Shown: piece after piece, positions 1-64,000 of the stretch
How positions within the stretch are numbered: the stretch's first letter is position 1
How the letters are laid out: every line of letters starts with the position of its first letter
Origin: Sphaerolaimus hirsutus
Lineage: Eukaryota; Nematoda; Chromadorea; Monhysterida; Sphaerolaimidae
Direction of reading: 5' to 3'
DNA length: 64,000 nt
NCBI GenBank assembly: GCA_964036195.1
Contig: OZ038459.1
Coordinates: 12,521,206 to 12,585,205, forward strand
Position numbers and translations under genes: made by a program
The notes under the pieces: generated by a model
Seen by the model: only the letters and a program-made list of their open reading frames with translations
Databases searched by the model: none
What the model was told of the DNA's origin: nothing

Positions 1-271
1 GAGAGGTGTTGGATATCATGGTAAATTCGATCACTGATAGTGGTTGAGGAAATCCGCTCTTTATGATACCTCCACCCAGTCGAATTTTCTGCAGTTTAGC
101 TAATGATACCGACGGAATTACGAAAGCAAAAAGGAAAGAGACAATGTAAAATGTAAATGAGTAAAAAGTGCATTGGCAGCTTTCCTATCTTCGGTGTTTT
201 TTCGATTTATGCGATTACAACCCTATTCGATTACGACTTACAAAGATTTTTTACACTTTAAATTTTTGCAG

Positions 272-1396
272 GGTAACATTGGTAAAATTTTGGACGGTTC
301 GCTTACCGATTGGGGCAAACGTAGAATTAATGTGGGCAAAAGGAAAGATGACCCTAAGGTGACACTATTCTGTCCTTGAGCAAAATCGTAAATTCTATTT
401 TCATGTTATTCTTCAAATAACTAGGTACCGTATTTCCTTGAAATACCCCCCTCGAAATACCCTCCTCGAAATGGCCACTATGAAATTATTTGCCTCCACT
501 TGAAATACCCCCCCAAATTGAGTGTACGGTTTCGAAATACCCCCCATGTAGAATTTCATAAAGTTCCTGACAAAATAATAGACCCCACCCCCTTTGAATA
601 AGGTCCTCCCTCGAATAAACCTGCCTCAAAATTTGCTGGCAAAAAAATAAATCCCCATAGGGGCAATTCGAGGTAATACGGTAGATGTATCTTAAATCAG
701 AGAACTCTGCAATCTCTGAGGAAATGCTGAAAATCATACGGACCGAGAAAAATCTCATTAATGAGTGCCTGCGAAAAGTGTTCGAATTGTTTACCTCCGA
801 TTTCAACTTGTTTAAGATGAGTATTTATACGGTTTTCGCCAATCTCAGAAAGTGCAGAAAATAAACATGGTTGCTATTTTATCAATGAATTTGTGGCACG
901 TTTTCAGACACCGGAAAAACGTGACGACGACGCTGATGCTGATGACATGGATAAAAGGCGAGCAGATAGGAAGGCCAACTGGGACAAAATCAAGGTAAAT
1001 CATGCTTCTTTCCCGACTACATTTGGCACTTTGCGGCATTCAACTAAGCATAAATGTGTGGATTGAGAAATTGTAAGCGTTTTTCATCCTCGAAACTTAA
1101 GCCCTAGTTCCGCAAGTTGGCCACTAGAAGAGTGAAAAGTACCGTATTTCCTCGAATTACTCCCTGTTGCCATCTTGGCAATAAAAAGAGAGGTCCCCAT
1201 CGAAATGCCACAGGTCTTATACAGAGCTGAGGGATAATAACTCCCCACGCCCCACCACTTCTTGAGCCTTCTGACTCAGATCATGACCATGACCTGAGGA
1301 ATAGATCATGACATTTACACCTGTCGCCCATTCCTGCACTTTTTATAGGCAAACATCAACACAATCTTGGATGGAGCTATGAACTGGGGCAACTGA
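272..1396 (+). CDS. Candidate multi-exon host gene, product unrecognised
   Basis: Three exons are supported by splice sites and coding character: 272-358 (after TTTTTGCAG, before GTGAC), 908-994 (after CGTTTTCAG, before GTAAAT) and 1349-1396 (after TTTTATAG, ending in TGA). The first two are each 87 nt, phase 0 at both ends. Exon 272-358 reads GNIGKILDGSLTDWGKR and the last reads ANINTILDGAMNWGN, so a motif N-I-x2-I-L-D-G-x(3-4)-W-G recurs. Exon 908-994 is rich in Asp, Lys and Arg (TPEKRDDDADADDMDKRR). A further exon at about 701-820 has coding character (ISEEMLKIIRTEKNLINECL), but I could not fit its phase to its neighbours, and a possible exon at 95-145 also does not join in phase. The GKR/KRR sites after DWG could be processing sites of a secreted precursor; that is speculation. 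The 5' end is probably left of the window. Confidence 0.4.
426..683. mobile_element. TIR element, TACCGTATTT family (copy a)
   Basis: The element begins TACCGTATTTCC and ends TTCGAGGTAATACGGTA, so the ends are inverted repeats. Inside are runs of C on the left that mirror the G-rich 'cgagggggg' style of other copies. No coding sequence is visible. If the flanking TA is the target duplication, the TIR proper is CCGTATTT. It lies between the exons of the first host gene, so it is intronic if that gene model holds. Confidence 0.7.
1139..1340. repeat. Fragment of the TACCGTATTT family
   Basis: A single terminus (TACCGTATTTCCTCGAATTAC) is present at 1139 with no matching right end nearby. A run of TGATCATGACC-like short inverted repeats follows at 1270-1310. 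It lies in the putative last intron of the first host gene. Confidence 0.4.
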
Positions 1397-2389
1397 TGAT
1401 GTTGAAATAGCTTTGAACTGTCAGCTGATATTGGAATGTTCCAAACCAAACTTTCAAGTTCTATCTATTCAAAGTGGAATTGAATATTCTGATGTTGTAA
1501 ATGTGACATGTTTTCATGATCGTGATCACAGATTCACTCATTACATAAGCTTTTTCAATTATTTCTAATTTTTCTTCGATTTTTACTTCTAATCTCAATG
1601 AACTCCCTATGTAGCCTACCTAATTAAATCATTTTGGCTCTGCACACAGTACCTAGTTGACAATGACACGAATGTCACAGCTGGTTCTGATACCGATTCA
1701 AAGCTTGATGATGAGTAACTCTATGCATTATTATAAATATACACATACTTCATGCTGGTTTACATTACTTGTAACTTGGTTTACTTGTACATACAGCAAC
1801 ACATTTCAACACTTCAGGCTGTCTGGGAGGGGCACACGCCTCGTGTACCCCATGTCTGCGAACCCCATCATTGGGCACACGCACATAATAAAAAAATGCG
1901 TGTTCCCCACCCCAGGGGGCCAGGGGCACACCGAACTTTTGAAAGAATCGTGTACCCAACGTTTGGAAACACGCACGTGCGATCCCCAAGATTTTGGGCA
2001 CACATTAAAAAAAAATTTGGGCAGAAACTATTTTTTTTAAACATTTTGTATGACATTCGACACTTTGCATGACATTTGAAATCTTACGCGGTCTTTTACA
2101 TACCTACGGGGTCCCTACATAGTAGTACATACCCCATTTTACACAAATGGTCTTTTCGCAAGTGATGTGTCCGACGCGCATGAGAGATTTGAATGAGTGT
2201 TTAAAACGCTCTTTGTACAAATTTAATGGATTTTTATGCAAAAATAAAAAATGTTCATTTGCATTGTTTTGTGTAACATTGGAGATATGGTCATTCGAAA
2301 AATGCTCAAGATAGTTGTCGGTAAGTGTTACGGCAATCTGCCAAAACTTTTTTTATTACCTACTACAATCGCAAGTAATACAGAGCGAT
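1397..2389. other. Non-coding stretch with GC-rich hairpin-forming block
   Basis: No convincing gene was found. 1810-2005 holds alternating GGGCACACG and CGTGTACCC blocks that pair with one another in several ways; the open frames on both strands there are shadows of that symmetry. Around 2045-2085 is a piece (cactttgcatgacattt) also found in the palindromic CTGGTGCC family, so it may be a remnant of it. Confidence 0.4.
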
Positions 2390-3150
2390 TTCCATTTTTC
2401 ATCCCGTACGGTTTACATGCTCACGGTTTTCATGCCATTCTGTGTCACTTTACTAGCTAAGTGTGACACTTTACTTGCTACTCTACTGTGCCAGTTTTCA
2501 TCCAAAGTATTACACTTTACTTGCTTTAAGTATGCCACTTTTCAAGCCAAAGTTGTGTGTTTTGCTCCAATTTACTCTTTTATGTGAAATGTAGCATACT
2601 GTATTTCTTCTAATAGAAGGGCATCTCCAATAGAAGGTACATAGTAAAACTGCTGGAAGCGCTGATGTCAGACAGTTCCATCATTTAGTATGGTAGGTAG
2701 GTAGTAAAAATTTTGATATCGTTGTTATTGTTCTTTTCAAATATTCTATGAATTGTTTTGAATGATGCTTAATAAAGACTGGTCAGTATACCCTGTACAA
2801 TGTTGGCTGACATTTGACAAAAATGTCTGAAAAGATGATGAAAAAAATAGAAGGGCAATCTTCATTCAATAGAAGGGTGGGTAAAAAAGTTGTTGAAAAA
2901 ATATAAGGGCGCCGTTCTATTAGACGAAATACGGTATTTAGTGGCATGCTTGTGGATTGTAAACCGTAATACTTTGGCACGTAAAGTGGTATACTCTGGC
3001 ATGAAAAGTGACACATAAATTTGACATGTAAAAACATGTCTGGGGCTTGAAAACCGTACGTTTCAGCAAGTAAAACAGAGCATTTTCGATGAAAAACGTG
3101 AGCATGTAAACCGTAAGGGATGAAAAACGGAACACACTCGTAATACACGC
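2390..3150. repeat. Large inverted repeat (foldback) with a TIR element inside
   Basis: The left arm near 2390-2430 (cccgtacggtttacatgctc) recurs inverted near 3090-3130 (gagcatgtaaaccgtaaggg). The arms also share CACTTTAC/GTAAAGTG-type blocks. The centre is occupied by the TIR element at 2597-2936. No real coding sequence was seen; the frames on the minus strand are arm translations. Confidence 0.55.
2597..2936. mobile_element. TIR element, TACCGTATTT family (copy b, divergent)
   Basis: Ends are TACTGTATTTCTTCTAATAG and CTATTAGACGAAATACGGTA, an imperfect inverted pair. The subterminal 'agaagggc' blocks replace the poly-G blocks of other copies. The element is 340 bp and non-coding. Confidence 0.65.
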
Positions 3151-3221
3151 CTGGAATGCATTCGCTCACTGCGTTCCGGCATTTCAAGAGGTTTATAAAA
3201 TTTTCGGAAGGAACTTAACAT

Positions 3222-3606
3222 TACCGTATTTCCTCGAAGTACCCCACTCGAAATACCCCCCTCGTTTGACCCCCCCCTCTCGAGACCACTATGAAACAAT
3301 CACCCCCCCCCTCGAAATACCCCCTAGATTGAGTGTAAAGAGAACGTACATGACAAATACCGCAGTTTGTGTTCTGCGTAGTGCAGAACACACGTTAAAA
3401 CAATGTCGTAATCACGTTAGAACAGTGTTTATAGCATCTACGTACCACTATTAGTCTACAGGAGTCTATACATGTCAGTTATTGATGCATTTTTCTACCC
3501 CAGTGTACATCACAAACGACGATTTTGTACTAGGATTTGAAAAAATTTCTGGCGAAATAATAACCCCCCCTCGTGTAACCCCCCCCCCCCTCTCGGAAAT
3601 ACGGTA
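3222..3606. mobile_element. TIR element, TACCGTATTT family (copy c)
   Basis: Begins TACCGTATTTCCTCGAAGTA and ends CTCGGAAATACGGTA. Both subterminal regions carry long C runs (cccccccctctcg), so one strand is strongly G-rich. The internal sequence acttgcg... is non-coding. Confidence 0.7.
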
Positions 3607-3640
3607 TACACCTAGTCAACCTAATTACAGTCACAGACTA

Positions 3641-3774
3641 TATACGGATTTTGCACAGAGATATTTAATTTCCGATTCTGTTAGCCTTCCTTTAAAAGAC
3701 TAGTATTTATACTAGTCTTTTAAAGGAAGGCTAACAGAATCAGAAATTAAATATCTCTGTGCAAAATCCGTATA
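3641..3774. repeat. 134-bp near-perfect palindrome
   Basis: Two 65-nt arms (3641-3705 and 3710-3774) are separated by the 4-nt loop TTTA. I see only one or two arm mismatches (for example tttccgat against tttctgat). The centre reads agactagtaTTTAtactagtct. There is no coding sequence; the symmetry could extrude as a cruciform or reflect a foldback element. Confidence 0.85.
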
Positions 3775-4109
3775 CCTATCTTTATAAAGATATTCTTCCT
3801 TATATTCAATATTTCGTGTGTCAGCTGTCAGGTTGTTGTAGAGTCGTTAAAATTGCCAAACTTTTTTCAAAGTAAAAGTAAACGTAAAGTATTTATTTTT
3901 TACTCACCCTTTGAGTAAAGAAAACGTAAATGAAATTGTTTACTACTACTCATGAGTAAACGTGAGTTAATGTACTTCCCCCCCAGCGCCAAAACAAAAA
4001 ACGCCAACGCGGTTCTGGCACTTGGCACCATTTCGTTTGGCGCTGTGAGTCGAAAATACGCCATGGCGCTCGGCGCCAACATCCTGGCGCCTTTCACACC
4101 ACTAATCAG

Positions 4110-4629
4110 TCAACATTTGTCCCCGCAACCGACCGAATTCGAGCGCCACGGATTCGTCGCGACGGGCACCTGGTCGTACCTCTTCTGCGGCACCATGTGG
4201 CTGCCCATCCAGGCGGGGTGGTCCTCACCGTCGACGGACCTTTGCCGCCACCTTCTCACGAAGAGTAGACAATGGTAGCCGCCGTAAAAACAGCAGCACA
4301 TGCCGGCCATTTGACACGCGAATATGACCAGTACGACTGTGATGAACCCGGTGGGCAGTCACAGAGCCTGTGAAATGCCCTGTGAGATGGAAAATGTCAT
4401 GTAAAGTGTCAAAGGTCATGTAAAATGGCAAACGGACGTTTGCCATTTTACATGACTTTAGACACTTTGCATGACATTTTACATTTCACAGTGCATTTTA
4501 CAGGGTCTGGGATTGTCACCAGGCGGAGTTGGGGTCGACCACGAACGTGTTATCCGTGGCTGACACTGAGTTGGCCACGTAGCTGAGCGTCAGCGCGCAC
4601 GGCAACAACTTGCCAGCGCTGCGTGCCAT
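4110..4629 (-). CDS. Small membrane-protein-like gene, two exons, unrecognised
   Basis: On the minus strand, ATG at 4629 opens an exon (4629-4520) with a signal-peptide-like start (MARSAGKLLPCALTLSYVAN, ending around SVSA). It then reaches a GT donor supplied by the palindromic element. The second exon (4336-4110), after ATCACAG, encodes a hydrophobic, Cys-rich segment (VLVIFACQMAGMCCCF), then RRWRQR and a polar tail ending CGDKC. The layout signal, short ectodomain, one membrane helix and basic stop-transfer suggests a small type I membrane protein. The two exon phases differ by one nucleotide, so either the donor or start is misjudged, a tiny exon is missing, or the gene is frameshifted. 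No family is claimed. The region is GC-rich relative to its surroundings, as expected of coding DNA. Confidence 0.45.
4340..4523. mobile_element. Palindromic CTGGTGCC-type element filling an intron
   Basis: In the orientation of the flanking gene (minus) it begins CTGGTGACAATCCCAGACCC and ends CTCTGTGACTGCCCAC. The body is a long palindrome around aaacgGAcgttt, with arms carrying tgtcatgtaaagtgtc and ttgacactttgcatgac-type blocks. The GT of its first bases would be the splice donor of the host intron (4519-4337); the acceptor lies about 12 nt beyond its other end. It is the same family as 34838-34971 and 45166-45360. Confidence 0.65.
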
Positions 4630-4639
4630 CTTTGTCGTT

Positions 4640-5155
4640 CCTTTCTACTTGTGCTTGCCTGCGTGTTGAAATGTGCCTGGTGTAAATGCGATGAATTCAA
4701 ATCGTTACAAACGGCGTCTTAGAAGGAGCACAGAAGCTGCAAATGTGTCTATGCTGGGGCACGGAAATTTTTTTCGGAATTTCACAATCAGTCCAGTATC
4801 GTATCAGACTTTTTATTCGTGTGCATTGCGTAGCTGTAATCTGCATTCGGTCCTGTTTCAGCCGCGGCGGAATTGTTAAACAAACATTGTTGATAAGGCT
4901 TTTTCATTGCTAATTTGATTGTTACGCAAGGTTGGAAGTTGCATAAATACATGTAGTGCTGACGTGTTGAAATCTGCGATTCTATCGGTATTTTCCTTTC
5001 ATCAGAATATTTATAGGTATATTTACATCGGAATGTGGTAAATAGTAATAAAATGTAAGACCGTGTATTATATGTTTGATGTGCTCCGGCTCGCAACAGA
5101 CATAGTGGGATGTGATTGAACAAAATCTGCGACATGTTCCTGAAAGGGTGTGCGT
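4640..5155. other. Intergenic stretch, nothing recognised
   Basis: AT-rich sequence without convincing exons or repeats that I can delimit. Confidence 0.4.
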
Positions 5156-5452
5156 CATTAAGACAAAAGCGCTTTTAGACAACAGTAGCTTTAATAGAAC
5201 AAAAATGCTCATTGAGACAAAAGTTCTTGGTCATGTCATGTTCCAGGTCGAAAAATATAAATAGACTTTTATAATTATGATTAAAATGTAAATAGATTTT
5301 GTAACTTTTTGGTGATGCGATTAGGCTGGAAGTATAGTAGTTAAAGTAGAATTAACACAGTGAACTTTCACATGAACTTAACTATCTTCAAACACTACAG
5401 CGTTTTTGTAGAATCAAAGCTACTGTTGTCTTAAAGCGCTTTTGTCTTAATG
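5156..5452. mobile_element. Non-autonomous TIR/foldback element
   Basis: The left end cattaagacaaaagcgc, followed by agacaacagtagcttt, is matched inverted at the right end (aaagctactgttgtct, then gcgcttttgtcttaatg). The interior is AT-rich and non-coding. No TSD was assigned. Confidence 0.65.
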
Positions 5453-5800
5453 GGATACCCCCGTTCCTGAACACGTCGCGCGCTCTTCGAGCTCAAATAA
5501 CTCGCCCCCCCCCCTCAAATAAATCACTTCGTCGTTTAATTGACATGGAGAATGCAACTTTATACATTAGGACATTTCATTACATTATCAATTTGTTAGT
5601 ATAAAACGTCAAAAGTAACTCAAAATTGACTCAAAAAGTCAATTACGATGCTGGTAATTTCCGCTCTGTTATCTCCACTCGTCAAAATGTCAGAGAAAAG
5701 CACTGTTCCATGAACGTAGACACGAAGGATATAAACGGCACCTAAAACCTCTACCAACCTAAAAAAATTGATCTGTAAAGATGAAGATATTGTTGTTATA

Positions 5801-7068
5801 CAGTACCGTGCAGAATAGTTGAGACTTTTTGTGCTGTGTGATTAATGTTGCCAGAATTTCAAAATGGTCGATATGCAAAACATTTGGATACTATACATGG
5901 GTACCCTGGGGGGTTGACTACACATGCCCGGGATGACCGCCCCTCGAGTTCAAATCTGCATATATTCCTAGTGTACAAACATATTAACTCAGTTTGTTCA
6001 TGTTTCAGAATAGTTGAGACTTTTCTTGTTTTGGGCAGTAGCCACCCAGTATCTCACTTTAAAGTCTATATCCAATTCCTATGTTCATTTTTTAACAAAA
6101 TTTTCACCATGGCAACTGCTTGCCTGCATTGCTGAGTTCTGTGTGCAGCAAGAAAAATTGTAAGCATGAACATATGCATATGGCAATGCATATAGTGAAA
6201 TGTGGCATTTATTTATTTTTGCTGCAGTCTCACATCCATTGCCAGCAACTCAGAAATGGGGGTAGGCATACTACTGAGTGGGGCTATTTGGTGTGTAAAT
6301 TTGAGGTTTTGGCTTTGCTCTATAAGGAAGAAAAGTTGGCCCAACTGTGAATGAGTAATTTGCAATTCTTTTGGATGGAATGAAGATGGAAGTTTGTAAG
6401 TGCTATAACTTTTGATTGGAAAGAGATATTGAAAAAAACGTTTTTGTCAGATTAATTCTCTCTGTCTAAAGTATGTTAAAGACTGTTCAAGAAACAAAAT
6501 TTTCATGCTGCAAACCCCAGTAAAATAAGCATAAAATATTTAGACAACATTAAAAACTTTGAAGTGCCACAACTTTTGATTGGAAAGAGGTATTGAACTC
6601 ATTTATGTTTTAAATGAATCCTCGTTGTCTAAAGTATATGAAAGCATGTTCAAAAAAAATTATTTTTTCGTGTTCAAAAACTGGGTCAAATTGACATACG
6701 GAATTGAGACATCACTAAACCGACCACAAAAATAGAATCTGCAGGTTGTCCCGATAATTTTAAGTGTTGAATGATTCAAATCAGCCCAGAAATGGTTGAG
6801 TTATTAAGCTTCAAAGACACTCATCCAGATTGCCCTATTATCTGTATATTTAGCGACCATCTTTTTATAGACCCCCTTATCTCGGGCCTGGGGGATTATT
6901 TGAGCAAACAAAATTTTTTCGTAGTAGCCCCAGCATAAAACCCCAACATACTCAAACGGCATCAAAATTGGGCAAGGGACAAGAAATTGGGAAGCAAAAA
7001 AGTGTGGTGGACCCCCAGCCTACTGTTTCTCTATGTGTCAAAAGTCTCAACTATTCTGCACGGTAGTG
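5801..7068. mobile_element. Mariner-like non-autonomous element (copy A)
   Basis: TIRs start CAGTACCGTGCAGAATAG and end CTATTCTGCACGGTAGTG and are flanked by TA on both sides (5799-5800 and 7069-7070). TA duplication and CAGTACCGTGCA-type ends fit the Tc1/mariner superfamily. The 1,268-bp interior has no transposase: frames are short and broken. A second copy lies at 14019-16452, collinear over the whole length. Copy A preserves the single ACCCCCAG site that is duplicated by an insertion in copy B. Confidence 0.8.
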
Positions 7069-8219
7069 TATATGTATTGTTGCTACATCAAATGGGTAAA
7101 TCCTCAACTGTCGCCCTCCAAACCCCCTCATCAAAAAATCACTCTGTTAGCTCCTTCGCTTGAATATTTAGTTCAGCTTGTTTGGTGGGTAGGAAAGTTT
7201 CACAAAAATGTCATATGCAAATGTGTAGGTAAAAAAGTGTGTGCGTTGTCAGTAGGGTGTCAAAAAATTTTTTTTACGGAAAACGGAAAATGGAAAGGTA
7301 AAATTTTTTCACTTAATGGAAAACGGAAAGGTAAAAAAAAAATTTCTGCCGGAAAACTGAAAATGGAAAGGTAAAACAATTTCACTCAGCGGAAAACGGA
7401 AAGGTAAAAAAAAATTATCAGCCGGAAAACGGAAAAATGAAATGCCGGAAAACGGAAAACGGAAAGCAAAATTTTCACGGAAATGGAAAAAAATAACGTG
7501 AAATTTGCACAGAAATGGACAAATTTCATGCAGGTTTGCCTGTTTGGCTTTGATTGTGGTAGCTGTACATTCTGCAACTATGGATCATGCCAGTAACTTC
7601 ACTTGTAGTTCAAGCTTAACTGAACCAACAAAAAATCATCAAAAGGTAGCTAATATACACTACAACAACAATAAAGTTGGAGTATATGTGGGTCAACACG
7701 GGGGCCCACAACCCCAAGACACAGTTGAGAGAGCAAGTTTATTGCACAGTGCTGAACTGAACATGCATTACAAAAGGTCACAGGTGGTGTGCACTTGAAA
7801 CATAACAATCGCGGGTTTGGTAATAACCCCATCTACACTACTACTCAACTCCTTGGGGGGTAACCGGATTATATGACCTCGGATAATCATAAAAAGGTAA
7901 GAGATACAACAGAGTTTACAAGTTTCACGTATCTGAAGTTACAAAAACCAATTGAACAATGTTTGCATGGGAAAACAGAAAAGCTTATACACAAAAGAGT
8001 TTCCTCAATCAAATGAACAAATTTCACATCTTGCATTGACAGCAGGTCTTTTATCCGACATCCATCGACTTGGACTTCTGTTGCACTTTCCTTGATGTGT
8101 TGCATGAGGGCTTGACCATTTGGCAACATTTGCAAAATCAGCAGTCTTTACAAATCGATAGGCGGGTGGTCGTAACTTGATGTCACAGGTTGACAAATCA
8201 GCCAAATCAGTTTGTGTGG

Positions 8220-8666
8220 TGTTGCCCGCATGGGCAAGTACTGATGGCGGGCGCGTGTGCACGCAAGTGTCGCCCCAGTCGCCCGCAGCACTGCGCGCCC
8301 CTGGCGCGCAGTGCGGCGGGTTGCCGCGGCGGCACCCGCACAGCACATGCGCCGGCCAGCATTTATAAGGGCCGCATGTTCAGTTCAGTTCAGTTGTTTT
8401 CCCTGCAACTCATTTCCCTCGCCCCCACAGCTCACGAAATGAACATATTCCTATATTTGTGAAGCCCGTGTCGCGAGGCGACGTTTTTACCCCCAAAAAT
8501 CAACATTCTTATCGATCACTCTCCTCCGGTCGACAGCACTTGGGGTGTGACATTGCATCAGTCACAAGGCCCTTTGCTGGTCTCCGCGAAGTTTGGCACT
8601 TGAAAATAAAGTTTTCTGTGGGATGAGCGTAAGTTTGCCATTGCTCAGGCGCTTGTGCCCACAACA
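8220..8666 (+). mobile_element. 5' LTR of gag-protease LTR element
   Basis: 447 bp, beginning TGTTGCCCGC and ending GCCCACAACA, with no difference seen from the 3' copy at 12312-12758. It contains a TATA-like TTTATAAGG (8362-8370), a triple TCAGT initiator-like run just downstream (8379-8395) and AATAAA at 8605-8610, giving a U3-R-U5 layout on the + strand. The flanking 4-mer GTGG occurs at 8216-8219 and 12759-12762. The identity of the LTRs indicates a recent insertion. Confidence 0.9.
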
Positions 8667-8684
8667 TGGTGACCACACTGCATA
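8667..8684 (+). promoter_or_regulatory. Putative primer binding site
   Basis: TGGTGACCACACTGC follows the 5' LTR directly and begins with TGG, as expected for pairing to a tRNA CCA end. I could not assign the tRNA. Confidence 0.5.
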
Positions 8685-8825
8685 AATCCCAGTGAACATT
8701 CCCACATAAATTCAAGTGGTAGCACCAGCGATCAGTCAAATATCAGCGGCCCCGCATCTTTTCCCCACCCACACATAAGCGGCACGTGGGACGCGTTACA
8801 CGAAACGCACCCAAAGTCAGCAAAA

Positions 8826-9614
8826 ATGTCTGAAAATGATCCCAATGGCCTGTCAGCGGCCAACCACACCAACCCAAAACTGCGCCCACAAATAACATAT
8901 CAGGAGCATGAATTCAGCAAAAAAATTTCTGATTGGACTGATTCCCGAAACAGAAGGGCACTCATAAATGCAATTGAGTCAGTAAACAAACTGCGAAAAT
9001 CAGACTGGCCCAAGGGTACTGTAGCCAGCAAGGACAGTAACACAACCCTCAGCCGCCGGCTATTGCGTTTAACGGAAAAATTCTTTGAGTCATCGCAGCT
9101 GTCGACAATAACTATAGAAAACCCAGAAGAGATGGATGAGGATAGCAGTGGGGATGAAAGTGATAGTGGTAACATCACCACAATGAATGCTCCCCTACTC
9201 CAGCCCTCCACGCAATCGCAAGAATCCCCGTCCCCCACTCCATTTGCGAAACAAAAAGTCCAAACGTCAGACTTGGCAGCAATGGCATCACATTTCAACC
9301 AACAATTTGACCAGCAACATCAGCTAATCATAGATCAAAACAAACGAATTGAGCAGTTGACACGAATAATCGCCAATAACCAACTGGCCAGCGTATCCCA
9401 AAGCTCGACGCAGCAACAAAGCGATCCCTGGCGATGGTCCACAGAAGAACGATTGGCGACGCTTGCCCAGAACCCCCTACTCCTGCAAATGGTTGAATAC
9501 ATGGAGCATTTTGTGACAATCCATTGTGAATACATGGAGCACAATCCGAGTACCCAGAGACAAAATCGGAGTAGGCCATGTGGCATCCACCGCAAGCAAA
9601 CAAATAAAATTTGA
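8826..9614 (+). CDS. LTR element ORF1: Gag N-terminal part
   Basis: 262 aa from ATG 8826, starting MSENDPNGLS. The protein has a polar, Asp/Ser-rich middle (EEMDEDSSGDESDSG) and a Gln-rich segment with coiled-coil potential (QQFDQQHQLIIDQNKRIEQL). There is no zinc knuckle. It overlaps ORF2 by about 100 nt, and ORF2 is in the +1 frame relative to it. The overlap holds a 14-bp direct repeat, gaatacatggagca, 33 bp apart (9495 and 9528). Capsid-like sequence is only in ORF2, so ORF1 plus ORF2 was probably one Gag-protease polyprotein, or is made by +1 frameshifting. Confidence 0.7.
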   Translation: MSENDPNGLSAANHTNPKLRPQITYQEHEFSKKISDWTDSRNRRALINAIESVNKLRKSDWPKGTVASKDSNTTLSRRLLRLTEKFFESSQLSTITIENPEEMDEDSSGDESDSGNITTMNAPLLQPSTQSQESPSPTPFAKQKVQTSDLAAMASHFNQQFDQQHQLIIDQNKRIEQLTRIIANNQLASVSQSSTQQQSDPWRWSTEERLATLAQNPLLLQMVEYMEHFVTIHCEYMEHNPSTQRQNRSRPCGIHRKQTNKI

Positions 9615-11931
9615 TGGAGATGAAAACAGTCAAACAGGCCCATTCAAGTTCTGGCTGCACATGATTATGCAGCAGGCAATGGGTGTCCCAGAGTGCCAAC
9701 AGCAGTTTTTCTGGAACACAGTGTTCATCCAGTGCCTGACAGGTGACGCGCAAAACAAGTACCGTGCAATACGCGTGAATAAGCGCAATGACATCCTGTA
9801 TGTAGTGGATAGTCTAGTCGAAGCATACCGGGCTGACCATACAGTCCATTCAGTAGCAGACTGGTACAATTTGAAGCCTGAAACTGGTGAAACAGCATCC
9901 TCATTCCACACGCGATTGTGCGCCAATTTCCACCACATCAGTGAAACAATGTCAGATCATGATCGACAGCACATGATTGGTGACAAATTTTTTACCGAAG
10001 CACCCAAACTAGCCCCAGTCAGCTGCTGGTACTTGTGGCGGGAGCGCTGGCAAGACGGCAGCTGCACGCTGAACAGAGCAATTGCCAAAATTGATGCTGC
10101 CCGCAAAGAGGCTGACAGAGCCCGAACACAGCGCCGAGAAGAACAACAAAACCAACGGACCCGACCACAGTATAACACAAGCTGGCAATCAGAGCCACAA
10201 ACGCACAGCACAAACAATAACACAGAGGGTGTTAGAGCCACTTTCAACCCTGACAACTATAAAGGACCATGGTGCACTTTTTACCTGCACCCAAAACCCA
10301 TGCCCCATGGCCCCGACAAGTGTTATGTAAACCCAGACTCCACAGCATACCAAACCGACAGAGCAAACAACATCAAACAATCCCTCGCTAGACGGGGAAA
10401 ATCAGAACAAGAGGCCAAAACCAGCATGAAGCAAAAGTGTGCCGAAATGGGCATCCCATTTACTGAAACACCGTCCAGTAGATACACACAAGAACAGTAT
10501 GAAGTCGAAAACGATTTGTGGGACAACAGTGACAACCCAGAGGACGAGAACAACCTGGACGGCTGGGTCCCCACAATTGCGAGCACAAAAATAGACACAT
10601 GTGCACACATGATGGAGTCACCGGACCCAATGGCTACCATCACCTTTCATGGCATACCCCTCACAGGCCACATAGACACTGGGTGTAACATTGGATTGTT
10701 CATTGAGGACTCCACATTGGAGCGCGCATGGGCGGAAGCCAACATGAACCCCAATAAGGAAAGAGAAATGTTCAGACCGTATGTGGGTAGCCACATCCGC
10801 ACACCCGGAAACATCATCAAAGCTGAATGGTTAAGACTATATGACATGACAGTGGTGCACAAAACCCCAGACGGGGCACAACGAACAGACACCCTGCCAG
10901 CTGTTGTAAAGTTAATGGAGTTCCTCCCCCCAGCAGACCCACTCCTAATCGGGCGAGCAGCGATATGGGGCCCCCTCCAAATAGTCCAAACGGCACACCA
11001 GGAACTAAAACGGTTGTCAAAAGAGTATGAACGAGAAACGGAAGTGCTGAAAACACTCGACAAGACAGGCACAGACTGCCACATTCCCAAACAGACAAAA
11101 GTAGCAAAATTGGGTGCTGCAACCCACACACTAGCAGTCAAAGAGCAAGAAACTCCCACAGCTCAGCGATTGAAAGAGCATCCTATTTGGGACAGGGACC
11201 GCAAGTTCTGCCAGCCAATCAGCACCCCGTCCAGTGAGCCCAGCGCCAAGGGTGTGAACATGGAATGGGTCAGCTCAGTTCACCACAGCCAGCCTCAAAA
11301 CGCAACTGCACACCGCACCCTCCCCACTACTCATAACCACCCTCAGAAGAAAAGCATGGTTGCCCAGGTGACCATTCAGGCGCCAGTACCTTTGTATGCT
11401 GTGCAGCCAAAATATGACCCAGGTGTGCATTACGTTTCCCCAGTTTTGTCCTCACCAGGGAGAAATACAACCAGTCACAAGCGAGCTCACAAAGATGTGA
11501 ACAAGCGCAGTGTGCGCTTTGACCCCATAAGCACCAGCCGCACAGTGGCAGCCACCCACCATACAAACACATTGTACATCCCCCAAAGAATTCGTGCGCA
11601 ACCCCTTCTGCCCACACCCACACACATGGCCCCGGACCCATGTGTGGACAGCAACAAGCTCGCCACACTGCGTGGCTCCGTCGACCTGTTATCATCAGCC
11701 ATCGAGCGCTTGTTGCAGCACCCGGAAGCCCATCACTCAAACTCAGTCCCTCCCCACACAAATTCAGTGACAGCAAATTGCCACACAGCCTGCCCAAGGT
11801 GCAGCATGAACCCAAGCATATTTGTGCCCTATTTATTGCATTACCCTCCCCCTCCACTGTCGTTGTCACAACTGCATCCCAGCCGCATGGCCAAAGTGCC
11901 GGCATGGAAGGTGGGTCGGCTGGCATCATGA
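9517..11931 (+). CDS. LTR element ORF2: Gag capsid plus retropepsin-like protease
   Basis: The frame opens at 9517 with no nearby ATG, so it probably depends on ORF1. About residues 35-150 look like a retroelement capsid (FKFWLHMIMQQAMG, SVADWYNLKPETGETASSFH). A basic region follows (ARKEADRARTQRREEQQNQR). At 10675-10683 is the Asp-Thr-Gly of an aspartic protease (HIDTGCNIGLF), with a plausible C-terminal partner PLLIGRAAI about 100 residues later. The rest (to 11931) is Pro/His/Thr-rich without motifs. No reverse transcriptase, RNase H or integrase is present anywhere between the LTRs, so the element depends on a partner for replication. Confidence 0.75.
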   Translation, partial: QSIVNTWSTIRVPRDKIGVGHVASTASKQIKFDGDENSQTGPFKFWLHMIMQQAMGVPECQQQFFWNTVFIQCLTGDAQNKYRAIRVNKRNDILYVVDSLVEAYRADHTVHSVADWYNLKPETGETASSFHTRLCANFHHISETMSDHDRQHMIGDKFFTEAPKLAPVSCWYLWRERWQDGSCTLNRAIAKIDAARKEADRARTQRREEQQNQRTRPQYNTSWQSEPQTHSTNNNTEGVRATFNPDNYKGPWCTFYLHPKPMPHGPDKCYVNPDSTAYQTDRANNIKQSLARRGKSEQEAKTSMKQKCAEMGIPFTETPSSRYTQEQYEVENDLWDNSDNPEDENNLDGWVPTIASTKIDTCAHMMESPDPMATITFHGIPLTGHIDTGCNIGLFIEDSTLERAWAEANMNPNKEREMFRPYVGSHIRTPGNIIKAEWLRLYDMTVVHKTPDGAQRTDTLPAVVKLMEFLPPADPLLIGRAAIWGPLQIVQTAHQELKRLSKEYERETEVLKTLDKTGTDCHIPKQTKVAKLGAATHTLAVKEQETPTAQRLKEHPIWDRDRKFCQPISTPSSEPSAKGVNMEWVSSVHHSQPQNATAHRTLPTTHNHPQKKSMVAQVTIQAPVPLYAVQPKYDPGVHYVSPVLSSPGRNTTSHKRAHKDVNKRSVRFDPISTSRTVAATHHTNTLYIPQRIRAQPLLPTPTHMAPDPCVDSNKLATLRGSVDLLSSAIERLLQHPEAHHSNSVPPHTNSVTANCHTACPRCSMNPSIFVPYLLHYPPPPLSLSQLHPSRMAKVPAWKVGRLAS

Positions 11932-12302
11932 CAACCAGCCTGACAAAACTGACAAACAAGAAGTGGCATGGAAATTTTGTTGGAGTGAATATTTTGTTGA
12001 AAAAGGCTTTTCATTTTGCCATTTGGGCACTTTTTCTCCGTATGCAGCGTTTTAACATATTTATGTGAAATGGGTTATATATTTTTCTATTTTTGAAACA
12101 GGTTTTCGCTTACCCTCAGGTTTCCGTATCTTATTTTTACAATTAACTAATTCCCACCGTTATTTGTAAAAGTTTTACAGTGCTAACTAGCTTTCCATTC
12201 TTTCTGGCATTTGAAAATTCACGTTTTTTTGGTATTTTGGATTTTACCTTTTATTTTATTGTTTGTGTTTGTTTGTTTTTTTGGAACCCCTGCCCCGGGC
12301 TT

Positions 12303-12311
12303 GAGGGGGGG
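12303..12311 (+). promoter_or_regulatory. Polypurine tract
   Basis: A G-rich run (gaggggggg) immediately precedes the 3' LTR at 12312, the standard position for the plus-strand primer. Confidence 0.7.
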
Positions 12312-12758
12312 TGTTGCCCGCATGGGCAAGTACTGATGGCGGGCGCGTGTGCACGCAAGTGTCGCCCCAGTCGCCCGCAGCACTGCGCGCCCCTGGCGCG
12401 CAGTGCGGCGGGTTGCCGCGGCGGCACCCGCACAGCACATGCGCCGGCCAGCATTTATAAGGGCCGCATGTTCAGTTCAGTTCAGTTGTTTTCCCTGCAA
12501 CTCATTTCCCTCGCCCCCACAGCTCACGAAATGAACATATTCCTATATTTGTGAAGCCCGTGTCGCGAGGCGACGTTTTTACCCCCAAAAATCAACATTC
12601 TTATCGATCACTCTCCTCCGGTCGACAGCACTTGGGGTGTGACATTGCATCAGTCACAAGGCCCTTTGCTGGTCTCCGCGAAGTTTGGCACTTGAAAATA
12701 AAGTTTTCTGTGGGATGAGCGTAAGTTTGCCATTGCTCAGGCGCTTGTGCCCACAACA
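12312..12758 (+). mobile_element. 3' LTR of gag-protease LTR element
   Basis: Collinear with 8220-8666 at a constant offset of 4,092 bp and without visible differences. The GTGG target duplication follows at 12759-12762. The whole element is 4,539 bp. Confidence 0.9.
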
Positions 12759-13302
12759 GTGGTGATGTTGCACAGACTGGCCAGGTAATTGGGATTTCCA
12801 AGCAGAATTGAGCCATCAGCAGCAGACATATTGACTCCAAGTTTTGTGAGCATGTCTCTCTCTTCACGTCTTTGTGAGCACATCCAATACAGATTTGGAT
12901 ACAGATACAAATTATGAATGACACAAGAACCTGGCAGAAAAAAAACAACATAGAGGAGAAAGATAAACACAGATTGGAAAAATAATGGAAAAATGCCAGA
13001 AAACTGAAAATCGCGCCACAAAATGGAAAAAAGGCCTGGAAAAATGGAAACAGAAAGGTAAAAAATTTTCAGCCGGAAAATGGAAAAATGGGCTGGAAAA
13101 ACGGAAACGGAAAGGTAAAAAATTTTCAGCTGCCGGAAAATGGAAAATGGAAAGGTAAAAAATTTTCAGCTGCCGGAAAACGGAAACCGGAAAGGTAAAA
13201 AATTTCAGCTGCCGGAAAACAGAAAACGGAAAGGTAAAAAATTTTCCTGCGGAGAGGCGGAAACGGAAAACGGAAACGGAAATTTGACACCCTAGTCGTC
13301 AG

Positions 13303-14018
13303 TATGTTTATTTGAGTGTATTTAAAGTAAAGTTTTTAATCATTCCTATTTGATGCAGCAACGGCTACAACATTCTAGTTATTATAAGTGCTCTGCTCAC
13401 CCATCAAAGTCGGTTGAAAGTTAACTGGATACCTGGTTTGAACTATGCACTCATTATGTCTAACTTTCAATACCCCAAACTTGGTGCCTTTCTGTTCTAT
13501 ATACCGGCGATCCCTCTGTGCGCTTTGCTACCGGTGTCACTTTTTGCAGACTGCCGCAGCCACCGGTGTCGGTGTGGTGCGGTGCCCCAGCGATCAGTAA
13601 GCTGTAAAAAAAATAAAGCACTTTCTTTATTTTAAGCTTTTCAAAAATGAATATCTGTGTTTTGAGTTTTTGCTGTGTGTTTTATTCCCGTTTTTTTTTT
13701 TAACTCGAGTTTTTTTTGTAAAAACTCCAGGTTTTTTAACAAAAAGTAGCACAAGTAGTTACATAATTTTTATGTGGAAACTGTGGGTTTTTTATATAAA
13801 AAAATGGGTTTGCGCACATTTAGATTCCACGTAGCATCTGAGTATGCATTCAAGTGTTAATAAAGTCCACAAAAATATCCACAACAACCCACAAAATCAA
13901 AATTATGTCCACAACATAAGCGTCAGCAAAATATCAAAAAATGACACCTTACACAGTGCGCCAAAATATTTCAATGGGTGTGCTTTGCATGGGAGGCTGC
14001 AGAATTTGTTAGTTTGGA
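13303..14018. other. Intergenic stretch
   Basis: No gene was recognised. Poly-T runs at 13680-13740 and an AT-rich region precede the mariner-like copy. Confidence 0.4.
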
Positions 14019-16452
14019 CACTACTGTGCAGAACAGTTAAGACTTTTTGCACTGCGTGATTAATGTTGTCAGAATTTCAAAATAATCGATATGCAAAACA
14101 TTTGGATACTATACATGGGTACGCTGGGGGGTTGACTACACATGCTCGGGATGACTGCCCCTCAAGTTCAAATCTGTGTGTATTCCTAGTGTACAAACAT
14201 ATTAACTCAGTTTGTTCATGTTTCAGAATAGTTGAAACTTTTCTCGTTTTGGGCAGTAGCCACCCAGTATCTCACTTTAAAGTCTATTTCCAATTCCTAT
14301 GTTAATTTTTTAACAAAATTTTCACCATGGCAACTGCTTGCCTGCATCGTTGAGCTCTGTGTGCAGCAAGAAACATGAACAACATATGGCAATGCATATA
14401 TGGAACTGTGGCATTTATTTATTTTTGCTGCAGTGTTGCAGCCATTGCCAGCAACTCAGAAATTAGGGTAGACATACTACTGAGTGGGGCTATTTGGTGT
14501 GTAAATTTGAGGTTTTGGCTTTGCTCTATTAGGGAGAAAAGTTGGCCCAACTGTGAATGAGTAATGTGCAATTATTCTGTATGGAATGAAGATGGAAGTT
14601 TGTAAGTGCTATAACTTTTGATTGGAAAGATATATTGAAAAAAATTTTTGTCATATTCTCTCTGTCTAAAGTATTTTTTTACAATGTTCAATAACAAAAT
14701 TTTTTTGCTTCAAACACCATTAAAATCAGCATAAAATATTTAAACACCATTGATAATTTTGAGGTGCCATAACTCATATCATAGCATGTTCAAAATTTTT
14801 TTTTCTGTTCAAAACTGGCTCAAATCAACATTCGGAATTTAGACATAACTAAACCGACCACAAAATAGAATCTGCAGGTTTTCTGATAATTTTAAGTGTT
14901 GGATGATCGAAATCAGCCCAGAAATGGTTGAGTTATTAAGCTTCAAACACACTCATCCAGATTGCCAATTTTTTTTATATTTATTGACCATCTTTTTATA
15001 GACCCCCCTTATCTCGGGCCTGGGGGATTATTTGAGCAAACAAAATTTTGTTGTAGTAGTCCCAGCATCAAAACCCGACATACTCAAACAGCATCAAAAT
15101 TGGGCAAGGGACAAGAAACTGGGAAGCAAAAAAAACAGTGGACCCCCAGTAGTGATGGAAAAGCGCCATGGCGCTGGCGCCTGGCGCTAGCGCCAAAGCA
15201 AAAAGCGCCATGGCGCTTTTGGCGCTTGGCGCTAAAATGCTCTGGCGCCATTGGCGCTTGGCGCCGGTATCTGAGAAAGCGCCATGGCGCTTTTGGCGCT
15301 TGGCGCCCTTTTCTGTTGGCACTATTGGCGCCTGGCGCTGGCATTTTAAATGGCGCCAAAAAAGCACCAACCGTGATTTTAAAAATTGTTATGAGTGAGT
15401 GAAATCGACAATCCAGTTGATAACTTTTTAGAGCATCTGAATAAATATTGGTAAATATGAGGGTGTTATGGGACGTTACCATTAATTAACATTGATCAGG
15501 TAATATTTGGGGACAAATTTGGGGACTACACAGAATAAAAGCAGAGGTGTTAAAATGTGTTTACTTTTTACTCTAGAGGTCCTCATATTTGGATTTGGAC
15601 TGTAATAATGTACTGGTATTTTAAGAATTTTATTTTAATCGTAATTTATTTTAATTTTTATCATTTTATGTCTTCTTATCACCTCAAATAATTTCCTTTC
15701 TTGAATAGTTCCCCCCTAAAGAAGGTGAACGAAATAATAATTTCTCGGTTATTACAATCATGGGCAAACAGGGCAATTAGCAAATAAAATATTTGCTCTG
15801 GATATATGTATTTTTTGAGTACATGTAAATACAATCTCACAATAAATTGCTCTGTATAGCAAAGGAAAAATGCTATAATATCTCAAATAAGTTCTCTCCC
15901 TAGAATAATCCAACTGTTAGCCAAATGAGAATGGAATAAATGTCCCTTGAATAACTGCGCCTTTTAGCTGTGTGAGGAACAAAGAACTCACCATTGAAAG
16001 CTCCCCAGTCACAATGTTTGGCTAAAAATATGTCCCAGGGAGATTTTAACAATGTATGAAGTTCATATAATCATTATAGTTATTGATTGAACTTTTATGG
16101 CAAAAGGAAAATCGACTACTATGACATCAGTGGTATTTACATCACAGTTATGAATTCATTATTCTGCAAACGAATTGCAGCAATAATTTTTGGCGCTGGC
16201 GCTATTGGCGCTTGGCGCCATTGCCCTCTGGCGCCATTGGCGCTTGGCGCTGAGGTCAAGAAAAGCGCCATGGCGCTTTTGGTGCTTGGCGCTATTTTGC
16301 TCTGGCGCCATTGGCGCTTGGCGCTGGGGTTCAGAAAAGCGCCATGGCGCTTTTGGCGCTTGGCGCCAAAAGTCTGGCGCTTTTTCCATCACTAACCCCC
16401 AGCCTATTGTTTCTCTATGTGTGTAAAGTCTCAACTATTCTGCACGGTAGTG
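14019..16452. mobile_element. Mariner-like non-autonomous element (copy B), interrupted
   Basis: Collinear with 5801-7068 from CACTACTGTGCAGAACAG to CTATTCTGCACGGTAGTG; the left TIR has several substitutions. A 1,245-bp hAT-like element sits in it at 15150-16394. Small indels and many substitutions relative to copy A show both are old. Confidence 0.8.
15150..16394. mobile_element. hAT-like element with GGCGC-repeat ends (TAGTGATGGAAA family)
   Basis: Left end TAGTGATGGAAAAGCGCCA, right end GGCGCTTTTTCCATCACTA. The 8-bp duplication ACCCCCAG is perfect (15142-15149 and 16395-16402), and the empty site exists in mariner copy A. Each end carries about 200 bp of overlapping GGCGC/GCGCC palindromes, probably transposase-binding subterminal repeats; the centre is AT-rich. 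No transposase is visible, and the Ala/Trp/Arg-rich frames are repeat translations. Confidence 0.9.
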
Positions 16453-16554
16453 TATTTCATCTTTAAACTTGGATACCGTATGTATGTACATAAATATTTA
16501 CTTACTATAAATAGGTACATACATGCATACCTTATGTATGCACATATTTACTGA

Positions 16555-16850
16555 CACAGCAAAAAATGGGTTCGTGAAGTGTGTGTAAGTGACTCTGTGA
16601 AGACACTTCCACTCACTTCCACACACTTCACGAAGTTTTCCGTAAGTGTTTTCCACTCATTTCACCTAGCTTCACGAAGACTGAAATTCGTGAAGTGCAC
16701 TTCAGGAACCTTTGTCGCATACTTGCATGGTTCGTGAGGTGCCGTGAAGCACCTGGGATGCAATGAAGTTTCTTCACACTGACATTGCGCGTCTGCGTGA
16801 AGACACTTCAGGACACTTCACCGCGCATCACACACCCATTTTTTGCTGTG
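16555..16850. mobile_element. 296-bp TIR element with TGA target duplication
   Basis: Ends CACAGCAAAAAATGGG and CCCATTTTTTGCTGTG are inverted, flanked by TGA on both sides (16552-16554 and 16851-16853). A 3-bp duplication is compatible with PIF/Harbinger-type elements. The interior is built from short inverted blocks of ttcgtgaagtg and cacttcacgaa. Confidence 0.75.
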
Positions 16851-17500
16851 TGACATTGTTCAGTTCAAATAATGTGCCTTAAATTGCTTCGATCAAATAA
16901 CTAACTCAAAAACATTTCTGTATTTTCTGTGTTTCCATGTTCCTATGTTTTACAAAAACACAGAAATTCAATACTTAATAGGTCTGATTTTGCCCTTGTT
17001 GGCGGAGCCCTTTTTGCCTAGTGACCCAAGATGCCTAGTGCCATGTTTAAAGATTGGCGCTGGTTATGGTGCGGTGCAGTGCGGTAAAATAAATACCATT
17101 TTCCGGTGCTTTTCCCATCTCTTATCTGATAAAAATGTTTTTAGTAGAATATGGTAGGGGTGTCGCGGTTCTAATTCTAAGTAATTATAATACACTTTTA
17201 ACCACATATTTACGATACATGACTTGTCTCTTAATTACATCTTCCTAAATTGTATGTTGGGGCAAGGTGGGACTGAAAATGTGTGTCATATTGTTTGCGC
17301 TAAAGCCAAATAATTAAATACTCCATCATGACATCATCATAAATAAAATCATGATTGTTCCAAAAAACGTTTCAGGTCAAAAACGTCTTTTGTAAATGCC
17401 ATCAGGTACAGAAAATATTTAGTTCCCACTGCATATCCAATCGGTATTTATTCGTGCAATGCTACGCAAACGCATCAATTCACTTCCCTAGGGTTCAAAC

Positions 17501-18065
17501 TAGGGTGTCAACTTTCCGTTTTCCGTTTCCGCTTTCTGCAGGCAAATTTTTTCCGTTTCCGTTTCCGTTTTCCGGCTGCTAAATTTTTTTTCCGTTTCCG
17601 TTTCCGTTTTTCCGGCCCATTTTCCGTTTTCCGGCTAAATTTTCAGTTTTTCCGCCTTTTTTCCGTTTTCCGGCTCAATTGTCAGTTTTGCCAACTTTTT
17701 TTCACTTTCCAGCTCAATTTTCTGTTTTCTGTTTCAGCCAAACTGGTAAACATGCATGCAAAATCTCAATTATGTGATTTTTTTTCTATTTCTAGCAAGA
17801 TTTCTGCAAATTTTTTTTTTTCCGGATAAATTTCTGCAAATTTTTTTCCGTTTCCGGCAAAATTTCAGAATTTTTTTTCCGTTTCCGGCATAATTTCAGT
17901 AAATTTTTCCGTTTCCGTTTCCGTTTTCCGGCCTTTCATTTTTCCGTTTTCCGTTTTCCGGCAAGTGCAAATTTTTTTCCGTTTCCGTTTCCGTTTTCCG
18001 GCAAGTGCAAACATTTTTCCGTTTCCGTTTCCGTTTTCCGCCAAAAAGTTTGTGTTGACACCCTA
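17501..18065. mobile_element. hAT-like element, TAGGGTGTCA family (short copy)
   Basis: Ends TAGGGTGTCAACTTTCC and TGTTGACACCCTA, with a perfect 8-bp duplication GTTCAAAC (17493-17500 and 18066-18073). The interior is almost entirely tttccgttttccg repeats, the same motif (other strand) that forms the ends of 7253-13294. Confidence 0.9.
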
Positions 18066-18179
18066 GTTCAAACGGACCACGGTCCCGGTAGATGTTTAGG
18101 CGAAATTGCACGACTGAGACGGTGCCGGTGCCGGTCCCGGTCCCGATAAGAAAAGTGCCAGTCCCGGTCCCGTCCCGAC

Positions 18180-19100
18180 GACCAAGTTCCGGTCCCGGTC
18201 CCGTCACGTCATTGGCGATGGGCGCCCATTTTCTGTGGCGCCATTGGCGCCTAGCGCCCTGTTAGTGCATGGCGCCGTGGCGCCGTGGCGCTTGGCGCTA
18301 TTTTTCCGTGGCGTCCATTTCTAAAAGGGCGCCAAAATGGAGCCAGCAGGGTTTCAAGGCGAGTTTGCATAATCGATAAAATAGAATTCATAGATAAAAG
18401 TATAAAATAGAAAGCATCCGTCGAAAACCGATTTTCGTCGATAAAATTTATGAAGTGACGCGAGTGGGCGAAAATCACCCATTGCATGGTTCATCAGCTG
18501 AATCTAGTAAAACAGAAGCTGAAAATAATGGATCATCGAAGATGCAAACTGGAGAATTGGCGGATTCAAATCGTCGAAATTCCATTTTTGTCTACTTTAA
18601 CTAGAAAACATCCATGGATAGAGGGAAATGCATGTATTTAATGACGTTAATATGATATGATGTTTGAAGTGAATGTTTTTTTGTTGAACGACAATTTTCA
18701 TTGGATTTGAATTGAATGTCGTATGCGAGCGAGTGTGATTGTATGCAAAACATTTTGTTGCCTGTCCCGTTTCTGTTGAATACCTCCGGCAGAAAGTGAA
18801 TGATGGTGTTGGAGCTCGGAGGTATTTTTCAGCATAGACAGTGTGTTGTACACACTTTATACCTACCCTGGCGCCTTTGGCACCTGGTGCCCTATTTTTC
18901 AATCGGCACCATGGCGCTTTTGGCGTTTGGCCCCGTTTCCGTGACGTCCTTGGCGACGGCGCTCTCTTTCCGACTGGCGCCGTGACGCCATCAGCACTTG
19001 GCGCCCTTTTTCTGTGGATTCCTTGGCGTCTGGCGCCCAGTTTCTGATGGCCATTGGCCATGTCGCTTGGCGCCGTTTTCTCTGGCGTTTTGCCAACACC
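18180..19100. repeat. Degenerate GGCGCC-repeat element
   Basis: GGCGCC/TGGCGC blocks occur at 18210-18345 and 18865-19095 around an AT-rich core, the architecture of the TAGTGATGGAAA family, but clear TIRs and TSD are missing. Probably an old copy. The minus-strand frame here is a repeat translation. Confidence 0.45.
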
Positions 19101-20199
19101 AGTCGTCACTCAAATAATGGTATCAAACTGGTGCTAGTATTTACATAAGAGGAAGGGAATACAGATCTGACTACGGTAGCTTTTTTATTAAAACAGTATC
19201 TTGATATCTTTCATTAACAAATAATCATGGGGCTTATAGGATATAGCCCTATCATCTACCATAGTTACAAAGCTCCTCTAGGAGTTTAATAGGACAAAAT
19301 CCTGTCGGTTCAACTCAATCAGCACTCAAACACTAACTATATGCATCAGGGGTCTCCAATGGGGGGGTGGGGGATGGGTTGTAACTATGCGGCGCGGCAT
19401 GCATATTAACGAGAGTGTTACATATTTACTACATTCAAGTATCATTCGAATACCACCCGTGAATTACGTTATTTAGGATCAGTCTTCCTTTTACTTGCGT
19501 ACGCTTACACATCAATATAAGGACCCAATTGGACTTATGATTCATGCTCATCAATATTTGCACCGTTAGCTTATTTGCTGGTCGACCGTAAAAAGTGGAC
19601 CCGAATAATGCGAAACAAACGAAATTTTAACCATTTTTTAAGTCCAATAAAGTGATTACCAAATAAGTGATTACCTGGTTATGTTTCAAGTTATAATTAA
19701 AATGGGCAGATTTCATTTTGTTCATGGTTACTTCATTTGCAGACTGAACTTTTTGATGAGAGGCCATTTAGCTCAATGTCAGCATCAGGGTTGGCAAAAT
19801 CTCAGGAATAAAACTGAAATAAAAATAAAATGGAAAATTGAAGAATAAAATAAAATAAAATTAAACATGAATAAAATTATAATAAAATTTTTATACAATT
19901 CTACTACAATTTTAGTAAAAAGAATTTTCCTCAAACCAACCCTGGTCAGCATTTCACCAAGTGTTTGAGCTTTGAAGCGGCGCGCAAATGTATTTATTTA
20001 TATGATGTGCCTGTGCGCATGTCTTTGAACTGTTTCATAAGAATTGTACAGGTGACAAAATTATAAATAAATTTTATCAATGGAATTTAAAGTTGAAGTG
20101 GAAAAAGGTTAAATGCATTCCGATACATACCTAGTACCTACCTATGTATATCTCATATGGACTTTAAAAGACTACACATCCAGGAAAGGCTAAAAAATT
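19101..20199. other. Intergenic region upstream of the receptor gene
   Basis: No gene was seen. It contains the hAT-like element at 19786-19944. Confidence 0.4.
19786..19944. mobile_element. hAT-like miniature element (CAGGGTTGGCAA family)
   Basis: Ends CAGGGTTGGCAAAATCTCAG and CCAACCCTG, with a perfect 8-bp duplication GTCAGCAT (19778-19785 and 19945-19952). The 159-bp body is AT-rich (aataaaataaaa). Confidence 0.9.
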
Positions 20200-22735
20200 A
20201 TGGAGGAACGACAAATTGTAGCAATTAGCAGCTTTACATTGGGATTTGTTTGTTTAATAATTGATGGAGGTGTTGCAATCAGTTTGGTAAAATTCAAACT
20301 TATCAACAACATTCACTTTCAAGCACTTTACATCAATATGGCAGTTCCTGAGTGCATCAATTTGGCAATATTCACGTTCTGGATGGCACCATTGATATAC
20401 TTGTATGTTGAATACAAAACAATGCGTAGTTGACACTTTTAGTGAAGTGACCACATGCTCAACGATGAAATCTACCATATCGCATCTGAAGAAAAAAAAC
20501 ATGCTCTTTTTCTCATGACATTACTATGCTTTCACTTTGGGTGAATTTACGGATTTTGTGGGAAATTACATTGTTGCGGATGTTGCTTTTATTTTGGGAA
20601 ATACGGTAACCACTCAGCGACGCAACGGACTGGGGCGCGAGCTGGCTGGGCCGTCGCATGGGGCACCTGATGCTGCTCCTCTGGTCGGCCATCATCTACA
20701 CGATGATCGTGCTGGCGGCCAATCGATACATGGCCATCGCCAAGCCAGCTTTGGTATTTATTTTCACCGTTTTTTTAAAAGTTGAACACAGTTAATTTTT
20801 CACTACCCTCAATGCAGTACAAGAAGTGGTTTACGTCCAAGAAGTGCGCGATGCTGATAATTGGCTGCTGGGTTTTGGCCATAATTAATACATCGGTGAG
20901 TTGAAAGGGCGATTTTGGCTTTCAGCTGGTGAATGTATATTTTTTTGGAGCTGAGTCGGCGTCATGGCCATGGGGGTGTGGGCGCCCGCCCACAGGTTCT
21001 TGCCATTGGAAAAGTATATTTTACAGTACCCCGAATAAGTGTGATGTGTGAGTTAAACGGCTTGGCCTCCCGGTAAGTAAGACATTGCTCCACTGTGGTC
21101 TTTGTCGCTCTTCACAACAAAGCTTTTTTTCACCAGGGTTATTTTCTGTGGCATCTTGACTGCGATTTCCTGGTGTCGCCGTATTGGTATGGTTTCGTGT
21201 TTGCAAATTCATCCTGTGGAGTGGTGCTGTATTGGCATTGTGCCGCGTCATGCACCGCGGCTATATTCTGGTTAGATTTTTTCGTCATGCTAAATGATGT
21301 AAATATTGATTGGTGTTATATATGACATTAACAGGAGCGACAAATCACTATACAATGAATGATACCATATTTGGGTGAATAAGGTTATGTGAAAAACTGA
21401 GCTCAATTCAGCCAAAGTAGAAGCAATGCGATAAATATGATGAGAAAAAATTTAATGCATCTTCTTGAATAGTGATCTGATAGATTTCATTGTAGTATGT
21501 AATGTCACTGGAGTATAAACACCTACCTATTTAGTTCTACACATGCAATTTTTCAGTTTGGTGTTTTTCAACATGGCTACATTCATCGCACTGCGCAGTC
21601 GCAATTTGAAAGTGATCCAATCCCGCCCCACTATGTATCCAAAGGTGAGAATTCTGAGAAAGTGTAGTACCGTAAATGCTCCAATAAGGCGACTGTCGGT
21701 TTATTGTTTTCAGCACATTTTTGGGGGTCGCATTATTGGAGGGGTCGCTTTATTGGAGAGGGTCGCATTGTATCTTTCGACACCTCAACAACTCAACTGT
21801 TCATGTAACTTGTATGAGCAAGGCATCGTAAAACAATATTGTTAAGCAAAAATCACCACAATCCCACAAAATTTGCTAAATTTGCCTAATTAGCAACGTC
21901 CGAAGATTGCAACATCATTTTCTTACGTCCGTTTTCTATTTTTTATTTTTCTTTGGGGGTTGCATTATTGGAGGGGGTCGCATTATTGGAGAGGGTCACT
22001 TTATACTTAGACAACGTGCCAAAGGGGGTCGTAGTATTGGAGATGTCGCTTTATTGGAGGGGGGTCGTCCTAATAGAGCATTTACGGTATGTGCTTTTTT
22101 CTGGAGCATATTGATGAGCAATTTGTTGTGTAAATTAACAATTGGGTTGATGTTTATGGTTAGAATTGGATTGGCACAGTTAATTTTGTTGCATTTTACG
22201 CACACTTTATTACCTATATGTTTCCATAACCTGAAAATCACCAGACATGTTTTCACAGCCGAGTCAAGGAACGAAGACAAAGTTCACCAAAGGGCAAATT
22301 CAAACTACAGGCGGAGATCGAGAAGCTCTGAAACGCAGGAATCAGGAAATTCGCTTTTTCATCCAGACGACAGTCAATGCCATCTCCTTGGAGGTGTGAT
22401 TCTACTTTTTTACTTGTTTGACAACTTGACAAAAATGTGTCAACTTGACATTTGACACGCTGACACATTCGCACATATGCAGGGAATGATCATAAGCTTT
22501 CACTTGATCAGTCTGCTGTGGCTATCACCGCTGGGCTTTTTCGTCACCGCTACTGTGCCATTCGTGGCAACGCACGCGTCGAATGGGTGAGCGACTATTG
22601 TGTTTCGTTCGATTTATCATAGATTTTTCAACGAAACCTGTCAATTTCAGTTTATCCATGCTGTTCCTGTACAAAGATCTACGCGAAAACATCAAAAACT
22701 GTGTGTTCTGCTGTTGTTCCAACGTCAAAGACTGA
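20200..22735 (+). CDS. Srx-like 7TM chemoreceptor, 8 exons, 320 aa
   Basis: Exons 20200-20402, 20618-20753, 20818-20895, 21137-21270, 21557-21644, 22259-22393, 22483-22586 and 22651-22735 join with matching phases and sum to 963 nt ending in TGA. All have GT donors and AG acceptors; the first donor is GTATGT and several acceptors are TTTCAG. TM1 is near residues 8-28 and TM2 near 43-65. TM3 ends in Asn-Arg-Tyr (103-105, AANRYMAIAKP), the G-protein-coupling motif position. A cysteine-bearing loop (LDCDFLVSPYWYGF) follows TM4. TM5 has NMATFIALRSR, TM6 follows EIRFFIQTTVNAI, and TM7 ends FLYKDLRENIKN before a Cys-rich tail. Length and motif spacing resemble the nematode Srx class of serpentine chemoreceptors; assignment is by pattern only. 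A 422-bp TIR element sits in intron 5 and a foldback element starts 8 bp after the stop codon. Confidence 0.8.
21668..22089. mobile_element. TIR element, TACCGTA family, in receptor intron 5
   Basis: Ends TACCGTAAATGCTCCAATA and AATAGAGCATTTACGGTA. G-rich blocks (ttggaggggtcgc, cattattggaggggg) repeat inside. It lies wholly within the intron 21645-22258 of the receptor gene, in the non-coding direction. Confidence 0.7.
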
Positions 22736-22742
22736 TTAAAAT

Positions 22743-22880
22743 GGCCTACACACACTAGTTGACACATGTGTGTGAACTGGTCAGTGTCAACTCTTATTTC
22801 TGCTTCACGTGTATCAGACTCTGATACACGTGAAGCCTAAATCTGAGTTGACACACATGTATCAACTAGTGTGCGGGCCG
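22743..22880. repeat. Foldback element at the 3' end of the receptor gene
   Basis: The left arm ggcctacacacactagttgac pairs with the right arm caactagtgtgcgggcc, and the centre tacacgtgaagc/gcttcacgtgta is palindromic. It begins 8 bp after the receptor stop codon, so it would form the 3' UTR. Similar ends occur at 24201-24443. Confidence 0.65.
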
Positions 22881-23055
22881 CCAATCAGTGGATTAAAAAA
22901 AAGTGTGATCAGAGAGTGAAAAGTTTGTATTTGCTGATGTTGAGAGCGGCTAGCCAGCCGAGTTATTTTTCCGTCAGAATATTTTTAGGGGGGAAGTTAT
23001 TGGATGCGGAGATTTTTTGTCAGAATTTTCAGTAAAATGTATGATAAATTTACTG

Positions 23056-23699
23056 CAGAGTTGTGAAACCCGAAATACCCGAAATGCCCGGGTAAATGGG
23101 TATTTATATTTACGCTTACGCTAACGCTTTCATAAAATACCCGTACGCTTTATTACGCTATCCAAATCGAATTACCCGGGTACTAAAAGCATATAAAAAA
23201 GCTTTTCCCACCGTTCGGTTTTACGCTTTTGAAAAAGTGTAAAACCATAGAAAAGAATGTGAACGATACTGCGTACAAAAAAAAGTGACTGCGTGTGTGC
23301 AATAATGCACTGGAAATAGCGGCACATGTATTTACAAATTGTGTCGCAATATAAATGTTGGGTTAACACCGTATCATCGAGCAAAATCGTGCCTTTAGGT
23401 TAGAAGTTTTGGGGCCGAAAATAGATTTCGACGACGATGTCGATGAATTGCCAATGAATTGAATAAATCTAAGGGCGGACTACCAAATGGGTGTCAAAAA
23501 ATTTCGCTGGGAGCTTTATTTTGTAAGAATTCACTGGGCAAAAACGCTGTTAAAATTTTTATTACGCTTACGCTTTTTTTACGCTTTCCTAGGTATTTTA
23601 AAAATACCTTACGCTTTGAGTATCCATACTCAAAATTTGGAAAGTGTATTTACGCTTACGCTTACGCTTTCCTAAAATACCGGTATTTTAACAACTCTG
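23056..23699. mobile_element. hAT-like element (CAGAGTTG family), 644 bp
   Basis: Ends CAGAGTTGTGAAACCCG and TTTTAACAACTCTG, with a perfect 8-bp duplication ATTTACTG (23048-23055 and 23700-23707). Subterminal repeats of tacgcttacgctttc. No transposase is visible. Confidence 0.88.
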
Positions 23700-23859
23700 A
23701 TTTACTGCACAAATGGGGTAAATTTGGTAATATAAATGATTTGAAGGAAAACAAAATTCACAATCAAAGCAGTGAAATCAATGTAAGCGAACTCTAGCTG
23801 CAAGGTAATATTTACATACCTAAACGTTTTTTTTTTGTGAATGATAAATGTTAATATTT

Positions 23860-23981
23860 TCTACCCATCAAAGTGGGGGAGAGCTACTCGAGGGGGGTAT
23901 TTTGTCCTCACGCTCACAAGAGGGGGAGTTATTCGAGAGGTGGAGTTATTCGAGGGGGGACTTATTCGAGGATATACGGTA
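23860..23981. repeat. Fragment of the TACCGTATTT family
   Basis: The right end (TTCGAGGATATACGGTA) and the tandem 'gagggggagttattcga' blocks are present; the left end is not recognised. Confidence 0.5.
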
Positions 23982-24200
23982 CACATGTCTGGCACCAGCC
24001 TTCTGCACAGATCGTATTTTGATTGCGGATCATTTATTTATATTTTCCGGTCATAAAAACAGTTGGATAAAATAAATAATGAATGCTATTTGAAAGGCTT
24101 CTTCCAGCGTCTGATTATGGAATAAAAACATCACCACGCACAAAATAATCGCACGTATAAACTGCATTCATCACCATACGCACTTATAATCGTCACAAAT

Positions 24201-24443
24201 GGCCCTACACACACTAGTTTTCACCGTGACCGATGTGAAAACTGAAATGGCGACATGGCGACATCCAGCCTACTTTTTTGTATGCTATATGAGTTTTAGT
24301 TTTTAAATGTGAAAATTTTAACTGTCATAAATTTAAATTGAAATTAAAATAAAATAAAATCGTTCAACCATGTTCATTAATTTGCATTTGAAAAAATTTC
24401 AGTTTTCCCACGAAGTCACGGTGAAAACTAGTGCGTGTAGGCA
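24201..24443. repeat. Foldback element
   Basis: Arms ggccctacacacactagttttcaccgtgac and its inverse near 24405-24443 (gtcacggtgaaaactagtgcgtgtaggc). The interior is AT-rich. Shares the tacacacactagtt end with 22743-22880. It lies just beyond the 3' end of the secreted-protein gene. Confidence 0.65.
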
Positions 24444-24597
24444 CATTTCTACCATATCGGTATACTATTTGTACAGTATATTGATATAAAAAATTATCTA
24501 ATCCATTTGATACTCCTATCGCGGAAGCGGTGGCCTGAAAGGAAATAAAATCACGTATAGAAAATTTCCACAAACTTTCCACGCAAAACTCGACAAT

Positions 24598-27155
24598 TTA
24601 CCCGTTCCCTGGCAGCGGGGGTGGGCCCTGTCCCTGGCCACGGGGCGGCATGGGGGGTCCTCCACCCCCTCCCATCGGTGGTTTACCCCCCTTCATGTGT
24701 CTCTGCACGATTTCGAGCGGATGAAAGTTGGGGTCGCACGGGTCCATTTGACCGGGTTTGTTCTCTTCCGCACACGATTGCTTGATCGATCGCAGAGCTG
24801 TGCGGGGATATTTGGAGGTTTATTTTAGTTTAGTTGTGTTGTGTTGAGTGCGAATTTTCATTGAAAATGTGTGAAAACTGTGCAGAGGACTGACCCAGTG
24901 ACTTGAGTCTGTCCTTGATCGCAGCTGGAATTTCCACATCTTCCCCAATTTCCGTGGAGACACACTTTGCCATCGCAGACACAACTTGATCCCAACTGTA
25001 AATGGGAAATATACGACAATGATGGCAAATCAATCACATCAATTTTCCACAAATCATAAAATAAATATTAGAATTCAAGAAACGTACTTATTATTCAAAA
25101 TACCACCAGCGCAAGCGCAGATCCCCTTGCCAACATTCTCAACCAATTTGGTACACCTCGGGTCCTCCTTTTCCTTACACGCCTCGCGTTGTTTGCACAA
25201 ATTCACTTTAGTTTCCATTATGAACTTTGCATGGCTCAGCGGATTTGCGCACTTTATATCTTCGGGCATTTTGGCGTCTAACATGTCGCCGACGCATTTA
25301 GCTACGGCTTCCTGTTTGCCGGCGGGACACACGTCGGGATGGAACATTGCTTTTGATGAGGACACGCCGCTGTGTGGAATGGGGATAGTTATTGTTGATT
25401 TAAATGTGATATTGAAGGTACCGTTTTTACTTGAATAATTCCCCCGTGGGATTATTATTTTCACTGACTTTTTTGACGGGGGGGCTTTTAGAGGGGGGGT
25501 TATTCAAGGGGGGATTTTTATTTCATCAAGATTTTCCAGCATATTTCTATGAACTCATTTCATGAAATAAGCTTTATTAATTTCAACATAAGATGAGATT
25601 TTTGTTCAAATGTAAAAATTCAGATGACACAACAAAATTTATCATATATATGCCTACAAAGGGAATTATTCAAAAGGGGGTTAATTTTTCCTCACTCATT
25701 TAAGAGAAGGGACTTATTCATTCAAGGGGGAATTATTCAAGGCAGGGAGATTATTAAAGTAAATACGGTAGATCACTTTAGAAATCGTCACTCACCCTTC
25801 AAACAGCGTCTGAACGATTTTTACAACAAATTTCAACAAGGGAATAATTCCATCCAAACTACTGATGTCATCGGCCACGAATGGAATGCCAGCTGGAAAA
25901 CGAAGTTTATTAACGTTATAGAAGAATTATTAAAGTTATAGAAGTTTAGAAGACAAAAACCACTGGAATAATGACATGAATCAACGATTTAACCTGCTTG
26001 AAGCACCTCTTTGTACGGCAGTTCAGGAAATTGGAATCCCTCCATACCCTCGACATTTTTGCTAATGCATTTCGCCATTGCAGGCTTTGTTTGCTCCTTG
26101 ATTTTTTCACCGCATTTTGCGGACGCAGCCAACACAGACTGAAAAAGACGAAACTTTAAAGTTGCATTCAAATATGGATGAAACTTTTTCGAAACCACCT
26201 GCAAACGATCAATGTCCACTCCGAAAACCCCGAGAGACTGCAATCGCTGCACTATCTGCTGCATTTCCGGCGGCAGCGAGTCCCCGTCGAAATCGGTACT
26301 GAATGATGCAGCCAGCTCTTCGATCACCTCTGTTGGATCTTTGCACTCATTGCTGTAATTGTAAAATTATTTGTTTTTTTCGTGATTTCACAATCACTTC
26401 CTTTGACGAACTCTGTGAAACACTTGACAAATTGTTCCTTTCCCGCTTCCATGTCCTCCTGACTCGGCAGTTTTGGAAACTTGCCAAGTGCCTCATCGAA
26501 TGCTGGTTTCATGCAGACCATTATTTTGTTCAGACTTTCCCCGCAATTTGGTGTTTGTCCACTGGACAGTGCCTGAAATTTCAATTGTTTTCAACAAATG
26601 TGAGCCAAAATATGGCGACTAGTGATGGAAAAGCGCCATAAAAAAGGGCGCCGAGCACCAATGGCGCCATGGCGCCGTTCCATCACTAATGGCGACACTG
26701 GTGTAAGGATGGCAAACCCGCTGGAAAAACGTGTTGAACTTTTTGGGTGTTTTTCTAAAATACTGTGTGAATTAAAAATTTTTTTCCAAAAATAGTTTTC
26801 GCGATTTTCGAACTTCTACTACATTTTCGAATTTTTCAGAAGTGTGAATAGGTAGGTACATCTTTACGTTTTGGAAACTTACGTTTTACAAATATATTCA
26901 TGTCAAATCTATGTCTTGACTTTAGTTTCTGCATTTTTCATGCATTTCCAGTCAAAATATAGAATTTTCTAATGTTTCTAGAAAAAATACGATTTTTAAG
27001 TGTTTTTTCTAGTCGTGAAAAAATTCTAATTATTTTTTTGCCATCGTTTCGTTACACTGGCGTAACAAATATTGTTAATAATGTACCTAAATATTTTGAA
27101 AGTTCCAGCAATAACTCACCAATGCACATAGTAGAATCGACGCCGCTTTCAACAT
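24598..27155 (-). CDS. Secreted Cys-rich protein, 8 exons, about 391 aa, family not recognised
   Basis: Exons on the minus strand: 27155-27120, 26572-26398, 26338-26199, 26138-25994, 25892-25796, 25369-25088, 24995-24895 and 24797-24598. All phases match, totalling 1,176 nt. Exon 1 (MLKAASILLCAL) plus ALSSGQ forms a signal peptide. The mature chain has spaced cysteines (CGESLNKIMVCMKPA, KCGEKIKEQTKPAMAKC, VCPAGKQEAVAKC, CKQREACKEKEDPRC, GICACAGG, MDPCDPNFHP) and repeats of a helix-like unit ending in x-A-K-C. The C-terminus is Gly/Pro-rich (PPMPPRGQGQGPPPLPGNG). It resembles nematode secreted helical Cys-rich proteins in general style, but I claim no family. The exon 2/3 boundary (acceptor GCAAAG or a nearby CAG) and the 60-nt in-frame intron 26198-26139 are less certain. 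Intron 1 carries two hAT-like insertions and the intron 25795-25370 one TIR element. Confidence 0.7.
25419..25770. mobile_element. TIR element, TACCGTATTT family, intronic
   Basis: Begins TACCGTTTTTACTTGAATA and ends AGTAAATACGGTA, with G-rich 'gggggttattcaag' blocks. It occupies most of the intron between the fifth and sixth exons (25892-25796 and 25369-25088) of the secreted-protein gene. Confidence 0.7.
26620..26688. mobile_element. 69-bp hAT-like miniature element (TAGTGATGGAAA family)
   Basis: Ends TAGTGATGGAAAAGCGCCA and GGCGCCGTTCCATCACTA, with a perfect 8-bp duplication ATGGCGAC (26612-26619 and 26689-26696). Only the ends plus a few GGCGCC units remain, so this is close to the minimum transposable unit. 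It lies in intron 1 of the secreted-protein gene. Confidence 0.92.
26704..27054. mobile_element. hAT-like element (GATGGCAAA family), intronic
   Basis: Left end TAAGGATGGCAAACCCGC; right end TTTGCCATCGTTTCGTTA, with a probable 4-nt insertion relative to the sister copy at 27365. Flanks CACTGGTG (26696-26703) and CACTGGCG (27055-27062) match 7 of 8. It abuts the target duplication of the 69-bp element. Confidence 0.7.
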
Positions 27156-27364
27156 ATTGGCACCCGCTCAAAGAGATTTTTTTCTGGATCAGGTATGAGG
27201 GGAAAGTGAATCTGATTCCGATACTGCAGGCAGCGCTGTGATTTACATGCGCTGGAAAACACCTCCCAGAAACAAGATTTTATCTGCGAGTAAATATTTA
27301 CTGTTGTTGTAAACGAAATTGCGATGCATCTCGATATTTATTTTCACGGCCCATCCCCCATTAT

Positions 27365-27560
27365 TAACGATGGCAAACCCTCCGAAAAAAAGTATTTAAA
27401 TTTTTAAGTGTTTTTTCCAAAATGAATTTTCGAATTTTTTCAAAAAAAAATCGATTTTTAAGTGTTTTTTCCAGTGGTGGAATAAAAATTCGAAAATTCT
27501 GAAAAAATTCGAAAATTCGAAAATATTTTCGAATTTTCGAATCTTTTTTTGCCATCGTTA
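27365..27560. mobile_element. hAT-like miniature element (GATGGCAAA family)
   Basis: Ends TAACGATGGCAAACCC and TTTTTGCCATCGTTA, with a perfect 8-bp duplication CCCATTAT (27357-27364 and 27561-27568). Subterminal repeats of ttcgaattttcg. It lies 210 bp upstream of the secreted-protein gene start. Confidence 0.9.
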
Positions 27561-27591
27561 CCCATTATAGAAACGATACAAATTTTTATTT

Positions 27592-27929
27592 AATCGTATT
27601 CTCTCGAATACTTCCCCTAAGGAATGATTTTGTCGGCAAATTTTTTTTTGAGGGGGAACTATTCAAGGGAAGAAATTATTCAATTGGGAATTATTTTGTA
27701 AAAAAATTCAAGACTATTTTTATCGACTCATTTCACGAAAAAAGCATTGTTATTTAAGCAAAATAACATGCAATTTTTGTTCAAATTTGACATTTTTTGT
27801 AACAAGTTTATCATATGGCTAGAGGGGGAAATTATTCAAGGAATCATTTTTTCCCACAAGTGTCTTACAGGGGAATCATTCAAAATGGGGGTTATTCAAG
27901 GGGAAAAAATTATTCAAGCAAATACGGTA
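27592..27929. mobile_element. TIR element, TACCGTATTT family (copy g)
   Basis: Left end AATCGTATTCTCTCGAATA, right end TTCAAGCAAATACGGTA. Contains tandem 'ttattcaagg' G-rich blocks. It abuts copy h with only two bases between. Confidence 0.65.
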
Positions 27930-27931
27930 TG

Positions 27932-28258
27932 TACCGTATTTACTGGAATAATTCCCTGGTCTTGAATACCCCCCCCCCTTGAAAAACTCCCCTTTTTAGA
28001 TGAAGAAGGAAAAAAATAATCCTCCGCAAATAAATCCCCACTCAGGTATATGATTGATTTTTTGTGTCCACTGTGAACAACAATTGAATATTATGTTGAT
28101 TATAATGCATATTTCATGAAATGAGTTGATAGAAACATGCTTGAAAATTTTGAGGACAAGATAATCCTCCCCTTGAATAATACCCCCTCGAATAGTCCTC
28201 CACTCAAGGCTGACGATAAAATAATTCCCCGTGGGGATTATTCGAGGTAAATACGGTA
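27932..28258. mobile_element. TIR element, TACCGTATTT family (copy h)
   Basis: Begins TACCGTATTTACTGGAATA and ends TTCGAGGTAAATACGGTA. C-rich on the left and mixed on the right. Back to back with copy g. Confidence 0.75.
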
Positions 28259-28679
28259 CATAGGTGTTTACGTGTTTTGATCAACGTCGTCTGCAACCAA
28301 TTTTGTCATTTTCCACGGTTCAAGGTTGTTTTTGGGCATACATTTTTATTTCATACAGCAAACAAGTGATTGTTCCTTAAAGATAACAAACTGGGAACTA
28401 GGTAGACTGGTGTAAAAAATAATCCGCCCACACATAAAACCACATGTTGTCGAGAATAAAATATTTACCTGGCAATGAACATAGTGGTTGCTCCATCTTC
28501 ATATCAAGCCGAAGAAATCAAATGCAATGCAAGTAGTGTTATTCATTTTTTCGGAAAGTCTAAAGGGTCGTTTACACGGTTTCCTGTGCCGACAAAAAAA
28601 ATACTGTTAGAAAGTTCCGTAATCTCGGTATAAAGTTTCATATCTGCAAGACAAGTATACTCACTAGTTGAGTGTACAC

Positions 28680-28986
28680 CAGGGTTGGCAAAATCTCAGA
28701 GAAAAAAAAATTAAATTAAATTAAAATGGCAATTGAAGAATAAAATAAAATGAAATGAAACATGAATAAAATTAAAATAAAATACAAATTTTATACAATT
28801 TTACTACAATTTTAGTAAAAAGAATTTTACAAAAACCAATCTTTGTCACGAACTGAAAAAAAAATTAAAAAAAATGGAAAAATGAGGAATAAAATAAAAT
28901 TAAAACGGAAAATTGATGAATAAAAACCATTTTAATACAATTTTACTACAATTTTTGTAAAAAGAATTTTACTAAAATGAACCCTG
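28680..28986. mobile_element. hAT-like element (CAGGGTTGGCAA family) in T1 left arm
   Basis: Ends CAGGGTTGGCAAAATCTCAG and AATGAACCCTG, with a perfect palindromic 8-bp duplication GTGTACAC (28672-28679 and 28987-28994). AT-rich body of aataaaattaaaa; non-coding. Confidence 0.9.
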
Positions 28987-29170
28987 GTGTACACACATGC
29001 CAATTTGCAGATACATACCTAGTGATTGTTGTTGAAGTTTGATAATGAATTTCAGTTGTCGGTTCAGTTTCAAAACGTTTTTTTGTTCTGAAACCGAACT
29101 GACAACTGAAATTCATTTGACTGAAATTCACTGAACAAATTGGCATGTGTGTACACTCAACTAGTGAACA

Positions 29171-29633
29171 TACCATATATCCTCAAATAAGACCCCAGGG
29201 CAGGGTTGGTTTTAGTAAAATTCTTTTTACTAAAATTGCATTTTATTTTTTTTAAAATTGTATTTTATCTTTATTTTATTTGTCAATTTTCCATTTTATT
29301 TTTATTTTATTATTCAATTTTTTATTTTATTTTAATTTTATTTTTATTTTATTTTTCAATTTTTTATTTTATTTTAATTTTATTTTATTCTGAGATTTTG
29401 CCAACTCTGCCCCAGGGGAGTCATTTTTTCGACGTAGTTTTTCAGGGAGGACTTATTCAAGGGGGAGGAGTTATTCAAGGGACGGAGTTTTTTTGTCCTC
29501 AGAAACTTGGACTGAACTCATTGTATGAATTCATTCTGTCAACTCTGTATTTAACAGTTTAACAACAGTTTTTTTTTCATCAGTGTTTTTGAAGGGGGGA
29601 GTTCGAGGGGGTCTTTTTCGAGGATATACGGTA
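29171..29633. mobile_element. TIR element, TACCGTATTT family, in T1 right arm
   Basis: Begins TACCATATATCCTCAAATAA and ends TTCGAGGATATACGGTA. It interrupts the T1 foldback arm and is itself interrupted by the hAT-like element 29201-29409: three levels of nesting. Confidence 0.75.
29201..29409. mobile_element. hAT-like element (CAGGGTTGG family), nested
   Basis: Ends CAGGGTTGGTTTTAG and TTTTGCCAACTCTG, with a perfect 8-bp duplication CCCCAGGG (29193-29200 and 29410-29417). AT-rich body; the long open frame through it is low-complexity. Confidence 0.88.
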
Positions 29634-29848
29634 CATCACAGCTTTTTGTTGCAGACATGGAACTTTATTCCAGAATTTTGGAACTGCTTCTCTTTTTTTG
29701 TTGGTACAGTGTAAACGCCGCTTAAAGCTGTGTTCAGACTGCGTTATGTGCCAACAAATAAAAAAGTAAAAAAGTTCCATAAATCCGGAATAAAGTACCA
29801 TTTCTGCAAGAAACAACAGTGAAGTATACTCACTAGTTCAGTGTTCAC

Positions 29849-30692
29849 CAGAGTTGTTCAAATACTGGTATTTTTGGAAAACGTAAACATAAACGTAAAT
29901 ACCTTTTCCAGATCTAAAGTATAAATACTAAAACGTAAGGTATTTTTTAAATACCAAGGAATATGTACAAAAAACGTAAACGTAAAAATTTCAAGGAGTG
30001 CCCCATATGAGCAGAGCTTCTGTTGTTGTTGTCGAAGACCATTGTTGTGACATTTTCAACAATGTATAGGTACATAAGTTCCATCCACATTTTTCACTTA
30101 CATTTCATAGCAAAAAAAATCTTATTTAAATTTTTGTCTATTTGTTTACGAATGTTGGTGCTGATGGCCTTGCAGTTTACCAAACGCATGGTCTAGCACG
30201 CTTCACTTTACAATTACATTACTTCAAAACTTCAGCAGGATATGATTAAAACAAAACAGTGAATGATTGTATTATCTACAACACAAACACACATTCCACT
30301 TTTCTGCCTGTATTTACCTGTGGTAACACATTCCTAGACACTGTTCATATTCCAAAATTGACACATTGATTACATTTACAATTGATTTGTTACATTTATT
30401 TACAATATTTTCACTGTCAAAAATACAATTACACAACATAATTGGCATTATTTACGTCCACTGTTGTCACTATTTACACAAAATCAATACGTGACTGCGG
30501 TTAGAGCACATTTCATAGACACGTTGTTTTGTGTAGCTGGATTTTTACGTTTTCTCTGGTACCCGGGTAATTGTGCCAGGAAAACGTAACAAAACGTAAT
30601 GGTATTTTTGTAAAACGTAAACGTAAACGTAAGTATAAATACCCGAATAACCCGGTATTTCGGGTAAACGTAAATACGTTTTTCCAACTCTG
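29849..30692. mobile_element. hAT-like element (CAGAGTTG family) in T2 left arm
   Basis: Ends CAGAGTTGTTCAAATACTG and TTTTTCCAACTCTG, with a perfect 8-bp duplication GTGTTCAC (29841-29848 and 30693-30700). Subterminal repeats aaaacgtaaacgtaaa; relatives at 23056-23699 and 44357-44765. No transposase. Confidence 0.9.
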
Positions 30693-31379
30693 GTGTTCAC
30701 ACATGCTAAATTTCAGATAAATCGGGCTTTTTGTTCCACAGTTATAAGCATTTAAAAAATTTGATCAAGAAAATCGAACCGACAACGTCAATTTTTTCAA
30801 ATGCTTATAACTATGGAACGAAAAGCCCGATTTATCTGAAATTTGGCATGTGTGTACACTAGTGATGGAAAAGCGCCAGGAAAAATGGCGCCATGGCGCC
30901 ATTCAAAATAATGGCGCCAGAGAAAATGGCGCCACGGCGCCATCTGAAAAAATGGCGCCAGGCGCCAAAGGGCGCCAGAAACAATGGCGCCAACGATAAA
31001 AGTCACCATTTTAGCATGTATATTCTAACAGAAGCATTTATTTGTTAAGGGCAATATGTTATAACAGTTACCTTATGAATAAAAAACACAACAACATCAT
31101 AATCAAGGATATAATACATTCATCAAGTCAAATGTCATTTGTGGTTATAAACAATTTACAATTGACCCTGAAGTGACATGAGACAACATTGAATTGGTGA
31201 TTTGTACAAAAAGTCTATTTTATGTTGAGTTGATACATATTTATACCACCTTCAAATGAAAATTTTGTGACATGTAAAAATGAAATTAGATAGGGTAGTG
31301 TTTAGAATAGGACAGAAGACAATAAGAATGCATTGAGAATGATGTTTCATATTTTGTATTTTGTATAGAAGGCAATTGA

Positions 31380-31860
31380 CTAGTTGTTATATCGAGCCTG
31401 TAGCTGTACGCACAGAAACTCGGCACGCACAGAAGCCCGTTACGCACAGAAGTCAACTCGCTGCGCACAGAAACTCGGCCCGCACATAGCTGATGCCATG
31501 TTTCTGTGCCTATCAAGTTTATGTGATTTTTCACATTCTCTTCTATTCTATTCCCAATGTATAGCAGTAGTTGACACCCAAAATTTTGCCAACCGTTACA
31601 TCTGTTTTCTACATATTTGACTTTCGCGATTGCGAATGTAAAATATGTAGAAAAGAGCTGCAACAGTTGATGAAATTTCAGGTGTCAACTACTTCAACAC
31701 ACATGAAAATCCTGAACTCAGATAGCCGACTTGTCCGACAGGGCCCAGTTGCGTGCGTAACGGGCGTCTGTGCGTGGCAGGTTTTGATTCTGTGCATAAT
31801 GGGCGCGTGTGCGTAACGGGTTTCTGTGCGTAATGAGCCTGGCCCGTTATATCTGCTACT
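31380..31860. repeat. Foldback with CGCACAGAA tandem units
   Basis: acgcacagaaactcgg / acgcacagaagcccgttacgcacag units (31415-31485) recur inverted at 31745-31845 (ctgtgcgtaacggg). An inner inverted pair gtagttgacacc ... ggtgtcaactac lies at about 31566-31693. The long frames here are repeat translations. Confidence 0.6.
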
Positions 31861-32136
31861 ACCATTATCACAGATTATTACATGCTAGCAAGCATACCTA
31901 GATGGAAGTTATCACACTAGACTGTAACAAAACTTGTGTAAATGCACTAGTGTCATTTTTTGCCATGCCAAATGAAAACATTCTGGTGCTAATCTCAGCG
32001 TGGGGGCATAGTGTTGCTGTTTATATGGAATAAAAACAATGAACAGCAAGCCAAACTTGTAATTCTAGCAAAAAATGACATGGTTCAATATGCTAAATAA
32101 TAAAAAGATGTCACTCAGCAGATAAGGTACTTGTAT

Positions 32137-32860
32137 CGGGTGGGCGCGCCAGCGCCATCCCTCGCTGCCGAGGGAGGACGCAAGCGACCCACCCATAATA
32201 TGGTCCGACACACCAAAATGCGGAAATCGCAAAATTGAAATCGCAATAACTTCGGAGCGCGACAAGCTACGGCAAAACAAATTATACCATTGAATAGCCC
32301 GTGTCGAAAAGTACCCCCATGCAAATTTTCAGATCAAATGGTCGAGTTGGGAGGAAGTTATTGCACATTTTCTTTTCTAGACAGTGTTGTTGTCGTTGTT
32401 CTTGTTGTTCTTGTTGTTCTTGTTCTTCTTGTTCTCCCGACAATCTTCAAACTGCAATAACTTCCTTGAAACACGACCGATTTTCATGGTTGATGGCTCA
32501 TATGAAAGAGCATATGATGCCATTTCTTATTTTCGGGAATTTTTTTCACAGGCTCCGCCCACTTTGGGATGGTATCTGTTTGAAATTTTCAAACCTCAAT
32601 AAATTTAAAATTTGAATACAAATGCGGCAATAAAAAAAATTTGTTGATGTGTGCCATGACTAGAGCTTTCAAATGAGCCAATTTTTGGCGATTTTGGTTG
32701 AGATTTACAAAAGTTATTCAAGTTAGCTTGTTTTGTGTAAAATGCGCACACATGCCTGAAGTACTGCTTGATGTGATATTGAGCATGTGACCTTGGAGTC
32801 AGTGATTACTTTCAGTCATAAAGTTGTAGTGGTTAATGTCAAGTCGAATGTCAAGTGAAA
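32137..32860. repeat. Direct repeat module, copy 1
   Basis: Begins tatcgggtgggcgcgccagc, continues through caccaaaatgcggaaatcgc, a gttgttcttgtt microsatellite and gaccgattttcatggttgatg, and leads into TGTCAAGT-type sequence. It is collinear with 36528-37262. Confidence 0.75.
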
Positions 32861-32979
32861 AATCAAGTCAAATGTCAAGTTGTCTGTCAACTCATAAATG
32901 ACAAGCGGTAATACAAAGTCAGAAATGGCGATTGAGGCGCCTATTTCGTTCCGAATTGAGGCATCTAGTTCTAGCATCT

Positions 32980-33520
32980 ATTTTTTCAAATTTGTTCAAT
33001 TTTTTTAAATTTTTTATTAAATTAAAAAAAATTTTTTTCAAAAAAATACATTTTTTAAATTAAAATTTTTTTAAAGTTTTTTTTTAATTTATTTATTTAT
33101 TCTTTTTATTTTTTTATTTTGTAAAAAAAATTGATTAAATTTTTTTTTAAGTTTAAAAAAATTGAGGCAATTGAGGCACCTAGTTCTGATTTGAGGCATC
33201 TAATTCTAGCATCTAATTTTTAAAATTTGTTCAATTTTTTCAAAAATTTTATTAAATTTTTATTTATTTTTTATTTATTTTTTTTCAATTTTTTAAAATT
33301 AAACAAATTTTTTTAAAGTTTTTTTTATTTTTATATTTTTTAATTTTTTTTATTTCTACTTTTTTAAATTAAAAAAAAAATTAAAAAAAATTATAAATTA
33401 TTTATAAAAAACTTTGAATAAATTTGAATGAAACATTTGAAGCAAAAAAATTTGAAAAAAAAATAAAAAAAAAATAAAATAAAAAAATTTGAAAAATTAT
33501 TTTGAAATAAAAAATAAAAA
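32980..33520. repeat. AT-rich low-complexity block
   Basis: Long A/T runs with two copies of 'ttgaggca(c/t)ctagttct'. No coding potential. Confidence 0.7.
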
Positions 33521-34125
33521 TATACATAAGATGGCGCCACTTTGGAGTCTATGGCACCACTCCATAAAAATGGTGCCATATTGGACTCCATGGTGCCACT
33601 CGATAAAAACAGCATAAAAAAGCACTATTAACAGGGAGATAGTGATAGTGGAGATGAAGTGGAGATACCAACATTCAAGTGAAATTCCAGTCAAATGACA
33701 AGTAAAAGTCATTTTTGGTGTCAACTGATAATTTTCCGGTGATTATTTTCAGGTGTCAAGTCATAAATGTCAAGTGAAAACTATCAGGTGAAAATATGGC
33801 AGGTGGTTCATGTCAAGTCATTGTCAAGTGGGTAATGTCAAGTCAGAAATGTCAAGTGATAACTTTTAGGTTCTAAATGTCAAGTTCTTAATGTCAGTTC
33901 AAATGTCAAGTGGCAACTTTCAGGTGAACAATTTCAGATAAAAATCAAGTAATTATACTAATACAAACCAGAAATTTGTGACATTCAAGTTGAAAATATT
34001 TTGAATATTAGTATTTGGCTTCTTCTTGACTATAGATTGTCTTTCTCAGTGCCAAATTTGGCATTTGCTTGATTTGCAATAACTTATAAATTTTTTGGGC
34101 CTGTGGCCCCCGAAAAGAAGTACAT

Positions 34126-34615
34126 CCAATAAAAAATGGCTAAAGCCAACAAAAAGTGGACGCTGCAGCCAAACATCTGTATGCTTTTGAATGCACAAAA
34201 GTGATATATCATATACCATGCCATTTTCTAATTGAGCTATCAAAAGATGTATATCAAGGGAAATGTATACAAATCTAATAATATAGGCTATCAACACAGC
34301 AAACTGCATCACAAGAAACAGTTTCACCAAACTTTTGCATGGCAGCGTGAGCTTTTCGTACCTTTAATGTTTGCAGCACTTTGACACAGCTCACACTGCC
34401 ATGCAAAAGTTTGGTGAAACTGTTTCTTGTGATGCAGTTTGCTGTGTTGATAGCCTATATTATTAGATTTGTATACATTTCCCTTGATATACATCTTTTG
34501 ATAGCTCAATTAGAAAATGGCATGGTATATGATATATCACTTTTGTGCATTCAAAGGCATACAGATGTTTGGCTGCAGCGTCCGCTTTTTGTTGGCTTTA
34601 GCCATTTTTTATTGG
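34126..34615. repeat. Long hairpin 1 (227-nt arms)
   Basis: Arms 34126-34352 and 34389-34615 are near-perfect inverted copies around a 36-nt loop. The outer edge reads ccaataaaaaatggctaa and the inner edge ggcagcgtgagc / gctcacactgcc. The same peptide frame appears on both strands only because of the symmetry. Confidence 0.9.
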
Positions 34616-34837
34616 ATAGAACTTCAGTTCTAACGTGCATCTAACTTCTTTACTTTACACTCATCTTACTGCCGTTTTGAGTTAAAAATAGTTTATTGTT
34701 GTTCCCGTGGACACACTTTCTGTGGGATAATTGAGTAAATAAATGTTGAGGTGATTGTTTGTTCTGTTTGTTTAATGTCCGTCCTTGGAGCGAGAAGAAC
34801 GGTAATGCTTTTTTTTGCAAATCCGCGCACCTGATGT

Positions 34838-34971
34838 CAGGTGCCAATCCCAGACACAATAAAATGTTAGATGTCATAAAAAGTGTCAAACGTTCAGTAA
34901 ATAAATAAATGTAAGAAATTTGACCTTTTCCAGGGCATTTGACATTTTACTGGGCCTGGGAATGGCCCCAG
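34838..34971. mobile_element. Palindromic CTGGTGCC-type element (copy in the giant element)
   Basis: Begins CAGGTGCCAATCCCAGACAC and ends CTGGGAATGGCCCCAG, with arms carrying tgtcataaaaagtgtcaaacg. No flanking gene is visible, so this copy is not acting as an intron of anything I can see. Confidence 0.6.
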
Positions 34972-36527
34972 CAGTGAGGCGAAGTTGTCAGGGAAATATG
35001 CATAGGTAGGATCTTTTATATTGTGTAAAAGTCTTAAGCCTTAATGTCGACTCTGCACGTAAATACTCGTTTTCTTTTTGGCAATGATGAGTCACGTGGT
35101 TCTTCGTTTCGTGTATTTAATCGGTTTTTCTTTTCTCCACAAATACTCGGTTGCGTATTCGGCTGTGCCGTCAACTTCACCTGTTGCATACGGCACTAAT
35201 TAGGCTCCAAAAATGAGATACTTGTAACTTCAATGACAACATCCCAAGTAAAGAACAAAAAAAACCACTTTCCCGATGTAACCTACTGTAGTCATAAGAT
35301 GGTAGCTGAGAACCCAGTCTTACTGTGGTTCGCTCATCGTGTTTGTTCAGTGGAGGTCAAACAGGCGTTCAGCGAAATCAAAATTTACTCATCATTGCTT
35401 CAGTGCATTACGCATTGCTTTTTTGCGGTCCACTTCCCAGTTTTAGCCTTTCCAGCGCGATTTGACCCATTCCGTTGTTTCTGTCACCCTGTCCCACCTG
35501 CATGCATTTATAGGTGCGCTTTGGTAGGAGCACTTTTTTCGACTACGTAGATGTATCAAGTGGCTAGGTAAGCATGAGGGTGTCCTGCACTGCTCGAACT
35601 CGACTCGTCACTCGAGGACAAAAATGGGTGTCAAGAGACTCGACTCGACCCAAAAATATACAAACTCGCCATTTTTGAGATGGCTTTCAATTGGAGTCAT
35701 GCTGTCCTATCAAATCGCGAATAAATAAATACAGCATCGTCATCAAAGCCGGCGACACTGTCCGCGCATTGTGGGCAATCGGAGACGCCGTCCCACTGAC
35801 GGATGGTTTGTCGTGTTGAATAAAGTTGACTGTGGACATCATTCACTGTGGACACTAATGATGGCAAAAAAAAAGATTCGAAAATTCGAAAATATTTTTG
35901 AATTTTCGAATTTTTTCGGAATTTTCGAATTTTTTTTCCACCACTGGAAAAAACACTTAAAAATCGATTTTTTTTTGAAAAAATTCAAAAATTCATAAAT
36001 TCGAAAATAGTTTTCGAATTTTTCAGGGAATTCAAGGAAAACAAACACATTCTTAGGTTCTATGTGCTAAATCGATCGATAATTGATACGCGCTGCATCT
36101 ACCCTGCACTTACAGTGTGCGCAGAAATTCCTGTGCGTATTGGCACCGACCCAAGTGCCACTGTTACTCCGCGCACTCGCGCCAGCCTACATCTTAAAAC
36201 TGCACGCGAATTTTGGCCCGGCCGCGCGCCCCGTTTTCCCTATACAAACTTGTGATTTTTACGAACCTTTCGAGGCCCACCACGCGCTTGAAAATGGGAA
36301 TTGTGGGTCGAGCGTACACACAGAGGGCTAAAATTATGTCCGTTCTCTGTCAGATGTAAAAAATCGTAGAAATTTAACTGTCGTTATTGAGCTCACACAC
36401 AAAAAAAGGCGAGCCTGACGGAACGTTCGTGATTTTTGGGGTTAGCGCTAGTGGGCATTTACACGAAAGTGGGCGGAGCTTACGCTGACCGCCGCATGCA
36501 AAGCAAAATATCTGCGCACACTGTATC

Positions 36528-37262
36528 GGGTGGGCGCGCCAGCGCCATCCCTCGCTGCCGAGGGAGGGCGCAAGCGACCCATCGGGTGGGCGCGCCAGCG
36601 CCATCCCTCGCTGCCGAGGGAGGGCGCAAGCGACCCACCCATAATATGGTCGGACACACCAAAATGCGGAAATCGCAAATTTAAAATCGCAATAACTTCG
36701 GAACGCAATGCGCTAGTGCAGAACCGACTGCACCATTAAAAAGCCCGTGTCGAAAAGTACCACCATGCAAATTTTCACATACAACGGTTGAGTTCGGGGG
36801 AAGTTATTACGGATTTTCTTTTTCAAGTAGTGTTGTCGTTGTTCTTGTTGTTGTTGTTGTTGTTGTTGTTCTTCTTCTTGTTCTCCCGACAATCTTCAAA
36901 CTGCAATAACTTCCTTGAAACACGACCGATTTTCATGGTTGATGGCTCATATGAAAGAGCATATGATGCCATTTCTTATTTTCGGGAATTTTTGTCACAG
37001 GCTCCGCCCACTTTGGGACGGGATCTGTTTGAAATTTTCAAACCTCGATAAATTTAAAATTTGAATACAAATGCGGCAATAAAAAAAATTTGTTGGTGTG
37101 CGCCATGACTAGAGCTTTCGAATGAGCTATATTTTGGCGATTTTGGTACAGATTTACAAAAGTTATTCAAGTTTGCTTATTTTGTGTAATATGCGCAAAC
37201 ATGCCTGAACTACTGCTTGATGTGATACTGAGCATGTGACCTTGCATGGTGATTACTATCAG
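36528..37262. repeat. Direct repeat module, copy 2
   Basis: Collinear with 32137-32860 but with its first block of about 57 bp (atcgggtgggcgcgccagcg ... gcaagcgaccc) duplicated in tandem at 36529-36640. Leads directly into the TGTCAAGT array. Confidence 0.75.
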
Positions 37263-39250
37263 GTCATAAATGTCTAGTGGTTAATGTCAAGTCAAATGTC
37301 AAGTTATAAATGTCAAGTCAAATGTCAAGTGATAAATGTCAAGCAATAAATTTCAGGCAAAATGTCAAGTGATAAATGTCAAATGATAGATGTCAAGTGA
37401 TAAAATATTAAGTGATAAAATATCAAGTCAAATATCAAGTAATAAATGTTAAGTGGTAGATTTCAAGTGAAATGTCAAGTGAAAAATGTCAAATTATAGA
37501 TGTCAAGTGATAAATGTCAAGTGAAATGTCAAGCTCAATGTCAAGTGATAAATGTCAAGACAAATGTCAATTGATAAATGTCAATTGATAAATGTCAAGT
37601 GATAAATGTCAAGTGATAGATGTGAAGTTATAAAATATAAAGTGATAAGATATCAAGTCAAATTTCAAGTGATAACTGTCAAGTCAAATGTCAACTGATA
37701 AATTTCAATTGAAATGTCAAGTTTAATGTCAAGTGATAAATGTCATGTCAAATGTCAAGTCAAATGTAAAGTGATAAATTTTAAGTGAAATGTCATGTCA
37801 ATTGTCAAGTCAAATGTCAAATGTCAAGTAACAAATTTCAAGTGAAATGTCAAGTGTAATGTCAACTCATAAATGTCAAGTCAAATATCAAGTCCTATGT
37901 CAAGTCAAATTTCAAGTGATAAATGTCATGTCAAATGTCAAGTTTAACGTCAAGTGATAAATTTCAAGTGAAATGTCAAGTGATAAATGTCATGTCAAAT
38001 GTCAAGTCAAATGTCAAGTTTAATGTCAACTGATAAATGTCAAGTGATAAATATCAAGTGATAAATGTCAAGTGATAAATGTCAAGTTATAAAATATCAA
38101 GTGATAAAATATCAAGTCAAATATCAAGTGATAACTTTCAAGTCAAATGTCAACTGGTAAATTTCAACTGAAATGTCAAGTTTAATGTCAAGTGATAAAT
38201 GTCATGTCAAATGTCAAGTCAAATGTCAAGTGAAAAATTTCAAGTGAAATGTCAAGTAATAAATTTCAAGTCAAATGTCAAGTTAAATGTCAAGCTTAAT
38301 GTCAAGTGATAAATGTCATGTCAAATGTCAAGTTTAATGTCAAGTTAAATGTCAAGTGATAAATGTCATGTCAAATGTCAAGTCAAATGTCAAGTTAAAT
38401 GTCAAGTGCTCAAATATCAAGTCAAATGTCAAGTCAAATGTCAAGTGATAATGTCAAGGTGAATATAAAGTGATAACTTTCAATTGAAATGTCTGAGTCA
38501 AATGCCAAGTGAATAATTTCAAGTGAAATGTCAAGTAATAAATTTCAAGTGAAATGTCAAGTCAAATGTCAAGTTAAATGTCAAGCTTAATGTCAAGTGA
38601 TAAATGTCATGTCAAATGTCAAGTTTAATGTCAAGTGATAAATTTCAAGTGAAATGTCAAGTTTAATGTCAAGTGATAAATTTCAAGTGAAATGTCAAGT
38701 TTAATGTCAAATGATAAATGTCATGTCAAATGTCAAGTCAAATGTCAAGTTAAATGTCAAGTGCTCAAATATCAAGTCAAATGTCAAGTTATAAATGTCA
38801 AGTCAAATGTCAAGTGATAATGTCAAGGTGAATATAGAGTGATAACTTTCAATTGAAATGTCTAAGTCAAATGCCAAGTGAATAATTTCAAGTGAAATGT
38901 CAAGTAATAAATTTCAAGTGAAATGTCAAGTCAAATGTCAAGTTAAATGTCAAGCTTAATGTCAAGTGATAAATGTCATGTCAAATGTCAAGTTTAATGT
39001 CAAGTGATAATTTCAAGTGAAATGTCAAGTTTAATGTCAAGTGATAAATGTCATGTCAAATGTCAAGTCAAATGTCAAGTTTAATGTCAACTGATCAATG
39101 TCATGTCAAAAGTCAAATAACAAGTCATATGTCAAGTCAAATTTCAAGTGGTAAATGTCAAGTCAATTGTCAAGTTAAATGTCAAGTGATCAAATATCAA
39201 GTCAAATGTCAAGTTATAAATGTCAAGTCTAAAGTGGCAAGTCAAATGGC
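37262..39250. repeat. TGTCAAGT irregular minisatellite, about 2 kb
   Basis: Unit of about 10-13 bp, (a)atgtcaagt(g/c)(at)aa, with frequent single-base variants. A longer period of about 360 bp is visible: the phrase gtcaaggtgaatat(a)a/gag then gtgataactttcaattgaaa recurs at about 38450 and 38815. A thinner version occurs at 32830-33960. Translations such as MSCQMSSQMSS are artefacts. Confidence 0.9.
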
Positions 39251-39719
39251 AAGTAAAAAGAGAAGTGAGAAGTGAATTGCAAAGAAAATCGGCAAAAGTC
39301 AAATGAGAAGTGAAATGGCAAGTAAAAAATTAAATTGAAAAACTTTGATAAATGGATACTGAACTGTGATCCATATTTCTAGTTAATTTTTTTGTGAACA
39401 ATCACATTATGCTATTGTCACAAATATGAGTTGTACATAGAATTATGATACACTCCTTCACTCTTAATGGTGGACCAATTTCATTTAAGAGACATTTCTC
39501 AATGAGTTTTGGATATGTCATTTAACACATAGCATATGCAAATATCGTTGGCACATGCTGGCACCATGCCAGCCAATATTTGTAGGATGAAATTCACCCT
39601 GTCACATATAAACTTGGCCCTCATCCAAGTTATGGGTTGCATATTTTTGATCAAAATATCCTGCTGTTTGATGTGATACTGCCACTATATGGGTCTTCAA
39701 TGGTTATAATTTCAAATTG

Positions 39720-39900
39720 TGCAATTTTATGGAGTGGTGCCATCTACTCCAAAATGGTGCCATTTTCATGGAGTGGCGCCAACTACTCCAAAGATGCATC
39801 ATTTTCATAGATGGCGCCATCTACTCCAAAACAGCAGTGCCATCTACTCCAAAATGGTGCCATTTTTGTGGAGTAGCACCATCTACTCGCCAGCATATTT
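39720..39900. repeat. TGGTGCCAT(CTACTCC) repeat
   Basis: Tandem units tggagtggtgccatctactcc; a related block is at 33530-33600 on the other copy of the module. Possibly a mutated form of the GGCGCC motif. Confidence 0.6.
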
Positions 39901-39971
39901 ATATATTGTTCAGCAAGACACCTACTGGGTGTCATTTGGGGAAGCCTGGGCCACTGGCCACACAAAAGAAG

Positions 39972-40928
39972 TATATCAGTAAAAAAATGGCTAACGCCAA
40001 ACAAAAAGTGGACGCTGCCTCCACAGCAAATAGAGATGAAGTGTGTCTCTCAAATGGAAATGAAGTGCGTCTCTCAAATGGACATTAATATATATTGGAT
40101 GCACAAAAGTAATGTATCATTGCTTAGAAAATGGCATACACTTCACTGATAACACACTTTACTGTGGTTACATATCCCACCTGAATAAAGAAACTATTTG
40201 TATTACATCACAAGAGTTACATGTATTGACTGTTAAATGCACAAAAGCAATATATCATTACATCTGCATTGTGAGAAATGTCTCACATGGAACCCAGACT
40301 TTTACTTATTCAATAGTTTTCAAGGCAGATTACAGTGTTAGACCTATACATCCATGTAAAAAAAGTTTCACACCCTTCAACTATCTGAGACAAAAAGGAA
40401 AAAAATTCACTCAAGTTTATCACAGCTGCGTGAGCTTTTTGGTTTTAAACACACACATAGCACAGCTCACGCAGCTGTGATAAACTTGAGTGAATTTTTT
40501 TCCTTTTTGTCTCAGATAGTTGAAGGGTGTGAAACTTTCTTTACATGGATGTATAGGTCTAACACTGTAATCTGCCTTGAAAACTATTGAATAAGTAAAA
40601 GTCTGGGTTCCATGTGAGACATTTCTCACAATGCAGATGTAATGATATATTGCTTTTGTGCATTTAACAGTCAATACATGTAACTCTTGTGATGTAATAC
40701 AAATAGTTTCTTTATTCAGGTGGGATATGTAACCACAGTAAAGTGTGTTATCAGTGAAGTGTATGCCATTTTCTAAGCAATGATACATTACTTTTGTGCA
40801 TCCAATATATATTAATGTCCATTTGAGAGACGCACTTCATTTCCATTTGAGAGACACACTTCATCTCTATTTGCTGTGGAGGCAGCGTCCACTTTTTGTT
40901 TGGCGTTAGCCATTTTTTTACTGATATA
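39972..40928. repeat. Long hairpin 2 (464-nt arms)
   Basis: Arms 39972-40435 and 40465-40928 are equal in length and almost identical, around a 29-nt loop. The outer edges (atggctaacgccaaacaaaa, agtggacgctgc) and the inner edges (gtgagctttt ... gctcac) match hairpin 1, but the sequence between is different. No protein is credible. Confidence 0.92.
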
Positions 40929-41098
40929 ATGTATTTCTGAACTGATTTCAGATTCCGCGAGTGGACAAGTGACAAGGAAAGTGTCAAATAGTAAGTCAAA
41001 CTAAGAAAAGTAACAAATCAGGTGACAAAGCTATTTTGATTCAGAAAACTTACTTGTCACCCAAAAGTTTACCTGTCACTTGTGTGTCACTTCACTTC

Positions 41099-41313
41099 TG
41101 GGGCCAGTTCCGCAAGTGGAAAAGTTAAGAGTTAAAATTTAAGAGTTGAGTAAAATGACAAATGACAAGTTATGAGTAAAGTTAAGAGTTGAGTAAAACG
41201 ACAAATGATTTTACTCAACTCTTAACTTTTAACTTTACTTTTAACTTTTCATTTATCATTTTACTCAACTCTAAAGTTTTGACTCTTAACTTTTCCACTT
41301 GCGGAACCGGCAC
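41099..41313. repeat. Foldback element with CTGGTGCCGGTTCCGC-type ends
   Basis: Left ggggccagttccgcaagtgg and right ccacttgcggaaccggcaccag are inverted; inside are gttaagagttaaaa/ttttaactcttaac units. Related copies at 42971-43320. Confidence 0.75.
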
Positions 41314-41432
41314 CAGACCACCTAACACCTTTCTGCCACTTGTCTACCTTCTAAAATGGCATTTCATACCTCAATCATTTCACTCACTTAAATTTCACAA
41401 TTAAATTCCCCCATGAACCACCCTGCACACAG

Positions 41433-41632
41433 NNNNNNNNNNNNNNNNNNNNNNNNNNNNNNNNNNNNNNNNNNNNNNNNNNNNNNNNNNNNNNNNNNNN
41501 NNNNNNNNNNNNNNNNNNNNNNNNNNNNNNNNNNNNNNNNNNNNNNNNNNNNNNNNNNNNNNNNNNNNNNNNNNNNNNNNNNNNNNNNNNNNNNNNNNNN
41601 NNNNNNNNNNNNNNNNNNNNNNNNNNNNNNNN
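41433..41632. other. Assembly gap of 200 N
   Basis: A run of exactly 200 N, so true distance is unknown. Target duplications and foldback arms on both sides support the join. Confidence 0.99.
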
Positions 41633-42970
41633 TTATCAATAATTGTACTTGACATTTGCACTTATCACTTCACATAGCACTTAGTGAACCAAAAGTTATA
41701 CATTTTTTCATCATAATATTTTGTTTTTACTATGGCATAATTAATTACAAAATTTACCACAAAATTTTATTTATTGAATGATGGTAGGACTCCACTATAT
41801 TATATGAAAGTTGAAATGAATGTATCTATGCAACACATGAAAACAATGCGGCATATTAACAAAACACCGAGTTGACAATACATGGGCGCGCTCTGACCCC
41901 CAAAATGCAAATGTCAATTCTGACATCATAAACCATTCCAAGCCAAATTACGGTCAGGACACAAAAAATAAAAAGTGCCCAAGCCATGTGCGAGGCTTGG
42001 GTTATGCTGTAGTGTATAAGTCACCGCAACGGGTGCATCTGGTAAAGTCTATCGAAACAGAAAAAAACGTCAATGAACGTTGAAATGGTATCCATGGCGG
42101 ACACAGCGCTGGAATGGGGGAAGGCATTTTAGGGGGTGGGTATGGAATAATGTCAGCACTCATCGCGGCATTTTGGCGCCATTTCTGGCGCCATGAACAA
42201 CAATGGCGCCGGGCGCCGAATTGGTGCCAGCAAAAATGGCGCCAAGCGCCAAGGGCGCCATGGCGCCATTCGAAATGATGGCGCCAGCGCCAAGAGGGCG
42301 CCAGAGAAAATGGCGCCATGGCGCTGGCGCCCTTTGGCGCCATTGAAAGGCGCCAGCGCCATGGCGCCATTCCATCACTAGTGTACACTGAACTAGTGAG
42401 TATACTTCACTGTTTTATCTTGCAGATATGAAACTTTATTCCGGATTTATGGAACTTTTTCACTTTTTTATTTGTCGGCACATAATGCAGTCTGAACGCA
42501 GCTTTAGCTAAAAAAGTACTACAAAAAGCCATACAACATTTAAGGGGTAGAAATTCGTGGCAACCTTCCCATGTGGTGAGCATAGTGAATCTTATATAGT
42601 GACACTCAATTTTTATTTGTTCTGTTAAGTGTGACACTTTTAAAAATGTTTCTTTTTGTGCCATTTAGTGGACACGAATTTGCGATGTCAACTAGTGTTT
42701 GTGGGCCCATTACTGCGGATTTCGTCCTACGCATGTGCTTATAAATAAATATATAAATAGGGTTTTGTGGCTTGGGCATGACGGATTTTAGGAGATCATC
42801 GAACAATACGTCCTTCATTCGTTACAATCGCGTTGATTTATCATGGAGTGCTTGTATATATTTATAGCATTTAACAAACTGATCAATTCGCAAACAACTG
42901 ATATTTATTTGTAAGTATTGGTCTGTCGGGAAAATTCGTTCCGTTTCAAGATCGTCTCAGATTGGATCGT

Positions 42971-43321
42971 CCTGGTGCCGGTTCCGCAAGTGGAAAAGTT
43001 AAGAGTTAAAAGTTAAGAGTTGAGTAAAATGGTAAATGATAAGTTAAGAGTAAAGTTAAAAGTTAAGAGTTGAGTAAAATCATTTGTCGTTTTACTCGAC
43101 TCTTAACTCTTAACTTTACTCATAACTTGTCATTTGTCATTTCACTTAACTCTTAAGTTTTAACTCTTAACTTTTCCACTTGCGGAACTGGCCCCTGAGT
43201 AAAATCATTTGTCGTTTTACTCGACTCTTAACTCTTAACTTTACTCATAACTTGTCATTTGTCATTTCACTCAACTCTTAAGTTTTTACTCTTAACTTTT
43301 CCACTTGCGGAACTGGCCCCT
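42971..43321. repeat. Foldback element, CTGGTGCCGGTTCCGC type, with duplicated right half
   Basis: cctggtgccggttccgcaag at 42971 pairs with cttgcggaactggcccctg at about 43178-43196. The right half (about 43075-43196) is then repeated in tandem at 43197-43321. Confidence 0.75.
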
Positions 43322-43701
43322 GGACGATCAGTGGGGATTCAGCTGGGGTATATAATCTGGTATTTAGTCAAGCATAAAATTTTACCGCAAAATTGATAAG
43401 GTAAAAGTCGATCCAGCGCTAATCTATCACTCAATAATGGCCTCAACACGACAAGCACGATCCACCGTTTCTGGAGTTTTCAATTTTTCGATGAAATTTC
43501 AACGTCAAATCAGTTGGGAACATAAAGTTGGAGATATGTATTATCATCTACTTTTATGTAATCAATTTCGCGGTTAATTATTATCCTTGAATTTTACATT
43601 GATCGATAATTCCAGCTTTTATACACCGACTCAAACCTCACAATGCACGACGATCAAAGGGGAGACGGAACGAACTTTCCCGACAGCCCAATATTTATAT
43701 A

Positions 43702-44132
43702 TACCGTATTCCCTCGAAATACCCCCAGGGGGTTTATTATTTCGCCAGCAAAATTTTAGGGGGGATAATTCGAGGGGGGGGGTTTATTCGAGGGGGGGGG
43801 TCTATTATTTCGCCAGAAATTTTCGGAAATTCCCCATACTCAGACATAGAAAAATCAAACAATTACATAGATAGATTGTGGTTATAGGCATATATAACTG
43901 TTTATACACATAAACCCTACCCTAACATCACTCAATCATCAGTTTTAACGTGTGTTCTGCATTGTACAGATCACAAACTGCGGTATTTGTCATGTACGTT
44001 CCCTTTACACTCAATTTTAGGGGGGGTATTTCGAGGGGGGGGGGGGTTATTATTTCCTCAGCCGAATTTTAGGGGGGTATTTCGAGGGGGGGGGGTTAAT
44101 TCAAGGGGGGGATAATTCGAGGTAATACGGTA
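43702..44132. mobile_element. TIR element, TACCGTATTT family (copy j)
   Basis: Begins TACCGTATTCCCTCGAAATA and ends TTCGAGGTAATACGGTA. Contains several runs of 8-10 G separated by ttattcga or tatttcga, a strong G-quadruplex-type arrangement. Confidence 0.8.
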
Positions 44133-44356
44133 GGTATATGAACGATTACCAATTGCAATAATGTGTTTCGAAACCAACTGCCAAGCGCTTTTTTGGTTGG
44201 TGGAGGTTGGTCTGAAACTTTCACTTGGAACTCAACCAACCGATTGGAAAACGTGCAACCCACGTCTACATACCCATGCGACAATCAGAACTTGATAATT
44301 GGACCTAGATCATTAGACCGAATACCTACCTAAATCACTCATTTGTTTACTTGTTG

Positions 44357-44765
44357 CAGAGTTGCTAAAAGTGCATATTTTTACTCACAAATGACCAAAG
44401 AAAACATAAAATTACCCAGTATCCGTAGTTTTACTCAGGGAAAATGTAAAAGAGAGTATTTTTGATTTTGTACCCAGGAAAACACAAAAAAGGTAAAGGT
44501 AAAGGTGAGAGTATCACCTTCCCTACCCATTGCAAGTTCGCTTGATTATGTTGCCATTTTCACAGCTGTGTCAATTCATTTGAGTAATTTATGCTTTTTG
44601 TGCACCCCATTCATTTTTCATTTTACGTTTTCTGTACTCGCGTACTTTCAAAAAGTATGCGTAAAGGTGAGTACCGGTACTTTTTCCAGAGGAAACATAA
44701 ATGTATTTACTCCGTACTCGAGTATACGTATTTTGAGTAAACGTAAATACATTTCAAATACTATG
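44357..44765. mobile_element. hAT-like element (CAGAGTTG family), degenerate
   Basis: Left end CAGAGTTGCTAAAAG, right end ATTTCAAATACTATG. The flanking 8-mer ACTTGTTG is duplicated perfectly (44349-44356 and 44766-44773). TIR mismatches suggest age. Confidence 0.7.
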
Positions 44766-45036
44766 ACTTGTTGTACCACATGAAACATCATCCAACCGGA
44801 GATCTAATCAACAGGCAACAATGGATGTGGGTTGCAGCCAGTGACACCCATCAGCATTGTGTATGAACATTTTACCATTTTTGGTGTAAAAAATATATGA
44901 TCGCCTGATGCAAAAACAATCCTGCGCAATTAGATACAAACACCCAAACCGGCGACCATTAGAAAAATAACCCGGTGTTCGGATTTGGTTACATTCTTTT
45001 TAAAGGTTGAACAACCTCAAAAATATTTTTGCAAAC

Positions 45037-48000
45037 ATGATGACAAAACTGCTATCGCTTTTTTCCCTGGCGTGTCTGCTTATAGTCGACACTCAGGGAG
45101 CTACATTCAGCTCGATATTGAAGAACATCGGCATGAAAAAGTTTGAACGTCAAACGAGTCACCTGGTGCCAATCCCAAACCGTGTAAAATGCCCTGTAAC
45201 ATGTCAAATGTCATGCAAAGTGTCAATAGTCATGTAAAATGCCCTGCAAAATGGCAAACGTACGTTTGCCATTTTGCAGGGCATTTTACATGACTTTTGA
45301 CACTTTGCATGACATTTTACATTTTACAGGGCGATTAACAGGGTCTGAGACTGCCCCCAGAGCCCCACGCTGAAGCGAATCGCGCTCATGGCCAAACGCT
45401 ACAACAAGGACAGCATGGTCATGGTGTTCGATGAAAGTGGCAGCATCGGTGCCGGTCACTTTGAAACTGTACGTGATCGAATTGCCCTCTCTATGGGGCT
45501 TGTGTGAGCAAAAGTGGGTATCCAAAAATTGTAAAATTTCAAAAATTTTAAGTATAAATGTGTATATAGTTCACTTAATGAATTTGTGTAGAGGGTTGTT
45601 TACACTTCCGAGCTTACAATAATTTAAACATTTCAGTTCTACTTCGACGATGGTTTTGGGCGATTCGGTGGGCGAACGTGGCGTCGATGTTTTCGGCTAC
45701 GTCGCTGCGCTACGTTGGCAACGTGGCAACGTGCATTTCCGTTTTTCCGGTGCCCCATTGTGTTATGTGTGTTTTTTCTGGCCAAGGAAAGGATTGGAGG
45801 TATTGAGGATCTGACACAAAGTTGACGCTGTGATGTAAATAGTTGTTTTTATTTGTTTAGATTTTTTTTATTATTAGGTAGTTTTTTTTAAGAAAGTGAG
45901 ACAAGTGAATTGGCAACAATTTTAATTGTGACAGTTTAATTTAAAAGTAATTTTTTACTAGCGGTTTGGATTGCATAACAAAGTTTCAGTTATTTTCTTT
46001 AAGTAAAAAGAGTGACGCTGCAGTTACGTGTCGTAGTGCGTGAATGGTCAGTGATAACTGAGGGCACATGGGTTGAATTTTGACTAACTCTCGTTGCATT
46101 TTTTTTACGTGAGGGTCGCGGCTATTGATCTAGTATGTACTGTGCATTCCTGCATTTCCGGATTGAGAAACAAAAGTTAATTTACAAGCGATTTTACAAA
46201 GGTACACTGATTATAGAGGTGCGATGATGATTGGTGTTGAAAATGAGAGGTAATTAAAAGAATCGAGTCTAACTCGACAGGCATGATCGCATGTCTAAAT
46301 GCCTACTCCCTTGGCTTGTTGTGAGAACAGCCCAGTCCGCCGATATCATCGAAACAAGCACCCATACAGTGACAAGTGTACCTATTTTTGAGTGAGTTGA
46401 GCAGTTCGGTATTTTCGGGGTGTGGTTTTTGCACAGTGCGTATGGGATCAAAAAGCCGTGGCTAACTAATTAATATTCTGGTAGCAGAATGAGTGGTGTA
46501 GCAGCGAGAGTGGTCATTTTCATGATAAGTGCCTTCGGTAGTTAATGGCTGTTGCGTTTCGGCATGTGGCAGTGGATTCACTTGAGTTTGTTGTTTATTA
46601 GTTTTAAACTTCAAAAAGTCATGCAATCCAAACAGGCATTTAAGCTACAAAGATTGAAATTTATAAACTTTCAAGTTGCCAATCATTTGCGTTCGTATTT
46701 CTATTAAGCGTTATACCGACTTCATATTCATTTTAACTTTGGGTTTGGTAGGGAATAGGTAAAACTCGAGTATGCTAATTTTTATTTGATTTTACGTTTG
46801 CAACTTCGTTATTCTTTTATCTACCTAATCCTAGATTGATTTTTTAGTATTTCCCTTTCCCCTAGAAAACTGATAACTTGACATTTGGATATTTAGGAAT
46901 TTATGCAAATTTCGTGGTTGATCTTTATTATACAAAGAGATGAAATAATAAGCCGCTTGTTTTTCCTGTTTTTTCCCCGAATATTTTGATAAGTGTAAAG
47001 GTGATCTGATTTGAGTGCATATTTATTTAATCACTCTGATAGAATTTCCGCTAAGAGTCTTTAAAAAGGTACCGTAATTCATTTTTTCCTTGACAGTCAG
47101 TGTGAAAGTTAGTTTCATTCGCCTTACCGGTATCCTAATCTTATCATGGATTATCCCACTTACGACATTTTTTCGTTGTGCATTAATAATACGTGTGCTT
47201 CTTACGCTTTGGATATCAACGTCATTTTCATTTATTATACGCTCTTTTTGCTGATGGGATTATTGTTCGCGTGTTTATTTGTTTCGCTAATTGCTGTGTG
47301 TTTCCCCGTTCGTGGAGGTGGCTTTGGGATTTCGATAGAGTTCGCTGAGTAAAATTTGAATCGCCCGCCATTTTTTTCGCGCTAAAACAGGTTTTTACAG
47401 TATCTCGTGTGCTTTTCCTGTTTTTTTCATTCTTGTCGCATTCGTTCATTTTCTCATTTTCTATTTTTATCCCCGCTCTTGTTCCCAACCCGATTTTTGG
47501 CGCGTGAATTCTTTGTGTTTTTGTGTAGTTGATCGACGTATCCTGTAAACTGACGCCGTGAATAATTTTAGGTATGCCCGTTTTAAAATTCCGTGTGTCT
47601 GTAAAGTCGTTTGTAAGCATGCTTCTCGTGGTATGTGGAAGTGTTGTCTGGACTTGGCTTATGTTGTTGCGTATAAAAGCGTACCGTAATTTAGAGTAGG
47701 GGTCGATTCAGTCGAAATTGCTTCGGTTTCATTTTTCTTGGAGTTTTTTCGAAGGTTTTGTGCCGCTGGTTAGAAACTCGCTCTCAGTGTGTTCCCTGTG
47801 TTCTATCTAAATGTGTGAATTCTGAGTCTAAAAATCGCCTAAAATAAAATCTCTTCTAAAAACTTCGGACCCCTTGGTGTAAATTAGACATTCAACTAAT
47901 TACTGGTGCGTTGATAAAAACGCCATTCGCTAAAAAAAGCTAACTTAATTGACGTAGCGTACACCTGTGATATTCACTTCGGTGAATTCACCATTGTGCG

Positions 48001-51000
48001 TTGCGAATTCAATCGGTAGTCGCTTTTCCGTTGCCTTACTTTGTCGCTCATCCAACGAGTAGGTGTGAGATCGGTAAAACTTGGCAGTTTGCCATAGTGA
48101 AATTTGGTTGAGTAAAAAGTAGCCGGTGAAAATTCATGACAACTGGTAGCAGCGAGTGGTTTGTTTAATATTCCCAGTGAGTTCAGGCGACTGATCACCG
48201 TTTGACAATCGCTGGTGAGAACAAACGAACCACCGCCCGGCTGGAGGAACGGAAGGCTACCCGATCGACGCAACCGATAAGCACGGATATTTTTGTTTTG
48301 GGACGCGAAACTGACGAAATTATTAGTGGGCAAAAAAGGGAAAAGCGGAAAAGTAAGAAAAAACCGAAATCGGTTCAGTTCAGTACGGACGCGCACTGTT
48401 CTGAACCGGGAACCGCTGAGTTGAGTGACGAACCTAACGATTTTGACGTCAACTGCTGGGTGGACGCGGAAGGACCGGTCCCTGAAAGAGGTGCGGAGGA
48501 GTCATTCCCGACCTGTGAGCAAGGCAAGCCAAGTGCGGGTGCGGAGGTGCCATTCCCGACCGCAGGGCAAAGTAAGTTAGGGCACCGAAGCGCGAGTGCC
48601 GGGTACCGAAGCGCGAGTACCCAGTCGTCGAGTGAGTGTGTGTTTTTCCGGTATTCTACTTTGAGTATGGCGCATGCGAGCGGTAGTGGTGTGAACACGG
48701 GTCCCGATGTGGTGCAATTGTTGATTCAAGCGAAAAATTTGACTTTGAATCAAATTAATTCGTCGATAGTGGGGAATTCGGTTCAGGGGTCAGAATGGAA
48801 CCTTAGTCAGGTTGTGACTCAAACGGTGAGTATTGCCGCTTATTTGTATAATCAGCGACCCATGAGTTCTTTGGAAAATGGGAACATGAGTGATAATGAC
48901 GAAAAATTAGTGTCATTAGTAAAGTTAGGTGTTGATTGTTATAATTTGCGAAATGATGTGAGTCAAATTGCGGACGCGATTAATGCATTTGCTGAGCATA
49001 TTCATTTAGAAAAGCCTGATATGCAAGCGATTAATTCTGTAATTAGCGCTGTTTCTAATTCGGGAGGGTGTTCTACCGCTACCACACCACCTATACCTGC
49101 TGTGAGTATGATTGCTACTAGTAGGGAGGGTTATGCTGCTGCCATGACCGCGCTTACTGGGCAGGTGATACCTTTCAAGGGGCGCGCTGATGATAAATTT
49201 GCTGATTGGCGTAAAAATTGGGACGCAGTTTGTGAGGCGTTGCAAATTCCGACGGATGAGCGAAAATCGCTGCTTCCGGTTTATTTGCGTGACAGCGCGC
49301 GTTCGATTTACATGTCGCATAAGAGTGAATTGATTAATTTAGATTATGAGGAGTTTATGGACACTTTGGAACGTTATTATACTAACCCCATTTCGGAGCA
49401 TCATGCGCAAAGGGAAGTAATTAGTAGTGAGCAGGGCGAAGATGAAGATGTGTTAAATTGGTCAGTGCGGCTGGAGAAAATTATAAAACGCGCTTTCCCG
49501 AAACTTTCAAAAATTGAACGCGAAAAGATGGCAGTGGCGAAATTTGTCAGTGGATTGTATCCTGATATCCGTAGGAATGTATCTATTACTGCTGGGGCTA
49601 AGTTTCAAGACGTAGTCAATAATGCGCGCACGCAAGAAAGTTTTCTGGAAATTGATAAGGACAAAGTGGGTGGTAAGAAGAAGTCAAAATCCAACGCTGA
49701 ATTAGTTTCAGAAGCCACCAATTCGGTAATCGAGCGAATTTTTGCTTTAGGGGGTGCGGGAGCTTTCGGAAATTCCCCGCCCGTTCCGGCGGCGGCGGAA
49801 AATCCAAAGTTTGAGGAACAGCGAGTGAAATTGGAGGAACTTTCTAGGCAGTTAGAGGATAAGGATAAGCGTTTAGTTGACTTGGAAAAGCAATTGATAG
49901 GTAACAATGCTGCGAAACCAGTTTCCAAATTTAGGCCGCGTAAATTTGATGAGGGCTGTTATGAATGTGGGGCAGATGATCACTTTCGCTCTGATTGTCC
50001 TAAATTGACAGAAGAGGAAAGAGCGCGCTTTCGAAATTTTCGGCGCGGGCCGCCGCAGCGACCGATGAATAACTTCAGAGGTCCAGCGAATATGATGCGC
50101 TCTGCACAGCAACCTGTATATTCCATGCAAGCGCCGCCTTACCTGTATTATCCCCCTCCCGCGCAAGTGTCAACTACTAGTTGGTCCCCAGTGCAACAAG
50201 TTCAATCATCGCAAATGGCCATTGCGGCCCCTCCGTCAACTGAATTGACTGCGTTAAATCCGACGCGCGTGTCTGCGAACTCAGTGAATCATGCACGCAG
50301 CGTGCAAGAAAGTAAGGAATACGTGCGCATGATTAGGGTTGTACCGGGTCTTGAAAGTTCAGATGAGGAAGCGGAGGATCCATGCAATCCGCCTGAAATA
50401 ACGCCGCAAGAACATCAATTCATGCTCGAAAGAGAGGCTTGGATTATGCCTTGGGTTTATGCGCGTTCGTTAGATAGCATGATTTTTCGAACAAAGTGGT
50501 GGGCTCAATTGCAACACATGGGTTTGCAGGGGTTGAATATAAGCGGGTTTTGTGAGCATGCTGATGAGCATCCGCATGATGACCCTGAGGACACGTTGAC
50601 GTACGTTAAGTTAGAAGCGCTGCTAGAATTGACCATGCATACATTTATGTGTGAACCGCCGGACATTAGTTTGTCGCGAACGTCATCTGACTCTGAATTG
50701 TATGTGTTATCCGAGTATTGTGAAACGAGCGTGCCGACTTTGTACCGAACGTGGTCGGAACCGAGTATGTTACCCAGTGTGTTGAACCGTGTGTTTTTCC
50801 TGTGCTGTCTATTTACGTTTTTTGCAAGTGCTGACGCCCTGGGTGTTCCAAGTGGTGGCGTTGTTAAGAAAAAAGGAGTGTCAGATGAATGGATTTTGAC
50901 CGTGCGAAATTTTCTTGAGGGATTTATCGCTGGAATGTGTGCTTCCGTGTTTTTGAGATATATTCTGCCCGCTTTGTGTGAACTGGTGTTGTATTTAGTG

Positions 51001-54000
51001 TTCACAGTGTGTGATTGGATAAAAATGCGAGTGTTGCGGGTTCAATTAAATCGCATGTTAGCAATAGAAAATAGGCGCAATCCTGCAAGGGGTGCGACCC
51101 CCGTGACACCGCCGCAAAGGTTAAATCCAGTTAGCGCTGACAGTTCAGGGTATGGTGCCGATATTGAAGAAACGCCAGTGAGTAGATTTAAGCGTTTGCC
51201 GCCGCTGCGCGTTCCTAAAGGTTCTGCCGTCATGGAAAAGGTGAATGTAGTCACGCTGACCAGTGAAGAAATTGCGAACATCAAAAGTATTACGGCTAAG
51301 CGTAAGGAACTCGTGCCAATTTACTATAGTCCGTCGATTACGGTAGAAATTGAGGGGAATGAATACAAAAGGTGTCTGTTGGACACAGGTGCGATGAGGT
51401 CATTGTGCAGCCCGCTGGTGTTGGCTAGGCATCGAAATAATTGCATAGCGTTTGATGAGGTCACGCCTGTGGGGGGATTGCAAAGCGCGTCTCAATGCAA
51501 ATTGCAAATTGAGGGTCAATTGGAACTTCAAGTGATGATTACCGGGAAAGCGTTTTCTATTGTATTTCAGGTGATTAGCGGTTTGTCGGACGACATTTTA
51601 TTAGGCGCTGATGTATTGAGGCATATGGTTATTGATATGCCTGCGCGTGAGTTGCGAATTGAGAGTGGCGATGCGCGTAAAAAGTTGACTGTGCCTTTTG
51701 ACAACCCGGCGCCTGTAGTGCAAGAACGGCATATTTATGCAGTTGTGACTGAACCGACTGAAATTAAGCCGCGGCATGAAACGATAATTAGTGCGAAATT
51801 ATCTGAACCAATTGATGAATTGACGTTTGCGATTGAGCCTTTGAACGAATTTCATGTGAAAACGGGTGTGTTTGCAGCTAATGCTGTTTATGAAAGCGCG
51901 AGTGAATTATTTCCGGTGAGGTGTGTTAATGTGACTGAAGTGCCAGTAAAGTTGCAGGTGGGCCAGAAAATTGCCATCGTAGAGCCAGTGGAGTGTGTTT
52001 TACAAGTGCGACGAGGTGATCCGCCTGCTGAGTGGGTGCGAGAGTGCCGCGAGCGTGATATGAGTTTTACCGATACTATACTTGAAGCTAGTGAGGAAAA
52101 AGTACCAACGAAGGGCACTGTACCTTCAAAAGCAGCGAATACGACTATGAAAGTGGTTTGTGCCGATGGGAGGGAAATGGATTTTGAAGTACCGGTTGAA
52201 TTGGACGAAATTAAGCGCCAGCAATTAAAAGAGTTAATTTTGACTCATCAGGATGCTTTCGCAAGGGATAAATATGATTTGGGATACAGTGAATTGGTTG
52301 ATTATCGACTTCAGTTGACTAGTAAAATTCCGGTCGCGTGTCGAATGTATAGGTTGAGTTTGGATGACCAGCAGTACTTAGAAAAGCATTTAAGTTGCCT
52401 GCTTGAGCATGACGTCATTGAACACAGTACGAGTCCGTACTGCGCGCCGACATTAGTTGTTACTAAGCCGGATGGTGCCAAGCGCATGGTGATAGATTAT
52501 CGACGATTAAATGCAGTAGTTCACGCTCCCCAATTTCCGCTGCCCAGATTAGACGATACAATAGAGTCATTGCACAGTTGCAAATATTTTTAGCAGTGTC
52601 GATATCAATCAAGCGTTTTACAATATTGCGCTGCATCCGGATGATAGACATATTACGTCGTTTCGTAATTGTTTTGGTCAATTTCAGATGAAACGCTTGC
52701 CGATGGGATTAAAGTGTTCCCCGGCTTTAGCGCAGCGCTGTTTTGAAGTCACAATGGCTGGATTATTGCATCGAAATGTGTTGGTATATATAGATGATTT
52801 GCTCATTTACAGTAGGTCATGGGAAGATCATTTGAGTGATATAAGTCAGGTTTTGTCGCGTTTGATAAGTAGCAGTTTTAAAATACACCCAAAAAAGTGT
52901 TTTTTCGCGCGCACAACTGCTGTTAAATTCCTGGGTTATATGGTAGGGCGTGAAGGGATTTGTATACCCGATGATAAGCGAAAGTATTTGAGTGACTGGC
53001 CGCTACCTGTGTGTGTGCGTGAAGTTAAAGCGTTTTTAGGTGCCGTTGGGTTTTTCCGGAGATTAATTCATAAATGTGCTGAATATGCCGCTCCTTTGTC
53101 TAATTTAACTCGAACGAAAACTGAATTAGGAACTGAAAAGTATAGCGGAAGTACTCCCGTAGATTTAAATGCGAACCCCGCCGCTTTGGAAGCTTTTAAT
53201 AAGTTGAAAGTGATGGTGGCTGAAAGTCCCTGTATACAGTATCCTGATCCCAGTAAACCGTTCATAATTATTACCGATGCTTCTAAAGTTGCATTAGCTG
53301 GCATTTTAGTACAACGCGCTGAACCTGCCGCCGCTTTGCATGCGTGTTCATTTTATAGTCGAAAACTTTCCGAAGCGCAATCCCGATGGCCTGCAATTAC
53401 GCAAGAAGCATGTGCTATTTTTGAGAGCATACGCAATTGGCATTGTTATTTAGCGGGCCGGCCGTTTGAAGTGTGGACTGATGCGAAAAGTATTTCATGG
53501 GTGAAGAATCCAAATTTGGAAACCCATCCCCATACGGGTTTGCACCGATTTGCGCTTGCTATTCAATCATATCAAGTTACTTTTAAGCATTTGCGTGGGA
53601 AAAGTAACGAATTGGCTGATGCTTTATCGCGCCGGCGTGATGCACCCGTTGAATTTGATGAGCGTGTTAATTTGGACGAAGCGTTTGAAGAATATGCATT
53701 TGATATACCTGTTGATGAATTGGCGAGAATTTTGACTGAGGAAATGGCGTTGTTAACATCTGAGGAACATTTGGCTTGTCAAGCGGTAGCTAAGGCCATG
53801 GCGCGATTGGCTTCTGCTCAAAATTGGCTGAAACATGCGAAAATGAAGTCTTTGGAACCGTCAGTTACGGTAGCTACTGAACTGCCAGTGGCAAGCGTTG
53901 CTACTGTGCGGGCGCCGCATCCAATGACAATGCGTGTGCGAAGTAAAAAGAAGGTGGAGTCCAACTCTGAAAATGCTTTGAAATCGCCGCCCAAAAGTGA

Positions 54001-57000
54001 CGATGCGCCTAAATTAATGGCTGGTGGCCGCCGTTCTGTTCAATTAATTAAGAAACCGGAAAAACTCGATGCTTTACCTCCTCCCATTACTCCAATTGAA
54101 GAGTTGTCGCGTTTGCAAAAAGAAGAACCGTATATAATTACAATTCGTCGTATGTGCGAGGAATCTACTTTGCGTAGGGCCCCACCGTTCTTCATTGATC
54201 AATTTGATGTTGTCAGGCGTGATGCGGAACCGTCAATATTAGTGGGTGAAAGGAAATACGACCCTGCGTGCATTCCCCAGTCACTAGTTGTCACTGTGTT
54301 AGAGTTGGCTCATAATCATCCCACTGCTGGACATTTAGGTGTGATGAAAACGTTTGAAAGATTGCGCGAATTTGCTTGGTTTACAAATATGCGTCCAGAA
54401 TGCGCTAGATGGGTTTCTACTTGCCCTTCGTGCAACGCGAAGAAAGGATTGCGCCGCTCAATGAAAACTCAAATTCAGAGCCGGAAAATCGCTAAGTTTC
54501 CTGGTGATTTTATTGCGATTGATGCAGTAGGGCCATTGCCAATTACCGAGAAAAGGAATGTGCATGTATTGGTATTTGTGGATCAATGTACGCGTTTTGG
54601 TTTAGCAGTGCCTGTTCCTAATTTGAAGCAAGATACTGTGGCTATTGCGTTTTTGCAACATGTGTTACCGATTTTTGGTGTGCCCGCTGTAATCTTATCC
54701 GACAATGCACCAAGCTTCATTGGCGGCATTTTTGCGGAATTGCTACGTTATCTAAATACAGTGCAGCATAAGTGTTTCAACTACACGCCAAAGGGGAATG
54801 GTTTGGTTGAGCGTAGGAATGGCGTCTTAATGGAAATAATTTCGCATTATGTGAATGGCTCGCATTCGGATTGGGACAAACACTTAGGCGCCGCTGTCTA
54901 TGCGTATAATACGTCTATGCACCCCTCTATGAAAGTGACACCATATGCGTTGCTATTTGGATCAAATTCTCCGTCACTTTGGGAACGTATGATCGAGCCG
55001 ACGGGAAATGGCACCGATAAGACCGATAAGCCGACGGCGTACAGTCCTTTTGTGTCAAATTTAGACGCGCGACTTTCGGACGTCCGCGCGGCCGCGCATT
55101 CGGCTTTACAGCGCGCGCAAGAAAAAGAGTGTTTTTATGCAAATCGCAGTGCGCGCCGCTTGAATTTGAAGCCCGGTCAATCAGTTCGCGTTTATTCGCC
55201 CCGAATTCTTCGAAAGTTAGGTCGCGTTAAGAAGTTCACGCATCATTATATTGGCCCGTATGAATGTTTAGATTATGTGCATCCCATTGTGACCGTGTTT
55301 AATAGGTTGTCTAAGAAAACTTATACCGTTCATGCTGATCGCGTTAAATTAACAAATGAACCAGTTAATCCCACCTATTCGCAGATTTTCGGTTAAAAAC
55401 CCCGAGATTTTCCGCTCTTCAACCTAAAGTGTCCCAAGTCAATTATTCCGTTCGAAAATTCAATTAAAATTCATTTTCATTTTTATTCGGATTAATTTCG
55501 ACCGTCAATTTGTGGTGAGTTCGGGGTTGCAATTTTTGTGTTTTTGGTTGTGCGCGAGATAATTTTGTAGCAAAAAGTTGGTTTTTTTATGTAAGAGGTA
55601 AAGCGCGAAAATTTCATAAGTGTTATTAATTGTTTGTTCCTAATTGTCGTCGCAGTTTTAATTCACCAGTTATTCATATAATCGCATTTATTTCGTTCTA
55701 AACTTGTTCTTCAATTTCGTTCTCATTTTCGCCCATTTCGCAACAAAATAAAAATTATTTTTGGCGCAATACGTTCAACGTAGTGCGTTGAAAATAATTC
55801 GCAATTTTTCGATTAGGGTGTCGCTCAGACCTTCGTGCATTTCGGTGCCGACATTCTGGGTGGCGCATTTTAAGTAGCAATAAGTTGTGTTTTCCGGTGC
55901 TCTACTTTGAAGTGTGAAATATGACTAGTTCGGGTGGCGTACCCATGGGTGGGTATGGAGCGAGTTCCAGTTCGTATCGTGGCGGGCGCATAGCCAGAGC
56001 GCCGCTCAAGTCGTGGACTTCTCATGGAAAACAGGGCGGTGACACTATTCCGCCGCTGCCCTACAATCCTCCTCGAAACGCCCGGTCGACTTGTCCTGAA
56101 TTCGTCATCAACCAGAAGTTGTCGGGAATAGTGGATCGAGTTCACGTCGGTAACGAGCCGCGTCCTACCAGTTATCAATGCCACATTCGTTTCGACGGCG
56201 ATGCGCAGGCGCTTTTGGAAAGTTATCCGGAGTGGTCGGAGGCGGAAACGGCTTATCCCTTTTTCACCTATTCGGTCAACAAAGCGGAGCGCGCTCGTGA
56301 GCGGTCGGTGCAGAAAATTTTGAAGGAATATCGCGAGACTAACGAAGCTTACGATATGTTTTTGCCGCTTGTCCGCCACGGCATGCATTTTGTCGCGACT
56401 GGTATCAGTAGGGTTAGCGCCAATCCGAAATATTGGGAATTGCGAGGCGTCACAATTATGAAAAATGACGCTCAAATGCCATTGTTTTTGGGCCGCCCTG
56501 TTGTTATTTGTTCGCAAGGACAGGTTGACCTCTCCGTCGATGAGCCAGCATCGGAAATTTCACAGAGAGGACAGGAAAATCGCGAAGGATATCATCCTTA
56601 TCCGGCCAAGTGGAGATACTTGCGTTTGAGGGCAGCGTTCACCCCTTCGAGGTACATTAGTGCACCCCCCTTCAAAGGCGCCGACGAGCGGGATCCGGGC
56701 CCTGAAAAGTTAATTTTTGCGCACAGCGAAAATGTCATGGAAAGTGACATACACCCGCACGCCGGACAATTAGGTGTGGCGCATGTAGAATATCACGCTT
56801 TTGACGACGCCGGCAAAGTCAACAACTTTTATTGGGGTCATGCGTATGGCGTGCGTATTTTTTCGGCGCGGCAAATCGAGGCTGGTATGGAGTGGAAGGG
56901 CGAAATGAATAGAGATTACCTCACCTCTCAGCTGCAGCTTCGTTCCATCTTTTTGGCCGCTGCTAACGTGTGTCACGAAGCGCATTTGCGATACACTGCG

Positions 57001-60000
57001 ACTAGGGCGAAAGCGGTGCGCGCGCAGGTGACTTGGCAAAATGGGCCGCGGGGATTAATTGCGATAATTAGGTGGGAGCGCGTGCATTTGAATCCAGCTG
57101 CTGCGATGCGCGACACGGCCGAGTGGCACAGGAATAAGGCGCAGGGCTACATGTTGAATTTTACTTCGCCCATGTCGTCGCTACAAATCGTCGAAGCTGA
57201 TCCCCGGGGGGAGGAGCGCGCTTTGACTGGCCGCCCGCAAATAAATTTACGCACGGTCAGCGCCGACATCACTGCCGAGGCGGTGCAGTTGATCGCCAAG
57301 CCGGATGTGTTGGTGCCGCAGGCGCTGTCGCCGCATTTGCTGCCTAATTGCGATTACATGGTGCGCGGTTCCGCTTTATCGCCTAGCTACAATGGCCGCA
57401 TGGAAACTTTGGAGCGGTTGTGCATAATGGGGCCTAGTGGCTACCGGCCAACCGAGAGCAACACCGGAATGCTCGCTGTGGAAGACCAGGTCAAAATGGC
57501 GGTAGTGCTGCACAAGCAGTTGAGCCAAGTTGAGACTGATTGGCAGCGCACGCTCGACAAAATTGAGTCTGACGGGTTGTACGCCGAGGTGCGCAGAGGC
57601 GCATGCGAAGATTTATTGCAAGCGCAGCAGGGTGATTTTCGGCCGCAGGAGGGGCAGGGGCGTGTGATTGCGTCAGTTATCAAGTCTGTGCGAAAAACTG
57701 CGCCGCTATTGTTGATGTGTGATTCACCGTTCGGTTCCGGTAAAACGACTGTGCAAAGTCAGTGTGCGTACGCGGTTGCGTTCAAATTTACCGAGAAAAA
57801 TGGCCCGCCGAACCCGCTGAAGAGGGAATTGCCCTCTGATGCAAACCAAAATGCGCTTTACCACTCCACAATGACTACTTGCAGTGTGAATTCGGCCGCT
57901 GATGAGTCTGCCAGACGGTCGTTGCAAAGTTTGGCAAACATTGGTCTGCCTAATTTGGAAACGGTCGTGGAAGTTTTGCTGCGCGATAGGGAGAGGTGGA
58001 CTGCGATGGATGATAAGCCAAATTTTCAAACACCTGGCTATGCGCGTTTTTGTCAGGTGCGCGCCGCTTTCGCGATTCGCGTGCTGAGTCCATTGTTGGA
58101 AGTTGACGATCGCTACGTCGATATGACGCTCCAGCAATTGCCGCTGCTGAATTTGATCGCGCAGAACATGCCCATGCATGTGATCCGATTGAATGACCAC
58201 TGGCTAACTGCCTATGAACGCTTTACCGCTCAACGCCATATTTGTGACACTTTGAACGAGATCATCGCGAACAATCAGCACCCCGCCGACATTTTCGAAG
58301 CCATTCGGTCGCAGTTGCCTTTGGTTCGTTTGTCCATCGACGAAGACGACGAGGATGACCTGGTGCCGCTGGACGATGGTCAAGAGGAGGGCGTGCAGGC
58401 GTGGGGGGCCGCGGCTGGCTTTGTCGATGACAACCAGGTGTGGGGCAAAATTTACAAGCGCGAAATGCGACGCCTCGTTAGGGTGGCTACTAGGTTGCAT
58501 AAGGTGGTGTTGAATGTGCTACAGCCAGGCCAAGTCCATGTGACCTTGGATTCATCGCGCGATAAGCGACTGCAAGTTTTGAAATATGCCGCGGTATTTG
58601 TGGACGAGGCGTCTCTGGCGGATGAAACTGCGATTTTTGGCGCTGTTTCAAATGCTCGACTCCCCCACAATGGCTTGGTGCTTTTGTTTGGCGATAGCAA
58701 GCAGTTGACCCGAATGGTCAGGCCGCATTCATGGCTCGCTCCGATCCTGAAACCTGATCCATCGCTGATCAATAGGTTGGTGGAAGGTGTGTTGTGCCCA
58801 ATTCTGAAGCTCGAGACTGTCTTCCGCGGCCACGACGCGCTGATTCAAGCGAATTCAGTCGCTGCGTACGATGGCCAATTGCGCGCGTTCCACGAATACA
58901 GCCAGTGGCAAGATACTTTGCCGCTCATGGCTTGCGGTGCCGATCAGGTGCCTTTGTCTTCTGTGATCGTGCACATGGGTTTCGAAACGAGCGAGGGCGT
59001 GTCTGTTAAAAATTTGACGGAAGTGGACATTGTGGTGCGCGTTGTGCAGCAATTTGTCATTTTGGCGCTGAACAGCGAGGGCGAGAATGTCGTTCCGTGG
59101 AGTGATTTAGAAAGCGCCGATTCGCTGCTGATTGTGTGTTTCTATTCCGCGCAGGAGAGAAGAGTGATTGACGAATTGGTGCGACTGAGCTGGGCGCAGT
59201 TGTTAGGGGGTGAGGGGTTCCCTGGCTATTTAGCGACCCCAGCGTTTTGGCGGAAAAAAGTCATCACTGCCGATCGAGCGCAAGCTCGTGAAGCGCACGT
59301 GGTGATTGTGTCATGTGTGAGGGGCAGCGCGCCGCGCGTGGACGCTACTGGACACCCGTCGCAGCGCGAGCGCGATGTGATGGACAGAATTGGCTTTTTG
59401 GCGATGCCGGAGCGGTGCAACGTGGCCACGTCTCGCGCCAAAACGGCCAGAGTTGTGATCATGAACGCCGCTACCGTGCTGCATTCTGAATTTTTCTGGC
59501 GCTTTGTGGCGGTGGAATTAGGAAAGGGGCACGTTTTTGCGTACCACGAGCGACATTTGTGGGAGAGTGACCCGTTGGCTAGGTTTCTGGGCCACTGGAG
59601 AAGTGCCCCGGTCGATCTGCCAGAACCCGCTCCGCCCGTGCAAGAAGAAGAAGAAAATGAGGTTCCGCCGCCGCAGGAAGAAGTTCAGGAGGTGGATGTG
59701 AGCGAACAGCGAGTGTCCCCTCAGCCAGACGCCGATGTCGTTCCCGCTCCCGATTCCCCAGACGTACAAATGTTGCCGCCCGAAGAGCAGGAGGAGGAGT
59801 CGTCGGAGAAAGTTCAGCCGCGCGCGGATGAAAAAGCGAGTTGTTCTCGGTCTCGGCGTCGGTATCGCGGTCGTCGTCGCTCTCCCTCGTCGAGTTCTTC
59901 CTCTTCCTCTAGTTCTTCGTCGGGTTCGTCAAAATCGGGATCGAGTAGTGAGACCGATTCGGCATCGGAGTCTGAACACGCGCCGCCCGTACCGGCACAC

Positions 60001-63000
60001 AAACAGAAAACGCACCAGGAGGAGGAAGTGATGGAGGTGGAACAGGAGCAAAGTGAACAAGGTGCTCAACAGCAGGAACCGACAATGGAAGGTCAACGGC
60101 AAGCGCAAGAACCAGAGCCAGATACTGAAGAGGCCAATAATGCAATTATTGGAGAAAAATTGGATGAGTTAATTCAAATGGCGGGCGAGTTGAACACCGA
60201 GTTGGACGCTGAGCGACAGCAACAGTCCATGAGCCCAGACCGACAGATGCTAAGAGAAATGGACGCCATCCAGGAGGAGGCCAATGAGTCTGCTGAGCCC
60301 ATGCAGGAAGATGAGCAGGAGCAGCCTGAGGAAGCGGCCGCACAGCAGCTGCAGCAACCTGTTCAGGTTGTTGTAGTTGGCGCGTCACCGCCACCGCAAG
60401 AGGAACAGAGTCCGCCCCCGCCAGTGACTCCAACTTTGGCAGGTTTGGAGCCAGAGGAGGAGATGGAAGCGGAGTAATGGTAATTTAGGTGTACAGGAAT
60501 TTTTTTGTTTTTGTTTTTAGTTGTTTTTGTTAGAGCGAACGTTTTACCAGTAGAATTGAGCTTTTGTTGAATTGAAAATTGAATTTTCATTGAGTTTTAC
60601 CGGTTCAAAAGTTTTTTTTGTGTTCTCAACAAAGTGTGGAAAAAATGCGTAATGGTTATCAACAAATTTAAAATTGGTTTAAAATAGTTCTCAAAAAACG
60701 GGAATTTAGTTCAATTCGTTTCTTTGATAGTTTTGCTGTGCTTCGATTTTAGCCGGGAGGTAAAATGTATGGCTGGTGGAGTTTGTGAGCAAAAGTGGGT
60801 ATCCAAAAATTGTAAAATTTCAAAAATTTTAAGTATAAATGTGTATATAGTTCACTTAATGAATTTGTGTAGAGGGTTGTTTACACTTCCGAGCTTACAA
60901 TAATTTAAACATTTCAGTTCTACTTCGACGATGGTTTTGGGCGATTCGGTGGGCGAACGTGGCGTCGATGTTTTCGGCTACGTCGCTGCGCTACGTTGGC
61001 AACGTGGCAACGTGCATTTCCGTTTTTCCGGTGCCCCATTGTGTTATGTGTGTTTTTTCTGGCCAAGGAAAGGATTGGAGGTATTGAGGATCTGACACAA
61101 AGTTGACGCTGTGATGTAAATAGTTGTTTTTATTTGTTTAGATTTTTTTTATTATTAGGTAGTTTTTTTTAAGAAAGTGAGACAAGTGAATTGGCAACAA
61201 TTTTAATTGTGACAGTTTAATTTAAAAGTAATTTTTTACTAGCGGTTTGGATTGCATAACAAAGTTTCAGTTATTTTCTTTAAGTAAAAAGAGTGACGCT
61301 GCAGTTACGTGTCGTAGTGCGTGAATGGTCAGTGATAACTGAGGGCACATGGGTTGAATTTTGACTAACTCTCGTTGCATTTTTTTTACGTGAGGGTCGC
61401 GGCTATTGATCTAGTATGTACTGTGCATTCCTGCATTTCCGGATTGAGAAACAAAAGTTAATTTACAAGCGATTTTACAAAGGTACACTGATTATAGAGG
61501 TGCGATGATGATTGGTGTTGAAAATGAGAGGTAATTAAAAGAATCGAGTCTAACTCGACAGGCATGATCGCATGTCTAAATGCCTACTCCCTTGGCTTGT
61601 TGTGAGAACAGCCCAGTCCGCCGATATCATCGAAACAAGCACCCATACAGTGACAAGTGTACCTATTTTTGAGTGAGTTGAGCAGTTCGGTATTTTCGGG
61701 GTGTGGTTTTTGCACAGTGCGTATGGGATCAAAAAGCCGTGGCTAACTAATTAATATTCTGGTAGCAGAATGAGTGGTGTAGCAGCGAGAGTGGTCATTT
61801 TCATGATAAGTGCCTTCGGTAGTTAATGGCTGTTGCGTTTCGGCATGTGGCAGTGGATTCACTTGAGTTTGTTGTTTATTAGTTTTAAACTTCAAAAAGT
61901 CATGCAATCCAAACAGGCATTTAAGCTACAAAGATTGAAATTTATAAACTTTCAAGTTGCCAATCATTTGCGTTCGTATTTCTATTAAGCGTTATACCGA
62001 CTTCATATTCATTTTAACTTTGGGTTTGGTAGGGAATAGGTAAAACTCGAGTATGCTAATTTTTATTTGATTTTACGTTTGCAACTTCGTTATTCTTTTA
62101 TCTACCTAATCCTAGATTGATTTTTTAGTATTTCCCTTTCCCCTAGAAAACTGATAACTTGACATTTGGATATTTAGGAATTTATGCAAATTTCGTGGTT
62201 GATCTTTATTATACAAAGAGATGAAATAATAAGCCGCTTGTTTTTCCTGTTTTTTCCCCGAATATTTTGATAAGTGTAAAGGTGATCTGATTTGAGTGCA
62301 TATTTATTTAATCACTCTGATAGAATTTCCGCTAAGAGTCTTTAAAAAGGTACCGTAATTCATTTTTTCCTTGACAGTCAGTGTGAAAGTTAGTTTCATT
62401 CGCCTTACCGGTATCCTAATCTTATCATGGATTATCCCACTTACGACATTTTTTCGTTGTGCATTAATAATACGTGTGCTTCTTACGCTTTGGATATCAA
62501 CGTCATTTTCATTTATTATACGCTCTTTTTGCTGATGGGATTATTGTTCGCGTGTTTATTTGTTTCGCTAATTGCTGTGTGTTTCCCCGTTCGTGGAGGT
62601 GGCTTTGGGATTTCGATAGAGTTCGCTGAGTAAAATTTGAATCGCCCGCCATTTTTTTCGCGCTAAAACAGGTTTTTACAGTATCTCGTGTGCTTTTCCT
62701 GTTTTTTTCATTCTTGTCGCATTCGTTCATTTTCTCATTTTCTATTTTTATCCCCGCTCTTGTTCCCAACCCGATTTTTGGCGCGTGAATTCTTTGTGTT
62801 TTTGTGTAGTTGATCGACGTATCCTGTAAACTGACGCCGTGAATAATTTTAGGTATGCCCGTTTTAAAATTCCGTGTGTCTGTAAAGTCGTTTGTAAGCA
62901 TGCTTCTCGTGGTATGTGGAAGTGTTGTCTGGACTTGGCTTATGTTGTTGCGTATAAAAGCGTACCGTAATTTAGAGTAGGGGTCGATTCAGTCGAAATT

Positions 63001-64000
63001 GCTTCGGTTTCATTTTTCTTGGAGTTTTTTCGAAGGTTTTGTGCCGCTGGTTAGAAACTCGCTCTCAGTGTGTTCCCTGTGTTCTATCTAAATGTGTGAA
63101 TTCTGAGTCTAAAAATCGCCTAAAATAAAATCTCTTCTAAAAACTTCGGACCCCTTGGTGTAAATTAGACATTCAACTAATTACTGGTGCGTTGATAAAA
63201 ACGCCATTCGCTAAAAAAAGCTAACTTAATTGACGTAGCGTACACCTGTGATATTCACTTCGGTGAATTCACCATTGTGCGTTGCGAATTCAATCGGTAG
63301 TCGCTTTTCCGTTGCCTTACTTTGTCGCTCATCCAACGAGTAGGTGTGAGATCGGTAAAACTTGGCAGTTTGCCATAGTGAAATTTGGTTGAGTAAAAAG
63401 TAGCCGGTGAAAATTCATGACACTTGGTTGTTTTCATGGTTCCAATTACAAAACTCGACCAAAATCTTGTCATCTCCTTAAACAGTAGTTCTTGGACTGA
63501 CCATTTATGTAAACTGATAACTGCACCCTAATACTAGTGCGCTAAGTCTAAATGGTCAGTTGCGGGATGGTGGAAGCGTCAATCAGCGTTCGCGTCGCCA
63601 TTCAGTTTTTGAACGAGTTTTCAAATTGGCACCATGAAAACTAGCTTGTGTGGCCACAATGTCATGGGTACGTATCGCAACTCAAAACTATCATTTCAGA
63701 GTAAAGTTTTCGCGGTAGACGTTATAAACAGCGAGACGACTTCATCTGGCACACTGAATCTGAATATTGGAATCAAAAAGTTTGGTGATTATGCGTCATC
63801 GGTGCTTGGATTGACCACTTCTGCTAGTCAAGCGTTGGCGGGTGTAAATGGCATGACGTATGGCCGCGCTGGCAGCACAAACATTGCTGAGTGAGTTTTT
63901 TTGACGCACCCACCCGAAATTGAATTTACCCAAATGTTCCACATTGAACTCCACCGAACGAGCCTCAAAAATTCCAGCGGACTTTCAAAGGCAGACGAGC
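45037..64000 (+). CDS. Secreted von Willebrand A-domain protein, interrupted by LTR element, 3' end outside window
   Basis: Exon 1 (45037-45165) encodes a signal peptide (MMTKLLSLFSLACLLIVDTQ) and ends phase 0. Exon 2 (45361-45502) contains MVMVFDESGSIGAGHF, the D-x-S-x-S metal-binding motif of vWA domains. Exon 3 (63707-63890) continues with GIKKFGDYASSVLG and YGRAGSTNIA, the T-N position of the second metal-binding loop. Exon 4 starts at 63978 (GLSKADE) and runs off the window. Phases agree: exon 2 ends with one base, exon 3 supplies two (acceptor GTAAAG), exon 3 to 4 is phase 2. The spacing between SGSIG and IGIKKFGD is that of a normal vWA fold. Intron 1 is a palindromic element. The LTR element sits exactly at the end of exon 2, so correct splicing would require removal of about 18.2 kb; the allele is probably impaired. 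Confidence 0.75.
45166..45360. mobile_element. Palindromic element coterminal with intron 1 of the vWA gene
   Basis: The intron begins GTGCCAATCCCAAACC and ends CTGAGACTGCCCCCAG; its body is a palindrome centred on ggcaaacgtacgtttgcc, with arms tgtcatgcaaagtgtc and gacactttgcatgaca. Donor GT and acceptor AG are the terminal bases of the element (preceded by CTG). The flanking exons join in phase 0 (L then SPTLKRIALM). It is the same family as 4340-4523 and 34838-34971. Confidence 0.8.
45503..48141 (+). mobile_element. 5' LTR (2,639 bp) of helicase-bearing Ty3/gypsy-type element
   Basis: Begins TGTGAGCAAAAGTGG and ends AAATTCATGACA (TG...CA). It is collinear with 60784-63422 at a constant offset of 15,281 with no difference seen. 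The 4-bp CTTG duplication is at 45499-45502 and 63423-63426. TATAAAAG at 47672-47679, an initiator-like TTCAGTC about 30 nt downstream, and AATAAA at 47843-47848 place U3 up to about 47707 and R to about 47870. Such long LTRs are unusual for this superfamily. It contains a 68-aa ORF. Confidence 0.93.
47146..47352 (+). CDS. Small membrane-protein-like ORF inside the 5' LTR
   Basis: 68 aa from an ATG in U3 (MDYPTYDIFSLCINNT). It has one strongly hydrophobic stretch, residues about 27-53 (IFIYYTLFLLMGLLFACLFV...), then a short tail with PVRGGGFG. The short N-terminus contains an N-x-T/S-type site (NNTC). It lies upstream of the TATA box, so it would need another promoter. Identity in both LTRs reflects recent duplication, not selection, so the evidence that it is a gene is only its composition and length. 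Confidence 0.35.
   Translation: MDYPTYDIFSLCINNTCASYALDINVIFIYYTLFLLMGLLFACLFVSLIAVCFPVRGGGFGISIEFAE
48144..48162 (+). promoter_or_regulatory. Primer binding site, initiator-Met tRNA-like
   Basis: TGGTAGCAG starts two bases after the 5' LTR and is followed by TGGTTT at the expected spacing; this matches the complement of the 3' end of animal initiator-Met tRNA at about 16 of 19 positions (from memory of that tRNA). Confidence 0.7.
48641..48664 (+). promoter_or_regulatory. Leader motif before gag (copy 1 of 2)
   Basis: TGTTTTTCCGG followed by TATTCTACTTTGA, ending two bases before the gag ATG at 48667. An almost identical string occurs at 55888-55910 before the helicase ATG. Function unknown: it could be an internal promoter, a splice or translation signal. 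Confidence 0.6.
48667..55396 (+). CDS. Gag-Pol polyprotein of the Ty3/gypsy-type element, one frameshift
   Basis: The first in-frame ATG is 48667 (MAHASGSGVN); the frame is open back to 48181, so an N-terminal extension from a non-AUG or spliced start is possible. Capsid-like sequence lies at about 49180-49600. A CCHC zinc knuckle (CYECGADDHFRSDC) is at about 49957-50001. Aspartic protease LLDTGA is at about 51380, with ILLGADVL about 75 residues later. The RT catalytic YIDD is at about 52790. RNase H starts at about 53260 (IIITDASKVA) and includes LADALSRR. The integrase HHCC motif is at about 54310-54435 and its D,D,E residues lie in AIDAVG, LSDNAP and VERRNG. Protease-RT-RNase H-integrase order is Ty3/gypsy. 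A single extra T in a T run at about 52585-52589 shifts the frame inside RT and creates a stop at 52591-52593; the +1 frame is then open to 55396. Between zinc knuckle and protease is an unusual hydrophobic region (50790-51030). Confidence 0.88.
55397..55920 (+). other. Non-coding spacer between pol and helicase ORF
   Basis: AT-rich, 524 nt, no ORF; ends with the second copy of the leader motif. Suitable position for a promoter or splice acceptor of a subgenomic transcript. Confidence 0.5.
55888..55910 (+). promoter_or_regulatory. Leader motif before helicase ORF (copy 2 of 2)
   Basis: TGTTTTCCGG then TGCTCTACTTTGA; it differs from the gag copy by one T indel and two substitutions over 23 bases. 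The ATG follows 10 bases later. Confidence 0.6.
55921..60477 (+). CDS. UPF1-like superfamily-1 helicase encoded by the LTR element, 1,518 aa
   Basis: Intact ORF in the env position. Residues 1-590 have no motif I recognise. Helicase motifs in order: I, CDSPFGSGKTT (about 600-611); Ia, TCSVNSAADE (about 650); II, VFVDEAS (about 892-898); III, LLFGDSKQL (about 921); IV, LETVFRG (about 964); V, ITADRAQAREAHVVIVS (about 1115); VI, RCNVATSRAKTARVVIMN (about 1164-1181). The DEAS box, GDxxQL and N-V-A-x-S/T-R-A-K signatures are those of UPF1/SMG-2-like SF1B RNA/DNA helicases. Walker A has Ser where Gly is usual at the first position. Residues 1235-1518 are acidic/Pro/Gln-rich with an SR-type patch (SRSRRRYRGRRRSPSS, then a serine run). 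No membrane segment or signal peptide, so it is not an envelope. The uninterrupted frame and complete motifs suggest a working ATPase acting on element RNA or cDNA (inference). Confidence 0.88.
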   Translation: MTSSGGVPMGGYGASSSSYRGGRIARAPLKSWTSHGKQGGDTIPPLPYNPPRNARSTCPEFVINQKLSGIVDRVHVGNEPRPTSYQCHIRFDGDAQALLESYPEWSEAETAYPFFTYSVNKAERARERSVQKILKEYRETNEAYDMFLPLVRHGMHFVATGISRVSANPKYWELRGVTIMKNDAQMPLFLGRPVVICSQGQVDLSVDEPASEISQRGQENREGYHPYPAKWRYLRLRAAFTPSRYISAPPFKGADERDPGPEKLIFAHSENVMESDIHPHAGQLGVAHVEYHAFDDAGKVNNFYWGHAYGVRIFSARQIEAGMEWKGEMNRDYLTSQLQLRSIFLAAANVCHEAHLRYTATRAKAVRAQVTWQNGPRGLIAIIRWERVHLNPAAAMRDTAEWHRNKAQGYMLNFTSPMSSLQIVEADPRGEERALTGRPQINLRTVSADITAEAVQLIAKPDVLVPQALSPHLLPNCDYMVRGSALSPSYNGRMETLERLCIMGPSGYRPTESNTGMLAVEDQVKMAVVLHKQLSQVETDWQRTLDKIESDGLYAEVRRGACEDLLQAQQGDFRPQEGQGRVIASVIKSVRKTAPLLLMCDSPFGSGKTTVQSQCAYAVAFKFTEKNGPPNPLKRELPSDANQNALYHSTMTTCSVNSAADESARRSLQSLANIGLPNLETVVEVLLRDRERWTAMDDKPNFQTPGYARFCQVRAAFAIRVLSPLLEVDDRYVDMTLQQLPLLNLIAQNMPMHVIRLNDHWLTAYERFTAQRHICDTLNEIIANNQHPADIFEAIRSQLPLVRLSIDEDDEDDLVPLDDGQEEGVQAWGAAAGFVDDNQVWGKIYKREMRRLVRVATRLHKVVLNVLQPGQVHVTLDSSRDKRLQVLKYAAVFVDEASLADETAIFGAVSNARLPHNGLVLLFGDSKQLTRMVRPHSWLAPILKPDPSLINRLVEGVLCPILKLETVFRGHDALIQANSVAAYDGQLRAFHEYSQWQDTLPLMACGADQVPLSSVIVHMGFETSEGVSVKNLTEVDIVVRVVQQFVILALNSEGENVVPWSDLESADSLLIVCFYSAQERRVIDELVRLSWAQLLGGEGFPGYLATPAFWRKKVITADRAQAREAHVVIVSCVRGSAPRVDATGHPSQRERDVMDRIGFLAMPERCNVATSRAKTARVVIMNAATVLHSEFFWRFVAVELGKGHVFAYHERHLWESDPLARFLGHWRSAPVDLPEPAPPVQEEEENEVPPPQEEVQEVDVSEQRVSPQPDADVVPAPDSPDVQMLPPEEQEEESSEKVQPRADEKASCSRSRRRYRGRRRSPSSSSSSSSSSSSGSSKSGSSSETDSASESEHAPPVPAHKQKTHQEEEVMEVEQEQSEQGAQQQEPTMEGQRQAQEPEPDTEEANNAIIGEKLDELIQMAGELNTELDAERQQQSMSPDRQMLREMDAIQEEANESAEPMQEDEQEQPEEAAAQQLQQPVQVVVVGASPPPQEEQSPPPPVTPTLAGLEPEEEMEAE
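60478..60783 (+). other. 3' untranslated spacer of the LTR element
   Basis: AT-rich, no ORF. A purine-rich stretch (gccgggaggtaaaatg, then ggctggtggag) lies just before the 3' LTR and would be the polypurine tract, though it is not a canonical pure run. Confidence 0.5.
60784..63422 (+). mobile_element. 3' LTR of the helicase-bearing element
   Basis: No difference seen from 45503-48141. Followed by the CTTG target duplication (63423-63426), which carries the last four bases of host exon 2 and then the original donor region GTTGTT. Confidence 0.93.
62427..62633 (+). CDS. Small membrane-protein-like ORF inside the 3' LTR
   Basis: Identical to the ORF at 47146-47352 by virtue of LTR identity: 68 aa with one hydrophobic segment. 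In this position it could be transcribed as the 3' end of the element's own full-length RNA, in the place where retroviruses keep accessory genes. Confidence 0.35.
   Translation: MDYPTYDIFSLCINNTCASYALDINVIFIYYTLFLLMGLLFACLFVSLIAVCFPVRGGGFGISIEFAE

Follow-up and report, generated by a model that had tools for sequence, protein, structure and literature searches.

In the stretch of 64,000 nucleotides analysed here (the window), we found a complete Ty3/gypsy-type LTR retrotransposon (17.9 kb, positions 45503-63422) in which a third open reading frame (ORF3), placed after gag and pol, codes for a UPF1-like SF1 helicase. Our reading, to which we give a probability of roughly 0.55, is that the element belongs to a high-copy Ty3/gypsy lineage whose helicase is old and under selection and would act as a remodeller of the RNA-protein particle, protection of the genomic RNA being the function we prefer. 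The anatomy of the element, the linkage between helicase and pol in three families (A, that of the window, B and C), the conserved motifs and the excess of synonymous change can be read from the sequences themselves; the role as a decay antagonist, which the initial annotation had already considered, is one that we infer. We know of no other element of this type with a helicase ORF3 or with a conserved split of the reverse transcriptase (RT).

Structure of the element

The boundaries of the element proved to be as exact as the initial annotation had claimed: the two LTRs have no mismatch over exactly 2,639 nt, start with TG and end with CA, and the short (4 bp) target-site duplication CTTG is found on both flanks (Table 1). 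The gene order is gag-PR-RT-RNH-IN, gag and PR being candidate assignments, followed by ORF3 (1,518 aa) and the 3' LTR. The putative primer-binding site presumably resembles the end of the initiator-Met tRNA. No clear purine run that might be a polypurine tract adjoins the 3' LTR, and Rfam and tRNA scans of the whole window gave no match.

Table 1. Features of the element and their positions in the window
Feature	Position	Strand	Basis or remark
Target-site duplication CTTG, left	45499..45502	.	letters adjoining the LTR
5' LTR, 2,639 nt	45503..48141	+	identity to 60784-63422
Putative primer-binding site TGGTAGCAGCGAGTGG	48144..48159	+	starts with TGG, 2 nt past the 5' LTR
ORF1: putative gag (PNMA-like capsid, zinc knuckle), hydrophobic stretch, putative protease, start of RT	48202..52593	+	ORF list, Pfam
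Two hydrophobic stretches (50767-50826 and 50920-50979)	50767..50979	+	hydropathy scan; in ORF1, after the zinc knuckle and before the protease
ORF2, +1 frame: RT from motif A, RNase H, integrase	52565..55396	+	open from 52565, first ATG 52688; Pfam
Putative +1 frameshift site TTT TAG, then C	52588..52593	+	end of ORF1, inside RT; conserved in three families
Spacer between pol and helicase, 524 nt	55397..55920	+	indels between copies
ORF3: UPF1-like SF1 helicase, 1,518 aa	55921..60477	+	ORF list, Pfam, profile search
N-terminal region of ORF3, about residues 60-570	56098..57630	+	conserved between families; no Pfam match
Helicase motif I (LMCDSPFGSGKTT)	57712..57750	+	invariant in three families except one S/T and one L/I
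Helicase motif II (VDEASLA)	58600..58620	+	first residue I in family C
AAA_12 region: LETVFRGH block and motifs IV to VI	58762..59466	+	Pfam E 1.4e-19
C-terminal tail, acidic, Ser/Arg- and Gln-rich	59608..60474	+	poorly conserved between families; dN/dS 0.21 among A copies
3' LTR	60784..63422	+	identity to 5' LTR
Target-site duplication CTTG, right	63423..63426	.	letters adjoining the LTR

In ORF1, the Pfam matches to PNMA (E 5e-5, 23.2 bits against a cut-off of 25) and zf-CCHC (E 0.003, 18.1 bits against 20.8) fall just below threshold, the protease match is weak (E 0.04) and PNMA2 is the sole PDB match (E 0.3). ORF2 contains RT, RNase H and integrase in the Ty3 order according to Pfam, as does its counterpart in family B, and its best match among solved structures is Ty3 Gag-Pol (E 3.1e-43). 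With its LTRs, its duplication, this domain order and the RT of Ty3 as the closest among solved structures, the element is by sequence a Ty3/gypsy-type LTR retrotransposon, in agreement with its initial classification.

A conserved frame change within the reverse transcriptase

Gag-pol consists of two ORFs in +1 relation that overlap inside RT, a feature absent from the initial annotation. ORF1 of the window ends with SCKYF and a TAG codon, and ORF2 goes on with SSVDINQAFYN, which we take to be the motif A region of RT; presumably no residue is lost at the junction relative to the usual RTs. The corresponding junctions are SNCKFF / SSADINQAF in family B (locus L039) and CSCKYF / SSADINQAF in family C. 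From three families we fetched 18 copies, one of which (the B fetch L047) lay off the element, and TTT TAG CAG was present in all 17 usable ones: 8 of 8 A loci, the window's included, 4 of 4 usable B loci and 5 of 5 C loci. One A locus has a silent change immediately 5' of this string, and the codon that precedes the invariant TTT TAG C varies between TAT, TAC and TTT. Since UUU precedes UAG, a clean +1 re-pairing is possible, and the overlapping frames, with UUU as slippery codon and UAG C in place of a slow A-site codon, are of the kind expected for programmed +1 frameshifting. In Euplotes, UUU UAG is likewise among the putative +1 sites (PMC5011710, excerpt).

We regard the frame change as a putative programmed +1 frameshift conserved across the three families. 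It could instead be an inherited defect, amplified in non-autonomous copies in which frameshifting is not programmed; the help of other copies could let such a defect spread, and no stimulatory fold was detected downstream of the frame change (z -0.44 and -0.71, in a test of folds other than pseudoknots). However, the site is identical in every usable copy with both frames open, while the adjoining RT differs by 14-28% between the three families, and TTT TAG C stays fixed where the codon before it changes. The 943-codon pol frame is, moreover, present in all 50 scored pol copies (the best of 2,960 candidates), one of them with an inner TGA. A defect thus seems quite unlikely to us.

A pol in the +1 frame was found in only 2 of 51 animal retroelements in a survey described in PMC5009743 (excerpt). 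The same excerpt reports +1 frameshifting in Ty1-Ty4 with the site near the 3' end of gag, whereas the frame change of the window's element lies inside RT, and among the matches listed in our literature searches we found no precedent for a frameshift site within RT. If programmed, the split would represent a new place for gag-pol frameshifting, and the output of RT would be set after part of the RT domain has already been made.

A UPF1-like helicase in ORF3

The alignment of the three families contains motifs I, Ia, II, III, IV, V and VI in order, so the intact 1,518-aa helicase ORF that had been annotated between pol and the 3' LTR stands. The fully or nearly invariant blocks, to which we assign the SF1 motif names I-VI, are the glutamine before motif I, MCDSPFG[ST]GKTT, TC-VNSA-DE-ARR, DEASLA, LLFGDSKQLTR, LETVFRGH and motifs IV, V (TAD-AQAREA, SCVR) and VI (NVATSR). 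The Pfam family AAA_12 scores 70.9, 83.3 and 88.9 bits against a cut-off of 27, while AAA_11 remains below its own (at most 23.5 bits against 27), with a match confined to the end of the profile. A three-family profile searched against PDB gave human UPF1 as the best match (E 9.4e-9), followed by SMUBP-2 (2e-6), chains named 5'-3' RNA helicase-like protein (2.4e-6), yeast NAM7 (5e-5) and SEN1 (0.46), and these five account for all 14 distinct chains matched. The single ORF3 sequence reached only E 0.014 in PDB.

UPF1 possesses a Cys/His-rich (CH) domain before the helicase core, which contacts UPF2 and the release factors. In the three-family alignment there is no Cys/His cluster before motif I: no cysteine is invariant before C600, and six histidines lie scattered. 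The spacing between motifs I and II is also, by our estimate, some 150 residues longer in ORF3 than in UPF1. With AAA_11 below threshold and the Cys/His cluster missing ahead of the core, the sequence of ORF3 identifies it as a UPF1-like SF1 helicase and not as UPF1. The kinship proposed in the initial annotation therefore holds for the helicase type and does not extend to UPF1 itself.

Ahead of the core, as far as residue 599, every hundred residues of ORF3 include 19-31 that are invariant, and this region may be a separate domain. ORF3 does not have the features of a membrane glycoprotein (env): its only hydrophobic stretch is a marginal one, located within the helicase core. The single-sequence structure model of residues 575-1215 had a mean pLDDT of 33, too low to be of use.

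We looked for a donor among 5.8 billion proteins, the search being restricted to candidates that share words with the query. ORF3 residues 1-1260 gave no match at E 1e-3 among 7,994 scored candidates, and residues 866-1206 none at E 0.1 among 3,957. With the three-family profile, the only match among 7,998 candidates was a distant plant MAGATAMA-3-like protein (E 3e-7, 26% over 21%). A viral origin of the helicase is unsupported, as the profile prefers UPF1. The match to Viral_helicase1 is sub-threshold and limited to family C (E 0.06), and exact-pattern scans of IMG/VR with the helicase and pol, which detect close relatives only, found no relative.

Linkage of helicase and pol in family A

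All copies come from searches of one genome (348 Mb, 762 contigs). As scoring was limited to the best candidates, their numbers are minimum values; the scored lists are filled by families A-C. With the full-length helicase as query, all 31 scored matches (the best 31 of 957 candidates) were open frames with 98-100% identity. A query of the 340-aa core found 116 family A copies (78-100% identity) among 119 scored of 455 candidates. The frame has 1,500 aa or more in 71 of these copies and is shorter, partial or broken in the other 45; the remaining three matches were only 52% identical to the window's core, and one of the three is the family B locus L039. These 116 copies of the same family, together with two further families, exclude a chance occurrence of ORF3.

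When pol was used as query (best 50 of 2,960, the window's included), the helicase core was found at the expected distance in 47 of the 50 copies, with a frame of 1,500 aa or more in 44 of these, so the further copies with pol plus helicase that the initial annotation had proposed to look for do exist. In L040 and L041, two of the other three copies, an open helicase N-terminus follows in colinear order, and the last copy stops at a contig end; helicase sequence is thus found in 49 of 49 resolvable pol copies. Seen from the helicase, pol 3' end on the left and LTR sequence on the right were found at 30 of 30 loci, the window's included.

The initial annotation had weighed two other origins for ORF3, a one-off capture and an independent mobile element with its own ends nested at 55.4-60.7 kb; the captured sequence would be a host gene. 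The G+C content of ORF3 (0.54-0.56), above that of ORF1 and ORF2 (0.43-0.47), would suit either of them. However, the junctions are the same at all 30 loci, every resolvable pol copy is accompanied by the helicase, and the gene order is repeated, with congruent divergence, in family B and in family C (there from pieces of one copy). Both origins are ruled out by the family A copies together with families B and C, and we regard them as extremely improbable.

Two further families and the age of the helicase

A helicase ORF with about 38-40% identity to the window's follows pol in families B and C as well. The B locus L039 contains the end of ORF1, ORF2 (60% identical to the window's over 948 aa), a gap of 262 nt and a helicase of 1,334 aa (39% over 1,257 aa). 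The B core as query retrieved 70 B and 49 C matches (119 scored of 465 candidates), C being about 52% identical to B. In family C, where fragments of a single copy that cover RT and helicase gave the order, the helicase (L043) has 1,323 aa and an RT of the same lineage lies about 3 kb upstream (L044). Among 69 B RT copies, drawn from the best 150 of 1,386 candidates, the B helicase core lies 4.5-8.5 kb downstream in 55, and in 42 of the 46 with RT frames of at least 900 aa. Ten of the 14 copies with no core nearby have shorter frames, some of them at contig ends, and two of the four full-frame ones have a B core about 18 kb downstream. No repeat that might correspond to LTRs occurs within the 10 kb of L039, and we infer from pol that B and C are LTR elements.

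In pairwise comparisons with one copy per family, the parts of RT upstream and downstream of the frame change are 72 and 79% identical between A and B, 72 and 77% between A and C, and 81 and 86% between B and C, while the helicases share 39, 40 and 45%, respectively. Pol and helicase agree in placing B and C closest to each other, (B,C),A. This congruence favours a single acquisition of the helicase, long ago, followed by inheritance together with pol.

Selection on ORF3

Over 30 A copies, dN/dS is 0.113 (Nei-Gojobori count), a value to be read with the ranking of these copies by likeness to the window's protein in mind, which biases dN downwards and keeps the frames whole. The same ranking means that the lengths of the 30 copies, which differ by multiples of three only, prove little. 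By codon columns, dN/dS is 0.10 (1-560), 0.27 (560-700), 0.04 (700-860), 0.052 (860-1210) and 0.21 (tail), so that the highest value corresponds to the columns that hold motif I. This counts against our reading, as do the 45 A core copies in frames under 1,500 aa and the 14 B RT copies with no helicase core nearby. The 11 lowest-ranked of the 30 copies gave 0.094, and a small set of copies not chosen by helicase likeness (the window's, L040 and L041) gave 0.13 over 830 codons, where 72 of the pairwise changes are synonymous and 32 are not. For pol, 8 copies gave 0.007, which is not comparable with the helicase value because those copies were picked as the best by pol score. The excess of synonymous change in these alignments, with dN/dS at about 0.1, indicates that ORF3 is under selection. 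A stronger sign of it than dN/dS is how well ORF3 is conserved across families with only about 40% identity.

Possible role of the helicase

The helicase would be expressed as a protein of its own, probably through a shorter RNA, and would use ATP to remodel the RNA-protein particle of the element. Ribosomes that do not shift on ORF1 would terminate at a UAG (52591-52593) located 8.2 kb 5' of the 3' LTR, which would turn the genomic RNA into an extreme case of a long-3'-UTR decay target, and complete RT, RNase H and integrase would come only from the fraction of ribosomes that shift. mRNAs with long 3' UTRs are subject to decay (PMC4764554, excerpt). The likeliest sub-mechanism would be a shielding of the genomic RNA from UPF1-dependent decay; the UPF1-like helicase might push the host UPF1 aside or compete with it, or it might free the RNA for packaging and reverse transcription. 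As the CH domain has no counterpart in ORF3, the helicase is less likely than UPF1 to act directly at the terminating ribosome. That both peculiarities form one linked adaptation, in which the +1 shift inside RT makes the genomic RNA a decay target and ORF3 shields it from the host decay and termination machinery or re-uses that machinery, we consider doubtful.

Roles in reverse transcription, packaging or the evasion of silencing would fit the data as well as particle remodelling for RNA protection does. The helicase might be a cofactor that unwinds the genomic RNA or strips particle proteins from it, enabling RT to copy an element that is 18 kb long and has LTRs of 2.6 kb. The template is indeed very long, the helicase is inherited together with pol in the three families, and the conserved region of residues 60-570 could be the part that targets the particle; to our knowledge, however, Ty3-type elements in general function without a helicase, and we hold this explanation as a tentative one. 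MOV10, a relative of UPF1, acts in small-RNA pathways, and the helicase might also be a suppressor of small-RNA silencing. Such a function has been suggested for the viral SF1 helicases of insect retrotransposons, and a transposon SF1H had weak silencing-suppressor activity in a plant system (PMC6338049, excerpt). However, these precedents are viral, while ORF3 is closest to UPF1, with nothing beyond the sub-threshold viral match of family C, and suppression of silencing seems unlikely.

Through the preferred reading, protection of the genomic RNA, the element would provide a testable link between retrotransposon RNA and RNA surveillance. Unlike in retroviral blocks to UPF1, of which HTLV-1 Tax is an example (PMC5789848, excerpt), the element itself would carry a UPF1-like enzyme.

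Comparison with known elements

The window's element has in common with Ty3/gypsy elements (Metaviridae), Ty3 among them, the RT-RNase H-integrase order, the LTRs and the 4-bp duplication, and differs from them in its helicase ORF3. With UPF1 and SMUBP-2, ORF3 shares the order of the motifs but differs in lacking the Cys/His cluster and in having an N-terminal region and a tail of its own. LTR retroelements can carry other genes in the env position. Among the matches listed in our searches of the openly licensed literature, we found no UPF1-like helicase in a Ty3/gypsy element, and the nearest precedents are from insects and rotifers. The claim of the initial annotation that no such lineage had been described survives to this extent; SF1 helicases in retroelements and enzymatic ORF3s in LTR elements had, however, been reported. 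Insect LINEs and two Ty1/copia fusions contain SF1 helicases of viral origin (PMC5563155 and PMC6338049, excerpts); like ORF3 these helicases are borne by retroelements, but they are viral and fused into LINE ORFs or copia proteins, whereas ORF3 is separate, UPF1-like and part of a Ty3/gypsy-type element. In bdelloid rotifers, the ORF3 of LTR elements codes for GDSL or DEDDy enzymes (PMC5408684, excerpt; the word "helicase" occurs once in the paper); here too an enzyme gene replaces env throughout a lineage, although the enzymes are different. A separate UPF1-like helicase kept in at least three families would be a new kind of Ty3/gypsy accessory function.

The word "helicase" is absent from a review of additional ORFs in plants (PMC7264820). 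The CERV of Cer1 (PMC10309623, excerpt) is an extra protein of an LTR element that serves its own genomic RNA, through nuclear export, and is not termed a helicase in the excerpt. In the planarian Burro elements, gag and pol are separated by an Env-like part (PMC6431247, excerpt), which parallels the hydrophobic stretch in ORF1 of the window's element.

Coding region and LTRs of the Ty3/gypsy-type element

ORF1 (gag, protease and the N-terminal part of RT) and ORF2 (the rest of RT, RNase H and integrase) overlap inside RT in a +1 relation at TTT TAG C, an arrangement kept across the three pol-plus-helicase families of this genome. ORF3, which codes for the UPF1-like helicase, is higher in G+C (0.54-0.56) than ORF1 and ORF2 (0.43-0.47). 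Comparison of 30 copies of the element found a nearly invariant block in the 3' LTR (pi 0.0009); the adjoining windows are variable (pi 0.027 and 0.017). This block is perhaps a promoter or R-region signal. Separately, ORF1 contains two hydrophobic stretches with the zinc knuckle on one side and the protease on the other, an unusual position for a membrane segment.

Insertion site and other repeats

The sequence flanking the element, read by eye (FDESGSIGAGHFETV), resembles a von Willebrand A domain; therefore, the insertion may have broken a host gene.

The window contains a second LTR element, with GTGG as its probable target duplication (by eye). A Pfam search of its ORFs gave no match and neither RT nor integrase was seen in them; hence, the element is probably non-autonomous. 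Older direct repeats lie on both sides of it. The window also has large, near-perfect inverted repeats and a degenerate tandem array whose units resemble AATGTCAAGTGATA.

Features of the window (coordinates in nt)
Feature	Position	Details
Second LTR element	8218-12765	LTRs 456 nt, 99.8% identical to each other
Its ORFs	8673-9614 and 9517-11931	DTG motif present
Direct repeats	5800-7018 and 14018-15149	~89% identical
Inverted repeat	34124-34617	arms 230 nt, 99% complementary
Inverted repeat	39961-40939	arms 476 nt, 99% complementary
Tandem array	37271-39288	
von Willebrand A-like flanks	45400-45502 and 63423 onward	
Hydrophobic stretches, ORF1	50767-50979	
ORF1/ORF2 overlap	52565-52593	
ORF3	55921-60477	
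3' LTR block	61471-61620	150 nt
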